From Phycisphaerales bacterium (GTDB lineage Bacteria; Planctomycetota; Phycisphaerae; Phycisphaerales; SM1A02): a stretch of 64,000 bases of DNA. The position numbers were made by a program, and so were the translations under genes. The notes under the pieces are model-generated. The model saw nothing but the letters and a program-made list of their open reading frames with translations, did no database searches and had not been told where the DNA came from. Below, in pieces: positions 1 through 64,000 of this stretch. Each line of letters starts with the position of its first letter. The stretch's first letter is position 1. The DNA lies in NCBI GenBank assembly GCA_022446795.1, contig JAKVBX010000002.1:51881-115880 (forward strand), written 5' to 3'.

Positions 1-1479
<1,479 letters not shown>

Positions 1480-1501
1480 TCCCCTGTTCACCAACAGACG
1501 A

Positions 1502-1532
1502 GCCCGGCGTACCTCGGTACGCCGGGCTTTTT
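1502..1532 (+). terminator. Rho-independent terminator of rpsA
   Basis: A perfect 11-bp inverted repeat (GCCCGGCGTAC, loop CTCG, then its complement) is followed directly by five T residues. It lies 22 bases after the rpsA stop codon and is the clearest intrinsic terminator in the window. Confidence 0.93.
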
Positions 1533-1569
1533 CATGCTCGGTGACAGTTCCGTCCGGACCGGGTCGGAT

Positions 1570-1656
1570 CTAGCACATCGCGATGAACACGAGTGCAGAC
1601 AGCACGAGGAGCCGTTTCCGGTTGTCATTCATTCGGAAGAGATCCAACAGTGCCAT
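1570..1656 (-). CDS. possible 28-residue membrane peptide
   Basis: This short minus-strand frame lies in the 245-base space between rpsA and the next plus-strand gene. It begins with ATG after a purine-rich GGGAGACAGG that could serve as a ribosome-binding site. The peptide has a charged N-terminal half (DLFRMNDNRKR) followed by a hydrophobic helix (LLVLSALVFIAMC). It matches no family I recognise. A longer in-frame upstream extension exists but has no hydrophobic or conserved look. This could be chance coding, so confidence is low. Confidence 0.25.
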   Translation of the reverse strand: MALLDLFRMNDNRKRLLVLSALVFIAMC

Positions 1657-1724
1657 GATCCTGTCTCCCTGGTCGCTCCATCGCCCCCGCAAGGAGCATT
1701 GCCTTCTGCCTGTACGATGCTTCA

Positions 1725-3569
1725 ATGATGATGCCAAACCCAGGGGTCTTCGCCCGACGTTCATCCCACCGTGACAAGGCCGCCCATTACCGGACGTGGC
1801 CACTCCGGCTGTTCCGGATGTTGCGTGGACGCCACGTGATGTTGCCCCTGCTCCCGCTGACCCTGGCCATCACAACCTCGATCGGAGCCGCCCAGCCGCT
1901 GGACCTGGAGTCCTGCGTCGGCAGTTGGCTGGATGTACGAGGCTGGGTCAACGCCCTGGCAGTCCCGGACACCGACCTCAAGACGCCTCCGATCGCCGAC
2001 GCCTCTGCCGCCTGCATCATCCTGCGACACCGGGGCCGAACTGTGGGGATTGGCCGGGCCTCCAGCGATGAAACACTCGATCAGGACATGATCCGAAAGG
2101 CCGCCCGCGAGGCGATCGCCAACGCACGATCGGACGAGGTCATCTCGAACCTGCCCGAGAACGTCCGCCGTGACGCCGGGACACACCTGACCATGGAACT
2201 GGAAGTCGCCGGGCCGGTTCGAGCCCTGCTGGGGCGGACCTTCCTGGAAGCGACTGATCGCCTTCGGCCCGGCATTGATGGCCTGGCCCTGCGGCACGAG
2301 GATCGCTGGTGGTTCCAGTTCCCATCTCACCTGCGACTGACCAATGCGATTGCCGGCCCCGACCGCCTCTACTCACTGGCCCTGGCAAGCGAACTGTCTC
2401 CACGGCAGATCGATACGCTTCGTGAACAGGGAACGGTGAGCGTGTACCAGTTCGACACGATCCACCTGGCCCAGGCGACGCCGACGGCTCCACCGACGAT
2501 GCTGGTGGCTGGCGACGAAGTCGTGCTGGAATCGGAGATCACTCCCCAGCAACTCGCCAAGAGCCGTGATGCATTGGCGCGACACATCCTCCAGCGGGTG
2601 TTCACGACCGATGAGGGCGCTCGCTTCCTGGGCACCTATACCCCCTCGACCGAGGCCGTGGAACGAAAGCCGCCATCAACCCTGGATCGCTACCTCATCG
2701 CGCTGGCACTCGCCCGCTACGCCTCGACGCCGGGTATCGATGATGCCGTGGCCCTCGAGGCCACGGTCGCGGCCAGGCAATTGCTGAAAGACAACCAGTC
2801 ACCAGAGTCCGAACCATCGACCGAGCAGATGGACCCGCCCACGATGGCGGCCTGGTGCCTCGCCGCCTCGGCACTCGATCACGATGCCTCCAGCCGAACC
2901 GAACGGATCACCACGCTGCGCGACTACGCCGAGATGATGATGCAGGCAGATGACGAGCAGATCCGTCGACACAGCCATGACCTGGCCATGGCGGCCGCCG
3001 CACTGGCGATCGCCTCACCGGATGATCGCGACCTCGCCCTGGCCACCGCGCGACGAAGCCGCGATGTGCTGCCCCTTCATCAGCAGGTCGGACTGCTGCC
3101 GTGGCTGGGATGGGTCGATCGCGTCCGCCCGCTCAACGAAGGCGAACAAGATCCGGACGCCGAAACCGATCGGTACACGCTTCGCCTGATCCGTGAGCAG
3201 GTGCTGGGCACACAGGTGGCGGCCGCATCAACCACCGAGCACCTGGATGCCGGGGGCTTCCGCCTCCAGCCGGATTCCCGTGGCGTCACGGCCCAGTCCC
3301 TTCGCCCCGCGGTATTCCTGGCGGAGATGCTGGATGACCCACGCTATGCAGACCCGGAACGAGATGCCATGCTCCGCGCGGCACACCGCCAGTTCCTCCG
3401 GTATCTCCTGCAGTTGAGTTGCCGCCAGGACGTCTCGGGAAGTTGGCGTCAGCCGGATCGAGTCGTGGGCGGCATCCGTTCATCGACGTGGGACGCCAGC
3501 CTGCACCCGGCGTCGCAGGCCATGGGTCTCATGGTCCTGTGCGCCAGTCCTTCAGCCGCCATGCCGTAA
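1725..3569 (+). CDS. secreted protein of unknown function with helical-repeat C-terminal half
   Basis: Not a family I can name. A signal peptide is visible as a hydrophobic stretch (MLPLLPLTLAITTSIGAAQ) at residues 39-57. The true start may therefore be the Met at residue 32 (base 1818) or 39 (base 1839) rather than the ATG-ATG-ATG at 1725. Residues 85-135 (ACIILRHRGRTVGIG, then an Ala/Arg-rich helix) loosely resemble the start of an AMMECR1-type fold, but this is speculative. The second half is built of Ala/Leu-rich paired helices (LDRYLIALALARYAS, AMAAAALAIASP) like alpha-alpha toroid proteins. It ends with a WD-containing segment (SSTWDASLHPASQAMG). It converges on the next gene and looks monocistronic. 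Confidence 0.75.
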   Translation: MMMPNPGVFARRSSHRDKAAHYRTWPLRLFRMLRGRHVMLPLLPLTLAITTSIGAAQPLDLESCVGSWLDVRGWVNALAVPDTDLKTPPIADASAACIILRHRGRTVGIGRASSDETLDQDMIRKAAREAIANARSDEVISNLPENVRRDAGTHLTMELEVAGPVRALLGRTFLEATDRLRPGIDGLALRHEDRWWFQFPSHLRLTNAIAGPDRLYSLALASELSPRQIDTLREQGTVSVYQFDTIHLAQATPTAPPTMLVAGDEVVLESEITPQQLAKSRDALARHILQRVFTTDEGARFLGTYTPSTEAVERKPPSTLDRYLIALALARYASTPGIDDAVALEATVAARQLLKDNQSPESEPSTEQMDPPTMAAWCLAASALDHDASSRTERITTLRDYAEMMMQADDEQIRRHSHDLAMAAAALAIASPDDRDLALATARRSRDVLPLHQQVGLLPWLGWVDRVRPLNEGEQDPDAETDRYTLRLIREQVLGTQVAAASTTEHLDAGGFRLQPDSRGVTAQSLRPAVFLAEMLDDPRYADPERDAMLRAAHRQFLRYLLQLSCRQDVSGSWRQPDRVVGGIRSSTWDASLHPASQAMGLMVLCASPSAAMP

Positions 3570-3585
3570 GGCCGTGCCGAAGGCG

Positions 3586-4587
3586 TCAGGGCTTCGTCTT
3601 TGATCCGCCACCGATGACGTCCTGCTTCACCCGCTCTGACAGGGGCTGCTCCACGGTCACCGTATTCCCGGCGATGCGAAGCGTCCGCGTCCGCATGCCC
3701 TGTGGCACCGGGATGGGATAGGGAAAACCGTCCAGCTGCCGATGGATATAGCCCGGTGCTCGGATCACCAGGTTGGAATGCAGGACCTTCAGGGTCGCAC
3801 CATCTCCACCATTGGCCTGCCAGGCCTCCGGCTCCACCATGCTCTGGATCAGGAGGATCAGGTTCTCGAGGTTCTCCTCGCGATCATCGAAATCCGATGG
3901 GTTGTCGCCACTACCGGCGCCGCCACCGCCACCACTACCGCCGCCGCCGGCACCACCGCCGCCGCCGCCGAAGCCGCCACCGCCGCCGAAGCCACCACCA
4001 CCGCCGCCGGCACCGCCGCCACCACCACCAGTGCCACCACCGAGGTTGAGATTGGGCGGGTTGTTGTAGTCCGGGATGGTCATGATCAGGTCCTCGACCG
4101 GGTAGATCCGCACGGTCCGGAACTTCGCATCATTCAAGGCCGACTTGGTACCGATGTAGACGATCCCCCACCGCAACTGCCAGGTGACGGCTTCACGCTG
4201 GGCCGTGGCGCACTGGTCGAGAATTCGCTCCAGCACATTGATAGCCGGCTTGTTGACCTGGTCGAGCGTGATCTTCGTCTCGGGATCCAGGCCTTCGAAT
4301 GACTTGTCATCCATCATGATGACCTGGAACGGCGTCCGTGTCTGCTCACTGAGCCAGTCCAGGACTTCCTTGACCGGTCGATCCACGAATGCCGCATCGA
4401 CATCGACGTACACCAATCGTCCCAGGGACTTGGCATCCTCACTGGTCCGTTGCTGGTCCGCATTCCAGCGACCCTGCACTTCCTTCCAGCGATCACCGAT
4501 ACGCTGGGCGACGGCGTCCGCTGACATGAGCGGCAGCAACACGATCGCCAGCATCATGAACACTCGTCCTGGACGTCGATCGGTCAT
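3586..4587 (-). CDS. exported STN/secretin-N0-like protein with a polyglycine linker
   Basis: A secreted protein with an N-terminal signal sequence (VFMMLAIVLLPLMSADAVAQ). Residues 55-150 follow the STN / secretin N0 pattern: V-x-V-x-F-x-D-x-P-(V/L)-x-E-V-L-D-W-L, then a conserved hydrophobic strand, then NVLERIL. A short segment 'VRIYPVEDLIMTIPDY' follows, as often seen in planctomycete secretin-related proteins. After that comes about 45 residues of Gly-rich low complexity. The C-terminal segment (NLILLIQSMVEPEAW ... LVIRAPGYIHRQLDGF) resembles a single secretin-type N1/NolW module, distantly like the repeats in the giant GspD of this window. It has no secretin beta-barrel domain. It could be a periplasmic partner of a secretin, or an unrelated STN protein. 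Confidence 0.72.
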   Translation of the reverse strand: MTDRRPGRVFMMLAIVLLPLMSADAVAQRIGDRWKEVQGRWNADQQRTSEDAKSLGRLVYVDVDAAFVDRPVKEVLDWLSEQTRTPFQVIMMDDKSFEGLDPETKITLDQVNKPAINVLERILDQCATAQREAVTWQLRWGIVYIGTKSALNDAKFRTVRIYPVEDLIMTIPDYNNPPNLNLGGGTGGGGGGAGGGGGGFGGGGGFGGGGGGAGGGGSGGGGGAGSGDNPSDFDDREENLENLILLIQSMVEPEAWQANGGDGATLKVLHSNLVIRAPGYIHRQLDGFPYPIPVPQGMRTRTLRIAGNTVTVEQPLSERVKQDVIGGGSKTKP

Positions 4588-4633
4588 GGGTCCGTCTCCT
4601 GTGACTACGGAATACGTCGCGCACGGCCTGATC

Positions 4634-4639
4634 AGTATA
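4634..4639 (-). promoter_or_regulatory. candidate -10 box of the STN-like gene
   Basis: On the minus strand this reads TATACT, 46 bases before the start codon of the Gly-rich STN-like gene. No convincing -35 element is visible at the expected spacing. The same TATACT hexamer precedes the sensor kinase gene and the moxR gene. Confidence 0.4.
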
Positions 4640-4662
4640 CGAGTGAGACGTCGAAAAACCGA

Positions 4663-5994
4663 CTATTCGTGCCGAAGGGCCTCGATGGGGTCCTGGCGGC
4701 TGGCCATCAGGGCTGGATAGATGCCGAAGACGACGCCGGTCATGGAGGCCACCAGGAACGAAACGATGATCGACCAGCCGGTGATCTGGGCTTCGAAGCT
4801 GATGTTGACGTCCATCAACCGCTTGATCGACCCCAGTTCCAGGACCCACGGCAGCACGTGTGACACCGCGATGGACAGCGACACGCCAAGCAGGATGCCG
4901 AGAACGCCGCCGACCGCCGAGAGCGCCCCGGTCTCCACCAGGAACTGGGCCACGATGTGGCGACGCGTCGCCCCCATGGCGCGACGGATACCGATCTCGC
5001 GGGTCCGCTCGATGACGGAGGCCAGCATGATGTTCATGATCCCGATTCCGCCGACGAGCAGGCTGATCGCCGCGATGGCCGTCAGCAGGATGTTCATCGC
5101 GAATGTCGTTCGCTTCACGTTCTCCAGCAGTTCCCACGGCACGATGATCGTGACATCACCACGATCCTCGTGCTCGACGGCGATCAGCCGACGAATGCGG
5201 TCCGCGGTAGGAAGAACATCCGCAGCCGCGTCCGTGGTCACGTAGATCTCGGAGTAGCGGACTTCCTCTCCGGAGAACGAACCACTGTTGCGTCGGACGA
5301 CCACGTCGCTGAATTCCATCTCGGCCGTGGTGAGCGGCACGTGGACATCCAGGTTCAGATCTCGACCGACCAGGGCGCCACCCGCGCCGCCCGAAAGGCC
5401 CACGGGTTTGAGTACACCCACCACCGTCAGCACGCGATCGTCGATTCGAATCTGCTTGCCGATCGGCGTATGCAGCGGGAAGAACTGCTCGGCAACGGCA
5501 GTACCGATCACCGCGACCCGGCTTCTCTGCTCAAGATCCTGGTCCACGAGGTACCGACCACCCTCCTCGACGGACAGGTTCAGGGCCTCCTGCAGCGCAG
5601 GAATCGTGCCGAAGGTCTGGCTGGTAGTGCGTCGCGCACCAAACGAGATCTCGGAACCGATCGCCTTGACGGGAACGATGCTGGCCGCATTGGTGACGAA
5701 CGACTGGATTCGATTCAGGTCGGAATCCTCCAGCCCGAACTTCATGACAAAGGTCCGCCGCTCGGTCCCGATCTGGGAGGACTCGGGTGGTCGCTGGGAC
5801 CGGATGATGATGTTCCGGGCACCGAGGGCCTGGATGTCCCGGATCGCGGCGTTCTTGTTGCCCTCGCCGATGGCCACCATGAGAATCACGGCCGCCACGC
5901 CGAGGATGATCCCGAGGCTGGTCAGGGTCGAGCGGAGCATGTGCAACCGCAGGTTGTTCAGGCCCAGGCGAAATGTCTCGAGAAGGAAGTTCAT
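4663..5994 (-). CDS. MacB/FtsX-type ABC transporter permease
   Basis: Inner-membrane permease of the MacB / LolCE-like group. The N-terminus (LGLNNLRLHMLRSTLTSLGI) leads into a first membrane helix. A periplasmic core domain (residues about 45-280) follows, and the C-terminal FtsX domain has three helices with the family signature 'GGIGIMNIMLASVIERTREIG' split around residues 318-340, plus 'IGIRRAMGA'. Length is normal (443 residues). The expected ATPase (MacB-N/LolD type) and membrane-fusion subunit are not adjacent; neighbours on both sides are unrelated, so the permease must pair with a partner encoded elsewhere. Start ATG at 5994. The gene is divergent from the small gene at 6047. Confidence 0.92.
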   Translation of the reverse strand: MNFLLETFRLGLNNLRLHMLRSTLTSLGIILGVAAVILMVAIGEGNKNAAIRDIQALGARNIIIRSQRPPESSQIGTERRTFVMKFGLEDSDLNRIQSFVTNAASIVPVKAIGSEISFGARRTTSQTFGTIPALQEALNLSVEEGGRYLVDQDLEQRSRVAVIGTAVAEQFFPLHTPIGKQIRIDDRVLTVVGVLKPVGLSGGAGGALVGRDLNLDVHVPLTTAEMEFSDVVVRRNSGSFSGEEVRYSEIYVTTDAAADVLPTADRIRRLIAVEHEDRGDVTIIVPWELLENVKRTTFAMNILLTAIAAISLLVGGIGIMNIMLASVIERTREIGIRRAMGATRRHIVAQFLVETGALSAVGGVLGILLGVSLSIAVSHVLPWVLELGSIKRLMDVNISFEAQITGWSIIVSFLVASMTGVVFGIYPALMASRQDPIEALRHE

Positions 5995-6046
5995 GCGATC
6001 ACGGCCATCTTAGACCTTCCGACGGGACCTCGGGTAGGCTGACCCC

Positions 6047-6373
6047 ATGACGCCCCCATCCGGCGATGCCGTCCCACTCCATCTCGTCGAGGAAGTCGAG
6101 GCTGGTGACGGCTGGACGTTCCGGTTCACCATCGACATCGACGAGGACCACTCCCGGACCATCGAGATCCGGATGGCCTGGGTGGACTACAACCTCTGGT
6201 GCCCCTCCGGTTCCGCCCGCCCCTCTGACGTGTCACATGCGGTGATGAGGCTCTTCCTGGCCTCGCTGCCGCCCGAGTCCGTCCCGGCCCGCCTGGATGC
6301 GGCCCGGATCCGCCGGCTCGTCTCCGATGCCGATACGCAAGTGCCCACGCTGATCCAGGCCCACCCGCGATGA
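6047..6373 (+). CDS. small hypothetical cytoplasmic protein
   Basis: 108 residues, no signal peptide or membrane helix, no family recognised. The first half has alternating charged and hydrophobic strands (VEAGDGWTFRFTIDIDED, TIEIRMAWVDYNLWCPSG). The second half is helical and ends with a probable short helix (AARIRRLVSDADTQVP). Coding potential is supported by its even GC-rich third positions and its snug position, with 25 bases before the sensor kinase gene, with which it may be cotranscribed. No strong ribosome-binding site precedes its ATG. Confidence 0.65.
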   Translation: MTPPSGDAVPLHLVEEVEAGDGWTFRFTIDIDEDHSRTIEIRMAWVDYNLWCPSGSARPSDVSHAVMRLFLASLPPESVPARLDAARIRRLVSDADTQVPTLIQAHPR

Positions 6374-6386
6374 CCTCGGTCGCACC

Positions 6387-6392
6387 TATACT
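6387..6392 (+). promoter_or_regulatory. candidate -10 box immediately before the sensor kinase
   Basis: TATACT lies only 6 bases before the ATG at 6399. If used, transcription would begin at or next to the start codon, giving a leaderless mRNA. No good -35 element is seen. Confidence 0.35.
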
Positions 6393-6398
6393 CCAACC

Positions 6399-8051
6399 AT
6401 GACCAGAGGGATCAGCTTGGCCAACAAGTGCCTGATCCTCTTCGGGTGCGCCCTGGCCGTCATCCTCATCCTGACGCTCGCGGTACCGTGGTTCGCCACG
6501 TCCGGCCTTGTACGGGACTACCAGCGGGAAGTTGCCTCACAGTTGGTCGACTCCTACCTGCACGACCCCATCGACAACACGGCCCGCACGCGATCGCTGG
6601 AAGATCTGGTGGCCTGGAAGCTGAACGCCCCCGCCCAGCCCAGCGACCCGATTCTCAAGATGTTCTACATCCCGTGGAGCAGCATCACACGAGTACCTTC
6701 GGCCGGGGATGGTGCCGGTTCGGCCTCGGTGCCCACCGAGACGCGCGAAGTACAACAGTACGCCCGGGTCTACCGCGAAGCCTTCGGCGGACCTGATCCC
6801 AAGGAGGACATCAGCGAGACGGAAACGCTGCATGGACAGACGGTGTTCGTCTACGCCCACCGGTACCCGGATGCCGGAACGACGAGGCTCGCCGGACGCG
6901 ATGCCCAGTCCGCCACCCCCCGGCAACCCGATGGCGTGATCGTCGTCTTCCGAAGCACCAATTTCGGTGAAGACCAGTTGGGGTCCACACGCGTACTGAT
7001 CCTGGTCGCGGGCCTGGTGGCCATCATCGTGTCCATGCTTGTGTTCCGGGTCATGCTGGCCCGACTCATCTTCACGCCCGTGAAACGGCTCAAGTCCGTC
7101 ATCGAACAAGTGACGGAGGGCAACATCGAAGCCCGTTCGAAACTCCAGACGGGCGACGAACTCGAGGCACTCTCGGGTGGTCTCGACGAAATGCTCGACC
7201 AGGTCACCGAGACCCAGGATCGACTCCAGCGGATGAACGAGAGCCTCGACCTCAAGGTGGCCGAGCTGGCCGAGGCCAATGTCGGACTCTGGGAGTCGAC
7301 CCGGTTCAAGACCGAGTTCCTGGCCAACATCAGCCACGAGCTGCGTACGCCATTGAACTCGATCATCGGCTTCACGGAACTCCTTCACGACAAGGCCATG
7401 GAGGAAGACGAGCCAGGCTCACGCCGGGTCCGGTACCTCACCAACATCCTCAACAGCAGCAACTCCCTGCTGGAGATGATCAACGAGCTGCTCGACATGG
7501 CCAAGATCGAAGCCGGTCGAATGGAGGTCAACGTCGAGCCCACCAGCCTCGGCGATGTCATCGAGGGGCTGGTTCGGATCATGGGGCCCCAGGCCGCGGC
7601 CCGTGACATCACGATCAACGCCGAGATCCCCGAAGACCTGCCGGTCATCGAAACCGATCCCGGCAAGGTGCAGCAGATCCTCTACAACCTGCTCTCGAAC
7701 GCCGTGAAGTTCAGCCCGGCCAATGGGACGATCACGCTGTCAGCCGAAACCCGGACGCCTGCAGAAGCCGGCGGTCCGACCCGGGTCGTGCTGTCAGTCG
7801 CGGATGAAGGCCCTGGCATTCCCGCGGACATGCATGACGTCATCTTCGAGAAGTTTCGACAGGTGGATGCCAGCCATACCCGCACACACATGGGGACCGG
7901 CCTCGGGCTGGCCATCTGTCGCGACCTGGTCGACATGCTGCACGGTGAACTGTGGCTCCAGTCCGCCGATGGCGAGGGAACGACCTTCTTCGTCTCGCTG
8001 GATGTCGTGTTCCGGACGCTGGCGCCCCAGGCACTCATGGGCGATCAGTAG
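6399..8051 (+). CDS. membrane-bound sensor histidine kinase (HAMP-HisKA-HATPase)
   Basis: Two-component sensor. A first membrane helix lies at residues 10-30 (LILFGCALAVILILTLAV) and a second near 200-222. About 165 extracytoplasmic residues between them carry no domain I recognise. A HAMP linker (FTPVKRLKSVIEQVTEGNIEA) and a coiled-coil segment follow. The H-box HELRTPLNSIIGF places the phospho-accepting His near residue 313. The ATPase domain shows an N-box (NLLSNAVKFS, about 430), a G1 box (DEGPGIP) and a G2 box (GTGLGLAICRD, about 499). No response regulator gene is next to it, so it is an orphan kinase. It converges on the zinc-ribbon gene. Confidence 0.93.
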   Translation: MTRGISLANKCLILFGCALAVILILTLAVPWFATSGLVRDYQREVASQLVDSYLHDPIDNTARTRSLEDLVAWKLNAPAQPSDPILKMFYIPWSSITRVPSAGDGAGSASVPTETREVQQYARVYREAFGGPDPKEDISETETLHGQTVFVYAHRYPDAGTTRLAGRDAQSATPRQPDGVIVVFRSTNFGEDQLGSTRVLILVAGLVAIIVSMLVFRVMLARLIFTPVKRLKSVIEQVTEGNIEARSKLQTGDELEALSGGLDEMLDQVTETQDRLQRMNESLDLKVAELAEANVGLWESTRFKTEFLANISHELRTPLNSIIGFTELLHDKAMEEDEPGSRRVRYLTNILNSSNSLLEMINELLDMAKIEAGRMEVNVEPTSLGDVIEGLVRIMGPQAAARDITINAEIPEDLPVIETDPGKVQQILYNLLSNAVKFSPANGTITLSAETRTPAEAGGPTRVVLSVADEGPGIPADMHDVIFEKFRQVDASHTRTHMGTGLGLAICRDLVDMLHGELWLQSADGEGTTFFVSLDVVFRTLAPQALMGDQ

Positions 8052-8054
8052 CCC

Positions 8055-8081
8055 ATTGACAACAGGCCTGCCTCAGTCAAT
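8055..8081. terminator. possible hairpin between convergent genes
   Basis: A 6-bp stem (ATTGAC / GTCAAT) with an inner AGGC/GCCT stem sits between the sensor kinase stop and the convergent zinc-ribbon gene, slightly overlapping the stop of the latter. No T-run follows on either strand, so it is a weak terminator candidate. Confidence 0.3.
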
Positions 8082-8427
8082 CCGACGGTGGCTTCTGCCA
8101 GTCCCAATCGCGGTTCTTGTGAAGCGCTCCCCCGGCCTGCTTGACACAGCGACGACACACTCGTGCTTCAGCTTGCGTGGGTGACTCCCACCAGGGTGGC
8201 TCTCGCGTCTCCAGGCACATCGTGCACTTCCAGGTGTCCTCGCCCGTGAGACCGGCACCGTCTCCAACGAGAACACCCCAGGCCTGGTCCAGGCAATCGC
8301 TGCAGAGGATGCTCCCATGGTGCCCCTCGATCGAGGGGACGTCCATCGCCCAGGTCGGACGCGCACAGAAATCGCAGAGGATGTCCTCTGGCTGGATATT
8401 CTCAGGATCGTGGCCGTCTCGATGCAT
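8077..8427 (-). CDS. small zinc-ribbon protein with four Cys pairs
   Basis: 116 residues with four regularly spaced Cys pairs: CDFC (about residue 18), CSDC (about 42), CTMC (about 68) and CRRC (about 90). This fits two zinc-binding ribbons. The tail is Trp/Lys-rich (NRDWDWQKPPSD). Function unknown; such ribbons may bind nucleic acid or protein. It starts three bases after the stop codon of trmB and is probably translated from the same mRNA as the hydrolase-trmB pair. Confidence 0.78.
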   Translation of the reverse strand: MHRDGHDPENIQPEDILCDFCARPTWAMDVPSIEGHHGSILCSDCLDQAWGVLVGDGAGLTGEDTWKCTMCLETREPPWWESPTQAEARVCRRCVKQAGGALHKNRDWDWQKPPSD

Positions 8428-8430
8428 GGA

Positions 8431-9084
8431 TCACCGCCTGACCAGCGTGGCCGCATGAATGGGGCGACCTTCCCGCTGGTACTTTCGTTCGAAGTTCGTC
8501 CCGATCACTTCCTCGGCACCTGCGGACTCCGGTGACTCGAACGCTCGACGTTCGAACAGGTTCACCGCCCCATCCATGTGCGCCTCGTACCACGTCCAGA
8601 GGTCGACATGGTCGGTGACGAGATGCACCAGGCCGCCGGGCTGAAGCACACGATGAAGATGTTCCAGCGTGTTCGCCTGGACGACGCGTCGCTTGTGGTG
8701 CCGGGCCTTGGGCCACGGGTCGAGAAAGTAGAGATGAATCACGGTAGCCACCGAATCAGCGCACCACCACGTGAGGAACTCCGATCCGTCACCATGCATC
8801 ATCCGCGTATTGACCAGGTCATGGCGACGCAGGCGATCTGCCGCGAAACGGAAGAATGGCGCTGCCCATTCGATGCCAAGGAAGTTGGTCTCCGGCTGCC
8901 GACCAGCCTGCTGAACCAGGAAGGTGCCCTTCCCGGAACCCAGCTCGATCTCCAGTGGACGGTCAGGCGAATCAAAAAGCGTTCGCGGATCCACCGAGGC
9001 CTGATCCCCGTGTGCGATCTCGCTCATGGCGAAGCCCCAGCCCTCGATGGACTCTTCTCGACGACGGGACAGTCCGTACGTCAT
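8431..9084 (-). CDS. trmB: tRNA (guanine-N7-)-methyltransferase
   Basis: TrmB methylates G46 of tRNAs using S-adenosylmethionine. The family marks are clear: the SAM-binding motif EIELGSGKGTFL (about residue 46), GIEW, and the strongly conserved 'LYFLDPWPKARHHKRR' segment near residue 122, then HLVTDHVDLWTW. At 217 residues the length is normal. The ATG overlaps the TGA of the upstream hydrolase gene as ATGA (9081-9084), so the two are translationally coupled. The link between a secreted-type hydrolase and a tRNA enzyme looks like operon economy rather than shared function. Confidence 0.96.
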   Translation of the reverse strand: MTYGLSRRREESIEGWGFAMSEIAHGDQASVDPRTLFDSPDRPLEIELGSGKGTFLVQQAGRQPETNFLGIEWAAPFFRFAADRLRRHDLVNTRMMHGDGSEFLTWWCADSVATVIHLYFLDPWPKARHHKRRVVQANTLEHLHRVLQPGGLVHLVTDHVDLWTWYEAHMDGAVNLFERRAFESPESAGAEEVIGTNFERKYQREGRPIHAATLVRR

Positions 9085-10862
9085 TGATCCTGCGCCTCGG
9101 CTGGTGGCGGTACCGGGCCGGCCACCGCCTGGATCCAGTCCGTGACCGCCCGCATTGCACGCGGATCGACCGTTGCTCGAATCCGACTGGAATCCACGAC
9201 CTTTCCCGGATCAGACGGCTGCAACCGGTGGTTCACGTTCTCGATGTCCACCAGTTCAATCTCGCCACCCGTGCGCTGCACCGCCGCCTCGATCTCGGGC
9301 AGGTGCACCGCAGAGGGGACATCGACATCCGCCGTCCCCCCGACCGCCAGCACTGGGCAGCGGAGTCGCGGCAGGATCATCCGAGGCTCGAATCTCAGGT
9401 TGCGACGCATCGCCGGCGAGGCCATGGCTGCCAGCCCCTCGGCAATCTCCTGCTCTGAAACCGGCCGCTGGTTCCCAGGCGCCAGCTGACGGTGAGCCGC
9501 CAGGTACTTAACAACCAACTCCCGCAGTTCCTCTTCCGACGCCCGGGGATCCTGGCCCACGTCAAGGAGCGTTCGATAGACGCGCAGAACAGATCGGGCC
9601 TGCTCCTGGTCGACGGGCGCCGCCGCCAGTTGCTGCCACAACTGGGCGGACATCACCTCGGCCAACGGAAGTCCGGGCATGGACAGAAGGACGATGAATG
9701 CCACTTCACGGTGAAGGCCAGCAGCGGTATTCGCGGCCACCCAACCACCTGTATCCCAGCCGACGATGCCAACGGCCGCCGGGTCTACTGTTGGCTGGGC
9801 CGCCAACCATTCGACAAGATGTCGAACATCCATGGTCTCGTTCCTGATCGATGGACCGTAATGCGGTATGCCTTCCGGAAGCGTGGATCGACCTACGCCA
9901 CGGTCATCGAATCTCACCGATGCGATTCCCCGCCTGGCCAGTGCATCCGCCCAGACCGCCTGGAACTGGTGTCCACCGGAGCGGTCGTCACGATCCCGCC
10001 CCCCGATTCCCGGGACCAGGACCACCGCGGGGAACGGACCGTCACCCGCCGGAGCCGTGAAGGTCACACCGAGTTGGTGACCGATGGGATGCGCGATGTC
10101 CTCGATCCGAAGCACATGAGTCGTCCGACTCCCAGGGGCCTGTGGGTACAGGGGCTCGACCACTTCCTGATCACCGATCTGTCGACGCATCATCAGGGCC
10201 GTGGAAAGGTCGCCCTCGCGCCAGGCCGCCATCACCTGCTCAGGCTGGCCCTCGGCGCCAAGGGGCGTCGGTGACACCAGGCGAAGCTGGATATCGAAGG
10301 GAAGGTCGATGGACAGCGATGCGTCGGCTTCACGAACGTCAGCCGGGTAACGGGATATCTTCCGGTCGGGGAGGTCCACGTCGGCATGCCAGCGATCATC
10401 TTTACGCAGCAGCCGCAGGCGTACCCGTTCGAAGTCCCGCCCCGGGACGATCACGCTGCCGGACCAGATATCGACACCCGGTCCCTCGACAGCGGGCCGA
10501 TTCACCAGGGCAAAGGTCCCTTGCGTTGCCCCATCGGAAACGATCTCTCCACGGAACGTCGATCCATCCGCGGACACCTCGCCTCGCCAGGTCACCATGC
10601 CCTCGTCCATGACTGGAGAGAGGATGACATCACCTCCATCGATCGCGCTGTTCACGATTGGCTGATGAAAGCGGTCGACCGAAGGCTGTGTCAATCGAAG
10701 CACCCAGTTGTTGCCAAGCCCCGTCGCTTCGATAACGGTCTCGACACGAGCACCGTCCTTCATCTCGACCGTTCCGAACCAACGGCCTTCGAAGGGGGAC
10801 GTCGAAGCGTCCACGCGGGTGGCCGAGAGCAGCAAGAGAATCAGGCAACTGACAAGCCGCAT
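9081..10862 (-). CDS. exported alpha/beta-hydrolase with Asp at the nucleophile elbow
   Basis: 593 residues with a signal peptide (LVSCLILLLLSATRVDAS). The N-terminal 200 residues form a beta-rich region with a FEGRWFGTVEM start, as in the family of secreted hydrolases that carry a lipocalin-like front domain. The C-terminal half is an alpha/beta-hydrolase: oxyanion region VVLVPGIGGRDRDDRSG, a nucleophile elbow reading G-W-D-T-G around residue 369, an acid in GGTADVDVP and a terminal His in NVNHRLQ. In close relatives the elbow is usually G-x-S-x-G; here the middle position is Asp (codon at 9754-9756). This could mean a changed reaction (as in dehalogenase or epoxide-hydrolase chemistry) or loss of activity. 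Confidence 0.88.
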   Translation of the reverse strand: MRLVSCLILLLLSATRVDASTSPFEGRWFGTVEMKDGARVETVIEATGLGNNWVLRLTQPSVDRFHQPIVNSAIDGGDVILSPVMDEGMVTWRGEVSADGSTFRGEIVSDGATQGTFALVNRPAVEGPGVDIWSGSVIVPGRDFERVRLRLLRKDDRWHADVDLPDRKISRYPADVREADASLSIDLPFDIQLRLVSPTPLGAEGQPEQVMAAWREGDLSTALMMRRQIGDQEVVEPLYPQAPGSRTTHVLRIEDIAHPIGHQLGVTFTAPAGDGPFPAVVLVPGIGGRDRDDRSGGHQFQAVWADALARRGIASVRFDDRGVGRSTLPEGIPHYGPSIRNETMDVRHLVEWLAAQPTVDPAAVGIVGWDTGGWVAANTAAGLHREVAFIVLLSMPGLPLAEVMSAQLWQQLAAAPVDQEQARSVLRVYRTLLDVGQDPRASEEELRELVVKYLAAHRQLAPGNQRPVSEQEIAEGLAAMASPAMRRNLRFEPRMILPRLRCPVLAVGGTADVDVPSAVHLPEIEAAVQRTGGEIELVDIENVNHRLQPSDPGKVVDSSRIRATVDPRAMRAVTDWIQAVAGPVPPPAEAQDQ

Positions 10863-10899
10863 GGCTGTACCTCCACGTTACTGCCGGCAGGACGGCCGG

Positions 10900-11337
10900 T
10901 CACGTTCCCGTGGTGCCGTCGCCGACGTTTCCCTCGGGTGATCCCGGTCGATCGAAGTCGATGTCCGTGGCATCCGCCCAGAGCGTCTCCAGATCGTAGT
11001 AACTCCGGCGACCTGGTTCGAAGAGATGTGCCACCAGGTCGACGAAATCCACGACGATCCACGTTTCCAGCGGATCACTGGTCGAGCGGAAGTGGCCAAA
11101 TCCACTGGTCCGCCCGAGGGCTTCCAGTTCCGCCGCCACCGATCGCATCTGTCGATCACTGGTCCCGGATGCGACCAGGATGACATCACAGAGCTGACTC
11201 AGCCCGCTGACATCCAGCAGCCGGACATCCTCGCAGTGCAGATCCACCGCCAACCGAGCCGCCTCCCTGGCGAAGGCGATCGGATCGAGTGATCCCGGCG
11301 TGCCGCCGTCCCGCTGTTGCTCATCCACGTTCGTCAT
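10900..11337 (-). CDS. rsfS: ribosomal silencing factor RsfS
   Basis: RsfS (Iojap/YbeB family) binds ribosomal protein uL14 on the large subunit and blocks subunit joining when nutrients are low. Recognisable segments are ARLAVDLHCEDVRLLDVSGLS, CDVILVASGTSDRQMRSVA and the signature WIVVDFVDLVAHLFEPGRR followed by YYDLETLW and an Asp-rich end. The 145-residue product has a short extra C-terminal tail (RPGSPEGNVGDGTTGT). It lies 12 bases after the stop... on the minus strand it is read after hppA, with a 12-base gap, and 37 bases before the hydrolase gene. Confidence 0.95.
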   Translation of the reverse strand: MTNVDEQQRDGGTPGSLDPIAFAREAARLAVDLHCEDVRLLDVSGLSQLCDVILVASGTSDRQMRSVAAELEALGRTSGFGHFRSTSDPLETWIVVDFVDLVAHLFEPGRRSYYDLETLWADATDIDFDRPGSPEGNVGDGTTGT

Positions 11338-11349
11338 ACCCAGCCTGAA

Positions 11350-13995
11350 TCAACCCAGGCCAAGGGCCGCCTGGACGGTCGGGCCGAAGTAGACGACCAG
11401 TCCCGCAAAGACGACCGAGACGACCGCGATCAACTTGATGAGAATGTTCAGTGACGGACCAGAGGTGTCCTTGAAGGGGTCGCCGACGGTGTCACCCGTC
11501 ACCGATGCCTTGTGCGAATCGGATCCCTTGCCTCCGTGGTTCCCGGCCTCGATGAACTTCTTGGCGTTGTCCCAGGCGCCACCGGCATTGGCCATGTAGA
11601 TGGCCACGGCGAAACCACTGGTCAGGCCACCGACCAACAGGCCCATGACGCCACCAACACCGAGAATAAGACCGACGATGATCGGGGTCACGATCGCCAG
11701 CACCGAGGGAATGACCATCTCACGCTGGGCACCAGCGGTGGAGATCGATACGCACTCCTGGTAGTCCGGGTAGGTGACGCCGTTGACTTCGACACTGGTT
11801 GGCCACTTCATCGGGTCAGCCACATCCGCATCGCTCATGCCATCAGAGCGGAACTTGTCACGCATGATGCCGAACTGGCGTCGACACTCGTTCATCATCC
11901 GGTAGGCCGCACGCCCCACCGCGTTCATGGTCATGGCACAGAAGACGAAGGCCAGCATGACACCCAGGAAGAGACCGCCGAGAACCCGCGGGTTCATGAT
12001 CGAGATGTCATAGAACGCGCCCAGGTGCTTGAGCGAAGCGAGGTCCGCCGGAACCAGGTCGAAGTTGTAGGTCGTATCGTCGGCCTTGGCTTCCACGTCA
12101 TAGACGCCGTTGTGCTGATCCCAGACCGCATCGACATGGATGTCAGAGCCCACCGGGCAGATTCGGCCGACACCCGTCACGACGGAACGCGACGCGAGCA
12201 TCAGGCCGCCACCGGCTGTCTGCCGGCTGTTGAAGTCCGCGACGACGCGGAATTCACCCTGGCCCATGTTTCGCAGGTGAAGCTGGACCGCATCACCATC
12301 CGCCGGACGATTCTGCTTGAAGGTCGCAACGGACGACGCATCGAAGTCCGAACCACCCACCTCGGCGATCGGTGAGTCCCAACTGGCGACAGAGTGCTTC
12401 TTCACAAGCGCCACGTTCACGACGATCGCATAGGCCGCCAGGAGGGCCATGGCGGTCAGGGCCGCCGAGCCGATGGCGAATCCCTTGCCGGTCGCCGCCG
12501 TCGTGTTGCCCAGGGAGTCCAGCATGTCCGTACGCTCACGCACGAACGAGGGCTGCCCGGTCATCTCGGCGTTGCCGCCGGCGTTGTCCGCGATCGGGCC
12601 ATACGCATCGGTTGCCAGGGTGATGCCCAGCGTACTGAGCATGCCGACCGCGGCAATGCCGACGCCGTACAGGCCCAGGAGGAAGTTCTCATTGCCTCCA
12701 CTGAATCCGAAGGCCAGCAGGATGGCTGCCACGATCACCAGGAGGGGTGCCCAGGTGGACTTCATGCCCTCGGCGATACCAGCAATGATGACCGTCGCGT
12801 GCCCCGTCTGGGTCTGCTCGGCGATCCGCTGCGTCGGTGCATGCTCGTACGAGGTGTAGTACTCGGTGGCGAACGCGATGATGAGGCCTGCTGCCAGGCC
12901 CGTGATGATGGCCAGCGTCGGTTGCCACCAGGCGTAGTACACCGCCACTTCCGGATCTCGCAGCAGGATGTAGAACAGGACGCCGGCGCCGATCGCTACC
13001 AGCAGCGAGGCGAACCACACGCCCATGTGCAACCCCTTCAGCAACTGGCTGAAGGAGGCCCCTTCCTTGGCCCGAACGACGAAGACACCCAACAGGGAGC
13101 AGATGATGCCCAGCCCGGCGAGCGCCATCGGTGCAGACGCCAGGATGTAGGCCATCTTCTCCGACATGACGCCGAAGGCACCGGACAGTGCTGCGGTCGC
13201 ACCCAGCGCCATCGAGGCGAGGATGGAACCGTAATAGGATTCGTAGAGGTCGGCACCCATGCCCGCCACGTCGCCGACGTTGTCACCGACGTTGTCAGCA
13301 ATGGCCGCCGGGTTGCGGGGATCATCTTCCGGGATACCCGCCTCGACCTTGCCGACGAGGTCAGCACCGACATCGGCTGCCTTGGTGTAGATGCCACCAC
13401 CCACGCGGGCGAACAGGGCCTGCGTGGACGCACCCATGCCGTAGGTCAGCATGATGGCCGTGATTTCCTCAAGGCCGGAATTCGGGATCAACTGGTTCCA
13501 GAGGAAGTACCAGACACTCACGTCGAGGAGGGCGAAGCCCACCACGACCAGCCCCATCACCGCACCGGAGCGGAAGGCGACGGTCAGGCCATCGTTGAGC
13601 GACTGCTTGGCGGCCCAGGTTGTCCGAGCCGAAGCGTTGGTCGCCATCTTCATGCCGAACCAGCCACAGAGGCCGGAGAACAGACCGGCGATGGGAACAC
13701 CCGCGGCCGTCCAGAGCGGCTGGATGTTCAGAAGACCAAGAATGAGGAGGATCGCCACGAGCACGAGGAAGACGACGAAGACGACCTTGTACTGGCGGAC
13801 GAGGTATGCCATGGCGCCCTTCCGGACGGCCTCGGCAATGTGAATCATGCTGTCTTCACCTTCGGACCGGCTCATCACCGATCGGCTGAAGATGAATGCG
13901 AACAGCAGGGCCAGCACGGCGCCGATGGGGGCAATGAACCAGACCCAGGCGTCCTTCACGATAGGTTGAAAATCGGCAAGCATCATTCCACTCAC
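11350..13995 (-). CDS. hppA: membrane-bound cation-pumping pyrophosphatase with an inserted domain
   Basis: HppA hydrolyses pyrophosphate and pumps Na+ or H+ across the inner membrane. The catalytic region is intact: [23 protein letters not shown] with the repeated DNVGDNVGD acidic cluster, and a second acidic set near the end ([12 protein letters not shown] ... [15 protein letters not shown]). The segment [11 protein letters not shown] has Ala where K+-independent enzymes have Lys, so this is predicted to be K+-dependent. At 881 residues it is longer than usual (about 650-750). The excess is a hydrophilic, beta-rich insertion at about residues 535-655, between two membrane helices on the expected periplasmic side. 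The start is GTG at 13995, with GAGGAG eight bases upstream. Confidence 0.95.
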
Positions 13996-14134
13996 GCCTG
14001 CATCTCCTCATATAGAAACCGCGCTGACGAACGCAGAGCGGCGATCAGTCACACGTCTCTCTCATGACATGAAAAGCGAGTACCCGGGCATGCCGGATGA
14101 AACTCCGTGAACGGCCCGCAGAGGCTTCTGCCAA

Positions 14135-14413
14135 TCAACGGCCACGGCGGGGACCACCGCCGCCTCCAGTCTTGCCTCGAGCACCTCCGGGCGGCCCGCC
14201 ACCGCGGCCACCACGGGGTGGTGGGCCCGCCTGCAGCCGAGCGATCCTGGCGATCGATTTGCGCAACGCGCGGCGACGTCGCTCCGAAGGCTTCTCGAAG
14301 TACTGACGTCGCTTGACGTCCTTCGTGAGGCCCTCTTTTTCGCAGAGCTTCTTGAAGCGGCGGAGCATCTGGTTGACAGACTCGCCGTGACGCGATTTGA
14401 TCCGAATGGCCAT
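14135..14413 (-). CDS. rpsU: 30S ribosomal protein S21 with a Gly/Pro/Arg-rich tail
   Basis: The first 60 residues are bS21: ESVNQMLRRFKKLCEKEG, the KDVKRRQYFEKPSERRRR block and a basic helix. Normal bS21 is about 58-75 residues; this one has an extra C-terminal tail of about 30 residues composed almost only of Gly, Pro and Arg (for example GPPPRGGRGGGPPGG). In bS21 the protein helps the mRNA-anti-Shine-Dalgarno interaction; the tail could add RNA contacts, but that is inference. A well-formed promoter lies upstream. Start ATG at 14413. Confidence 0.94.
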   Translation of the reverse strand: MAIRIKSRHGESVNQMLRRFKKLCEKEGLTKDVKRRQYFEKPSERRRRALRKSIARIARLQAGPPPRGGRGGGPPGGARGKTGGGGGPRRGR

Positions 14414-14454
14414 GAGGTCGTTTCTCTGGGGTCAAAAACCGGGGGAAGCCGGGT

Positions 14455-14483
14455 ATTAGAACCGATTCGCCGCTCACAGGCAA
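14455..14483 (-). promoter_or_regulatory. sigma70-type promoter of rpsU
   Basis: On the minus strand, -35 TTGCCT (14478-14483), a 17-base spacer, and -10 TCTAAT (14455-14460). Transcription would start about 35 bases before the rpsU ATG. Confidence 0.6.
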
Positions 14484-14556
14484 GAGTATCCCTTCTGAAG
14501 TGGGACCCCCCAGGGCCCCGAAACCGCCGTTTTCGCGAGATACTGTGCATCGGACA

Positions 14557-15369
14557 ATGAGGCTACTTGTAGACACATTCAACGTTCTCCACGTCACCGG
14601 CGTGTTGCCACCGGGCCTGGCAGGGCCAGACACGCGGGGCCTGGCCGCCCTGATCGCCACCAGCAGGTGGTCAGAGGCCCACGTGGCCCTCGTCTGTGAT
14701 GGAACCCCGCCCCAGGGGGCGGTCCCGCGGCTGCCCGGCGGCATCCGAGCCATCTATTCAGGAGCCAAGGAGGCCGATGAGATCCTGGAACGCCTGATTG
14801 AGGACTCCACGGCACCGGGTCGACTCGTCGTCGTGTCTTCAGATCGACGAGTTCGACGAGCGGCACGCCGCCGAGGGGCCAAGGACCTCGATTCCGCCTC
14901 ATTCCTCCGGATTCTGCTGGATGACCGCCGGGGACGGCCCCGGGAAGACACCCCTCACCGCCCCGCTGCCCTTCGGCCTGGCGAGGTCGCCACCTGGCAG
15001 GACCTCTTCAAGGTCCGGGAAGATCAACTTGAGATCACCGATGAGGACCTGCCACCCCACTTGAGGACCCAGGCGCCAACACCCACCCCACCAGCAGCCG
15101 AGACCCCCAGGCCACGTCGTTCAGAGCCAGCACCTGATCCAGCGTCGATCTTGCCACCGGACCTCCTGGAAGAGGCCCGGGCACTGCTCAGCCAGGACAC
15201 CCCGGAACCGACGCCGAAGTCCGATGCCACGAGCCACCGCCCACCACCACCAGCCAACTCGCCACCACCCACGTCGCCGCCCCCTGCCGACAAGGGGCCG
15301 ATGCCCGATGACATCATCAAGGAAGCGGAAGACCTTCTGCGTGACCTGTCCGACCCGGACCGGGACTGA
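14557..15369 (+). CDS. NYN-domain (YacP-like) putative ribonuclease
   Basis: The chosen start is the ATG at 14557 (MRLLVDTFNVLHVTG), which begins directly with the NYN/PIN-type strand and its conserved Asp (LLVDTFNVL). Further acidic positions typical of the fold follow: VALVCDG, SGAKEADEILERLIED and VVVSSDRRVRRAARRRGA. These suggest a metal-dependent nuclease similar to YacP/Rae1. The C-terminal 110 residues are Pro-rich and low in complexity, ending with a short acidic helix (PDDIIKEAEDLLRDLSD); a near-copy, LLEEARALL, appears 60 residues earlier. It converges on pdxH. Confidence 0.85.
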   Translation: MRLLVDTFNVLHVTGVLPPGLAGPDTRGLAALIATSRWSEAHVALVCDGTPPQGAVPRLPGGIRAIYSGAKEADEILERLIEDSTAPGRLVVVSSDRRVRRAARRRGAKDLDSASFLRILLDDRRGRPREDTPHRPAALRPGEVATWQDLFKVREDQLEITDEDLPPHLRTQAPTPTPPAAETPRPRRSEPAPDPASILPPDLLEEARALLSQDTPEPTPKSDATSHRPPPPANSPPPTSPPPADKGPMPDDIIKEAEDLLRDLSDPDRD

Positions 15370-15372
15370 GCC

Positions 15373-15972
15373 TCAGGGCCAGAGCCGCTGGACCACCCAC
15401 TGGCCCTCGCCGTCGGGCGTATACACCACGCGGTCGTGCATCCGATCGGTACCACCCTGCCAGAATTCGATGGACTCGGGCCGAACGCGATACCCCACCC
15501 AGTGCGGAGGCCTCGGAACCGAGTTGCCCTCGTGCTCCCGCTCGACGCGGTCGAGCGTGGATTCCATGGTGGCTCGATCAGGGCACGGACGAGACTGATC
15601 GCTGGCCCAGGCGCCGACCTGGCTGCCCCGCGGCCGGGACGCAAAGTAGGCGTCCGCCTCCTCGTCGGAAACGATTTCAACGGGCCCCTCGATGCGGATC
15701 TGCCGCTCCAACTCATCCCAGAAGAAGAGCAACGCGGCCCGATGCGTCGCCTCCAGGGCAGCACCCTTCCGGCTCTCCCGGTTGGTGTAGAACACGGGGC
15801 CGCGTTCATCAAAGCCCTTCAACAGCACCATTCGGCAGGACGGGTTCCCGTTGCCGTCGACCGTGGCCAAGGCCATGGCGTGGGTATTGGGAACGCTGCA
15901 CTTCACGCGGGCTTCATCAAACCAGGCGGTGCAGGCCGAGATGGGATCTGGTGCCGGCGCATCGAAGTCCAT
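15373..15972 (-). CDS. pdxH: pyridoxamine 5'-phosphate oxidase
   Basis: PdxH is an FMN enzyme that oxidises pyridoxamine/pyridoxine phosphate to pyridoxal phosphate. Family marks are AMALATVDGNGNPSCRMVLLKG near the start, FYTNRESRKG (FMN phosphate contact), ALLFFWDELERQIRIEG, SRPRGSQVGAWAS and the C-terminal VVYTPDGEGQWVVQRLWP. The ORF could extend back to 16044, but that would overlap purE by 65 bases. The Met at 15972 (MDFDAPAPDP) gives a protein of normal length starting seven bases after the purE stop, so it is preferred. Confidence 0.95.
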   Translation of the reverse strand: MDFDAPAPDPISACTAWFDEARVKCSVPNTHAMALATVDGNGNPSCRMVLLKGFDERGPVFYTNRESRKGAALEATHRAALLFFWDELERQIRIEGPVEIVSDEEADAYFASRPRGSQVGAWASDQSRPCPDRATMESTLDRVEREHEGNSVPRPPHWVGYRVRPESIEFWQGGTDRMHDRVVYTPDGEGQWVVQRLWP

Positions 15973-15979
15973 CGTGGCG

Positions 15980-16504
15980 TCAACTCCCCGCCGGATGTCC
16001 CGGCGCCCCGGGAAGTTCGAAGGTCGCCGCCGATTGCTCCGCACGGAAGGCGATCAGGCGATCACGCACGGCCGAGTCGGACAGGGCAATGATGCTCGTC
16101 GCGAACAAGGCCGCATTGACGGCGCCGGCACCGCCGACGGCCAGCGTGCCAACCGGGATCCCCCGCGGCATCTGGGCCATCGACAGCAGTGAATCCAGTC
16201 CCTCGGTCGACCAGGCCTTCATCGGACAGCCCAGGATCGGCAGATGCGTCAGCGCGGCTGCCACGCCCGCGAGGTGTGCCGCACCGCCCGCGGCACAGAT
16301 CAGGACCTGGAGGCCCCGATCCTCGGCGGTCGAGCAGTATTCTTCGAGCCGTCGCGGGGCCCGATGCGCGGAAATGACATTGCATTCATGAATGATGTCC
16401 AGGCGGGACAGGGTCGCGGAGGTCTTCTCCATGACGGGCCAGTCGGAGGCACTGCCCATCAGAACCCCCACCCGGGCTCCCTCAACGGTGACGTAATCAG
16501 CCAT
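15980..16504 (-). CDS. purE: N5-carboxyaminoimidazole ribonucleotide mutase
   Basis: PurE converts N5-CAIR to CAIR in purine synthesis. The short PurE fold is complete: VLMGSASDWPVM with the Ser and Asp that contact the ribose phosphate, the catalytic His in NVISAHRAPRR, and AGGAAHLAGVAAALTHLPILGCP. The last third (GTLAVGGAGAVNAALFATSIIALSD) is the usual dimerisation and octamer segment. purK is not next to it; pdxH follows seven bases later. Start ATG at 16504. Confidence 0.96.
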   Translation of the reverse strand: MADYVTVEGARVGVLMGSASDWPVMEKTSATLSRLDIIHECNVISAHRAPRRLEEYCSTAEDRGLQVLICAAGGAAHLAGVAAALTHLPILGCPMKAWSTEGLDSLLSMAQMPRGIPVGTLAVGGAGAVNAALFATSIIALSDSAVRDRLIAFRAEQSAATFELPGAPGHPAGS

Positions 16505-16607
16505 ATCGATATGCTCCAGCCAAGTGGTGATGTGAGGCCGAATGGTAGCCCGAAGATCGCCCCCCCGCAGGGCCCGGGAAGGGGGAGAAATCGGCCCGGG
16601 TCTACGC

Positions 16608-16613
16608 TAGAAT
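16608..16613 (+). promoter_or_regulatory. candidate -10 box of the tRNA-Gln gene
   Basis: TAGAAT, 20 bases before the mature 5' end of the tRNA. The -35 region is not clear. Confidence 0.4.
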
Positions 16614-16633
16614 GGGCGACGCAACCGATCACG

Positions 16634-16704
16634 TGGGGATTGGTGTAACGGTAGCACGGCTGACTCTGAATCAGTTAGTCAAGGTTCGAATCCTTGATCC
16701 CCAG
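16634..16704 (+). tRNA. tRNA-Gln (anticodon CTG)
   Basis: A full cloverleaf folds by hand: acceptor stem TGGGGAT / ATCCCCA, D-arm with GGTGTAACGGTAGCAC, an anticodon loop of seven (CTCTGAA, anticodon CTG) closed by GCTGA/TCAGT, and T-arm CAAGGTTCGAATCCTTG. The discriminator base is G, and CCA is not encoded. Confidence 0.96.
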
Positions 16705-16730
16705 TTCGACCACAGGTCCCGCGATCAAGA

Positions 16731-16764
16731 AACAGGCCCCGCAGCAGATGCTGCGGGGCCTGTT
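16731..16764. terminator. 15-16 bp hairpin terminator, tRNA-Gln / Met-rich gene
   Basis: A perfect inverted repeat (AACAGGCCCCGCAGC and its complement, tiny loop) lies 27 bases after the tRNA and 25 bases after the stop of the convergent Met-rich gene. On the minus strand the stem runs into TTTCTT, so it best serves the minus-strand gene; it may also stop tRNA transcription. Confidence 0.75.
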
Positions 16765-16789
16765 GATTCCATTCCAGGAGGTACGGCGA

Positions 16790-18508
16790 TCAGTTCGCCA
16801 TTGCAGCCTGCTGCCGCTTCTTGGCCCGGAGTGCATCATCCATGGCTTCCATCATGCCTGCGAAGTCGCCAATGTTCATGTTGATGACGCACTGGCCGCC
16901 CTTGGACATGGACGTGCACTTCGCATCGAACAGGACGGGGTCGCCCGCAGGCGTTCCATCGGGAATCTCACGCATGAAGTCCTTGTCCGCCTGCAGGGCA
17001 GGAACGGTATGCAGGAATGACAGCACGTCACCGATCATCTGACGCATGTCCATCATCATCACCATGGTCGGTGAGCCCTCTGACGTGGAGATCAGGGCAT
17101 CGAGGGTGTTCGGGTCCCCGTCGTACCGGCCGCTGAGGATCTGCTTGGCGCGACCGATGGCCTGGCCATAGCGTCCAATCACGATGGCCATCTTGTCACC
17201 CTGGTGCAGGTAGCGGATCTGCAAGCCGACATCACCACCCATCATGGCTTTGACAACGGACTCGATCATGGCCATCTCCTGCTTACCCATCGCTGGAACA
17301 CCGAAGCTCGACATCATCTTCTCTGCATCGATCTTCAGGGCGTACCCCGTTCCGCTGGCATCCACGAGTTTCAGGTTCGAAACCTCGAAGCCAAGACCAG
17401 CATCGGAGAGCGCGGTCAGTGCCTCATTGGTGTCCTTGAGGTAGGCCTCCGGATCACTGACATTCATCATCTGGAGACACCAGAGTCCGGTCTTGTCGAT
17501 GCCCATGGACATGCCCATGGAACTGTCGATGACGCCCATCGTCACCCGGGCGAGATCGAAGATCTTCTTCATGGCATCCTGGGTCGCGGCCGGGAGATTG
17601 GGGCTCTGGAAGCCCTCCTGCATGGACATCATGCATTCCAGCATGCTCTTGCTCATGGCCGCGGACATCGCGGACTTGGGCATCATGACACCGGTGTACT
17701 TGGCCAGGTCAGCCGATCCGGTGGCCTTGTCGGCCGGATTGGTCAGCACCCAGCGAACCGTCGTCTCGACGAACTTGCCATTGAAGGTCATGGCCATGTC
17801 CCAGGACTGGAACATGCCCATCAGGGTCTTGATCTGGGCCATCGCCTGCTTCAACTGGGCCTGCATGGCCTGGGCCTGGGGATCCTGCCCGGGGCCACCC
17901 ATGCCGCCGGCCATCGCCATCATCATGTCGATCATCGGACCGTACTGCTTGACGAAGGTCGCCTGGTCGAAGCTGATGGAAATGTCGCCCGCGGGAACAT
18001 TCTGCAGCAGCGTGTCGCTGGCGCCCATGGGCATGCTCGCAGGAACATCCGTGACCATCACCAGGGAACTTCCTTCGATCGGCACGACCCGGCCGTTGGG
18101 CATCGAGGTCTTGAGCCCGGTGCGATCACTCTTCACACCGACCATAATGGTGATTGCCGGGTTGCCCATCGGGCCCGTCGGGCCGGTGGCCACGGCGACC
18201 GCGGCCGGTGCATCCATGTCCAGTTGAACCGGCGCACCGGTCTCGTGCTGGAACATGTCCATGCTCATCATCTGGGGCGCCATCTGAACCATCATCCCGA
18301 ACTGGGGATTGATCGACGCACCCGTTCCACTGACGGCATTCAGCAGCTTCTGCATCGACGGCGCGTAGACCAGAAGGAACGCATCCTTCGGAACGTGCTT
18401 GCGAATCTCAGCCGGGATCTCGATGGATGTCTGGGCCGAGGCCACGGGACTCAGGATCCCGATGATGGCGATCACCATCGCCCCGATACACGTTCGAACA
18501 GCAGTCAT
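16790..18508 (-). CDS. exported Met-rich protein of unknown function
   Basis: 572 residues with a clear signal peptide (AMVIAIIGILSPVASAQ). The start of the mature protein (IPAEIRKHVPKDAFLLVYAPSMQKLL) resembles the opening of DUF3352-like exported proteins that read 'P.da..y.......l'. It is strikingly rich in Met, with clusters such as MMVQMAPQMMSMDMF and MMMAMAGGMGG. No enzyme motifs are seen. Met clusters may bind copper or soak up oxidants, but that is a guess. It is probably monocistronic, with a hairpin terminator at its 3' end. Start ATG at 18508; a 150-base space separates it from the lipoprotein gene. Confidence 0.78.
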   Translation of the reverse strand: MTAVRTCIGAMVIAIIGILSPVASAQTSIEIPAEIRKHVPKDAFLLVYAPSMQKLLNAVSGTGASINPQFGMMVQMAPQMMSMDMFQHETGAPVQLDMDAPAAVAVATGPTGPMGNPAITIMVGVKSDRTGLKTSMPNGRVVPIEGSSLVMVTDVPASMPMGASDTLLQNVPAGDISISFDQATFVKQYGPMIDMMMAMAGGMGGPGQDPQAQAMQAQLKQAMAQIKTLMGMFQSWDMAMTFNGKFVETTVRWVLTNPADKATGSADLAKYTGVMMPKSAMSAAMSKSMLECMMSMQEGFQSPNLPAATQDAMKKIFDLARVTMGVIDSSMGMSMGIDKTGLWCLQMMNVSDPEAYLKDTNEALTALSDAGLGFEVSNLKLVDASGTGYALKIDAEKMMSSFGVPAMGKQEMAMIESVVKAMMGGDVGLQIRYLHQGDKMAIVIGRYGQAIGRAKQILSGRYDGDPNTLDALISTSEGSPTMVMMMDMRQMIGDVLSFLHTVPALQADKDFMREIPDGTPAGDPVLFDAKCTSMSKGGQCVINMNIGDFAGMMEAMDDALRAKKRQQAAMAN

Positions 18509-18659
18509 GGCAGTGCTCCTTGGGTACTTCTCTTCCGATCGGATGATGCGCTTCCCGGGTCGTTCCCGAGTTGATCACTCGTCGCGACCAGGCGCGAGGA
18601 GCAATTCTACCGAATCACGTGATTGATCACCACTGGCCGACGTGGCCCCAGGGAAGGGC

Positions 18660-19211
18660 CTAGCTGGCATCCCCGAGGCGAACCAGCCGCTGATCCGGCC
18701 GACAGGACACGGGAGGCCCCCCATCGGCGGGCTGGAACCACCCCCGGATATTGACGACCAGCGAGGGCAGTGGTTCATTCCGAACGTCGCGGACATCCAG
18801 TTTGAACCGATACCCGGGCAGTCCGAACATCGTCGGGCCTTCGGACGCCTGAACCTCGGCTGACGTGAATCGCCAGATCATCGGCGGGAACGAGCCGCCC
18901 TCGTCGCGGGTCATGGGAATCGCTTCGAACACGAATTCGCCCGGAACGATGACGGGCTCCGGCCGAGGTTCGGCAAAGAGCACGACCGAGACACTGATGA
19001 TGTCCGCCTGGCCGTCGCCCTCGACATCCTCCGCCTTGGGCCCCACGATCAGCGTCATTCGATTGGGACGGGCATCCCGGATGACCTTCATGATCTCGGG
19101 CTTGGGACGGGGTGGCGTGAGACGCCGCGGGGTGGTCCGCTGGGTCTCCTCGCATCCGACCAGCACCGTCACGGCCGAGAGCGCTACCGCCAACGCGAGG
19201 CTCCGAATCAC
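18660..19211 (-). CDS. lipoprotein coupled to the giant secretin gene, pilotin candidate
   Basis: 183 residues beginning with a lipoprotein signal (LALAVALSAVTVLVGC, lipobox LVGC, Cys at residue 20). The mature part has a Pro/Arg-rich linker, then a beta-rich domain (VEGDGQADIISVSVVLF, RFKLDVRDV, SLVVNIRGWF). No family recognised. Its GTG start overlaps the gspD stop as GTGA (19208-19211), so the two are translated together. Secretins often need a small outer-membrane lipoprotein (pilotin) for insertion and assembly. By position this is the best candidate, but sequence similarity to known pilotins is not evident. Confidence 0.75.
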   Translation of the reverse strand: MIRSLALAVALSAVTVLVGCEETQRTTPRRLTPPRPKPEIMKVIRDARPNRMTLIVGPKAEDVEGDGQADIISVSVVLFAEPRPEPVIVPGEFVFEAIPMTRDEGGSFPPMIWRFTSAEVQASEGPTMFGLPGYRFKLDVRDVRNEPLPSLVVNIRGWFQPADGGPPVSCRPDQRLVRLGDAS

Positions 19212-22200
19212 TCGTCACCCCGTGGCGAATCCGATTCACCGGCATCCTTCGGCGGAACCAGCCCCTCGGTCTCATCCGCTTCCATGAGGTCCTTCAACTC
19301 GAGTCGGTAATTGTCTCGCTTGAAGATGCCCTCCCGCTCCAACTGACCGGCCTTGATCTTGTCGCGGAGGTTCTCAGGCAACGGAAGCGTGTCGATCTGC
19401 GCGGTCGTCAGGTCGTCGATCCGGCTCCTGTCGGCGGGACTCGTGATGACGTGAGGTGTCAGGACGATGATCAACTCCGTCCGCCTCAGATCCTGCCGCT
19501 CGCCGCGGAACAGGAATCCGATCAGGGGGAGATCCCCGAGCAGTGGAATCGACTCCTCGGTGTACTCGTAGCTCTCCTCGATCAGGCCGCCCAGGATGAT
19601 CGTCTGCCCATCCGCGACGGTGACCGTCGTGTCCGCCGTCCGCTGGAGGATCCGGGGCGTCTGCACGCCGACCGCCGGCTCATCCGTCTGATCCAGGACC
19701 CGGGACAGGGTCGGGTTCACGTCGAGTCGAACGAAGCCGTCGGGATTGATCGATGGCGTGACGTTCAGGAGGACACCCGTTTCCTTGGCCTCCAGTGGAA
19801 CACTGATGACACCGGTGTCGAAGGTCTGGGAGGACGTGGGCACGTAGATCGTCTCGCCCACGTTGATCGTCGCCTGCTCGTTGTTCGCCGTCATGATGGA
19901 CGGATTGCTCAGGAGATTGAAGCGCCCCTGCGTCTCCAGCGCCTTGAGCATCACGTCGAAATCACTGGAGGCAACCGTCAATGTCGGTGCGCCCATGGCC
20001 ATCGAGCCCACGAGATCGTAGACGCCTCCCAGTGATACGGTTCCGATCGAACCAGAAGCGTCCACGCTGACACCCCAGTCGAAGCCACCCTCGAGCGTGA
20101 CCTCCGCCAGCATCAGCTGGATGAGCACCTGTGGCGGGTCAACATCCAGTTGCTGGATGACGGATTCGATCCGCTCCATGTAGCGAGGGCTTGTCGAAAC
20201 GAGAACCGTGTTCGACTTCTGGTCGCCGCGGATGGTGATCTCACGTTCCAGCAAGCGAGCGGCCGACCCCAGTTGGTCGCCGCCGAGTGTCTGAACAAGC
20301 TTCCGCTGTTCTTCCTCGACGAACTCGCCAAGAACCGTAGCAACGTTCTCGGCGGTGGCATTGCGGAGCTGGTACACGATGGTCTCGCGCTCATTGGCCT
20401 CCAGCTCGTCGAGTTCCGTCACGACCTCTTCGACCAGTTCCAGGTAGGCCGGACTGCCCGAGACGAGCAGGCTGTTGGTTCGGCTGTCCACCGTGATCGC
20501 CAACTGCTGCCGCGGATCCGGAACGGCCGTCAGTTCCGTCCCGCCCACGACGTTCTCCGCCATGGGCGCCAGGCCCTCGGCGACGGGCATCACACCAGCC
20601 AACTGATCGCGTGGCTTGAGGACGAGCAGGTCCTCGCCTTCATCGAGACGGAAGAGATCCATCAGGACCTCTCGCATCGCCATGGCGTCGGCATTCTTCA
20701 ACTTGAAGATCCGGATGTTCTTGGAGCCCTCGGAGGAATCGTCGAGGTCGCGGATCATGCGACCGATCAGTTCCATGGATTCACGAGGTGCCCGGACGAT
20801 GACCGTGTTGGTCCGAATGTCCGGCGTGAGGCTGATGGACTCCCGCAACGCGGCACTCACCTGGAATTCGGTGTCGCCGATGGCGTCCTCGATTTCCCGG
20901 ACGTACCGAAGCACGGTGGTCTGCTGTGTCGTCCGCCGCCTGGCACCGATGCCACGGCCGGAAAGGACGTCCTCGATCAGCCGGACCGTCTCCAGCGAGT
21001 TGGCGGACTTCAGCGGGAAGTGCCGGATCTCGATCACGAAGGCGGGCTTGGCACCGTCAAGGCGAACGACCAGGCTGCGCAGCGCGGCGATGTCCGACTG
21101 CGGCGCGCTGATCAGGATCGAATTGAGCCGGGGCTCCGCGGACACGCGGACCGTTCCAGACCCACGGTTCCGGTTGGCTTCCTCGACGTACAGATCATTC
21201 AGTACCCCCACGAGTTCCTCGGCGGAACTGCCCCGGAGCGCCAGCACCTCGAACTCCCGACCGGCCGTCGTGTCCGCCTCGGCCTGAACCAGCAGGGCCA
21301 CCATCTCCCGGACGATGACCAGGTTCTCCTGGCTTGCCGCAACGATGAGACTGTTACTCGCGGATTCCGCCGTCACCGAGACGCGATCGGAGGCGGTCGC
21401 GGCCTCACCGAGAGACTGCTGGCGATCACGCATCAACTGCTGCAGGCGAGGGGCCAGTCGATCGGCATTGGAGCCGGAAGCCACGGGGACCACGTGAAGA
21501 TCAACGGCCTGGGCGATGGGCGTTGCCATCAGCTGCTTGACCAGTTCCTGGATCGAGGCCAGGTCCTCCGGATCCGCGGAAACAAGCAGGCTGCTCGTCC
21601 GGGGATCCGTCAGGATCAACGGCTGACGCCGGTTCTTGAGTTGGCCGGGCATGTCCGCGTACCGACGTTCCATGATTGCGTTGATGGCGGAGGCGAGGCG
21701 ATCCGGGTTGGAATCCCCCACGCCGACGACTTCGACGAGAGCATTCTCCAGGACGTTGGCCTCGTCCATCTGCTCGACGAGCATCTGGATGACGTCGTAC
21801 GACTCGTTGCCCGCGGCGATGACGAGCGTGTTGGTGCGATCATCCGGGATGATCGTGGCCCGTTGCAGATCAGCCGTCTCGGGCTCGACCAGCCGCAGTC
21901 GCTCCACGCGGGCATCCATCAGTCGCTGCACGACGTCTGCCAGGCGTGCGGCCGATGCGTGAGTGACCGACAGTCGACGGATTTCCTGCAAGTCAGCATT
22001 CATTTCCGTATCGAGGGCTTCGAGCAGACTCTCGACGATCGCGAAGCTCCGGGCACTTGTCGTCACGACCAGTGCATTCGTTCGTTCATCGGACTGGATG
22101 ATGACCCGATCTTCCTTGCGGATCACACCGGAAGAGACCTGCTCACGGAACAGCAACTCGATCGTCGTCGACAATCGTGCCGCAGACGCATGCTCCACCG

Positions 22201-25200
22201 GGTAGATGCGAACCGTCGAGGCCGGCGAAGCCGCCTCGACGTCCAGCATGGCAACCAGTTCGCTCACGAGGTCGAGATTGACCGGGGTGCCCACGAGCAT
22301 CAAGGCCCGCATCTGCGACTGGGGCTCGATGATCAACTGGTGCATGGGCTGGAACACCTGCGACTCGATGACGCGGGACGTTTCCATTCGGGCCATGCGG
22401 AGCCGTCCAACCTGGCGCTGCAGGGGACCTGCCTGGGGCAGGTCCGTGGCGCCCTCGACCAGGACACGGTTCAACGTCTGGGCAATGTCCTCGGCATCGG
22501 CCCAGGTCAACGAGACCAATCGAGGCTCGACCCAACCGGCCTGAAGATCGGAGTCCAATCGTTCCGAAATCACCTCGACGGCGGCGACCGAATCTTCCTT
22601 GCCCGCGATCACCACGGTGTTGGTTCGATCGTCAACGGCGATGGCGACCTCATCGAGCAGCGCCCGCCCAAGCGTTCCGGCCGGAACACCGGCCACGTCG
22701 CCACCGGGCACATTGCCAAGCGCCTTGCCTTCTTCGAAGAGCGTCCGGATGATCCGGGCGAAGTCCTCCGCGGGGATGTTCTCCAGCGGGAACATGCGGA
22801 CAATGACCGTATCGGTCACGGGAAGCTGGTCGAGGATGCCGACCAGGTCCACCACGGCCGAGACGTTTGCACGGGTCGAGCTCACGAGCAGGGCATTGCG
22901 GGTCTCGTGCGCAATCACGCGGATGGGTTGCGTGAGGTCCAGTCCCAGGTCCGATTGGTTGATGCCGTCCTGCTTGACGCTGAGCCGGCGAATCTGCTCC
23001 TGCACGGCCTTGGCCATCGGCGTATCAACCTGCTGCGCTCCCGGCGAGAGGATCTCGGACAGCAGGTCCGCGATGACGTCCGCTTCCGCGTTGCGGAGCA
23101 GCACGACCCGCATCTCCGCGGTGGCCAGTTCCGGCTCGGCATCCAACGCCTTGAAGATTCCGGTGATCGTCTTCTCATCCGCGGGCGAGGCCACGACGAC
23201 GACGGCCCGGCGGCCCCGCATCGGTGACACCCGGATGGGTTCACCCAGCAGCCGCATCACGGACCCCTCGTCCTGTGGCTTGTCCAGGCCGATGGTACGA
23301 ATCACGCGAATCGCTTCCTGCGGATCGACGTGTTCCAACTCGATGATGAAGATGCCCAGCCCCGAGGCGGGTGCCAGGTCATCCAGTTGCAGAACGGTGT
23401 CCTTGATTTCCTCGACCAGTTCCGCGGTCGCCGCAACGACGAGGCTGTTCGTCGCCGAGTCCACTTCCACCTGCAGGGCCGCATCAAGCGCCTCTGCACG
23501 GGTTTCGTAGGTGCCGCGAATCGCATCAGCGACCCGGGCGGCGGGTGCGTTCTCCAGGCGAATGACATGGACCCCCATGCCGCCATCGTCACCGTGATCC
23601 TCGATGGCCTTGGCCAACGCCATGATCTGGAGGAAGTCCGCCTCCGGTGCCCGGACGATGAGCGTCGACGATTCGACATCACCGACGATTCGCAGGTTGA
23701 CCCGGCCCTCGCGGCCCGGGGTCTCGTACAACGTCCGAACCGACTCGGCCAGTTGCTCGGGGTTGGCCGTTCGAACCGGGATCACCCGGGCCGGCGGCAA
23801 GCCGGCGTGATCCGCCTTGTCCAGTTGGGCCACGATCGTCTCGATCTTGAGCAGGGTCTTGCGCGACGCCGACACGACGACGGAGTTGGTCAGCGGTTCG
23901 GCCGACGCCCGCACCCAGTCCTCGGCCTGGACCAGGACGGTCGGTGTCTCGACGTCCTGCCGCGACCCTTCGCGACCATTGCCGCCGCGATTGTTTTCCG
24001 GGGCCTTCTGTCCACCACGCCGAACCTGCTGCTGGAAGGCATCGTTGATCGCCCTCGCCACGGAAACCGCATCCGCATAGGTCAACGGGATGACCTTCAA
24101 CTGCAGCGCAGCATCGTATTCCTCGGCATCCAGTTCCTTGATCAGGGCGTTCAGCGCCTCCCACTCCTGCTCCTCGGCGGAGATCACGAGGCTGTTGGTC
24201 GCGGGATCGGCCACGATCCGGACATTCAGCTTGGAGGGCGTATCCGCATCAAGCGCCAGCGGTCCGTAGAAGACCGTCAGGGCCTGGCGAACCTTCTCCG
24301 CCTCGGCAAACTCCAGCGGGATGAACTTCGTGCTTCGATCCACCGATGACGGCTGATCGAACTCGTCCACGATCATCTCGATCTGCTTGAACTGATCCGG
24401 CGTCGCCGAAACGATCAGTTGGTTCTCCATCCGGTTGTAGGTCACGCGCGGACTGGGGTCCCCCATCGTCGGAAGAATGTCATACAGGTTCCAACGGACA
24501 TCCTCCGCCAGGGCGTGCTCCAGTTGGAAGATCCGGTACTCGACCTGGACGGCCGCCGGTTCTTCATCCAACTGTCGAATGAGCGCCTCGATGACCGGCA
24601 GGGAATCCTCGGTCGCCGTGACCACCAGGCTGTTCGAGCGGGCATCCGCCACGACACGGGCATGCACTTCAACCGCCGGCTGATCCGGCTCAAGCCGAAC
24701 CGCGACACCTCGCGCCTCGCCCGAGTCGTCCAGTTGCAGGGTCTCTCGCAGGATGTCGACCACATCACCGGCTCTTGCACCGTCCAGTGCAAAGGTACGG
24801 ATGATGGTCTCGTCTTCCGCTGCGCGGGTGTCCAACTGGGCGATGAGTGCTCGCACCTGCTCCAGCTCCCGGGTCGGGGCATTGAGAACCAGGCTCCGGG
24901 TCTGCGGCACCGTGGTCACCATGACCTGATTCGCACCGCGGCGACCGAACTGCTCCCGCAGGATGCCGGCGATCACCGCGACCTCGCCGTCCTTGATCGT
25001 GACGATCTCGATCGTGCGATCACCGGAGGCGTCCTCGACATCCACCTTGCTGATGATGTCCTTGAGCAGTGGAAGTTCATCCGCCGGACCCGAGAGAATG
25101 ATGCTGTTGGAGGTCCGGCTCGCGATCACCATCGTGCCGCTGTCACTTCCACTGGCATCATCGCGTTGGCGGACGAAACGCTCGAGAATGTTCTCCAGCT

Positions 25201-28200
25201 CGGCGGCCTCTGCGTACTTCACCGGCAGCACGAGGACGTCAGCAGACGATCCCGCCAGTTCCAATTCCAGTTCGTCAACCAGTGCCGCAATGGCCGCGTG
25301 CTTGGCGGCGGGAGCCGCCACGATCAGTGCCCGCCGGGGCTCATCGGCCATCACATCGACATCCGTTGACGTCGGCGGCTGCCACCAGCGACGCGTTCCC
25401 GTGCCGTGCAACCCCTCGACGACGTCCTCGAGCATCTGCACCGGGACGTTCTCGACGCGATAGACCTTGAGCGTCCGCTCCGCATCCGCGGACTTCTCCG
25501 CATCCATGATGTCCACGATCCGCTCGACCATCTCGACCGAGTTGGGCGTACCCGAGACGATCAGGGCATTGAGTCGGCTGTCCGGGTAGATCGCCATGCG
25601 ACCCTGCAGTTGCCGACGGGATTCGCTGGCGTACCACCACGGGCTCTGGCCGGTTTCCAACTGAGCCACCATCTCCTGGACGGTCTCGGCAATCTCGGCG
25701 GCGTTGGCGTTCTCCAGCGGGATCGCCCGGATGTCGAGCGACTCGGCGGCCTGCGGACTGTCGAACTGCTTGACCAGTTTCTCCACCTGGTCGAAATCCT
25801 CGTCCGAGGCCGAGACCAGGAGCAGCCTGGTCGCGGGGTTCCCGACAATGGTCACTCGTCGGCCCGCTTCGCGTGCTCGATTGCCACCAGCGCGACCGAG
25901 TCGTGCCCGGTCATCGAACAACCGCTGGAGGGACTCGGCGATCTGCATCACGTCGGCCCGCTCCACGGTCAGGGTCCGGACATCAAAGTCGTTGGTCGGG
26001 TCGCGATCAATCTCCGCAAGGACCAGGTTGATCTCGTCCATGGTGCCCTTGTCGGCGCGGACCAGGATGGTCCCCGAGGCATCGTCCGCAACGATCACGG
26101 CGGACAGTCGGCGGGCCGGGTTCACACCGAAGACGACCTCGTCCAGCAGCTTGGCGGCACGCGACGGTGTCGCTGATTTCAGAACCACTGATCGCAATGG
26201 CAGCGAAGCGTCCTTGACCGGCTGGTCAAGCTGCTCCAGGAGTTGCTCGACTTCCTTGAGATGCTGCGGCGATGCGGTCACCAGGAGCATGTTGGTGCGC
26301 TGGTCGGCTCCGAACTCCGGCTCCATGAACTGCTGGCCACTCGTCGACCGACGCTGGTCTCGATGCCGGGCTCGGAAGATCCGGCCAAGGGTGTTGCCCA
26401 GTTCGGCCGCGCGAGCATGATTGACCTTGAACAGCTTCAGCGTGGCCACCTGGGACACCGGAGACTGGTCGATCAGTTCAATGAACTTGTCGATGAACTC
26501 GACAGCCTCGGACGGCGCCATCACGATGATGGCATTGCTTGCTCCGTCACCGATGACCGAGACCATGTCCGGTCGGAAGATCGCCTCGACCGCCGTCTCG
26601 TCACCGAGCGTTCGCAACGCCAATGATCGCATCCGCGAGGCCTGCTGCCCGCGACGGCGGGCGTCACCCTGGAGCAGCCCCTGGACGCTTCGCACGGCCT
26701 GGTCGCTCGAGATGGATGACAGCGGGTAGGACTTGACGACCGTTGCTCCACCAGCACTCCCCCGGGCCAGCGCACTGATGAGATCACCGATCATCCTGAA
26801 GTCCGCATCGTTGCAGACCAGGACCAGGGCATTGTCCCGCTCGTCAGCGACGACCGAGGTTCGCTTCAGGAGATCGCCCCGGGTACCACCCGGGGGGCTC
26901 ATCTGGTTCATCGTCTGGCGAAGCATCTGGGCCAGTGACGCGGCATCAGCGGATCCGCCCAGTTCAATCCGGCGAACCGTGCCCGCGGCTGCGGGCATCT
27001 GCTGAACAAGTTGTTCCAGGACGGCACGAGCCCGCTTGACCGCTCGATCCGAGCCGACGATCACCAGGCTGTTCGTTGCCGGATCAACCGCAACGGAGAT
27101 ATCCGGCTCCACGTCCGCGGCCTCCTGGAAGGTCGTCCGGAACGACCAGGTCCCCAGGGCCATCGACAGCAGGGAAAGGTGAAGTGGACGAGGGCCGATA
27201 CGGCCCTGGTCGGAGGTGTCCTCCCTGGAAGGCGAGTGCAGCAGGTCTTCCAGTTTGATGACCTCGACTCGACTACCGCCACCACGATCGAGCATCCGTC
27301 GGAGGGACTCAGCGACGTCGGCGGCGGACCCTCGAGCGGGGTCGATCGGGACGAGGTGAACCTGTCGACTGGTCCCCAGCGTTGCGGCATCGACATCGCG
27401 GACAACGTCTCGAATCCGGGACAGTTGGTTCTCGTCGCCACGCACGAGCAGGGTGTTGCTCGAGCCATCAACGCGAACCGTGGGCGGATCGGCGGTTCCC
27501 GACTCGGCGAACAGCGCGTCCAGGCTGGCCGCCAGCTCGCGGGCATCGGCATTGCGGACCTGCATCACGGCCACGCGACGAAGCGCCGCCGTATGAACCG
27601 TTGATGGATCCACATCCAGTTGCGAGACCATCTGCTCGGCCACCGCCAGGATCGCTGGTGTCGCCGCAACGACCACGGCATTCAGACGCGGATCCGCAAC
27701 GACCCGGACGTCATTCGCCTCGGGCATCGGCACGCCGCGGCGGGAACTGAACCAGGCCATGTTGGGGTCGACATCTTCAACGAGCAGCTGTTCGACGATG
27801 GGCGCGACACGTTCCGCTCTGGCGTGCTGAAGGTAGACGGTTCGAACCTGCGTCTGGTCCGGCGCCAGTCCGTCATCGAGACGGGCCACGAGGCCGCGGA
27901 GATCATCGATCTGTTGCGGTGTGCCCGTAACAATGATGGCATTGCCCGACGGCTGGGCCGATACGGCTGGCCGGGGTTCGCCGGGACGCAGACGGGCCCT
28001 CGCCTCGATCGACTCATTGAGCGTCTTGGCGACCTCGGTGGCCTGGGCCTGCTGCAGCGCGATGACCTGAACGTCGATCGCGGTGGCGTTTTCCATCGGG
28101 CGGTCCAACTCATCCAGCAGGTCCTTCGCGATTGCGACAACCGGCGCCGGAGCGCTGATGATGATCCGATTCGCCGGGGCATCCACGGTGACGTTGGGCT

Positions 28201-31200
28201 CCGGCACGGCTCGACCGCTTCGGGCCATCTGTTGCAGGTCGGCAGGCCATCGCTGGCGATCACGCAGCAGCGGCGTCAGGACCTGGGCAACCGTGCGGGC
28301 ATCTCCATGCTCCACCCGGAGGACCCGCAGTTCCACGCGTGGGGTGGGCGAGGCCTCGTTGTCCCAGGAGGCCAGGATCTTGATGGCCCGATCGACTTCG
28401 TCGGGCAGGCCCGTGACCACGACGGCACCGCTGAGCGGTTCAGCCGTCAGCACCAGTTCCGAGGCCGGTCCACCGGCCGAGGTCTCGTTCAGCAATCGCC
28501 GAACCGTGTCCGCCAGGGTCGGGGCATCGGTGTTGGCCGGGGTATAGGTCTTCCAGGTGTGCGAGGCGCGTTCATCGGGAACGTCAAGTTGCGTAATGAG
28601 GGTCTCGGCCAACGCGACGGTGCGGGCGGGACCCGAGACGATCAGGCTGTTGGTCCGGTTATCCGCTTCGACGCGAATCGGCGGCGTCAGGTCCACCTGG
28701 CCGCGGCTGCGCCGGATGCGTTCCATGATCAGGCGTGGATCACTAGCCTGTTGATCCGCCAGGAGTCGTTGCACGATCGGCGACAGTCGGCCGGCATCCG
28801 CATGCTTGAGGGCATACGTGCGGGCATTGATCGCGTCCATCGACGGCCGCGCATCAAGAGTCGCCACCAGCGTCTCCACCTGGTCCAGGTCCTCGGGCAG
28901 CCCCACCATGATCAGGGCATTGGCGCCGGGGCTGGCGATGAGTCGGGCATCGACCGGTTCGCCGGTCGTGGTGCTGGTCAGTTCGCGAAGGGCCGTGGAC
29001 AGGGAACTCGTGATCGAGCCGGCATCGGCGAAGTCCAGCGGGCGGATGCGGACGGCGTGCCGGGACCGAGCGGCAGCGGGTGTATCCAACTGCTCGATGA
29101 GGGTCTGGACCACCGGCATCAGCGCCGTGGGGGCCGAGATGATCAGGGTATTGGTCTTGTCATCGGCCGAGACATTGAGGAGCGACTCCAACGCGACCGT
29201 GCCACCGGGCAGTTCCTCACGCATGCGCACCAGCAGCACGTCTCGCAACGTGTTGGCCAGTCGCGTGGCATCGGCATGGTCCAGGGCGAAGAACCGAAGG
29301 GTGGTGACCGGGGCGGCCCGCTTGACGTCGAGCTCCTCCAGGACCTGCTCGACCTTGGGGAAGATGGCCGCGGGTCCCGACACGATGAGCGTGTGCGAGA
29401 CCGGCTCGGTGGTGATCGTGATGGTGCCGCGACGGTCACCCATGTCCTGGTTCAACGAGCCCGAGTCCGCCAGTTGCCGGAGGGTATTGGCCATGGCGGA
29501 CAGGTCGGCATGAACCGGCTGGTACGTCCGGACTTCGATCTCCTCGACGACCTTCTGCCGATCGAGTTGTTCCACCAGTTGCTCGAAACTCGCCATGCGG
29601 GCGACCGGTGCTTCGACAATCAACGAATTGGTCTGTGGGTCCGCTCGAACGACGACTTCTCGCGGCTCCTGCAGGTGCGGCATCGGTGTCCCTCGCCGAT
29701 CCTTGGGCATGGGCGGCTCGGGGAACATCTCGTCGATGGTCTGTCCCAACTCCTCCGCTCGGGCGACCCGAAGCGGGAAGATCCGGATCTCGCGGCCATC
29801 GCGGTCGATTCGATCAACCGTGTTGAGATTCGTGACGATCGTCTCGATTTCACCGACGACATCGGGATGCGCGGAGACGAAGAGCGAGTTGGTCGCAGGA
29901 TCGGCGGTGATCCGGACCGGCTGGGCCGTGCGATCCTGGACGGAGCGGGCGTCATACTGCTGGCTCAACGTACGGGCGAGGCCCGCGGCATCAGCCACCT
30001 GCAGTTGCAGAATGCGAAGCGGTGCCCGTTCGCCAGCTGACTGCACATCCAGTGACTGGACCAGGGTGCCGATCATCCGCTGCTGCTCATCGCTGCCGGA
30101 GACCACCAGCGTATTGGTGCGGTCAATGACATCGATGAACGGTGCCGGCCGACCACCGGAGCGAAGTAGTCCCTGCTCTTCGGCGGCAAACTGGGCCAGG
30201 TAGGACGCCACGTCGGCGGCCGAGGCGTGTCGCAATGGAATCATGCGAAGGTCGGGGACCGGGACCTCCAACTTCCGGAAGGTCGCGATGGCCTGTTCGT
30301 AGCGGCTGACCGACTCGCGTGATCCACTGACCAGCAGACGGCCGGTCTGCGCATCCGCTTCGATGTCCGGCATCGGAAGACCGGGATCTCCCCGGAGGTT
30401 CTCCCAGGCGGTTCGTGCCCGGGCCATGATCTCGCCGAGGTCCTGGACATCGGAAACATCGATGACCTGGACACGGAAATCAGACGGGTCACGCTGATCG
30501 AGCGTCTTGACCAGTTGGTCGATCATCTTCAATTGCCTTGGTGATCCCGACACGACCAGGATGTCCAAGGTGTCAATGGCCTCGATCCGAGGCGGCTCCG
30601 TCTCCGCTCCACCCAGGTTCGGCATCATCTGGGCCACCATGGTCTTCAGTGGTTGCACCAGGCTTGAGGGCGCAGCCGCCGTCACGCGGTATTGCCGCGT
30701 CTCCTGCTGCAGCGGGTAGTGCTCGGACACGAGATCCACCATCTCGATCCAGGACTCCACCTCGCGTCGGGGCCCCACGAGCGTCACCACGCGGCCATCA
30801 TCGGAAGTCGTCAACGTCAGTCGACTGTCCTCCTTGAGCCGCTGGCCATGCAACTGGTTGGCCGCCTCGACCAGGCCCGCCGGATCAACGGCACCAGGGC
30901 CATCCAGGCGGACCATCCGGACCTCCTGCTCGACCCCATCGGCCCGATCCAGGACCGGGATGATCTGGCCCACTGCCGTGACGTCATCCGCCGGGCCGGA
31001 CATCAGCAAGCTGCGGCCATCGGGCCCGCTTACGAGCCGGACCAGGCTCTTCTGCCGCTGGTTCAGGAGCCCCTCGAGGGCCTTGATGACGGACCCGGGG
31101 TCGGCCTGCTCCAGCGGGACGGCCTCCAGGACCAGTCCGGCGGAGGCCTCGACCGAGATCCCGCCATCGAGTTCGTTGAGCAGTTGAACGCCCTCGTCGA

Positions 31201-32242
31201 CGAGGCCCCGCTCCCCCACGATCGTCACGGCGGGCTCATCCGCGCGAGGCATGATCACGGGACGACGGGCCTCGGGCAGTCGCCCGAAGACTTCCGTCAA
31301 CCGCTTCTTCGCATCATTGGGTGACATTGTCGCCAGGCCGACGGTGCGCACACTGCGGCCGGCACTCGATGACACGTCAAGGACCGCGATGATCTCCTTC
31401 AACTTGTCGAGCGATGGTCGTGGACCCTTGCCGATGATCGAGTTCGTCCGAACATCCGCGGCGAGATTCAGACCGGAGAGTGACTCCTCCTCGACCTTCC
31501 GAAGGTTGCCCTTCTTGTCCGGCATGTACTTGACGACCTTCGTCATCAGCAGTGCCTTGAGTGGTTCCATCAGGTCGACGGCGGACGTGTTCTTGACGGG
31601 CACGACCTCGACCAGCGCGTCGGGCGCCTGCTGATCGAGTTCCGAGATGATCATGAGCAACCGCCGTACCTGCGCCGCGGTCTCCGTGATGACGATCGAG
31701 TTCTGGCCAGGCATCGAGGTGACCGAGCCGTACGCCGCGACCAACTGCGCGAGTCGTTCGGCAAGCGCCTGCGCCGAGGCCGACTCCAATGGCCGGACGA
31801 CGGTGACCACCTGGTCGGGCGTGATGTCAGTCGGGATCTCGCCGATGAAGGTCGGCACGTTCTCGCGCTGCATCTCGGTGAGCTTCTGGAGGTACAGCAT
31901 GTCATCCTCGACGCGCAGCATGACGCCGCGCGACTGCAGAATGACATTGAGGACACTCAGCCCCTCGTCGAGGTCATAGGTCTCCGGGGACAGGAAGTCG
32001 AGCGTGCCCTCGGGTGTGCCCGTCTCCTGGATGACGGGCTTGCCCGTCGCGCGCGAGAAGTAGTCGAGCACCTGGTCGAAGGAGGCACCCTTGAAATTGA
32101 ATTGAAGAGTGACCGCCTCGGGTGCTGCCTCAGCAGAACCTGGGTCGGACTCCTGGCCCAAGGCTGTTGCAAAGCTCGCGAGGAGCAAGGCCGCCGCTAG
32201 CACGACTCTTCTCCCCGCCGCGCGACCGGAAATGCCGCTCAT
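19208..32242 (-). CDS. gspD: giant type II secretion secretin with about 47 Secretin_N modules
   Basis: 4344 residues. A signal peptide (residues 10-30) is followed by an N0/STN domain at about 45-115 (FNFKGASFDQVLDYFSR). From about residue 135 to 4037 I count some 47 tandem modules of ~83 residues. Each runs A-x-x-L-A-x-x-L, a variable loop, then a strand like 'ADxRTNSLIVSG', and a helix ending 'I-x-x-L-I-x-x-L-D'. They are clearly homologous but strongly diverged. The C-terminal secretin barrel domain begins near 4038 (LIQLMLAEVTLEGGFDWGVS) and is complete: NVTPSINPDG, TVTVADGQTIILGGL, IPLLGDLPLIGFLFR, LIIVLTPHVI. A 75-residue charged tail follows. Typical GspD is about 650-750 residues with three N-modules. 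Preceded by a good Shine-Dalgarno (GGAGGG). No frameshift or stop interrupts the 13 kb frame. Confidence 0.95.
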   Translation of the reverse strand: MSGISGRAAGRRVVLAAALLLASFATALGQESDPGSAEAAPEAVTLQFNFKGASFDQVLDYFSRATGKPVIQETGTPEGTLDFLSPETYDLDEGLSVLNVILQSRGVMLRVEDDMLYLQKLTEMQRENVPTFIGEIPTDITPDQVVTVVRPLESASAQALAERLAQLVAAYGSVTSMPGQNSIVITETAAQVRRLLMIISELDQQAPDALVEVVPVKNTSAVDLMEPLKALLMTKVVKYMPDKKGNLRKVEEESLSGLNLAADVRTNSIIGKGPRPSLDKLKEIIAVLDVSSSAGRSVRTVGLATMSPNDAKKRLTEVFGRLPEARRPVIMPRADEPAVTIVGERGLVDEGVQLLNELDGGISVEASAGLVLEAVPLEQADPGSVIKALEGLLNQRQKSLVRLVSGPDGRSLLMSGPADDVTAVGQIIPVLDRADGVEQEVRMVRLDGPGAVDPAGLVEAANQLHGQRLKEDSRLTLTTSDDGRVVTLVGPRREVESWIEMVDLVSEHYPLQQETRQYRVTAAAPSSLVQPLKTMVAQMMPNLGGAETEPPRIEAIDTLDILVVSGSPRQLKMIDQLVKTLDQRDPSDFRVQVIDVSDVQDLGEIMARARTAWENLRGDPGLPMPDIEADAQTGRLLVSGSRESVSRYEQAIATFRKLEVPVPDLRMIPLRHASAADVASYLAQFAAEEQGLLRSGGRPAPFIDVIDRTNTLVVSGSDEQQRMIGTLVQSLDVQSAGERAPLRILQLQVADAAGLARTLSQQYDARSVQDRTAQPVRITADPATNSLFVSAHPDVVGEIETIVTNLNTVDRIDRDGREIRIFPLRVARAEELGQTIDEMFPEPPMPKDRRGTPMPHLQEPREVVVRADPQTNSLIVEAPVARMASFEQLVEQLDRQKVVEEIEVRTYQPVHADLSAMANTLRQLADSGSLNQDMGDRRGTITITTEPVSHTLIVSGPAAIFPKVEQVLEELDVKRAAPVTTLRFFALDHADATRLANTLRDVLLVRMREELPGGTVALESLLNVSADDKTNTLIISAPTALMPVVQTLIEQLDTPAAARSRHAVRIRPLDFADAGSITSSLSTALRELTSTTTGEPVDARLIASPGANALIMVGLPEDLDQVETLVATLDARPSMDAINARTYALKHADAGRLSPIVQRLLADQQASDPRLIMERIRRSRGQVDLTPPIRVEADNRTNSLIVSGPARTVALAETLITQLDVPDERASHTWKTYTPANTDAPTLADTVRRLLNETSAGGPASELVLTAEPLSGAVVVTGLPDEVDRAIKILASWDNEASPTPRVELRVLRVEHGDARTVAQVLTPLLRDRQRWPADLQQMARSGRAVPEPNVTVDAPANRIIISAPAPVVAIAKDLLDELDRPMENATAIDVQVIALQQAQATEVAKTLNESIEARARLRPGEPRPAVSAQPSGNAIIVTGTPQQIDDLRGLVARLDDGLAPDQTQVRTVYLQHARAERVAPIVEQLLVEDVDPNMAWFSSRRGVPMPEANDVRVVADPRLNAVVVAATPAILAVAEQMVSQLDVDPSTVHTAALRRVAVMQVRNADARELAASLDALFAESGTADPPTVRVDGSSNTLLVRGDENQLSRIRDVVRDVDAATLGTSRQVHLVPIDPARGSAADVAESLRRMLDRGGGSRVEVIKLEDLLHSPSREDTSDQGRIGPRPLHLSLLSMALGTWSFRTTFQEAADVEPDISVAVDPATNSLVIVGSDRAVKRARAVLEQLVQQMPAAAGTVRRIELGGSADAASLAQMLRQTMNQMSPPGGTRGDLLKRTSVVADERDNALVLVCNDADFRMIGDLISALARGSAGGATVVKSYPLSSISSDQAVRSVQGLLQGDARRRGQQASRMRSLALRTLGDETAVEAIFRPDMVSVIGDGASNAIIVMAPSEAVEFIDKFIELIDQSPVSQVATLKLFKVNHARAAELGNTLGRIFRARHRDQRRSTSGQQFMEPEFGADQRTNMLLVTASPQHLKEVEQLLEQLDQPVKDASLPLRSVVLKSATPSRAAKLLDEVVFGVNPARRLSAVIVADDASGTILVRADKGTMDEINLVLAEIDRDPTNDFDVRTLTVERADVMQIAESLQRLFDDRARLGRAGGNRAREAGRRVTIVGNPATRLLLVSASDEDFDQVEKLVKQFDSPQAAESLDIRAIPLENANAAEIAETVQEMVAQLETGQSPWWYASESRRQLQGRMAIYPDSRLNALIVSGTPNSVEMVERIVDIMDAEKSADAERTLKVYRVENVPVQMLEDVVEGLHGTGTRRWWQPPTSTDVDVMADEPRRALIVAAPAAKHAAIAALVDELELELAGSSADVLVLPVKYAEAAELENILERFVRQRDDASGSDSGTMVIASRTSNSIILSGPADELPLLKDIISKVDVEDASGDRTIEIVTIKDGEVAVIAGILREQFGRRGANQVMVTTVPQTRSLVLNAPTRELEQVRALIAQLDTRAAEDETIIRTFALDGARAGDVVDILRETLQLDDSGEARGVAVRLEPDQPAVEVHARVVADARSNSLVVTATEDSLPVIEALIRQLDEEPAAVQVEYRIFQLEHALAEDVRWNLYDILPTMGDPSPRVTYNRMENQLIVSATPDQFKQIEMIVDEFDQPSSVDRSTKFIPLEFAEAEKVRQALTVFYGPLALDADTPSKLNVRIVADPATNSLVISAEEQEWEALNALIKELDAEEYDAALQLKVIPLTYADAVSVARAINDAFQQQVRRGGQKAPENNRGGNGREGSRQDVETPTVLVQAEDWVRASAEPLTNSVVVSASRKTLLKIETIVAQLDKADHAGLPPARVIPVRTANPEQLAESVRTLYETPGREGRVNLRIVGDVESSTLIVRAPEADFLQIMALAKAIEDHGDDGGMGVHVIRLENAPAARVADAIRGTYETRAEALDAALQVEVDSATNSLVVAATAELVEEIKDTVLQLDDLAPASGLGIFIIELEHVDPQEAIRVIRTIGLDKPQDEGSVMRLLGEPIRVSPMRGRRAVVVVASPADEKTITGIFKALDAEPELATAEMRVVLLRNAEADVIADLLSEILSPGAQQVDTPMAKAVQEQIRRLSVKQDGINQSDLGLDLTQPIRVIAHETRNALLVSSTRANVSAVVDLVGILDQLPVTDTVIVRMFPLENIPAEDFARIIRTLFEEGKALGNVPGGDVAGVPAGTLGRALLDEVAIAVDDRTNTVVIAGKEDSVAAVEVISERLDSDLQAGWVEPRLVSLTWADAEDIAQTLNRVLVEGATDLPQAGPLQRQVGRLRMARMETSRVIESQVFQPMHQLIIEPQSQMRALMLVGTPVNLDLVSELVAMLDVEAASPASTVRIYPVEHASAARLSTTIELLFREQVSSGVIRKEDRVIIQSDERTNALVVTTSARSFAIVESLLEALDTEMNADLQEIRRLSVTHASAARLADVVQRLMDARVERLRLVEPETADLQRATIIPDDRTNTLVIAAGNESYDVIQMLVEQMDEANVLENALVEVVGVGDSNPDRLASAINAIMERRYADMPGQLKNRRQPLILTDPRTSSLLVSADPEDLASIQELVKQLMATPIAQAVDLHVVPVASGSNADRLAPRLQQLMRDRQQSLGEAATASDRVSVTAESASNSLIVAASQENLVIVREMVALLVQAEADTTAGREFEVLALRGSSAEELVGVLNDLYVEEANRNRGSGTVRVSAEPRLNSILISAPQSDIAALRSLVVRLDGAKPAFVIEIRHFPLKSANSLETVRLIEDVLSGRGIGARRRTTQQTTVLRYVREIEDAIGDTEFQVSAALRESISLTPDIRTNTVIVRAPRESMELIGRMIRDLDDSSEGSKNIRIFKLKNADAMAMREVLMDLFRLDEGEDLLVLKPRDQLAGVMPVAEGLAPMAENVVGGTELTAVPDPRQQLAITVDSRTNSLLVSGSPAYLELVEEVVTELDELEANERETIVYQLRNATAENVATVLGEFVEEEQRKLVQTLGGDQLGSAARLLEREITIRGDQKSNTVLVSTSPRYMERIESVIQQLDVDPPQVLIQLMLAEVTLEGGFDWGVSVDASGSIGTVSLGGVYDLVGSMAMGAPTLTVASSDFDVMLKALETQGRFNLLSNPSIMTANNEQATINVGETIYVPTSSQTFDTGVISVPLEAKETGVLLNVTPSINPDGFVRLDVNPTLSRVLDQTDEPAVGVQTPRILQRTADTTVTVADGQTIILGGLIEESYEYTEESIPLLGDLPLIGFLFRGERQDLRRTELIIVLTPHVITSPADRSRIDDLTTAQIDTLPLPENLRDKIKAGQLEREGIFKRDNYRLELKDLMEADETEGLVPPKDAGESDSPRGDE

Positions 32243-32256
32243 GACACACCCTCCGT

Positions 32257-32283
32257 GTAGGTCTACTGGTCATCCTGACCTAC
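32257..32283 (-). promoter_or_regulatory. hairpin just upstream of the giant gspD ribosome-binding site
   Basis: A perfect 7-bp inverted repeat (GTAGGTC / GACCTAC) flanks a 13-base loop; a competing GGTC/GACC pairing exists inside it. The Shine-Dalgarno GGAGGG begins three bases after the stem. It lies in the 49-base space between the GspM/C gene stop and gspD and may influence translation or processing. Confidence 0.4.
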
Positions 32284-32291
32284 GCGGCAGT

Positions 32292-33245
32292 CTACTTGTG
32301 AACGGGCGCCGTGTCCTTGACCAACTCTCCAACCCGGATCGAAACCACGGTTTCCCCGGACCGAAAGGCCGCCTGATCCCCCTCGATGGCCTCCAGGACC
32401 ATCCCATCGTGGCGATCACCGATCATCAGCCGTCTTGTCCGGCCCGATTTCAGGTTGCGAATCCAGACCTCGGCCTGGCTCCCGATACCCGCGACACCGG
32501 TCATCTGCCACTTCGGAGGATCGGGCTTGGGCCTGGGCTTGGGCTTGGGTGACGGCGCGGTCGCCACCGGAGTCGGCGCCGCGGGAATCAGGAATGGACT
32601 CCGGGATGCCAGTTCAGACAGGGCCGCGCGACGGTCATCCGTCCACGTGTCCGCGGGTGGAGTCTCCGGTGATCGACCGGGAATGAAGAGCGTCGTCAAC
32701 CGGATCGTGACCTGCAGTTGAGACTTGTCGGTGGCCGCACGCACACGGACACCTTCGATCTTCTTGATCCAGGCGTCGACCATCAGTCGGTCGATCAACT
32801 CGAGAAGTCCGCTCCAGGTCGTGGTTCCCGACAACGTGCCTTCCACTTCCACGAAGTCGACTTCTTCACGCCATCGTCGGCCGGTCGAGCCCTTGAAATC
32901 GGAACGGCCCGGTGACAACAGCGTCACGCTGCGACCGGTCCCCACCGACAACCCCTTCAATCCGACGGACTCGCCCAGTCGATTGAGTCGACTCCGCAGG
33001 CGATGGTCAACCTCTTCCAGCGTCCGACCGAGCGTGCGTATCACGTACCCATCGGTTTCCTGCTGCAGATCGTCAGACCCATCAATCGCGTCCTGGTAGG
33101 TCGCGACTGATTTCTGAAGAGAGGTCAATCGACTGCGCAACTTCTCCGCCGGTGACCACCAGAAGGACTGCATCAAGGTCCACAGCAGCCACGCGGCAAC
33201 CACCACGGCGACAATACCCAGGATCAGGCGAGTGCGCTGTGACAT
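32292..33245 (-). CDS. fused GspM/PilO-like and GspC/PilP-like assembly protein
   Basis: 317 residues. One N-terminal membrane helix (LILGIVAVVVAAWLLWTLM) is followed by a coiled coil and a ferredoxin-like region at about 95-215, the arrangement of GspM/PilO. A Pro/Lys-rich linker (PSPKPKPRPKPDPPK) leads to a C-terminal domain at about 248-312 (WQMTGVAGIGSQAEVWIRNL ... MIGDRHDGMVLEAI ... VVSIRVGELV). That domain has the strand pattern of the GspC HR domain / PilP, the part that binds N0 of the secretin. One protein thus seems to do two jobs that are separate genes in the standard operon. Its ATG overlaps the gspL stop by one base (TGATG). Confidence 0.8.
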   Translation of the reverse strand: MSQRTRLILGIVAVVVAAWLLWTLMQSFWWSPAEKLRSRLTSLQKSVATYQDAIDGSDDLQQETDGYVIRTLGRTLEEVDHRLRSRLNRLGESVGLKGLSVGTGRSVTLLSPGRSDFKGSTGRRWREEVDFVEVEGTLSGTTTWSGLLELIDRLMVDAWIKKIEGVRVRAATDKSQLQVTIRLTTLFIPGRSPETPPADTWTDDRRAALSELASRSPFLIPAAPTPVATAPSPKPKPRPKPDPPKWQMTGVAGIGSQAEVWIRNLKSGRTRRLMIGDRHDGMVLEAIEGDQAAFRSGETVVSIRVGELVKDTAPVHK

Positions 33246-34738
33246 CAGGGCGTCGCCTCCGCGTCATCCCCGGTTGTCATCGGATCTGCCGTGGCGGAAC
33301 GCAGTCGATAGGTAAATCCATATGGCAGTCGACTGCCGCCGCCGGCGTCATTCCCGGCGCTCGATGTCGTATACGTGGACGCTTCAACGAGTCGTTCCCG
33401 GAACGAGTCGGCAATGGCGCGATCGCGTGACTCACCGTTGATCGTCAGTCCCACCTGCCAATCCGCCGACCAATCGCGTCCCTTGCGATCGAACTCAACA
33501 CCGTCGAACACCAAGGTCCCGGTGATCTCGTCCAGGACCAGGTCGGTGACCTCTGGCCGCATCACATCCAGCTGCCGGAGGTGGGCCAGCCAGTTGACAT
33601 CGGCCGACTCCCAGAGATCCAGGTGCACCTTTCGGTAGGTCTCCCGCATGAAACCGAAGTACTCCGGGCGGAGGGTCCCGTACCGGGTCTCCATCGCCTT
33701 GACCTGGGCCTCCAGCCGCCGGGTCGTCAGGTTCCCGATCGTCCAGATCAGGAGAACCACCAGGAAGAACCCCGCCAGGGCGGCCAGGGCCAGCCGCCGG
33801 CGACCCGCCATGGGGTCCGGGGCCTTCCGCGGCGACGCGAAATCGACGATCGGACGCCCGGTCGCCTGGGCCAGCAACAACCCGGCCAGCGACCAGTGGC
33901 GATCCAGTTGGTGCTCCCGCGATTCGATCCGCGGATGGGTATCCAGCAGTTCCATCGGGGTCTTGAGCAGGCCGCCGACCCTGGCCGCAACCCGGTCGAC
34001 CACGCCGCCCGGGCCCAGCACGACGCCCGAGTCCACGCCGGCCTGATCATCATCCATCTGTCGGCTCAACCAGGTTCGTTGTGCTTCACGGACCGCGGCG
34101 CCGACCATGGCTTCCTCGTCCACCTCCGCGATCCGGGCGGCTCGGCTGAACCTCACCCGTCCACCCCGGGTGAACGTGAACTCGATCCCATCCCCGGGGA
34201 TCAGGTCGATCGCAACGATGTCCGCCTCCGGATCCGCAGTCGACTCCGCGACGGCGGCAGCGCCGAACGTCCGGAGGGAAACACCCTGCATCACGAGGCC
34301 TGCGGCGTTCATCATCCGCCGTGTTCGATCCAGCGCTTCACCAGGCAATGCCGCGGCCAACACGGTGGTTGACGCTTCCGTTGTCTCCAGGACCACGAAA
34401 TCAATGACCGCATCCTCGGATTCGAACGGCAGGCCCCGCTCCATGGACAACTGGGTCATGTCGGGCAGTTCATCAAGGTCGTCCGTGGGGTGAACGATGC
34501 GCTTGAGCACGACCTCCTCGCGAGGCAACGCGACGATGCATCGATCACGACGGAACCCGGCCTGGCGCAATTGATCGCCGAGCCATCGGCCTGCCGCCTC
34601 CGGCTCGCTGCGGTCCAGCTGCTCGGGAATGTCGCTCACGTGCGTCCGCACGATTCGGATGCCGTGTCGCGTCGAGACCGCCGCCACGGCTCGAAGCCGC
34701 GCTGATCCCAGTTCGACGGCCACCCAGCCGTTGCTCAC
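33245..34738 (-). CDS. gspL: type II secretion GspL / PilM-PilN-like protein
   Basis: 497 residues from the chosen GTG. A cytoplasmic actin-like part comes first (WVAVELGSARLRAVAAV, CIVALPREEVVLKRI), as in PilM/GspL. One membrane helix at about 346-367 (ALAGFFLVVLLIWTIGNL) and a periplasmic PilN-like segment follow. It couples the ATPase ring to the inner-membrane platform. The open frame runs back into gspK to 34957 with an Arg/His-rich non-native sequence. The GTG at 34738 is preferred because GGAGG lies seven bases before it and the actin-like fold starts there. Confidence 0.86.
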   Translation of the reverse strand: MSNGWVAVELGSARLRAVAAVSTRHGIRIVRTHVSDIPEQLDRSEPEAAGRWLGDQLRQAGFRRDRCIVALPREEVVLKRIVHPTDDLDELPDMTQLSMERGLPFESEDAVIDFVVLETTEASTTVLAAALPGEALDRTRRMMNAAGLVMQGVSLRTFGAAAVAESTADPEADIVAIDLIPGDGIEFTFTRGGRVRFSRAARIAEVDEEAMVGAAVREAQRTWLSRQMDDDQAGVDSGVVLGPGGVVDRVAARVGGLLKTPMELLDTHPRIESREHQLDRHWSLAGLLLAQATGRPIVDFASPRKAPDPMAGRRRLALAALAGFFLVVLLIWTIGNLTTRRLEAQVKAMETRYGTLRPEYFGFMRETYRKVHLDLWESADVNWLAHLRQLDVMRPEVTDLVLDEITGTLVFDGVEFDRKGRDWSADWQVGLTINGESRDRAIADSFRERLVEASTYTTSSAGNDAGGGSRLPYGFTYRLRSATADPMTTGDDAEATP

Positions 34739-34823
34739 GCGTGATCCTCCATGACCTGACGCTTCACCCAGATCGTACTCGCCCATGGCCCGTGGGAACG
34801 GGCGAACCGGTAAAGGGCGGTGA

Positions 34824-36335
34824 TCATGGAATCCACCGTCCGACCCGTGGTGTTCCCGTGTCCGGCGCTGCCACGGGCGGTCCAGGCGACTCGGCCGGTT
34901 CATCCGCCGGCCATGGTGTCTCCTCGATCGGTGGCTCGATCTCGAGCATCCCGTCACCGGCGGGGCCCAACATGTCCTCCAGGAGATCCGATGTCGACAT
35001 CAGGTCATCCAGGTCAGCCAGTTCGGATTCAACCGGGTCCGGCTCGATGGCGGCGGCCACCTCGGCCTCGAGTTCAAGCGCGGCCGCCAGCGTCGACGCC
35101 GTCTGCAGCATCGTGATTTCGCGCAGGTAGCCCAGGCGTGGTCGAGGGTCGGCCAGGTCGATGACCGCCTCGTACACCACCGCGTGTTCAATGGGACCGT
35201 CGGGATCGTCCGCCGCAACAGTGCCCGCCGCGATTCTCACTCGCCAGGTCCAGGACCGAACGGTCACCAGGCCCGCCAGTTGTTCGTAGTCGTCCCCCGT
35301 GAGGATGTCACGAGTCAGGGGCCACACGACGGTGGCGCGTTCAGACGCATCAAGCGATTCCCGCTCGGCCACGATGCGATCCGCCAGGGACTGGTCGACA
35401 CCCGGCAGCGATTCCAGGGCCTCCGCCGATGCCGTGTTGAGATCGAGTCGACCGGCCACGTGAACATCCGGAATCGTGGTGAGTGCATCCAGGGGCTCGA
35501 CCCAGTCCTCCGGTGGTACCCGGAAGCCACGAAGCACGCGGACGATCTGGGCATCCTCGTCGAAGGAGGTCTCCTTGAAGATCTGCTCCAGGGCGCGAGC
35601 AGCCCCGTCGCCGAAGCGCTCGGTGACACGTTCCGCCAGTTCATCCGACCACGGAACATTCAGGTCGATCCGTCGCTTCCCGCTCTGCTGCAGGTTGGGC
35701 TCGAACCCATACACCGTCAGGACATCGGACAACCCACGCGGCTGGGGGCCAACGAGTCGAGCTTCGACCCGCTCCGCGAGGTCGCCCTCCTCGCCCAATG
35801 CCTGATCCATCGACCGCTCATCCGCCAGGTCACCCAGCAGGTCCGTCACATCGATGCCCTCGATGGCCAGCAACTCATAGATGCTGTTGAACCGGGCCCC
35901 GGGCCGGGTTGCACGAGCGGCCACGATGGCCTCCGCCTGGCTCAACGTCAGCATCGGCAGCGATGCGAGCATCTCCGCGGTCGCGTGATTGATGTCGACC
36001 CGCCCCGCCTCCGCCACCAGGCGACTGCCGTCGGGGCCATGCGGAAGCAGTCGAACGACTGCTTCGCGATCACCGTCGTCCCACAGGGAATACTGGTCCT
36101 CGACCGTCGGCATTCCACCAGACAGCAGAACGTCACGTTGCTCGACCAGGACGTCGGAGAGCAACCGAAGGCCCGAGAGGCCCAGGGACCGATGCTGCGT
36201 CCGCGACATGGTGACCTCGGCCGACCGGACATCCGACTGCATCAGGAACAGCAGGCTGGTCGCCACCCACAATCCGCTGATTCCGGCGATCAGCACGGCC
36301 ACGATCACGAAGCCCCGGCGTCGTTCGTGCCTCAT
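34824..36335 (-). CDS. gspK: minor pseudopilin GspK
   Basis: 503 residues, longer than the usual ~330. The prepilin signal RRGF / VIVAVLIAGISGLWVA lacks the Glu at position 5, as is normal for GspK, which caps the pseudopilus tip. Repeated helix-hairpin-helix-like segments are visible (GRVDINHATAEMLASLPM, GRLDLNTASAEALESLPG). The last 100 residues are Pro/Glu-rich. The ATG overlaps the gspJ stop as ATGA. Confidence 0.88.
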   Translation of the reverse strand: MRHERRRGFVIVAVLIAGISGLWVATSLLFLMQSDVRSAEVTMSRTQHRSLGLSGLRLLSDVLVEQRDVLLSGGMPTVEDQYSLWDDGDREAVVRLLPHGPDGSRLVAEAGRVDINHATAEMLASLPMLTLSQAEAIVAARATRPGARFNSIYELLAIEGIDVTDLLGDLADERSMDQALGEEGDLAERVEARLVGPQPRGLSDVLTVYGFEPNLQQSGKRRIDLNVPWSDELAERVTERFGDGAARALEQIFKETSFDEDAQIVRVLRGFRVPPEDWVEPLDALTTIPDVHVAGRLDLNTASAEALESLPGVDQSLADRIVAERESLDASERATVVWPLTRDILTGDDYEQLAGLVTVRSWTWRVRIAAGTVAADDPDGPIEHAVVYEAVIDLADPRPRLGYLREITMLQTASTLAAALELEAEVAAAIEPDPVESELADLDDLMSTSDLLEDMLGPAGDGMLEIEPPIEETPWPADEPAESPGPPVAAPDTGTPRVGRWIP

Positions 36336-37036
36336 GGCATGGCCTCCCCTGGGCCGGACGACTCCTCTGCTGATGCATCGGGAACGAGAATCACCCGGCG
36401 GCGGTCCGGAACCCGTTCCACGGGATCGAGTTCACCCGCCAGGTCATCCATCTCCGCCGGTCGATCGAACCGGGACTCGAAGCCATCCTCTTCTTCCTCG
36501 ACCTCGGGACGGCCATACCAGGCAGCAATCTCCACGGCGACGGGCAACCGGCCGCGGGCGAGGCTGTCCCACTGGTCCTGCCACTGGTCGCCGTCGAAAT
36601 AGCGAAAACGAAGATCCTGGAACATCCCGGGCAGGACTGATGGACGGTCGGCCTCGCCCCCGATCCACGGCGACCGGTTCATCTCAAGTTGTCCCGACCC
36701 CGTATCGAATGACAGGACGAGACGATGCAGGTCACCGATCATCGTCGTGGGATCATCCGTCCACGACGGTGACACGCCCCTGGCGAAGAGCGTCACGGAT
36801 GTGGCATCACCAGCAACGCCGGGCTGACCATCGGACGTCCCCGCGACCACGCTGATGAGATCCTGCTCCAACCGGTCGATTGCCAGTGTCAACGATCGTC
36901 GACTGTTCGCCGCCTCCAGGACCTGGTCCCGCGAGGACAACTGTGACCACGCGAAGGTCGTGACGGATCCCATCAGCACGAGACCCAGCGCCAACGCGAT
37001 CAGAACCTCCAGCAAGGTCAGCCCGTGCCGCGTCAT
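36332..37036 (-). CDS. gspJ: minor pseudopilin GspJ-like
   Basis: 234 residues with a class III prepilin signal (RHG / LTLLEVLIALALGLVLMGS), Gly at -1 and Glu at +5. A beta-rich head follows (SVTLFARGVSPSW, LVLSFDTGSGQLEM). Order within the operon and length fit GspJ. The ATG overlaps the gspI stop as ATGA; the gene is read between gspI and gspK. Confidence 0.82.
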   Translation of the reverse strand: MTRHGLTLLEVLIALALGLVLMGSVTTFAWSQLSSRDQVLEAANSRRSLTLAIDRLEQDLISVVAGTSDGQPGVAGDATSVTLFARGVSPSWTDDPTTMIGDLHRLVLSFDTGSGQLEMNRSPWIGGEADRPSVLPGMFQDLRFRYFDGDQWQDQWDSLARGRLPVAVEIAAWYGRPEVEEEEDGFESRFDRPAEMDDLAGELDPVERVPDRRRVILVPDASAEESSGPGEAMP

Positions 37037-37506
37037 GGTTCGAGCCCCTCATCGACCGGCAGCGGGATATCCATGGGGAGGTCACGCATCATCTCGTCCT
37101 CTTCCCATTCCTCTTCACCACCGTCGCGCAAGGCGACCAGCTCCCGGAGAACGAAGCGAGCCGGCAGATCAACGCCGTCCTCCTCGACCGTCAGCGTCAC
37201 GACCGTCAGGCGGGGCCGCAACGATGGACGCGTCCGCACCTCGATCCGCCACTGTCCGATCGTCATCAAGCGATCGTCATCACGGTCTTCACCGAAGACG
37301 CTTCCATCACGCAGGTCAGCGAGCGACAGCACGCCCGCCTGCAACTGGGCCATCGCCGATCGAGCCAGGTCCGCCGCAACCAGTCGACGCTCGGTTCGAT
37401 CCAGGGCATCGACGGCATCGGACGTGGCCCGCACGCAGAAGGCTGCCGCCGCCACGAAGATCGCGATCGAAACCAGCACTTCCAGCAGCAGCGCACCGCG
37501 CCTCAT
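37033..37506 (-). CDS. gspI: minor pseudopilin GspI-like
   Basis: 157 residues. The prepilin leader is very short (MRRG) before ALLLEVLVSIAIFVAAAAF, with Glu at +5. The head domain (WRIEVRTRPSLRPRLTVVTLTVEE) matches the GspI pattern, and GspI initiates the tip complex with J and K. The ATG overlaps the gspH stop (ATGA). Confidence 0.82.
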   Translation of the reverse strand: MRRGALLLEVLVSIAIFVAAAAFCVRATSDAVDALDRTERRLVAADLARSAMAQLQAGVLSLADLRDGSVFGEDRDDDRLMTIGQWRIEVRTRPSLRPRLTVVTLTVEEDGVDLPARFVLRELVALRDGGEEEWEEDEMMRDLPMDIPLPVDEGLEP

Positions 37507-38231
37507 GGCCCTGGCTCCCCCGCCGGCGGCCCGTCACCCGATCGAATGGCCGGGATCCCGAAGCCGGGATCTTCTTCGTCATCCACTGGCTCGTCAGTGT
37601 CATCCAAGCGATAGCGACGGTGGATCGCCGGCAACCCCGTGCGGTGGTCGATCCAGACCGCGGCCAGCCGACCATCTCGATCAACCAACCACCGCGGACC
37701 ACGCTCGATGACCGAGCCATCGGGCAGGAACACCGCGATGCGGAGGGTGTCGGTCTCCGCCACCGGAAGCCACTCCTCGTCGACGTCGTCAGAGAAATCC
37801 TCGGGCCTGGACTCGCGGCAGTCCGTTCCCTCTGGCAGTTCGAGTTCCTCGATCAGGGACCCGGCGTCGTCGGCACTGACATCGAGCGATGGTTCGTCGT
37901 CTTCGAACTCGTCCTGGAATCCACCACCGGAATCGTCCAACGGAATCGACTGCACAACGTCGGGATCGAAGATGCGGGTCCGCAGCCGACCAGTGTCCCA
38001 CGTCACCTCGACGGGCAGCCGACGTTCCATCGCCTCCAGTCGGGCGGACAGCAGGTGACCACTGACGCGGTCCATCGTGTTCTCGAATCGTCGCTCGGCC
38101 AGGGTCGCATCGGTGAATGGCACGACCACGGCTGCCATGAGCAGCAGGATCGAGACGGCAACCAGGATCTCGATGAGCGTGAACGCCCGAGCGGGCAATC
38201 GACCGCGAACGCTAGCGACCGCCGATGTCAC
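37503..38231 (-). CDS. gspH: pseudopilin GspH-like with an acidic insert
   Basis: Proposed start is GTG at 38231, inside the last codons of gspG, giving 242 residues; a nearby TTG is an alternative. The signal is LPARA / FTLIEILVAVSILLLMAAVV with Ala rather than Gly at -1 and Glu at +5. The mature part has a strongly acidic stretch of about 55 residues (including DEFEDDEPSLDVSADD) before a C-terminal strand pair (LRIAVFLPDGSVIERG). This suits GspH, which usually lies between G and I. The longer upstream frame to 38474 has an Arg/Ser/Thr-rich non-native sequence and overlaps gspG, so it is rejected. Confidence 0.8.
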   Translation of the reverse strand: MTSAVASVRGRLPARAFTLIEILVAVSILLLMAAVVVPFTDATLAERRFENTMDRVSGHLLSARLEAMERRLPVEVTWDTGRLRTRIFDPDVVQSIPLDDSGGGFQDEFEDDEPSLDVSADDAGSLIEELELPEGTDCRESRPEDFSDDVDEEWLPVAETDTLRIAVFLPDGSVIERGPRWLVDRDGRLAAVWIDHRTGLPAIHRRYRLDDTDEPVDDEEDPGFGIPAIRSGDGPPAGEPGP

Positions 38232-38736
38232 CGGGAACCGAGAACTCGGAATCGGTCTCGATCTCGCCGTCCGCGTTCTTCTTCCTGTCATGGTTCGTGA
38301 TGTCGTCGTCGGTGTCCTGCTCGCCGTCCGGCCCGAACGAGATGAGGTCATAGGAACCCTCATCTTCCGTGTCGAGCAACTGGCTGGGTCGCTGGTAGAC
38401 GATGTCATTGCCCCACTTGTCGCGGAGCGGGCCTTCCAGGTACGGGCCGGCCCACCGTGCCCCCTTGGACTCATCCTCGATCACGGACTTGTCCCAGAGC
38501 GCGGCCAGGCCCTCATCCTCGGAGGGGTAGTCCCCGATGTTGGCCTTGTAGATCTTCATGGCGCCGACGATGCGATCGATGTCGGCCTGCTGCAGGTCCT
38601 CGGAAGCCTGGTCACCCACCCCGATGAAATTCACGGCGATCAGGGCGCCAAGCGCCAACAGGATCGTGATCACGATCAACAGTTCGATCAACGTCAACGC
38701 TCGCCGCAATCCTCGTCGTCGCGTGGTCTTCAACAC
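38212..38736 (-). CDS. gspG: major pseudopilin GspG
   Basis: 174 residues from a GTG start, with AAGGAG six bases before it. The prepilin signal is LRRA / LTLIELLIVITILLALGALI, with Ala at -1. The head shows GspG-type segments: MKIYKANIGDYPSEDEGLAALW, PYLEGPLRDKWGNDIVY and the calcium-loop region FGPDGEQDTDDDI. It forms the shaft of the pseudopilus. A 113-base gap separates it from gspF, the largest inside this operon. Confidence 0.95.
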   Translation of the reverse strand: MLKTTRRRGLRRALTLIELLIVITILLALGALIAVNFIGVGDQASEDLQQADIDRIVGAMKIYKANIGDYPSEDEGLAALWDKSVIEDESKGARWAGPYLEGPLRDKWGNDIVYQRPSQLLDTEDEGSYDLISFGPDGEQDTDDDITNHDRKKNADGEIETDSEFSVPGDIGGR

Positions 38737-38849
38737 CGGACACTCCTTCGTTCAAGAACCTGCCGCCAGTGCGATCCATCGCCCGGCGATCTCTCTCCTT
38801 CGACCTCGACATGGTACCCCGACCCTGCCGGAACGGGCACCTGAAGTGG

Positions 38850-40043
38850 TCATCCTCCCTGCACGGAGGCTGTCAGACGCATCATCGGCACAACCAGGGC
38901 CACGAAGATGAAAACCACCATCCCGGCCATCGCCAGCAGGAGCAGCGGTTCCAGGACTCGAAGCAGCATGGCCAGCGCCCGCTCCACCCGCCGCTCGGCG
39001 GTATCGGCCACGGTCACGAGGACCTCGGGAAGGTTGTTGGCGGCCTCGCCGACCGAGATCATCTCGATGACATCCTCTCCGAACAGACCACTGGAACCCA
39101 GCGGTGTCGCCAGGGGTTCACCGGCCTTGACCGCCGTCGTGGCCTCACCGATCGCCGCCTCCAGCAACGGATTGCCCGCGGCGTCCCGGCTGATGTCCAT
39201 GGCCTGGAGCATCGGCACGCCGTTGTCCAACAGCGTGCCGAGAATTCGGGAGAACCGGGCCACGGCCAGGTCGCGTCTCAGGCTGCCGTACAACGGGGTC
39301 TTCAGTTCCAGGTTTGCCCAGTGGCGTGCAAAGCTCGGTCGCTGCCTGGCCCACAAGACGCCGACGATGATCCCCGCCAGGATGAAGATCCCCGGCAGCC
39401 ACCAGGCCGCGGCCAGGTCCGAGACACCCAGCAACACGCGGGTGGCCAGGGGCAGTTCGATCTTGGCATAGAAGTCGCGGAACTTCGGGACCAGCCCGAT
39501 GAGGGCATAGCCCACGACACCCAGGCCGACGACCATGAGGAGGGCCGGGTAGATCAGGCTGCCGAGCACCTTGCTTCGCATCTCGGCCTGGTGCTCCATG
39601 AACCGACCGATCCGATCGAGCACCGAGGTCAGGAATCCACCCCGCTCACCGGCGTTGATCATCGCGACCTGGACCGAGGAGAAGACGGCCGGGTGCTTGG
39701 CCACCGCGTCCCCCAACCTGGTTCCGTCGGCGATCTCCTCGCTGATGGTCCGCAGGACTTCACTGAGCCTGGGATTCGTGCGAGTCCGACCCAGCAGGTT
39801 CAGTCCACGCAGCAGTGGCACACCCGCGCGAAGCAGATCCGAGAGTTGCCGGAACATGGTCGCCATCCGAGACGCGGCGATCCGCCGACCCACGACGCGA
39901 CGAACCCGGACTTCCTGCAGCCGAACGGGAACGAGTTGGCGCGCTTCCAGTTCCGCAAGCACCGCTTCACGGCTGGCGGCCTGGACCTGGCCGGCCACCC
40001 GCTGGCCTTCCACGGATCTCGCGATGTAGGACCAGTTACCCAT
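38850..40043 (-). CDS. gspF: type II secretion inner-membrane protein GspF
   Basis: 397 residues with the two tandem T2SSF domains of GspF/PilC: first FRQLSDLLRAGVPLLRGLNLLG through NAGERGGFLTSVLDRI, second FSRILGTLLDNGVPMLQAMDI through ISVGEAANNLPEVLVTVAD. Three membrane helices are visible (LIYPALLMVVGLGVVGYALIGL; the region near 225-245; LLLLAMAGMVVFIFVALVV). It is the platform that links the ATPase and pseudopilin. The usual gspE gene upstream is absent; acs ends 20 bases before it instead. Confidence 0.96.
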   Translation of the reverse strand: MGNWSYIARSVEGQRVAGQVQAASREAVLAELEARQLVPVRLQEVRVRRVVGRRIAASRMATMFRQLSDLLRAGVPLLRGLNLLGRTRTNPRLSEVLRTISEEIADGTRLGDAVAKHPAVFSSVQVAMINAGERGGFLTSVLDRIGRFMEHQAEMRSKVLGSLIYPALLMVVGLGVVGYALIGLVPKFRDFYAKIELPLATRVLLGVSDLAAAWWLPGIFILAGIIVGVLWARQRPSFARHWANLELKTPLYGSLRRDLAVARFSRILGTLLDNGVPMLQAMDISRDAAGNPLLEAAIGEATTAVKAGEPLATPLGSSGLFGEDVIEMISVGEAANNLPEVLVTVADTAERRVERALAMLLRVLEPLLLLAMAGMVVFIFVALVVPMMRLTASVQGG

Positions 40044-40063
40044 TGCCTACAGCGTATCGGCAG

Positions 40064-42046
40064 TCAGTCCTCGTCCCCACGCAGTTTCGCCAGCACGCTG
40101 AAATCCTCAAGCGTGGTCATGTCCCCGGTGGACTCCTTGCCCACGGCCACGTCCCTCAGCAATCGCCTCATGATCTTGCCCGAGCGGGTCTTGGGCAGGG
40201 ATTCCGTGAACCGGATCATGTCCGGCTTGGCGATGGGCCCGATCTCGTTGGCGACGTGATCCCGCAGGCGCTTCCGCAGGTCCTCATCCGGCTGGTAGGC
40301 CGGACTGAGCGTGCAGAAGGCGGCGATCCCGGTGCCCTTGATCTCGTGCGGCATGCCAACCACGGCGGCCTCGACGACGGCATCATGACTCACGAGCGCT
40401 GACTCGACTTCCATCGTGCCCAGGCGATGCCCCGACACATTGATCACGTCGTCCATGCGACCCATGATCCAGAAGTACCCCCGGTCATCGCGACGGGCGC
40501 TGTCACCGGCGAAGTACATGCCGTCCACCGCAGAGAAATACGTGTCGATGAACCGCTGTCGATCTCCGAACACACCGCGCAACATGCTCGGCCAGGGCTT
40601 GCGAACCACCAGCAGGCCTCCCTCGTTGGGAGGGAGTTCCTTACCGCTGGAATCCACGACCGCCGCGTCGATCCCGAGGAAGGGAAGCGTGCAGGACCCG
40701 GGAACCGTCGGGGTCGCCGCCGGAAGCGGTGTGATCATGTGACCACCCGTCTCCGTCTGCCACCACGTATCGATGATGGGACAGCGTTCCTGTCCGATGG
40801 TCCGGTGGTACCACATCCAGGCCTCGGGGTTGATGGGTTCGCCCACCGTTCCCAACACACGCAGGCTCGACAGATCGTGCTTGCGGGGATGTTCATCGCC
40901 CCATTTCATGAACGCACGGATCGCCGTCGGCGCCGTGTAGAAATGCGTGACCTTGTGCCGCTCGACGATATCCCAGAACCGATCCGGTTCCGGATGATTC
41001 GGCGCGCCCTCGTACATGACGGTGGGCACGTGATTCTGCAGGATGCCGTAGATGATGTACGAGTGACCCGTGATCCAACCCACGTCCGCGGTGCACCAGA
41101 ACACGTGGCCATGGCCCGGCCGGAGATTGAACGAGTACCGACTGGTCAGGTAGGTGTGAACCAGGTAGCCACCGGTCGTATGCATGATGCCCTTGGGCTT
41201 GCCGGTGGAACCGGAGGTATAGAGCAGGAAGAGCATGTCCTCGCTGTCCATGATCTCGCAGGCGCACTCGTCCGACTGATCGGCCACCAGGTCAGACCAG
41301 AAGTGGTCTCGCCCCACGCGCATGTCGATCTCGTTGTCGCATCGTTGGACCACCACGACCTTCTCGATGTGATCCGTCATGGTCATGGCGGAATCCACGT
41401 GCGCCTTGAGCGGGACAACTGAGCCACGCCGCCAGGCACCGTCACACGTGATGACGAACCGGCTCTTGGCATCCTCGACCCGATCCGCGATGGCGGTGGC
41501 CGAGAACCCGCCGAAGATCACCGAGTGCGGCGCCCCGATGCGGGCACAGGCCAGCACGGCGATCGTGAGTTCCGGAACCATCCCCATGTAGATCGTGACG
41601 ATGTCACCTCGTCCAACGCCGATGGACTTGAGTCCATTGGCGAATCGACAGACCTCGGCGTGAAGTTCCCGGTACGTGAAGGTCCTGATCTCCGGACCGT
41701 CGTCACCAACCGGCTCCGCTTCCCAGGTCAGCGCCACCTCGTCGCCATGACCCAATCGGATCAGGCGATCCAGGCAGTTGTGGCAGGCGTTGGTCTTGCC
41801 ATTGACGAACCACTTGGCATCCGGCGCCTGCCAGTCAAGGACCTGGGTCCAGGGCTCGAACCAGTCCAGTTCGTTGGCGATGGTCGACCAGAAGTTCTCG
41901 GGGTCGGCGATCGACGCCGCATGCAGTTCCTGGTACTCCTCCATGGACTCGATCCAGGCGCCACCACAGCGCTCGGCGAAGTCGTCCGGCGGATAGAAGA
42001 CGCGGTCCTCGCTCAGAACGGACTTGATACTGGCATCGTCACTCAT
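40064..42046 (-). CDS. acs: acetyl-CoA synthetase
   Basis: AMP-forming acetyl-CoA synthetase activates acetate in two steps. Motifs: the nucleotide-binding loop [68 protein letters not shown], and the C-terminal Lys region [15 protein letters not shown], whose Lys is the usual acetylation site. The ATG at 42046 is chosen because GGAGG sits nine bases before it and 660 residues is normal for Acs; the open frame extends to 42172 with no family similarity. Confidence 0.97.
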
Positions 42047-42101
42047 GATGATCGACCTCCGATGTGGGTCGGTCACCTTATCGCGCCAGGGCGATCGCGT
42101 C

Positions 42102-44417
42102 TCATCGGCGACGGCGTCGGCGGCCTCGATCCCGGCGTCCCGAGGATCCTCGACGTGGCCGGGCCACCTCACGGGCGGTTCGATGCGGGTGCTTCTTCAG
42201 GTGGAGTTCCATGTCACGGGCGGCCGGATCGACCCTGACGAGCTGAACCGTGACCGGGTCACCGATGCAGAGCACCGCCCCACTGCGTGATGCCACCAGT
42301 TGACCAGTGCCGTCGATCTCGACCCATCGATCGGGTCGGGTACCGGGCGTCCCCATGCCGTCCCACGGAATCATGCCGTCGACCAGGTAGCGGTCAAGCA
42401 TGACCCAGACGCCGGATGACGCAAAGCCAGTGACCACGCCGGTGACCTCGTCGCCCAGGATCTCGGCCTCGAGATGTTGAAGCACGAGGAACTGCCGCAA
42501 CTCGCGCTCGGCCTGTTCCGCATTCTGTTCCGTATCGGTGCAGTGCCGACCCATCACGACCAGTTCCCCGACGTCCGGAACCCGATCATCATCCCGCAGT
42601 CGATCTCCCATGGCCGAACGCCGTCGACCACTCACACGTGCGGTTCCATTTTCGGTGGCGTCGAGATAGGCCTGCAGGGCGCGATGGACGGTCAGGTCCG
42701 GGTATCGACGAATGGGGCTGGTGAAGTGCGCATAGGCCGTAGAGGCCAGTGCGAAGTGACCGATGGGCGCCGGGCTGTACTCGGCGCGAGTCAACGTCTT
42801 GAGAACTGCGAAGTGAACCGCTCGCGCCGCTGGCGTCCCCGCCGTCTTGTCCAGCAGCCGCTGGAGATCCGTCCGGGTCACCGAGTCGGGAAGTCGCAGG
42901 CCCAGCGTGATCGCCAGGATCCGCAGGTGTTCGACATCTTCCAGTTCCGGTTCCGGATGCACGCGACGGAGGACCGGAATCTCAAGACCCTCGAACAACC
43001 GCGCGACGGCCTCGTTGGCTTCCACCATGAACATCTCGATGATGGTGTGCGTGTAGGCATCGTCTTCCGGCTGGACATCGACCACCGCACCCTCGTCATT
43101 GAAGACCAGTTCCGCATCGGGAAGGTCCAGCACGATCATGCCATCCCGGAAACGGCGCTTTCGCAGGGTTCTGGCGAGGCGATCGGCAAGGCGAAGTGCC
43201 TCGGCTACCTCCGGTTGGCAGGCCGTATCGGACCGCATGTGCTTCCGCGCCTCGGCCATGTCACCATCGATGATGGCCTGGGCCTCGAGATAGGTGAGTC
43301 GCTTGCGGGACCGGATGACCGTGGAAGCGAATCGCTGACCGATGACACGCCCCCGGTCATCAAAGCTGATGAAGGCACTCTTGCAGAACCGGTTCGTGCC
43401 TTCCTGGAGTGAGCACACGCCGTTGGAGAGGACCTCGGGAAGCATGGGGACCACCCGCCGAGGCAGGTAGGCGCTGTTGCCGCGACGACGAGCCTCCTCA
43501 TCCATCGCCCCGTCGAGTTCAACGAAGCTCGAGACGTCCGCGATGTGAACACCGAGGACCCATTCCCCGGACTGTTCATCATGCGTAATCGAGATGGCGT
43601 CATCAAAGTCGCGGGCATCCGGTGGGTCAATCGTGAAGATGACGGACTCGGTCAGGTCCTCGCGGTCGCCCGGGATGTTCTCTCGCCAGTCTTCGAAACC
43701 GCGAGCCGCCTCCCTCGCCGCATCGCTGACCGCATCCGGGAACGACATGGCCAGTCCGTACGACGCCATGACCGCGGCTGTTTCCACATCCGGCTGGCCT
43801 GCTGTTCCGAGAACCTCGGTGACGACGCCCTCTCCGAGCATGTCACCATCGGGATCGACAACGAGTTCAAAGACCACCTTGTCGCCCGGCTGAAGATCAC
43901 GTGCATGGGGATCACGAATGATGATCGCGTCCTGCAGCTTGCGACCGTCGGGATCAATCAGCCACGTCTTGCCACGACGTCGGACGGTCCCGGCGAACGT
44001 CGTCTGCCGACGATGCAGAACCTCCTCGACGGCCCCCGTCGGGCCACGCCCCTTGTATCCGCGTCGCCGGGACAACCGGACGCGAACGCGATCACCCGAG
44101 ATGGCCCCGGCCATCGCCCCACGCGGAATATGGATGTCGCCACCCTGGTGCGGCGTGTCGGGAATGACAAAGCCGAATCCCCGGCGTGTCACCCGCAGCA
44201 TGCCCTCGCACTCGTCTTCCAGTTCCGGCAGCCGGACCCGCCCGTCCGACCCACGGACGATCCGCTCCTCCTGCTCGAGCATGTCCAGCGCCTGCTCCAG
44301 GATCTCCTTGTCATCGCGACCGACGCCGAGCAGGTCGGCGATCTCCCGGACCCCGAGGTCCTTTCGATTGGACCGACTGAGGAGGTCCGGAATCCGATTT
44401 GTATAGCGAAGCGGCAT
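42102..44417 (-). CDS. rnr: ribonuclease R
   Basis: 771 residues of an RNB-family 3'-5' exoribonuclease. Order: a winged-helix start ([18 protein letters not shown]), two cold-shock-like OB domains, the RNB catalytic core with [15 protein letters not shown] (the metal-binding Asp cluster) and [17 protein letters not shown], then an S1 domain ([15 protein letters not shown]). The tail is short and Arg-rich ([12 protein letters not shown]), which may hold RNA. It is cotranscribed in the run fmdB-rnr-acs by orientation and short gaps. Confidence 0.96.
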
Positions 44418-44460
44418 GTTCTACACCGGGAGCTTATCGCGGGCGAAGACCGCGTGTGGC

Positions 44461-44805
44461 TCAGTCGTCGGTGGATGTCTTCTTCGGCTTGGATTTCCCT
44501 GACGCCGTATCACTGCCGGAGCTGCTGTCCGACTTGGACTTGGTATCCGAAGAGGACTTGGTATCCGAGGAGGACTTGGAACTGCTGGTCGAGTCCGCAG
44601 CCTTGTCCTTCTTGTAGGACTCGCTCCGGTAGTCCGTCTCGTAGAAGCCGCTTCCCTTGAACAGCACACCAGATCCCGTTCCGATCAGGCGTTTCAGGGT
44701 CATGCGACCACACTCCGGACACTTGCGCTTCACCGACGCGCTCATCGACTGGAAGAGCTCGAAGGCATGGCCACAGGAGTCGCACTCGTAGTCATAGGTC
44801 GGCAT
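44461..44805 (-). CDS. FmdB-type zinc-ribbon protein
   Basis: 114 residues. The N-terminal 65 are the FmdB ribbon: MPTYDYECDSCGHAFE and a second Cys pair KCPECG, then a TLKRLIGTGSGVLFKGSGFYETDY segment (here split) that is diagnostic of the family. The rest is a low-complexity Ser/Asp/Lys tail, partly a repeated SSDTKSSSD unit. The function of the family is not settled. Read between grpE and rnr, 19 bases after grpE. Confidence 0.93.
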   Translation of the reverse strand: MPTYDYECDSCGHAFELFQSMSASVKRKCPECGRMTLKRLIGTGSGVLFKGSGFYETDYRSESYKKDKAADSTSSSKSSSDTKSSSDTKSKSDSSSGSDTASGKSKPKKTSTDD

Positions 44806-44824
44806 CAGTGAATCCCCCGCCCGA

Positions 44825-45442
44825 TCACGGTGCCACCGCGACCTTGGCCGGCCGCAGGACCTGGTCCCCCATCGCGTACCCGGGCTGCATCACCATCACG
44901 ATGTGATCCGACTCGATGCCCTCGGCTTCCTGCCGAAGCATGGCTTCGTGCCGAACGGGGTCGAAGGGCGACCCGACCTCGGGATAGATGCGATCAACAC
45001 CCTGGTCCGCAAGCGTCTTGGCCATCTCGTCCCGGGCAATCCGGACACCCTCGGCCAACTGGTCGATCGAGATCGTCTCCAGTTCCTGCGACAGCGCCAT
45101 GTCGAGCTGGTCCAGCACGGGCAGCACGCCACGATACGCACCGGCTCGCGACGCTCGTTCGATCCGCCGCTCGTTCTCAACGGCACGCCGCTGGTTGTTC
45201 CGGACCTCGGCCAGGGCGCGAAGTCGATCTTCGCGGGCCTGATCCCGCTCCACGAGGACCTGTCGCAACGCGTCGCCGACCCGGCCGTCCGCGTCCTCCG
45301 CCAGTTCGATCAAAACGTCATCGGCCAACGGCGCATCCGCCTCCTCGGCCACCTCGACGGACTCGTCAACAGGTTCCGGCGTGACGGCATCGGAGCGGTC
45401 ATCTTCATGTGCTGGCTTGGTCATTTCGTCGTTCATGCTCAT
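44825..45442 (-). CDS. grpE: nucleotide exchange factor GrpE
   Basis: GrpE releases ADP from DnaK. Signature stretches are RALAEVRNNQRRAVENERR, VLPVLDQLDMALS, DQGVDRIYPEVGSPFDPVRHEAM and VMQPGYAMGDQVLRPAKVAVAP. The acidic N-terminus is usual. A GTG at 45451 is possible, but the ATG at 45442 is preferred because GAGG lies eight bases upstream. dnaK is not in the window; dnaJ lies 31 bases upstream of grpE. Confidence 0.95.
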   Translation of the reverse strand: MSMNDEMTKPAHEDDRSDAVTPEPVDESVEVAEEADAPLADDVLIELAEDADGRVGDALRQVLVERDQAREDRLRALAEVRNNQRRAVENERRIERASRAGAYRGVLPVLDQLDMALSQELETISIDQLAEGVRIARDEMAKTLADQGVDRIYPEVGSPFDPVRHEAMLRQEAEGIESDHIVMVMQPGYAMGDQVLRPAKVAVAP

Positions 45443-45473
45443 CCGATTCACCTCGGTCGTCGAACAATCGGGA

Positions 45474-46625
45474 TCACCGACCCGTTACCGCATCCTTGAT
45501 TCGATTCCACAACGAGGGATTCGAGGCCTTGACCTCGATGTCCTCCGTCTCCGCGTACTGCTCCAGGAGTTCACGCTGCCGCTCATCCACCTTGCGTGGG
45601 ACGATAACCTGCAGGATGACGATCAGGTCTCCTCGTCGCGCTGTCCGCAAGTCGGGCAGACCCTCGGACGGCACGCGGAACAGTGCCCCATGCTGCGTCC
45701 CCGCGGGCACATCGATCTCCGAGTTGTCTGCATCGGGATCAAGCACGGGAACAGAGACGCTGGCGCCCAGCGCCAATTGCGAGAACGAGACCGGCACGGC
45801 GATGATGAGATCATCACCATCCCGTTCGAACTGCTCGTGCGCTTCAACACGGCAGACGACGTGAAGGTCGCCTCGACCGGCCGCCCCGGCAGCATCCGCT
45901 TCCGGCGGCGGTGGCTCTCCTTCGCCCGCCAGGCGAATGGCCTGCCCATCATGAATGCCAGGCGGAATCCGAACAGACAGTCGTCGATCAACCGTGACCC
46001 GACCCTGCCCTCGACAATCACTGCATGAGTCCGTGACGACGGAACCGCGGCCCTGGCATGCCGGGCACTTCGTGACCATGCGGAACATGCCTCCAAGTCC
46101 GGCCTGTTCCACCTGGCCACCGCCTCCGCACGTCGAACAGGTCTTGGGCGTACTGCCTGGCCGCGCCCCGGACCCCGTGCACGTCTCGCAGACGTCAAGC
46201 CGGGAGAACGACACCTCGGTCTCGGTTCCGCACAGGACCTCTTCCAGCGTCAACTGAACCTCGGTCTCCAGGTCATACCCGCGGACCGCCTGCCGACTGC
46301 GTCGACGGCCGCCGCCGAAGCCGCCACCGAAGATGTCCTCGAACATCGAGAAGATGTCCTCGACATGCATGGTCCGGAAGTCATGCCCTGGCTTGGACCG
46401 AAGACCATCGCGACCATAGCGGTCGTAGACACTGCGGCGATCGGAATCGGAAAGTACCTCGTAGGCCTCGGCCGCTTCCTTGAACGACGCCTCGGCCTCG
46501 GAGTCTCCCGGGTTGCGATCCGGGTGGAACTTCATCGCGAGTCGTCGGTAGGCGCGCTTGACCTCCTCACCGGAGGCCGATCGCTCGATGTTCAGGATCT
46601 CGTAGTAGCAGCGGGTCGCGGCCAT
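45474..46625 (-). CDS. dnaJ: chaperone DnaJ
   Basis: 383 residues from the ATG at 46625 (GGAGG eight bases before it). J domain with the HPD motif ([10 protein letters not shown]), a short Gly/Phe linker ([13 protein letters not shown]), four zinc-binding CxxCxGxG repeats ([32 protein letters not shown]), and the C-terminal substrate domains ([12 protein letters not shown]-like [16 protein letters not shown]). It is a complete type I DnaJ. The gene is read between groEL and grpE in one heat-shock cluster. Confidence 0.96.
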
Positions 46626-46644
46626 CGAAGAGGCCTCCGTGCCA

Positions 46645-48258
46645 TCAACACACGGCGTCGTTGACGGGCTCCGTCTCGTCCTTGAGCTCGGTAATGGCGA
46701 CATCCGATGTCAGCAGGAGTCCGGAAACGGATGCCGCATTGAGCAGCGCCGCACGGACGACCTTGGCCGGATCGATGATGCCCGCCTTGTACAGCGGCTC
46801 GTACTCACCGGTACTCGCGTTGTATCCGAAATCGTTCTTGCCCTCTCGGACCTTCTCGACGACGACGTCGCCATCGACGCCGCTGTTGGTGGCGATGTAC
46901 CAGGTCGGCATGGTGAGTGCGTCAGCAACGACGTCATATCCCAGCTTCTCATCACCGCGGCCACGGCTTCGCGCCTTGTTCACGGCATCGATGATCCGCA
47001 GGTAGGACACGCCACCACCGGGGACATAGCCCTCGGCCGCCGCGGCCCGCGTGGCCGCCAGCGAGTCCTCGACCCGGTCCTTGCGTTCCTTCATGTCGGG
47101 TTCCGTGGCACCGCCGACACTGATGACGGCGACGCCACCGGTCAGCTTCGCGAGTCGCTCCTGGAGCTTCTCCCGATCGTAGTCACTCGTGGAGTTCTCG
47201 ATCTGGTTGCGGATCTGGCTGGCCCGACGATCCACCTCGGCCTTCTTCCCCGCGCCCTTGAGAATGGTCGTGGAGTCCTTGTTGACCGTGATGCGCTTGG
47301 CCTTGCCCAGTTCGCGAAGCTCGATGTCCTCGAGATTGCGACCAAGGTCCTCGGAGAGGAACGTCCCGCCGGTAAGCGAGGCGATGTCGCCGAGCATGGC
47401 CTTCCGACGCTCACCGAAACCGGGCGCCTTGACCGCACAGACCTGGATCACGCCACGCAGCCGGTTCACGACGAGCGCAGCGAGTGCTTCGTTCTCAACA
47501 TCCTCGGAGATGATGAGGAGCGGCTTGCCGGCCGTCGCCACCTTGTTCAGCAGTGGAAGCAGATCCGCCAGGTTGGAGATCTTCTTCTCGTTGATGAGGA
47601 TCATGCAGTCCTCGAGGACGCACTCGGCCGTCTTCGGATCGGTCATGAAGTACGGGCTGAGGAAGCCCTTGTCGAAGGCCATGCCCTCGACGTAGTCCAA
47701 GTCCGTTTCCGCGGTCTTTCCTTCTTCAATCTCGACGACGCCGTCAGCGCCGACGCGATCGATGGCCTCGGAGATGAGCGTGCCGATCTCCTTGTCGTGA
47801 TTGGAGGAGACCATGGCGACCTTGCGGAGGTCGTCCTTGCCCTTGCAGGTCCGGGCCATCTCATCGATGGCGTCTCCGGCGGCCACGGCAGCGGCATTGA
47901 TACCACGCTGCATCGCAACGGCATTGGCCCCGGCAGTCAGGTGCCGCAGACCGGCACGGTAGATGGCTTCCGCCAGAACCGTGGCCGTCGTGGTTCCGTC
48001 ACCGGCGAGATCGGCCGTCTTCTTGGCCACCTGGTGGACCATCTGGGCCCCCATGTTCTCGAACGGCGAGGGCAGTTCGACTTCCTTCGAGACCGAGACA
48101 CCGTCCTTGGAGACGGCCGGTCCACCGAAGGACTTCTGCATGACGACATTGCGGCCACCGGGACCCATGGTCACGGCGACGGCGCGGGCCATCTTCTCGA
48201 CACCGGCCAGGAACTCCTGGCGTGCTTCCGCGTCGAATTTCATCTGCTTGCTGGACAT
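46645..48258 (-). CDS. groL: chaperonin GroEL, copy without a GGM tail
   Basis: 537 residues with the full Hsp60 fold: [17 protein letters not shown], the ATPase loop [17 protein letters not shown], catalytic Asp region [16 protein letters not shown], and [13 protein letters not shown]. The C-terminus ends [12 protein letters not shown], so the usual Gly-Gly-Met tail is missing. It lies 53 bases after groES. Such paralogues often take on specialised substrates; which of the two here is the main one cannot be told, but the other copy has the standard tail. Confidence 0.95.
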
Positions 48259-48311
48259 GCGGCTTCCTTCCGTACCTCATCTCATCGCCGGGTTCAGGCC
48301 CGGCAATCACC

Positions 48312-48599
48312 TCACTCGACGACGCCGAGCAACTCCGATTCGCGAACGATCAGGTGAGTCTGGTTCTTGATCTCAACCTCTGTTCCGGCGTACTTGCTGT
48401 ACACCACGGTGTCGCCCTTCTTGACGGCAAGCTTGATCCGCTCGCCGTTATCGAGCAATTTGCCAGGACCGAGTGCGACGACCTTGCCCTGCATGGGCTT
48501 CTCCTTGGCCGACTCGGGAAGGTAGATCCCCGATTCGGTCCGGGACTCGGCCTCGATGGGCCGAATCAGCACGCGATCTTCAAGTGGCTTGACTGACAT
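48312..48599 (-). CDS. groS: co-chaperonin GroES
   Basis: 95 residues: VKPLEDRVLIRPIEAESRTES, the mobile-loop region SGIYLPESAKEKPMQGKVVALGPG and VVYSKYAGTEVEI. A clear Shine-Dalgarno (GGAG, seven bases before ATG) is present. It sits between two groEL genes, 63 bases after the first. Confidence 0.96.
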   Translation of the reverse strand: MSVKPLEDRVLIRPIEAESRTESGIYLPESAKEKPMQGKVVALGPGKLLDNGERIKLAVKKGDTVVYSKYAGTEVEIKNQTHLIVRESELLGVVE

Positions 48600-48662
48600 G
48601 AGTGTTCTCCGTTGTGCTTCGCTTGAGTTTCATTCCTGGGTGCGACGGTGTTGACGATGGAA

Positions 48663-50378
<1,716 letters not shown>

Positions 50379-50614
50379 GAGTTGTGCTCCTGCTCGTTCT
50401 CTTCCAGTTCCAGTTCCGAACGCCCGGGACACGGCAACCGCGCCCTGAACGTCGGACCGTTCATTTTCTCTCAAATCCCGCGCCAGCGGGCGCTCGTGGA
50501 CACATGGATGAATCGGCCCTCATGGGCCACCCAGGCCCGGTGCCCCTCTTTCCCCGTGCCACCAGCCGGGAAGACCTCGGCCGGATCCTGCCAGGTTGGC
50601 AGATCCACCGAGCC
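50379..50614 (-). other. intergenic region upstream of the groE cluster
   Basis: 236 bases between the membrane-protein gene and the GGM-tailed groEL. I looked for CIRCE (TTAGCACTC-N9-GAGTGCTAA) and a CTTGAA/CCCCAT heat-shock promoter and found neither. A small GC-rich inverted repeat (CCCGC / GCGGG, 50477-50490) may end the upstream gene's transcript. No promoter can be assigned by eye. Confidence 0.4.
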
Positions 50615-51601
50615 TCAGGAGCCAGTCGGAGGGTCAAGGAACTCCCGGAGGCGAGGGGGCGGAGACTGCAACGCCCGGCGGACCCACCTGAGGTTGACGC
50701 ACAGGTAGATCAGGCCGACCAGTACCAGCACGCTGGCAACGACCAGCATGGCCAGCCCGAGGATCGCCAGGCCTGACGTCGGTTCCTGCCCGACCGTGAA
50801 ACGCCCCAAAGACCACCACGGTGGCGGGGATCCGGTGGAGCCCAGCCCGCCCATCCAGGTGAGCACGATGCCAAGCCCGATGAAAACAATTCCGATCACG
50901 AGGTCCATGATCCGCTGTCGACGAATCTGATCCGTTCGAAAGAGACGACTCCGGGTTCCGACCTCGATCACGATGCGACGGAGTCCCACCAGGTAGATGA
51001 CGCTGCCGAGCAGTGGCACGAGCGCCATCAGCCCCGGACCAAGGCCCTGCCCCGGTGGCAACCACCAGACCAGGCCGCATCCGATCGTCCACACAGCCAG
51101 GCCGGTAGACAACCACCCCAGCCCCCGCCGCCCCTGGCGAGGATCAATCGTCCCCGGCGATGGCCACAGCTTCAGCACGGGGAACCAACCCACCAGTCCA
51201 CAGAGCACCGCCACGAGCATGGTCAATCCGTACAGCAGACGTGTGGCACCTGGGGCCAACTCCATGATCACGTTGGTCATCACGATGAGGTGAAAGGCCA
51301 GGGCCACGCCACCGACCAACGCCAGTCCGCCGAGGGTGACGATCGCGGCACCCACGGCTTGCGGCGCGAGGAGCGGTGGAAGCCGATGCGTGGTGGGATC
51401 AATGGCCGCCTCAAGCGAGCGGCTCGCAGGCAACCCACACTCGGGACAGACCCCGGTTGCCGAAAGGCCCCGAAGGTCGTAGCGGCATCGCTGGCAGGGA
51501 AGCGAAAGACGGATCGCCCGTCCCTCCAGCCGCTCCGGGCCATCCGTGCCGATCAGGATTTCGCTGGATGATGGATCCACGGACGTTGGCTCCACGGACA
51601 A
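50615..51601 (-). CDS. zinc-ribbon multi-spanning membrane protein
   Basis: 328 residues. Near the N-terminus a short ribbon with CQRCRYDLRGL and CPECGLPASRS looks like a motif that recurs in planctomycete membrane proteins. Seven or so hydrophobic helices follow (for example AVGAAIVTLGGLALVGGVAL, LLYGLTMLVAVLCGLVGW, LVIGIVFIGLGIVLTWM). No transporter signature is seen. The start is not firm: the annotated one is TTG, and a GTG lies two codons later; no ribosome-binding site is evident. Divergent from moxR. Confidence 0.7.
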   Translation of the reverse strand: MSVEPTSVDPSSSEILIGTDGPERLEGRAIRLSLPCQRCRYDLRGLSATGVCPECGLPASRSLEAAIDPTTHRLPPLLAPQAVGAAIVTLGGLALVGGVALAFHLIVMTNVIMELAPGATRLLYGLTMLVAVLCGLVGWFPVLKLWPSPGTIDPRQGRRGLGWLSTGLAVWTIGCGLVWWLPPGQGLGPGLMALVPLLGSVIYLVGLRRIVIEVGTRSRLFRTDQIRRQRIMDLVIGIVFIGLGIVLTWMGGLGSTGSPPPWWSLGRFTVGQEPTSGLAILGLAMLVVASVLVLVGLIYLCVNLRWVRRALQSPPPRLREFLDPPTGS

Positions 51602-51652
51602 GGTCTGGCGGCCGTACGGATTCGACCCGGGTCTGGATTACGCGGCGACGGC

Positions 51653-51658
51653 TATACT
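51653..51658 (+). promoter_or_regulatory. candidate -10 box of moxR
   Basis: TATACT 53 bases before the moxR ATG, in the divergent space. No clear -35. Confidence 0.35.
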
Positions 51659-51711
51659 CGCGTTTCTGGCCCAGTCCCGTGGCCGCCAGGCGGCCACCAG
51701 GAGAACAGTGC

Positions 51712-52644
51712 ATGGAAATCGATGCCCTGCAGCGACTCCGTGACAATATTACTTCGGTCTATCTCGGGAACGCGACAGCCGTTGATCGACTCCTGGTCTG
51801 CATTCTCGCTCGAGGCCACGTCCTGATCGAGGATGTGCCGGGCGTAGGCAAGACCGTCCTGGCCAGCGCCCTGGCCCGATCCCTGGATGGGTCCTTCACC
51901 CGCATCCAGTGCACTCCGGATCTGCTGCCTGCCGACGTCACGGGGATCACGGTCTACAACCGCGAGACCAGTGACTTTCACTTCAAGCCGGGGCCAATCT
52001 TCCACAACATCGTCGTGGCGGACGAGATCAACCGAACGACGCCTCGGACGCAGTCGGCCATGCTCGAGGCCATGAGTGAGAACGCGGTCTCCATTGACGG
52101 CGTCACGCGGGAACTCCCAAGTCCGTTCATGGTCGTGGCGACGCAGAATCCCTACGAGTTCGAAGGCACCTACTTCCTGCCGGAAAATCAACTCGATCGA
52201 TTCCTGATGCGGATCTCACTTGGCTACCCCGCCCCGCCGGATGAAAGTCGCGTCCTGGAATCCCAACCGGCCCGGACAACCCTCCAGGAACTCTCACCGG
52301 TCATCACGACGAACGACATCATCGCCTTGCAACACGCGACCGATGCCGTGCGTGTCGACCAGTCACTGCTGGATTACATCGTGGCCCTGGCCACGGCAAC
52401 GCGGGGACATGATGATCTCCAGGTGGGGCTGAGCCCTCGCGGATCACTGGCCCTGTCACAAGCCGCCCGCGCGACCGCCGTGCTGGATGGCCGCGACTAC
52501 ACCATCCCGGAAGACATCGTGGGCAACGTGGTCCCGGTGTGTGCACACCGGATCATCAGTCGCAGCTACATGCATGACGGAGACACGCTGACCACCCGAC
52601 GGATCATGCAGCAGGTCCTGGAAACAGTCGCGTCTCCCGCCTGA
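51712..52644 (+). CDS. MoxR-family AAA+ ATPase
   Basis: 310 residues from the ATG at 51712, which has AGGAG eight bases upstream; the open frame extends to 51376 but without similarity. Walker A EDVPGVGKTVLASALARSL, Walker B IVVADEINRTTP, sensor region VATQNPYEFEGTYFLPENQLDRF and MRISLGYP. MoxR proteins act as chaperones for metal or membrane protein complexes. The usual DUF58 and VWA neighbours are not beside it; it stands alone, convergent with a PH-domain gene. Confidence 0.93.
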   Translation: MEIDALQRLRDNITSVYLGNATAVDRLLVCILARGHVLIEDVPGVGKTVLASALARSLDGSFTRIQCTPDLLPADVTGITVYNRETSDFHFKPGPIFHNIVVADEINRTTPRTQSAMLEAMSENAVSIDGVTRELPSPFMVVATQNPYEFEGTYFLPENQLDRFLMRISLGYPAPPDESRVLESQPARTTLQELSPVITTNDIIALQHATDAVRVDQSLLDYIVALATATRGHDDLQVGLSPRGSLALSQAARATAVLDGRDYTIPEDIVGNVVPVCAHRIISRSYMHDGDTLTTRRIMQQVLETVASPA

Positions 52645-52655
52645 TAGCCGCAGCC

Positions 52656-53276
52656 TCACGCCGCCCGTGATCTCGTCGCCCGGCGAATGAGATCCTGCAC
52701 CTGGCGTTGAGCCATCGCCGGATCGGACAACATGACCCAGGCCGTGTCATAGAACGCGGTACCGGCCGTGGCAAACAGGAGAGATCCGATGCCGGTGCAT
52801 CGCTCGAGCACCGAGACCGAGATCATGGTCTGTCGCACGTTCACCAGCGAGGTTTCGTAGATCGACCGACGAATGACCCCGGCGCAGGTCAGGACTCGAT
52901 GCGTCGTGAGGACGTACACCCGGAATCGCCATTCCAGGCACTCCCAGGCCAACAGGATGAGTCCGATCGCTGCGGCGATGATCCAGGTCCATCCGGTGGA
53001 CAGGAACGGTGTCATGCCGAGATTCGACATCGCGGCGGTCGCGATTGTCACGAGGCTCGCGATCACGACCAGGAAGCCCAGCCAGGGCAGTGGTTCCAGC
53101 AGGATGTACCAGCGGCTGGGCCGCAGCACCAGGACGACCGCCTCGTCACCGCGAATCGTCCCGCGGGGAACACCACCGGTCATCGACTCGGGATCAGCAG
53201 TCGGCTTCTCACCCACCAGCCCCCGGGGGCCGGACCCCGTATCGGCAAGCGGGAAGAAGGTTGGCATGATCGACAT
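52656..53276 (-). CDS. membrane protein with bacterial PH (DUF304-like) domain
   Basis: 206 residues from the ATG at 53276, chosen because GAGG lies nine bases upstream; an ATG three codons earlier has GAGG touching it, a poor spacing. Two membrane helices are visible (LGFLVVIASLVTIATAAM and TWIIAAAIGLILLAWECLEW). They are followed by the bPH_2 signature YVLTTHRVLTCAGVIRRSIYETSLVNVR and an ending of LSDPAMAQRQVQDLIRRA. Function unknown. Confidence 0.82.
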   Translation of the reverse strand: MSIMPTFFPLADTGSGPRGLVGEKPTADPESMTGGVPRGTIRGDEAVVLVLRPSRWYILLEPLPWLGFLVVIASLVTIATAAMSNLGMTPFLSTGWTWIIAAAIGLILLAWECLEWRFRVYVLTTHRVLTCAGVIRRSIYETSLVNVRQTMISVSVLERCTGIGSLLFATAGTAFYDTAWVMLSDPAMAQRQVQDLIRRATRSRAA

Positions 53277-53409
53277 GACGGACATCCTCAAGTGACGGCG
53301 AGCCGGGCCAGGCCGTTGAAGATCTATCGTGTCAATCCACCGCGTTCCGACAGCCAATAATCCCACGCGGTCCGGATCGACTGGCGGCCAAGGCGTTGGG
53401 GATCGGTGA

Positions 53410-53973
53410 TCAGGCGCCCGCGGGTCCTTCGGTGAGAACCTCGGGACGCAACACCGCGATGTCGGGCACGTTTCGGTAGAGGCCGTTGTAATCGAGGCCA
53501 TACCCGACCACGAACTCGTCGGGAATGTCGAATCCCACGTACTCGCATGGGGTATCCGGAGCAGTCTCCTTGCGAAGCAACACGCACGCCGCCACGGACA
53601 AGGCGCCGGCCGCCTCGGCCACGCTTCGAAGTTGCGAAAGCGTTCGGCCCGAATCCAGGACATCATCGACGATCAGGACATGGCTGCCCCGCAGGGATTC
53701 CTCGTCCACGCCCTCCAGTTGGACGGGCTGGTTGGCCACCGTCGTCGGTCCCACGTAACTGCGTGCTCGCACCGGTTCTATACGAAACCGGATGGGCAGG
53801 TGCCGCATGAGATCCGCCATGAAGACCACGCTGCCGGTCATGACCGGCAGCACGATCAGATCACCTGACTCGACCTTGACCCGCAGGTCACGCTCCAATT
53901 CGGTGGCCAGGCTCTCGACCCGCTCGGCGATACTGTCACGGTCGATCAGGATGGCCGACAGGTCGTCATGCAT
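53410..53973 (-). CDS. hpt: hypoxanthine phosphoribosyltransferase
   Basis: Type I PRTase that salvages hypoxanthine or guanine. The PRPP loop VLIVDDVLDSGRTL is clear, with VLPVMTGSVVFMADLMRHL and YVGFDIPDEFVVGYGLDYNG as further Hpt marks. The Met at 53973 (MHDDLSAIL) begins the family core; an in-frame Met six codons earlier is possible. The gene is divergent from folC. Confidence 0.94.
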   Translation of the reverse strand: MHDDLSAILIDRDSIAERVESLATELERDLRVKVESGDLIVLPVMTGSVVFMADLMRHLPIRFRIEPVRARSYVGPTTVANQPVQLEGVDEESLRGSHVLIVDDVLDSGRTLSQLRSVAEAAGALSVAACVLLRKETAPDTPCEYVGFDIPDEFVVGYGLDYNGLYRNVPDIAVLRPEVLTEGPAGA

Positions 53974-54091
53974 GGCGGCGGATGGTACCAAGGGCGGGCC
54001 CTGGGCCCCGGGAACCCGCCCAGGGACAGCCTCCGCAGCGTTCCATCCTCAATATGGCCCCGGAAACGGCCTCTATTGGCCCGTAAGTGCC

Positions 54092-54119
54092 TTTACAGCA
54101 TGTACTTAGGTCCAATAAT
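54092..54119 (+). promoter_or_regulatory. sigma70-type promoter of folC
   Basis: -35 TTTACA (54092-54097), 16-base spacer, -10 AATAAT (54114-54119), in an AT-richer patch before folC. A start near 54126 would give a 33-base leader. Confidence 0.6.
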
Positions 54120-54158
54120 TTGATCGAAAACGCCGTTTTTGATACGCTGTCCCGGATC

Positions 54159-55616
54159 ATGGCAACTCGCAAGACATCGACAACCAGCCGGCGTTCCCGA
54201 ACCCCTCGACGACAATCCAAGGCTTCTCGGCACACCCCGGTGAAGGCGAGCAGCGTCTCGACCTACAACTCGGCTGTCCGATACCTCTTGGAACGAACCG
54301 ACCTCGAGCGAGTGCGATCGGTCCGCTACAACGAAGACACCTTCAAGCTTGACCGGATGGCCAGCCTGCTCGATGCCATGGGGAACCCGGAGAAGTCCGT
54401 CCCCGTCGCTCACGTTGCCGGAACCGTCGGAAAAGGCTCGACCGTCGCCATGATCTCGTCGATCCTCCGACAGGGTGACTTCACTGTCGGCACCTTCACG
54501 TCGCCACATCTCACGGATATCCGCGAACGGATCGCCATCAACGGCCAGATGATCGAAAAGTCAGCCTTCACCTCGCTGACCGCTGACATTGGCAAGATCG
54601 CGGAGAAGTCCTCTCCCGAGGCAACGTACTTCGAACTTCTGACGGCCATGGCGCTGGAGCATTTCGCCTCCCAGGCCGTCGACATCGCGGTCATGGAGAC
54701 GGGCCTTGGTGGCCGACTTGATGCCACCAACCTCACGCAGCCCAATATCTGCCTCCTGACCCTGATCGACTACGACCACATGAACCTGCTGGGCAACGAC
54801 CTGGAGTCCATTGCCGCTGAAAAGGCCGGCATCATGAAGCCGGGCGTCCCGGTCATCTCCGTTCCGCAAACTGCTGCCGTGGAAGCTGTCCTGCGGAAAG
54901 TGGCCGAAGACGTCGGTACGACGATCAACTTCATTGGTCGCGAGATTGATTTCAGCAGCCGGTTCTGTGTCTCGGATGACCTGGGACCCCACACGCGAAT
55001 CTGCCTGATCACGGATCGAACGCAGTACATGCACCTGCCCGTACCACTGCCGGGCGCGCACCAGGCCAACAACTGCGCCCTGGCGCTGGCCGCGGTCGAC
55101 GCCATCTCCGGCGACTCCAACACGGTCGATGAATCCATCATCTACCAGGGTCTCGCCGAAACGGTGATCCCGGGACGGATGGAGCGGATCTGGGACAAGC
55201 CCGCGATCATCGCGGATGGCGCGCACAATCCCGCGGCACTGGAATGCCTGATGCGGACGATCGGTGCCCACGTCCCCAACGATTCGATGATCTGCGTCTT
55301 CGGCTGCTGCCAGGACAAGGACGTCGACGGACTGTTGGACAAGGTCGCCCTCGGCGGTGACAAGATCATCTTCACGAAGGCCTCGAATCAACCCCGAGCC
55401 ATCGAGCCGGAGGAACTGGTCCGCCGGTTTGCCGAGCGGCACAACCGGGTCTGCCAGGCCGAAGGCAAACTGTCCTCCGCCCTGGAGATCGCCGCCCAGG
55501 CGGCCAGTCGTGATGATTTGATCTGCGTCACGGGGAGCTTCTTCCTCGTCGGTGAAGCCAAGCGGCATCTCAGCGAACTCGCTGCAGCCCGCGAGGCAGA
55601 GCTGGTCACGACCTGA
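54159..55616 (+). CDS. folC: folylpolyglutamate synthase / dihydrofolate synthase
   Basis: The Mur-ligase-like enzyme adds glutamates to folates. Motifs: P-loop VAGTVGKGSTVAMISSIL (residue about 88), TSPHLTDIRERIAING, ETGLGGRLDATN, YDHMNLLGNDLESIAAEKAGI, and ADGAHNPAALE. The first ~35 residues are a basic Ser/Thr/Arg-rich stretch (TSRRSRTPRRQSKASRH), not part of the usual enzyme. The ATG at 54159 is chosen over 54087 because the promoter falls between them. It reads into leuS 67 bases downstream. Confidence 0.94.
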   Translation: MATRKTSTTSRRSRTPRRQSKASRHTPVKASSVSTYNSAVRYLLERTDLERVRSVRYNEDTFKLDRMASLLDAMGNPEKSVPVAHVAGTVGKGSTVAMISSILRQGDFTVGTFTSPHLTDIRERIAINGQMIEKSAFTSLTADIGKIAEKSSPEATYFELLTAMALEHFASQAVDIAVMETGLGGRLDATNLTQPNICLLTLIDYDHMNLLGNDLESIAAEKAGIMKPGVPVISVPQTAAVEAVLRKVAEDVGTTINFIGREIDFSSRFCVSDDLGPHTRICLITDRTQYMHLPVPLPGAHQANNCALALAAVDAISGDSNTVDESIIYQGLAETVIPGRMERIWDKPAIIADGAHNPAALECLMRTIGAHVPNDSMICVFGCCQDKDVDGLLDKVALGGDKIIFTKASNQPRAIEPEELVRRFAERHNRVCQAEGKLSSALEIAAQAASRDDLICVTGSFFLVGEAKRHLSELAAAREAELVTT

Positions 55617-55683
55617 TCACCGCTGTCGGTGCTCCTGTCGAGGCAGCGGTACCATGCCACGTTCCTCAAGCGGAGGCCTCGGC

Positions 55684-58491
55684 ATGTCCGACTCGACCCC
55701 ATCAACACAGAGCCGTTCCCCGGGAACGATCCCTGATACCCCCACGCATCGATACACCGCGGCACTGACCGCCGAAATCGAGCCGCGATGGCGGACGTGG
55801 TGGGAAGCCAATGACGTGTATCGCACGGCTGGCCCGGGCGACGAGGGCTTCGATGCGTCCAAGCCCAAGTTCTACTGCATGGACATGTTCCCGTATCCGT
55901 CAGGCGCCGGCCTGCACGTCGGGCATCCGCTGGGGTACATCGGAAGCGACATCATCGCTCGCTACCGTCGGATGCGTGGCGACAACGTCCTGCACCCAAT
56001 GGGCTGGGATGCGTTCGGCCTGCCCGCGGAACAGTACGCCATCACGACCGGTATCCACCCGGCGGAAACGACACGCAAGGCCATCGAAACCTATCGCAAG
56101 CAACTCGATGGCATCGCGTTCAGCTATGACTGGTCACGCGAGATCGCAACGATTGATCCCGGGTACTACCGATGGACCCAGTGGATCTGGTTGCAGGCAT
56201 GGAGTTCCTACTTCGATCCCACGATCAACAAGGCCAGGCCGATCTCGGAACTGATCGATCGCCTGGAGTCGGGCGATGAACAGGCTGATGGCCAGGCCTG
56301 GTCCACGATGGACGAGGTCGCCAGGCAGGCGTTCCTCGACCGCAGGCGACTGGCCTACCTGTCCGAGCAGGTCGTGAACTGGTGTCCCAAGCTGGGTACC
56401 GCACTGGCCAATGAAGAAGTGATTGATGGAAAGAGTGAGCGTGGTGGTTATCCCGTCCACCGCAAGCCACTTCGACAGTGGATGTTCCGGATCACCGCCT
56501 ACGCAGACCGCCTCCTGGCGGACCTGGAGACCGTGGACTGGCCCGAGTCCACCCGCGCGATGCAGACCGAGTGGATTGGTCGAAGTGACGGCGCCGACCT
56601 GGACTTCACGCTCGACACGGGAGATCACCTCCGGGTGTTCACGACTCGGCCCGACACGATCTTCGGCGCCACCTTCATGGTGATCGCGCCAGAGCACCCG
56701 CTGGTCCAGGCCGTCCTGGCCGACCCACCGAATGGCTGTGACACCGCCGCGGTCTCACGCTACGTCGCAGAAGCGTCGGACAAGGCTGACGTAGACCGAA
56801 TGGCGGACCAGGGTGAGAAGACCGGTGTCTCACTGGGTCTCTCCGCCACCAACCCCGCAACAGGAGAGTTGATCCCGGTGTGGGTCGCGGACTACGTCCT
56901 GATGGGATATGGACACGGCGCGATCATGGCGGTGCCCGGCCATGATGAACGTGACGCCGCCTTTGCCAGGAAATACGACTTGCAGATCAGGGTCGTCGTC
57001 GAACCCAAGAGCGGCACCTCCGAAGACGAGTGTTTCACCGGAAGTGGCCTGGCGATCAACTCGGACGGCGCGTCGCTCTCCATCAATGGACAGACGACCG
57101 ACGACGCCAAGGCGACCGTCATTGCCTGGGCCGAGTCCGAGGGCATTGGCGCCCGCAAGATCCGCTATCGACTTCGCGACTGGTTGTTCTCGCGGCAGCG
57201 GTACTGGGGCGAGCCCTTCCCGATCGTCCACGATGCGGATGGCGGCATCTGGCCCATCTCCGAGGACCACCTGCCGGTTGAACTCCCGGACCTGGCCGAC
57301 TTCGCCCCGGCGGAATCGGATGATCCGCAGCCACTGCTGGCCAAGGCAACGGACTGGCTGAACACCACGGCCGGTGAAGCTGGCGTGGATCCCGCGCTGC
57401 TGCCACCGGACACCCCGGTCACCCGTGAAGCCAACACGATGCCGGGCTGGGCGGGATCGTGCTGGTACCACCTTCGCTACTGCAGTCCTGACTGCGAGAC
57501 CAGGCTGATTGATGAAGAAGCGGAACGCTACTGGTTGGCCAATGGCGTCGACCTGTACATCGGAGGCGCCGAGCATGCGGTGCTCCACCTGCTGTATGCC
57601 CGGTTCTGGCACAAGATGCTCCACGACCTGGGCTATGTCACCTCGAACGAACCCTTCCGCAAGCTCTTTCACCAGGGACTCCTGACCAGTTGGGCCTACC
57701 AGCGGGCAGACGGCTCGCTGGTCCCCGTCGACGAGGTCGAGGAACAGGCCGACGAGGTCTACATCGAGACAGCCACGGGCGAGACCGTCAGCCGCATCAT
57801 CGCCAAGATGAGCAAGTCGCTTCGAAACGTGATCAACCCGGAGCATGTCATCGAGGAATGGGGCGCCGATACGCTCCGCCTGTACGAGATGTACATGGGC
57901 CCGCTGGAAGCCAGCAAGCCCTGGAACCCGCGGGACATCGTGGGTGTCTTCCGCTTCCTCCAGCGGTTCTGGCGACTCGCCGTGAACGAGGACACGGGTG
58001 ACCTCCACCTGGCCGAGCAGCCGGACGACGCCATCGAACGCCAGTTGCATCGGACCATTGACAAGGTCGGTCACGACATCGAGAAGATCTCCTTCAACAC
58101 CGCCATCGCGGCATTGATCGAGTTCACGAACGTGGCCACATCCACGGGTCGCCTGACCGCAAACCAACTGGAGCGACTGATCCGGACGATCGCGCCACTG
58201 GCCCCGTACATCGCCGAGGAACTCTGGCATCGACTCGGGCACGACTCCCCTGTCTCACACGCCCCATGGCCGACCGTCGACTCGGACATGCTGGTTGATG
58301 ACACCGTTGAGCTTCCCGTCCAGATCAAGGGAAAGGTCCGGTCCAAGATCTCCGTCGCCGCGGATGCCGATGAGAAAACCGTCCAGGAAATCGCCCTGGC
58401 CGATCCTCGCATTGCTGAACTCGTGGCGGATGAGAACATCCGCAAGGTCATCGTCGTCCCGGGCAAGATCGTGAACATCATCACGGGCTGA
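55684..58491 (+). CDS. leuS: leucyl-tRNA synthetase
   Basis: 935 residues from the ATG at 55684 (GGAGG seven bases before it). Class I motifs: PYPSGAGLHVGHPLGY (HIGH-type HVGH, residue about 80) and KMSKSLRNVINPEHVI (KMSKS, about 709). The CP1 editing domain is present (TRPDTIFGATFMVIAPEH, MGYGHGAIMAVPGHDERD), so hydrolytic proofreading is likely intact. The C-terminal tRNA-binding domain ends KVIVVPGKIVNIITG, as usual. Confidence 0.97.
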   Translation: MSDSTPSTQSRSPGTIPDTPTHRYTAALTAEIEPRWRTWWEANDVYRTAGPGDEGFDASKPKFYCMDMFPYPSGAGLHVGHPLGYIGSDIIARYRRMRGDNVLHPMGWDAFGLPAEQYAITTGIHPAETTRKAIETYRKQLDGIAFSYDWSREIATIDPGYYRWTQWIWLQAWSSYFDPTINKARPISELIDRLESGDEQADGQAWSTMDEVARQAFLDRRRLAYLSEQVVNWCPKLGTALANEEVIDGKSERGGYPVHRKPLRQWMFRITAYADRLLADLETVDWPESTRAMQTEWIGRSDGADLDFTLDTGDHLRVFTTRPDTIFGATFMVIAPEHPLVQAVLADPPNGCDTAAVSRYVAEASDKADVDRMADQGEKTGVSLGLSATNPATGELIPVWVADYVLMGYGHGAIMAVPGHDERDAAFARKYDLQIRVVVEPKSGTSEDECFTGSGLAINSDGASLSINGQTTDDAKATVIAWAESEGIGARKIRYRLRDWLFSRQRYWGEPFPIVHDADGGIWPISEDHLPVELPDLADFAPAESDDPQPLLAKATDWLNTTAGEAGVDPALLPPDTPVTREANTMPGWAGSCWYHLRYCSPDCETRLIDEEAERYWLANGVDLYIGGAEHAVLHLLYARFWHKMLHDLGYVTSNEPFRKLFHQGLLTSWAYQRADGSLVPVDEVEEQADEVYIETATGETVSRIIAKMSKSLRNVINPEHVIEEWGADTLRLYEMYMGPLEASKPWNPRDIVGVFRFLQRFWRLAVNEDTGDLHLAEQPDDAIERQLHRTIDKVGHDIEKISFNTAIAALIEFTNVATSTGRLTANQLERLIRTIAPLAPYIAEELWHRLGHDSPVSHAPWPTVDSDMLVDDTVELPVQIKGKVRSKISVAADADEKTVQEIALADPRIAELVADENIRKVIVVPGKIVNIITG

Positions 58492-58493
58492 CG

Positions 58494-59690
58494 ATGACAC
58501 TTCTCCCCCTCTTCGATGTGTCACACCTCCCCGACGCCGCGTGGATGGTCGATCCCCCCGCGCCCACCGGACTGTTGTCCGGACTTCGGGAACCGATCGA
58601 TATCGAGGAGGTCGGCCACGCGGTCGCTGACTTCGTCGGTGAATCGATCGAACTGACCCCACTGGAGGCGCCGCCGCAACAGGAGTGGCTCGCGGAAATC
58701 CGGGTCCCGGGCCTCTCGTCACCACTTCTCTTCTTCACGGCCAAGCGTGAAGAGCACGATGGTCTCGAGATCCCGATCACGGAATGTCCCCAGTTGCTCG
58801 GTGTCGAAAGCCTGCTCCACCCCGCTGATCCGCTGACGGTCTACGTCAACCTCGTCCGCCTGCTGATGGCCGCAACACCGGACCCACGCTTTACCTGGGA
58901 TGTCATCACCAATCGGATCATTGATGAACAGGGACTGGCGGAGGCCTTCCTCGGCGATGGGACCGAGCCACCGGACCGCGTGCTGTGGGTCACGGAAGCC
59001 GTGGAAACCACCAACGACCGATGGATCATCCAGACCCGTGGACTGCATCGATGCGGTCGTGCGGAACTGGCTGTTGCCGAGGTTCCGGTCGCCGCTCATC
59101 AGCAGGCACTCATGCTGGTCGACGGGCTGGCCAGTCTCTGCCTGGAAAGCCCACTGCCGGCACCTGGTCAAGTCATCCAGGTGGGCAGTGACCTGTCCGT
59201 TCGAATCGAAACCGCCGAGTCGCGACAACTGGAAGCACACACGGCCGCACCCACCGGCATCATCCTGGATCCAGAGGGTGATCATGTTGACGAGACGCTC
59301 AAGGCGCTCGAGGGATCCACTGTCGCGATGTACCGGACGGCTCGCGCCGGAGCCCGGGAAACCCGTCAGGCCCGTGAAACCTGGTCGACATTCGCCGCGT
59401 TCGCCGCCACGTCGTGCGACTCGATCGACTGCCTGGTCCAGGTGCCGTTCATGCCACCGGACGGTACCGATGATGACACGCACCTCCTCTGGCTCCGGGT
59501 GGTCTCATCTGATGGCACAGCCGCCGTCGCCGAACTGCTGCATTGCCCACCGGACGCCGTGGGGCTGGCCGCCGGCGACCGGCACGACATTGATGCCGAG
59601 ACCATCTCCAACTGGTGCATCATGCTCCCCGAGGGCCCTCACGGCCCCGAGTCTGCCACCCTGCTGGTGGAGCGATTGGAGGCCTCATGA
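58494..59690 (+). CDS. hypothetical protein with DUF2314-like C-terminal region
   Basis: 398 residues, no signal peptide, no membrane helix. The last ~85 residues (PDGTDDDTHLLWLRVVSSDG ... LLHCPPDAVGLAAGDRHDID ... ISNWCIM) follow the pattern of DUF2314-type domains. The start region is acidic and Pro/Leu-rich. It begins two bases after the leuS stop and its own stop overlaps the next ATG (ATGA, 59687-59690), so leuS and both hypotheticals are likely one operon. Confidence 0.72.
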   Translation: MTLLPLFDVSHLPDAAWMVDPPAPTGLLSGLREPIDIEEVGHAVADFVGESIELTPLEAPPQQEWLAEIRVPGLSSPLLFFTAKREEHDGLEIPITECPQLLGVESLLHPADPLTVYVNLVRLLMAATPDPRFTWDVITNRIIDEQGLAEAFLGDGTEPPDRVLWVTEAVETTNDRWIIQTRGLHRCGRAELAVAEVPVAAHQQALMLVDGLASLCLESPLPAPGQVIQVGSDLSVRIETAESRQLEAHTAAPTGIILDPEGDHVDETLKALEGSTVAMYRTARAGARETRQARETWSTFAAFAATSCDSIDCLVQVPFMPPDGTDDDTHLLWLRVVSSDGTAAVAELLHCPPDAVGLAAGDRHDIDAETISNWCIMLPEGPHGPESATLLVERLEAS

Positions 59691-60112
59691 CTGACGATCT
59701 TCGAAACGAGAAACTGGTCATGGTCGAGAACTGCCCGACACCCTTCGCGGCCCATGCCCTGGTGGCCCTGCTGGCGGACTATGACATCCACGCCGTACTG
59801 GCCCACTCGACCGCGGTGAACTTCAAGACCGGCGGATTCCACGGCTTCACGGATGGCACCGATCAGCGTTGCCCGGTCCTCGTCCGCGAGTCACAACTGG
59901 AACTGGCCCGGCTCACCATCGAGGATGCTCGATCCGATGCCGCTGACCTCGACTGGGATGACGTGGAACTCGGCGAACGCCATGATCGGCTGCCACTCAA
60001 GCCGGTACCGGACACGCAACCGGCCTGGCTGCGGATCGTGGCCGTCGTCGGCATCATCGTCCTGGGATTGAGTTTCGTCGCCATGGTCCTGGTCATGACG
60101 TTGGGACGCTGA
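59687..60112 (+). CDS. small membrane-anchored protein (DUF2007-like)
   Basis: 141 residues. The N-terminal half (EKLVMVENCPTPFAAHALVALLADYDIHAVL, RCPVLVRESQLELARLTIED) resembles the DUF2007 ferredoxin-like 'signal transducing' family. A single helix at the C-terminus (RIVAVVGIIVLGLSFVAMVLVM) would anchor it in the inner membrane. The ATG overlaps the upstream stop by four bases. Confidence 0.72.
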   Translation: MTDDLRNEKLVMVENCPTPFAAHALVALLADYDIHAVLAHSTAVNFKTGGFHGFTDGTDQRCPVLVRESQLELARLTIEDARSDAADLDWDDVELGERHDRLPLKPVPDTQPAWLRIVAVVGIIVLGLSFVAMVLVMTLGR

Positions 60113-60130
60113 TCTTCGATCCCGCAGGCG

Positions 60131-61132
60131 TCAGTCCTCGAGATCAGCCAGTTCCAGCACCCGCGATCGAAGCCGTTCGAAGATCTGTCGGCTCTCGTCA
60201 TCGAACTCGCTGGTCTCGATGAGCAGCGTGATATCACGCGCGAAGCCTTCCCACTTGGCGCGGAACTCGACGCGACTGAGGCTTCCCGGCGCACCGTTTT
60301 CCAACTGCGTACGATCCATGATGATCTGCTGCAGCACCATGGACGGGTCATAGCCGATCGACAGGTCCGAGACCTTCGGCAGTTCGACACCTTCCTCCGG
60401 CGGCAGCAGCGGCCTGGCCCGGGGCGCATACCGATCGTAGTACCGTCGAACCTTCTGCTCGAGCACCTGCCGCTGCTCGTTCCACCCTCGACCGCCCGTC
60501 TGCCGACTGTCCAGTTGCTCGGTCGAACCAAGATTGACCTTCACCTGCAGTCGCTGGCTGCGACGCGGGAGTCCAGCGGCATCCGCCGGCAGGTCCCTCG
60601 CGATTTCCAATTCGATGGGTTCACCGGGCCAGTGACGCTTGATCAATTCCGACACCTCGGAAGACTGATCGATCAACTCACCTTCGATGGACATGATCAC
60701 GTCACCGACACGCAGGTGCGCCTCAGCCGGCATGCCCGGGAGCAGTTCGAGAATCTCGACGCCACGGATGCGATTGCCATCCTGGTCCTGGAAGTCGACG
60801 ATGTCGATCTTCATTCGGATACCAAGCGCCCCTCGAGGCAGTTGGAGCAACCGGGTCTCGATCGCCCGAAGCAATCGCAGCCGCTGTTCATGCGTGAGTC
60901 CCGCCCGCCCCAGTCGCTGGGTGATCAGGGTCTCGGTCACGTCACGGTCCAGTGCCAGTTCAACCGTGGCTTCCTCGCGCGTGCGCCAATCCGCAGAGTT
61001 CATGTCCTGGATGAACCGCGACAGGCGAACGTCCGGTCCCCGGGGAGGTGCTGGCGTATCCGCCTGCACGACCGCCGGCATCCCGACCAGGACACCGATG
61101 AGCCCGAACAGTACATGGTGAATCACGTTCAT
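60131..61132 (-). CDS. exported PDZ-domain protein
   Basis: 333 residues with a signal peptide (VLFGLIGVLVGMPAVVQA). A short helical region follows (FIQDMNSADWRTREEATVEL). A PDZ domain spans about residues 100-190: RGALGIRM, GVEILELLPGMPAEAHLRVGDVIMSIEGELI. No protease triad is present, so it is probably a scaffold. The C-terminal 120 residues are charged and helical (LEQKVRRYYDRYAP). It begins one base after the kinase-like gene stop. Confidence 0.83.
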   Translation of the reverse strand: MNVIHHVLFGLIGVLVGMPAVVQADTPAPPRGPDVRLSRFIQDMNSADWRTREEATVELALDRDVTETLITQRLGRAGLTHEQRLRLLRAIETRLLQLPRGALGIRMKIDIVDFQDQDGNRIRGVEILELLPGMPAEAHLRVGDVIMSIEGELIDQSSEVSELIKRHWPGEPIELEIARDLPADAAGLPRRSQRLQVKVNLGSTEQLDSRQTGGRGWNEQRQVLEQKVRRYYDRYAPRARPLLPPEEGVELPKVSDLSIGYDPSMVLQQIIMDRTQLENGAPGSLSRVEFRAKWEGFARDITLLIETSEFDDESRQIFERLRSRVLELADLED

Positions 61133-61133
61133 C

Positions 61134-62213
61134 TCATTCCACCATAGCCCGCATCGACGCGATCAGGCGCCCGGATTGCCGCTGAATCTCACGAATCGAT
61201 TTCACGACCATCGGCAGGAAGGACTTGGACTCGTGGGGACCGAAGTGACCATCACGGATCATCGGTGGCATGGTCTCCAACACGACCGCCTCCACGATCA
61301 ACGCCGGAATCGCCGCCAGTTCCGTTCCGCGCAGTGGATCCGCGGCCGCCTTGGCATAGCCGCCGACCAGCCAACCAGCCGCCTCCAGGTCGAGGTCAAC
61401 CGGCCAGATCGACTCGTCACCCTGCCGCTTGGAGTTGACGTATCGACCGAAGTGAAGCACGGCCGCCGCCAGATCGGAGACGCGTGGTTCTCGGCGAGCA
61501 GCGTCAAAGTCCAGCACCGCAGCCAGGTGCCCGTCGGGACCGAAGAGCACATTGCCCGGGTGCCAGTCACCGTGCACGATGGTGCATGGCCAATCCGACC
61601 AGCCGAGGGCATCAACCTCGGCGGATGCCAGTTGGTACCCGAGCATCAGATCATCGCAGGCTTGACGAGTACTGGAACGCAGCGTCTCGGCATAGCGTTC
61701 GAGGTGTCCCGCCAGGTCAGGCACCGCATGAAACCCGTGAACCCCCGGTGGCCGATGCTTGAAATCACGAAGCGTGTCATGCAGCATGGCCAGACCACGT
61801 CCGCATGACTCCAGTGCTTCCCGCGATCCGTCGCACCGGGATGCCTTGACATAGCGGAACAACTCGTAGATCCCCGACCCGGCCCGGACGACGGTTGATC
61901 GACTTCGCGCCGATCGGATGATCTCCACGACCGGGTAGCCCGACTCGCTCAGTCGCTCGTGAACGGCGTGTTCGAAGACGATGCGACGGGGATCATCCCG
62001 CCCCGGGCCACGTCGCTTCAGGATCAGCGACCCGATCCCGGCTTCCACCAGCGCCTTGGGCGCCTTGCGGGAGCCACGTGGATACACGCGGATGCTGCGA
62101 ATCTCACCGATGTCATAGTGGGACAGGACGCTGGCGATTTCCTCGGTGTCAATCGCCGACGGTGCCTCCGGCATTCCGGCCGACTTGGTCACTTCTGTTT
62201 CCTGTCCGTCCAC
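61134..62213 (-). CDS. aminoglycoside-phosphotransferase-family kinase
   Basis: About 359 residues with the APH/choline-kinase fold: the N-lobe Lys region SLILKRRGPG, the catalytic loop IVHGDWHPGNVLF with Asp near residue 220, and the metal-binding AVLDFDAARREPRVSDLA. No hint of the substrate. A GTG at 62219 touches the GGAGG and is too close; the GTG at 62213 has a six-base spacing and is preferred. It is coupled to the PDZ gene (TGA-G-ATG). Confidence 0.85.
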   Translation of the reverse strand: MDGQETEVTKSAGMPEAPSAIDTEEIASVLSHYDIGEIRSIRVYPRGSRKAPKALVEAGIGSLILKRRGPGRDDPRRIVFEHAVHERLSESGYPVVEIIRSARSRSTVVRAGSGIYELFRYVKASRCDGSREALESCGRGLAMLHDTLRDFKHRPPGVHGFHAVPDLAGHLERYAETLRSSTRQACDDLMLGYQLASAEVDALGWSDWPCTIVHGDWHPGNVLFGPDGHLAAVLDFDAARREPRVSDLAAAVLHFGRYVNSKRQGDESIWPVDLDLEAAGWLVGGYAKAAADPLRGTELAAIPALIVEAVVLETMPPMIRDGHFGPHESKSFLPMVVKSIREIQRQSGRLIASMRAMVE

Positions 62214-62239
62214 GTCCACCCTCCAGCCTGGATCGACGA

Positions 62240-63121
62240 CTACCGAATGTTCTGCACCTGCTCCTTGAGCCGATCAATCGCGCCCTTGATCAGGACGGTC
62301 TGGCGACTCACATCACTGTCGAGGCATTTGCTGCCGATGGTATTGGTCTCCCGGAGCATCTCCTGGGACAGGAAGTCGAGCTTGCGGCCGGCGGGTTCTC
62401 CCGACTCCGAAGCCACCAGTTCCTGGAAGTGATCAATATGACCGCCCAGGCGGGAGATCTCCTCGGCGATGTCCGACTTCTCGGCGAAGACGGCGACCTC
62501 GCGGATGAGATCCTCATCCTTGACCGTGGCACCGACCGTGGCCAGCATCGCCTCCATCCGCTGGCGGAGCCGTTCCTCGTAGAGTTCGATGACCACGGGT
62601 GCCCGCTCGCGAATCACGTCGAGGCCATTTCGAATCTCGGACAACAGCCCGTCCAGTTCACTCCGCAGCGCCTCGCCCTCGCGGGTTCGCATCGAGTTGA
62701 CCTCCTGGCAGGCGGACTCGACCAGCTTCTGCAGAACCGGCAGGGCCTTGGTTCGCTTGAGTTCCTCGTCCTCGCTCGTCACTGCGCCCGGCAGCGGCAG
62801 GACATCGGACAACTGAACCGCCAGGCCATGCGCCTCGGCGACCGGCTTGAGTTGCTTGAGATACTGCTCGACCGCGACCTGGTTGACCGCGGCCCCGGCC
62901 TCCATGTCACCGCCGGAGATTCGAATGGTCACCGTGACCGTCCCGCGATCAAGGAAGGCTGAGGCGACTTCCTCCAGCGAAGACTCGATGCCCTGCAGGT
63001 CCTCGGGCAACCGGATGTGGCACTTGAAATAGCGCCCGTTGACCGCCCTCACCTCGGCGACATAGCGACAGCCATCCACCAGTTCCGAGGCGGTTCCGAA
63101 TCCGGTCATGGATCGAATCAT
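62240..63121 (-). CDS. yicC: YicC-family endoribonuclease
   Basis: 293 residues starting IRSMTGFGTAS, the standard YicC opening, and ending QTVLIKGAIDRLKEQVQNIR. A central segment LDFLSQEMLRETNTIGSKC is the other family mark. YicC is a hexameric endoribonuclease in E. coli. The Met at 63121 is used because the frame upstream (to 63277) is Arg/Pro-rich and overlaps secG. Confidence 0.95.
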   Translation of the reverse strand: MIRSMTGFGTASELVDGCRYVAEVRAVNGRYFKCHIRLPEDLQGIESSLEEVASAFLDRGTVTVTIRISGGDMEAGAAVNQVAVEQYLKQLKPVAEAHGLAVQLSDVLPLPGAVTSEDEELKRTKALPVLQKLVESACQEVNSMRTREGEALRSELDGLLSEIRNGLDVIRERAPVVIELYEERLRQRMEAMLATVGATVKDEDLIREVAVFAEKSDIAEEISRLGGHIDHFQELVASESGEPAGRKLDFLSQEMLRETNTIGSKCLDSDVSRQTVLIKGAIDRLKEQVQNIR

Positions 63122-63125
63122 GGAA

Positions 63126-63617
63126 TCAGTTGCCCTCGCCCGCGGGCGATTCCGGCGTTGCGGCGCCATCCGCCGGCGTCTCGGGCGGGAGCGGTGTGAA
63201 GACCCCATCAGCCGCAGGCTCGTTCGCCGGCGGCGTGGTCGTCCCAGTGCTGGTCGCGCCACCGGTGCTGTCGGCACCGGAGGTGGTGCCGGTGCTGCCG
63301 CCGGGCAATGGCGGATCCGTTCCCCCCAAGGGGTCCAGGGTCTGCTGCACGGTCGGGGTCACGACCGGCACATCCCGGCTCTCCATGAGATTGAGCGTGA
63401 TCGCCAGGCCGAGGTAGACGCAGAAACCGATCACGGTCATGACGGTCAGGGCATCGCCCACGCGGCCGCCGAAGACACTCTCGGTCCCGCCGCCACCGGC
63501 GCCGCCGAAGGCTCCAGCCAGACCGCCGCCGGCGGGTCGCTGGACGAGAATGATCAGGATCAACGCCACGGCGACGATGATGAAGATGGCCGTCAGGATC
63601 ATGTAGGTCGAGGTCAT
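63126..63617 (-). CDS. secG: preprotein translocase subunit SecG
   Basis: 163 residues. Two membrane helices and the loop typical of SecG: LILIILVQRPAGGGLAGAFGG, then GRVGDALTVMTVIGFCVYLGLAI. The C-terminal half is a Thr/Gly/Pro-rich low-complexity extension, roughly doubling the normal length. It lies four bases before yicC and 38 bases after tpiA. Confidence 0.94.
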   Translation of the reverse strand: MTSTYMILTAIFIIVAVALILIILVQRPAGGGLAGAFGGAGGGGTESVFGGRVGDALTVMTVIGFCVYLGLAITLNLMESRDVPVVTPTVQQTLDPLGGTDPPLPGGSTGTTSGADSTGGATSTGTTTPPANEPAADGVFTPLPPETPADGAATPESPAGEGN

Positions 63618-63655
63618 GGTCAGTCGTCTATTGCGTGGGGAGTACGAATCTGGAT

Positions 63656-64000
63656 TCAGGACGCCTCGACGGATGCGGCAGCCCGGACGATGTCTAGAAA
63701 GCCCCCGGCATCCAGGGAAGCCCCGCCAATCAGCCCCCCGTCCACGTCTGGTTGAGCCAGGATCGAGTCCGCATTCGCGGGCTTGACCGACCCCCCGTAG
63801 ACGATTCGAACGGAAGTGGCGGACCGAGCATCATACTGGTTCTCGAGGTCGGCGCGAATACGCGCATGCATGGACTGGGCATCTTCGGGGGCTGCCGTAC
63901 GGCCCGTCCCGATCGCCCAGACGGGCTCATAGGCGATGCTGAGGCGTTCCAGGTCGGCCTTGGTGACCCCCTCAAGGCCTGCTGAGACCTGCTTGGCCAC
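63656..64000 (-). CDS. tpiA: triose-phosphate isomerase, 3' part
   Basis: The frame is open to the window edge, so the N-terminal half is missing. Seen here: the catalytic-Glu segment IAYEPVWAIGTGRTA and the phosphate-binding IVYGGSVKPANA, then LIGGASLDAGGFLDIV. It precedes secG by 38 bases on the same strand. Confidence 0.96.
   Translation of the reverse strand: MAKQVSAGLEGVTKADLERLSIAYEPVWAIGTGRTAAPEDAQSMHARIRADLENQYDARSATSVRIVYGGSVKPANADSILAQPDVDGGLIGGASLDAGGFLDIVRAAASVEAS

Follow-up and report, generated by a model that had tools for sequence, protein, structure and literature searches.

Results

The giant gspD locus

The window analyzed here, a stretch of 64,000 nucleotides from a Phycisphaerales bacterium (SM1A02; assembly GCA_022446795.1, contig JAKVBX010000002.1, positions 51,881-115,880, forward strand), carries a co-directional cluster of type II secretion system (T2SS) genes on its minus strand. 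The cluster runs from gspF to gspM and is closed by a giant gspD gene (19208..32242), downstream of which lies a putative lipoprotein gene. Giant gspD encodes a predicted secretin of 4344 aa with 0 internal stops (minus strand, 32242..19208); a first-pass annotation of the same stretch had likewise read one 13-kb frame without a break. Two long frames are also open on the opposite, plus strand, at 20150-23227 (1025 aa) and 27620-30040 (806 aa), and are probably a by-product of G+C-rich codons.

The predicted protein begins with a signal-peptide-like stretch assigned by eye (approximately residues 1-29; 32156..32242), followed by an N0-like domain (residues 48-107; 31922..32101), 47 tandem Secretin_N modules of the N1, KH-like type (residues 144-4037; 20132..31813) and a secretin barrel domain (residues 4101-4266; 19445..19942), all on the minus strand. 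The modules were located with Pfam and with our own HMM, and the barrel with Pfam and a structure model. In the Pfam search, 45 stretches matched Secretin_N (PF03958; 1331.8 bits in total), and the barrel matched Secretin (PF00263) with an E-value of 7.7e-50. Among NCBIfam families, TIGR02517 (type_II_gspD) ranked first, ahead of PilQ, SctC and others, and its best stretch (residues 3806-4273) covered positions 127-597 of a 600-position profile; the summed scores, 1221 bits for GspD vs 454 for PilQ, are inflated by the repeats. The frame is assigned to a GspD-type secretin of a T2SS, and the complete C-terminal secretin domain of this type described in the first-pass annotation was borne out. 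The N0/STN domain that it had placed ahead of the modules received weak support. The N0 family PF21305 (type_II_gspD_N0) matched residues 48-107 weakly (E 0.0097, below cut-off), as it did seven of eight relatives tested (E 4.8e-5 to 0.25, all below cut-off); the STN model gave no match in the Pfam search of the 4344-aa protein.

Upstream of gspD on the minus strand, gspF (38850..40043; T2SSF, E 5.1e-52), the major pseudopilin gene gspG (38212..38736; T2SSG, E 2e-20) and gspK (34824..36335; T2SSK, E 1.1e-9) were matched above cut-off. Weak matches were obtained for a gspJ-like minor pseudopilin gene (36332..37036, minus strand; T2SSJ, E 5.1e-6, and N_methyl), a GspL-like protein (33245..34957, minus strand; PilM_2, E 1.3e-5, below cut-off) and a GspM-like inner-membrane protein with a Pro-rich linker and a C-terminal HR-like domain (32292..33245, minus strand; T2SSM, E 0.0067). 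A gspH-like pseudopilin gene (37503..38474, minus strand) was recognized by N_methyl only and a gspI-like small pseudopilin gene (37033..37506, minus strand) by its position, an informative Pfam match being absent. Given that N_methyl sits at residues 96-117 of the gspH-like frame, the true start of this gene is probably downstream of the frame start; a start downstream of the frame start is also probable for the GspL-like gene. As candidates for the GspE ATPase of the system, the genome offers ten T2SSE matches, one of which is on the same contig (C12:17230-18381).

The putative lipoprotein gene (18660..19211, minus strand; 183 aa, lipobox assigned by eye, no Pfam match) overlaps the gspD stop by 4 bases, and its product is a candidate pilotin or other partner of giant GspD. 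Downstream of the cluster, at 16790-18508 on the minus strand, lies a frame for a 572-aa Met-rich protein of secreted appearance that has no Pfam match above cut-off. In the comparison of gene neighbourhoods that the first-pass annotation had proposed, lipoprotein homologues adjoined giant gspD in 30 of 31 loci and GspM-like homologues in 26 of 31, the search being limited to short flanks. Across 18 more distant loci, a GspM-like homologue was found in 11 (0 of the 5 loci of short-GspD type) and the lipoprotein in 8.

It is highly unlikely that the giant secretin belongs to a type IV pilus or to machinery for DNA uptake and not to a T2SS. The PilM_2 match of the GspL-like protein would suit such a role, as would the resemblance of HR-like domains to PilP described in PMC3169554, and several of the ten T2SSE-type ATPase matches could be pilus ATPases. 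However, GspF, G, J and K type genes adjoin giant gspD, the pilMNOPQ operon context is absent at this locus (the lone PilM_2 match being the GspL-like gene), and GspD scores well above PilQ, with the inflation noted above. Pili could, moreover, be served by two other secretins of this genome, with frames of 1012 aa (4 modules in the 770 aa read) and 695 aa (1 module).

An HR-like domain on GspM

The HR-like (GspC/GspB/PilP-type) domain of the GspM-like protein (approximately residues 246-305; 32331..32510, minus strand) was detected with hhalign. Here, comparison of the C-terminal domain with HR domains gave a Prob of 96.1, an E-value of 3e-9 and a score of 44.8, against a top score of 18.5 in 30 column shuffles. 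The 14 comparison domains were Pfam T2SSB or T2SSC matches in order-level relatives together with K-12 GspC; given this choice, the result indicates membership of the HR superfamily and not of GspC in particular, and the GspM encoded beside giant gspD is assigned an HR-type domain at that level. Alignment A4 comprises 16 of the 27 GspM-type sequences. In the HR-like domain of the 16 members, Pfam matched T2SSB once (E 5.4e-4) and T2SSC once (E 0.054), and a PDB profile search with the domain returned nothing credible; a clear HR match thus came from profile-profile comparison only, Pfam and PDB being weak or negative. T2SSC had no match at E <= 1 in this genome. In genomes of family f4, T2SSB matches directly adjoin the giant gene in five of six cases (E 0.002-0.14). 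In PulD/PulC and GspC/GspD, the HR domain binds N0 on the inner-membrane side of the secretin, according to PMC6882859 and PMC3169554.

Number and conservation of the modules

An iterative HMM built from giant GspD itself located 47 modules across residues 144-4037 (weakest i-E 8.7e-10), with a mean spacing of 82.9 residues, and 46 were counted in a larger joint search. The same HMM found 3 modules in E. coli K-12 GspD, 0 in reversed giant GspD and 0 in 20 of 20 shuffled sequences; with these controls, a chance ORF was ruled out. The first-pass annotation had claimed about 47 true N-modules and proposed that they be counted by HMM; with 45 (Pfam) to 47 found, and not a few, its figure is sustained.

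Identity among the copies averages 26% and reaches 42% at most, and the copies are evidently old, as had been proposed. Linkers between them are short, 43 of the 46 gaps measuring 1-9 residues. In six of six genome pairs from two genera (40-50 modules per pair), no module showed pN >= pS; dS is near saturation in three of these pairs, and hence the exact ratios are rough. The modules look to be kept by purifying selection. The earlier claim that selection also keeps the length holds in part: pN < pS applies to the modules in all six pairs, but exact length varies from 41 to 47 modules within the genus.

Predicted structure

The AlphaFold alignments took in 52 of 53 and 52 of 76 relatives, with a 53-row alignment for modules 30-36. 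The model of modules 30-36 contains an N-domain fold in every module (mean pLDDT 78.1), and its inter-module geometry is uncertain (pTM 0.33). GspD chains headed the list of solved structures compared with it: 5zdh (Z 12.4) superposed on 126 residues at 5.1 Å over two modules, 5w68 (Z 11.6) on 65 residues at 1.6 Å and 9k8v (Z 11.2) on 59 residues at 1.2 Å. Superpositions that span two modules are thus loose, at about 5 Å. A second model, of modules 45-47 with the barrel (pLDDT 72.3, pTM 0.48), aligned along the GspD N1-N2-N3-barrel order. Here, 6i1x gave a Z of 14.9 for 418 residues within model positions 1-567 at an rmsd of 11.3 Å, and the fit on GspD is loose overall (rmsd about 10-11 Å over about 400 residues).

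Distribution in Phycisphaerae

The first-pass annotation had also proposed a survey for secretins above 2000 residues. Within Phycisphaerae, a frame of >= 3000 aa was found in at least 105 of 396 sampled genomes (>= 90% completeness), a lower bound; the size tally covers 149 listed genomes, counts frames from stop to stop and leaves out a second G060 entry (855 aa). The giant-secretin trait spans much of the class. By family, frames of >= 3000 aa were tallied in 25 of 31 genomes of the family of this bacterium (f1), 44 of 46 in f2, 14 of 14 in f10, 8 of 12 in f91 and in others besides, and the longest frame is 5207 aa (G529, L191). A short size class of 1253-1908 aa also exists, f14 (19 tallied) and f11 (7) holding nothing longer; five such short GspD proteins that were read have 14-16 modules. 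No frame of 2000-2250 aa occurred among the 149 tallied genomes.

Related loci were sought by a profile search of genome contigs with a Phycisphaerales profile. Of 142 relatives, 79 loci were kept, from MAG records labelled Phycisphaerae or Phycisphaerales or bearing broader or doubtful labels, and one is a chromosome-level MAG (CP070772). A 3265-aa frame in G292 (L048:723-10517) was rejected as a giant secretin, since its 13 Secretin_N stretches are not accompanied by a secretin barrel within the frame. This genome belongs to another class of the same phylum, and the frame combines long low-complexity stretches with N-modules that have no channel domain.

The probability that the giant frame is an assembly artefact, a pseudogene or several joined genes is so slight as to be negligible. 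Some MAG copies are indeed interrupted or truncated at a contig end, examples being the frames of 1519, 1840 and 2431 aa. Open frames of 3333-5086 aa nevertheless occur in many independent genomes, some consisting of one contig, and unbroken frames of 4856, 4634, 4557, 4484, 4522 and 4933 aa are present in the one-contig genomes G014, G046, G337, G384, G535 and G567, respectively; for the class, assembly error was rejected on this ground. The number of genomes with frames of >= 3000 aa and the pN < pS of the modules likewise speak against an artefact.

In family f1, no close match to giant gspD was found in 34 of 65 sampled genomes, all of 1.8-2.9 Mb, and a few genomes of 2.0-2.8 Mb still carry the gene. 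Given that the gene is unseen in these 34 genomes, all <= 2.9 Mb, the distribution suggests an accessory system that is often lost on genome reduction. The small-genome f1 genera that lack a close giant match still carry one to three weaker secretin matches.

Evolution of the module array

Module order was compared among 34 giants, the comparison being confined to proteins of at least 30 modules. Thirty of the 34 are collinear with the present protein module by module, with 28-46 reciprocal-best modules in order at 39-77% identity. The number of modules ranges from 32 to 54 in an initial set of giants and from 29 to 54 over the four blocks described below, and differs even within the genus, in which this protein has 47, G003 has 46 and G002 and G005 have 41 each. 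G005 and G002 lack entire runs of modules, 13-16 and 28-29, and the length of the array evidently changes by whole-module blocks. Recent growth takes the form of block duplication, with copies two to five modules apart. In G529, modules 25-26 correspond to 27-28 at 87/82% identity, in the middle of a 49-module protein; in G041 (L075), modules 3-4 correspond to 5-6 at 70/83% identity, and G665 (L193), from the same family as G041, has no module pair above 50%. In f1/f2 and f5/f6/f89/f90, the most distinct of the recent block duplications are found in the N-terminal half.

Such gains and losses would be expected if in-frame block duplications became fixed by dependence on neighbouring modules, the extra length having no function of its own. 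The blocks that come and go in G005 and G002, the recent duplications in G529 and G041 and the 34 of 65 f1 genomes in which the gene is unseen all fit this neutral ratchet. We nevertheless consider it quite improbable: giants of several blocks occupy the same range of large sizes alongside a separate short class that persists, with the gap at 2000-2250 aa among the tallied genomes, and a 13-kb gene is costly to keep, with pN < pS in every module tested.

By module order, the giants fall into four blocks, f1/f2/f4 (29-48 collinear modules), f5/f6/f89/f90/f93 (19-33), f10 (28-33) and f91 (33-34). This comparison covered 26 of 55 proteins and did not take in, among others, G094 (1353 aa) and G292; G428 and G427, intermediate or lone proteins, fit no block. 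Between blocks, 6-16 modules are collinear; chance collinearity for 15 modules has a mean of 5.6 and a 99.9% level of 9. Given that the four blocks have little module order in common, the data suggest repeated expansion. When the short, 14-module GspD of G361 was mapped on giants, 11 of 11 modules were collinear on G337 (on modules 27-38 of 38), 11 of 12 on G041 (modules 29-43 of 43, with one outlier) and 9 of 9 on G535 (modules 28-36 of 36, with one outlier). On the present protein, 6 of 10 modules were collinear, which is not above chance (99.9% level 7). We infer, as the preferred history, an ancestor of 14-16 modules that gained its further N-terminal modules independently in four or more lineages. 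The alternative, a single ancient expansion of all giants followed by turnover, is not preferred; it retains some standing because some between-block pairs exceed chance, as do G000 and G443 (16 of 17 modules collinear; 99.9% chance level for 18 modules, 10).

The same mapping bears on how the giant protein might be built. The C-terminal 10-14 modules with the barrel could form a stacked-ring channel like that of the short GspD type, the N-terminal remainder reaching the inner-membrane platform as a tether, either flexible or folded back, as a cage or as a lattice for substrate binding. This mixed architecture would suit the placement of the short GspD on C-terminal modules in three of the four giants tested (G337, G041 and G535), the N-terminal position of the clearest duplications in f1/f2 and f5/f6/f89/f90, the lack of a confidently predicted inter-module orientation and the ordinary appearance of the other envelope machinery examined (see below). 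Against it, the short type maps on the present protein no better than chance, the clearest duplication within G529 is mid-protein (modules 25-28 of 49), the N-terminal modules hold their order across families within a block and have pN < pS, and linkers of 1-9 residues at 43 of 46 positions are unlike a loose tether. On balance, we regard this architecture as unlikely.

Other envelope proteins were searched for a ruler of a wide periplasm, and none was found: MlaD-type frames in eight genomes measured 328-552 aa, the two in the present genome being of 328 and 511 aa. A flagellar L-ring gene is present in this genome, and FlgH occurs in 49 of 60 class genomes. Like the two other secretins of this genome, with 4 and 1 modules in the parts read, these envelope proteins have an ordinary look, and none points to a uniformly very wide periplasm.

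Discussion

The reading that we prefer, with a slight lean in its favour, is that giant GspD is a T2SS secretin whose modules stack as rings into a very long tube between the inner and outer membranes. In this model, giant GspD would be the outer-membrane secretin, with its C-terminal barrel in the outer membrane and its N-terminal end held at the inner-membrane platform via the HR-like domain of GspM. About 15 subunits would assemble, each module contributing to one ring, and the rings would stack on the barrel. Should each of the 47 modules form a ring, as happens in PulD and Thermus PilQ, the conduit would measure roughly 120-190 nm with 2.5-4 nm assumed per ring, and 15 copies of 471 kDa would give an assembly of about 7 MDa. 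The periplasm crossed by the conduit would be wide, at least in places, and the pseudopilus (GspG-K) may push folded substrates along it. The modules nearest the outer membrane would be the older part, to which block duplication would have added a lineage-specific extension on the N-terminal side.

Several observations are consistent with a stacked tube: the domain identity, the module count with its controls, the structural matches to GspD chains, the T2SS cluster, the HR-like domain on GspM and the precedent of Thermus PilQ for stacked rings and a wide periplasm, together with the short linkers, pN < pS, collinearity with 30 of 34 giants, and the large size reached by four giant blocks with only partly common order. 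Other observations argue against it, namely the pTM of 0.33, the loose two-module superpositions, the weak N0 match, the PDB profile search in which the HR-like domain had no credible match, a module number that differs between members of the genus (47, 46, 41 and 41), other envelope proteins of ordinary size among those examined and a short GspD that maps on this protein no better than chance.

Taken further, Phycisphaerae may build the longest known secretion conduit, a homo-oligomer of ~7 MDa with 30-54 stacked rings and a length of >100 nm that arose >= 4 times, through duplication of blocks on the N-terminal side, from an ancestor of 14-16 modules and that bridges a very wide periplasm or a membrane invagination at the secretion site. 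We put this joint reading forward tentatively, as possible but somewhat doubtful; it is made less likely because the short GspD maps no better than chance on the present protein.

A secretin of 30-54 modules across a class, apparently enlarged repeatedly, would constitute an extreme test of how stacked-ring channels grow and would provide a molecular ruler of the periplasm in planctomycetes. If the modules stack, particles over 100 nm long are predicted in tomograms. Among the papers listed in searches of the PMC literature, none reported a giant or planctomycete secretin; most subscription journals lie outside this collection, so that an earlier mention elsewhere is possible.

The closest known relatives are GspD and PulD, with which the giant protein has in common the barrel, N1-type modules, a weak N0-like start, the gene context and an HR-type partner. 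It differs from known GspD in scale, its ring-forming modules outnumbering the usual complement more than tenfold: by the same HMM, K-12 GspD has 3 N1-type modules and the giant protein 47. PulD is 20 nm long, according to PMC6882859. The partner differs as well: GspD/PulD systems have a GspC-type partner, whereas the HR domain is here fused to GspM. Within Phycisphaerae, the short GspD proteins (f14, f11) lack the greater part of the giants' N-terminal modules; their C-terminal modules have the same order as those of the f10, f6 and f91 giants tested, but not above chance in the present protein.

The secretins described in the papers cited here have about three to six N-type rings. Thermus thermophilus PilQ resembles the giant protein in being a secretin with extra N-rings; it has six stacked rings, is 35 nm long and spans most of a wide periplasm of ~70 nm (PMC4463427 and PMC5745081), and it is called among the largest characterised secretins in PMC5745081. 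Thermus PilQ has 757 aa, with five N1-type rings and N0, and belongs to a type IV pilus, whereas giant GspD has 4344 aa and 47 N1-type modules and is encoded in a T2SS cluster.
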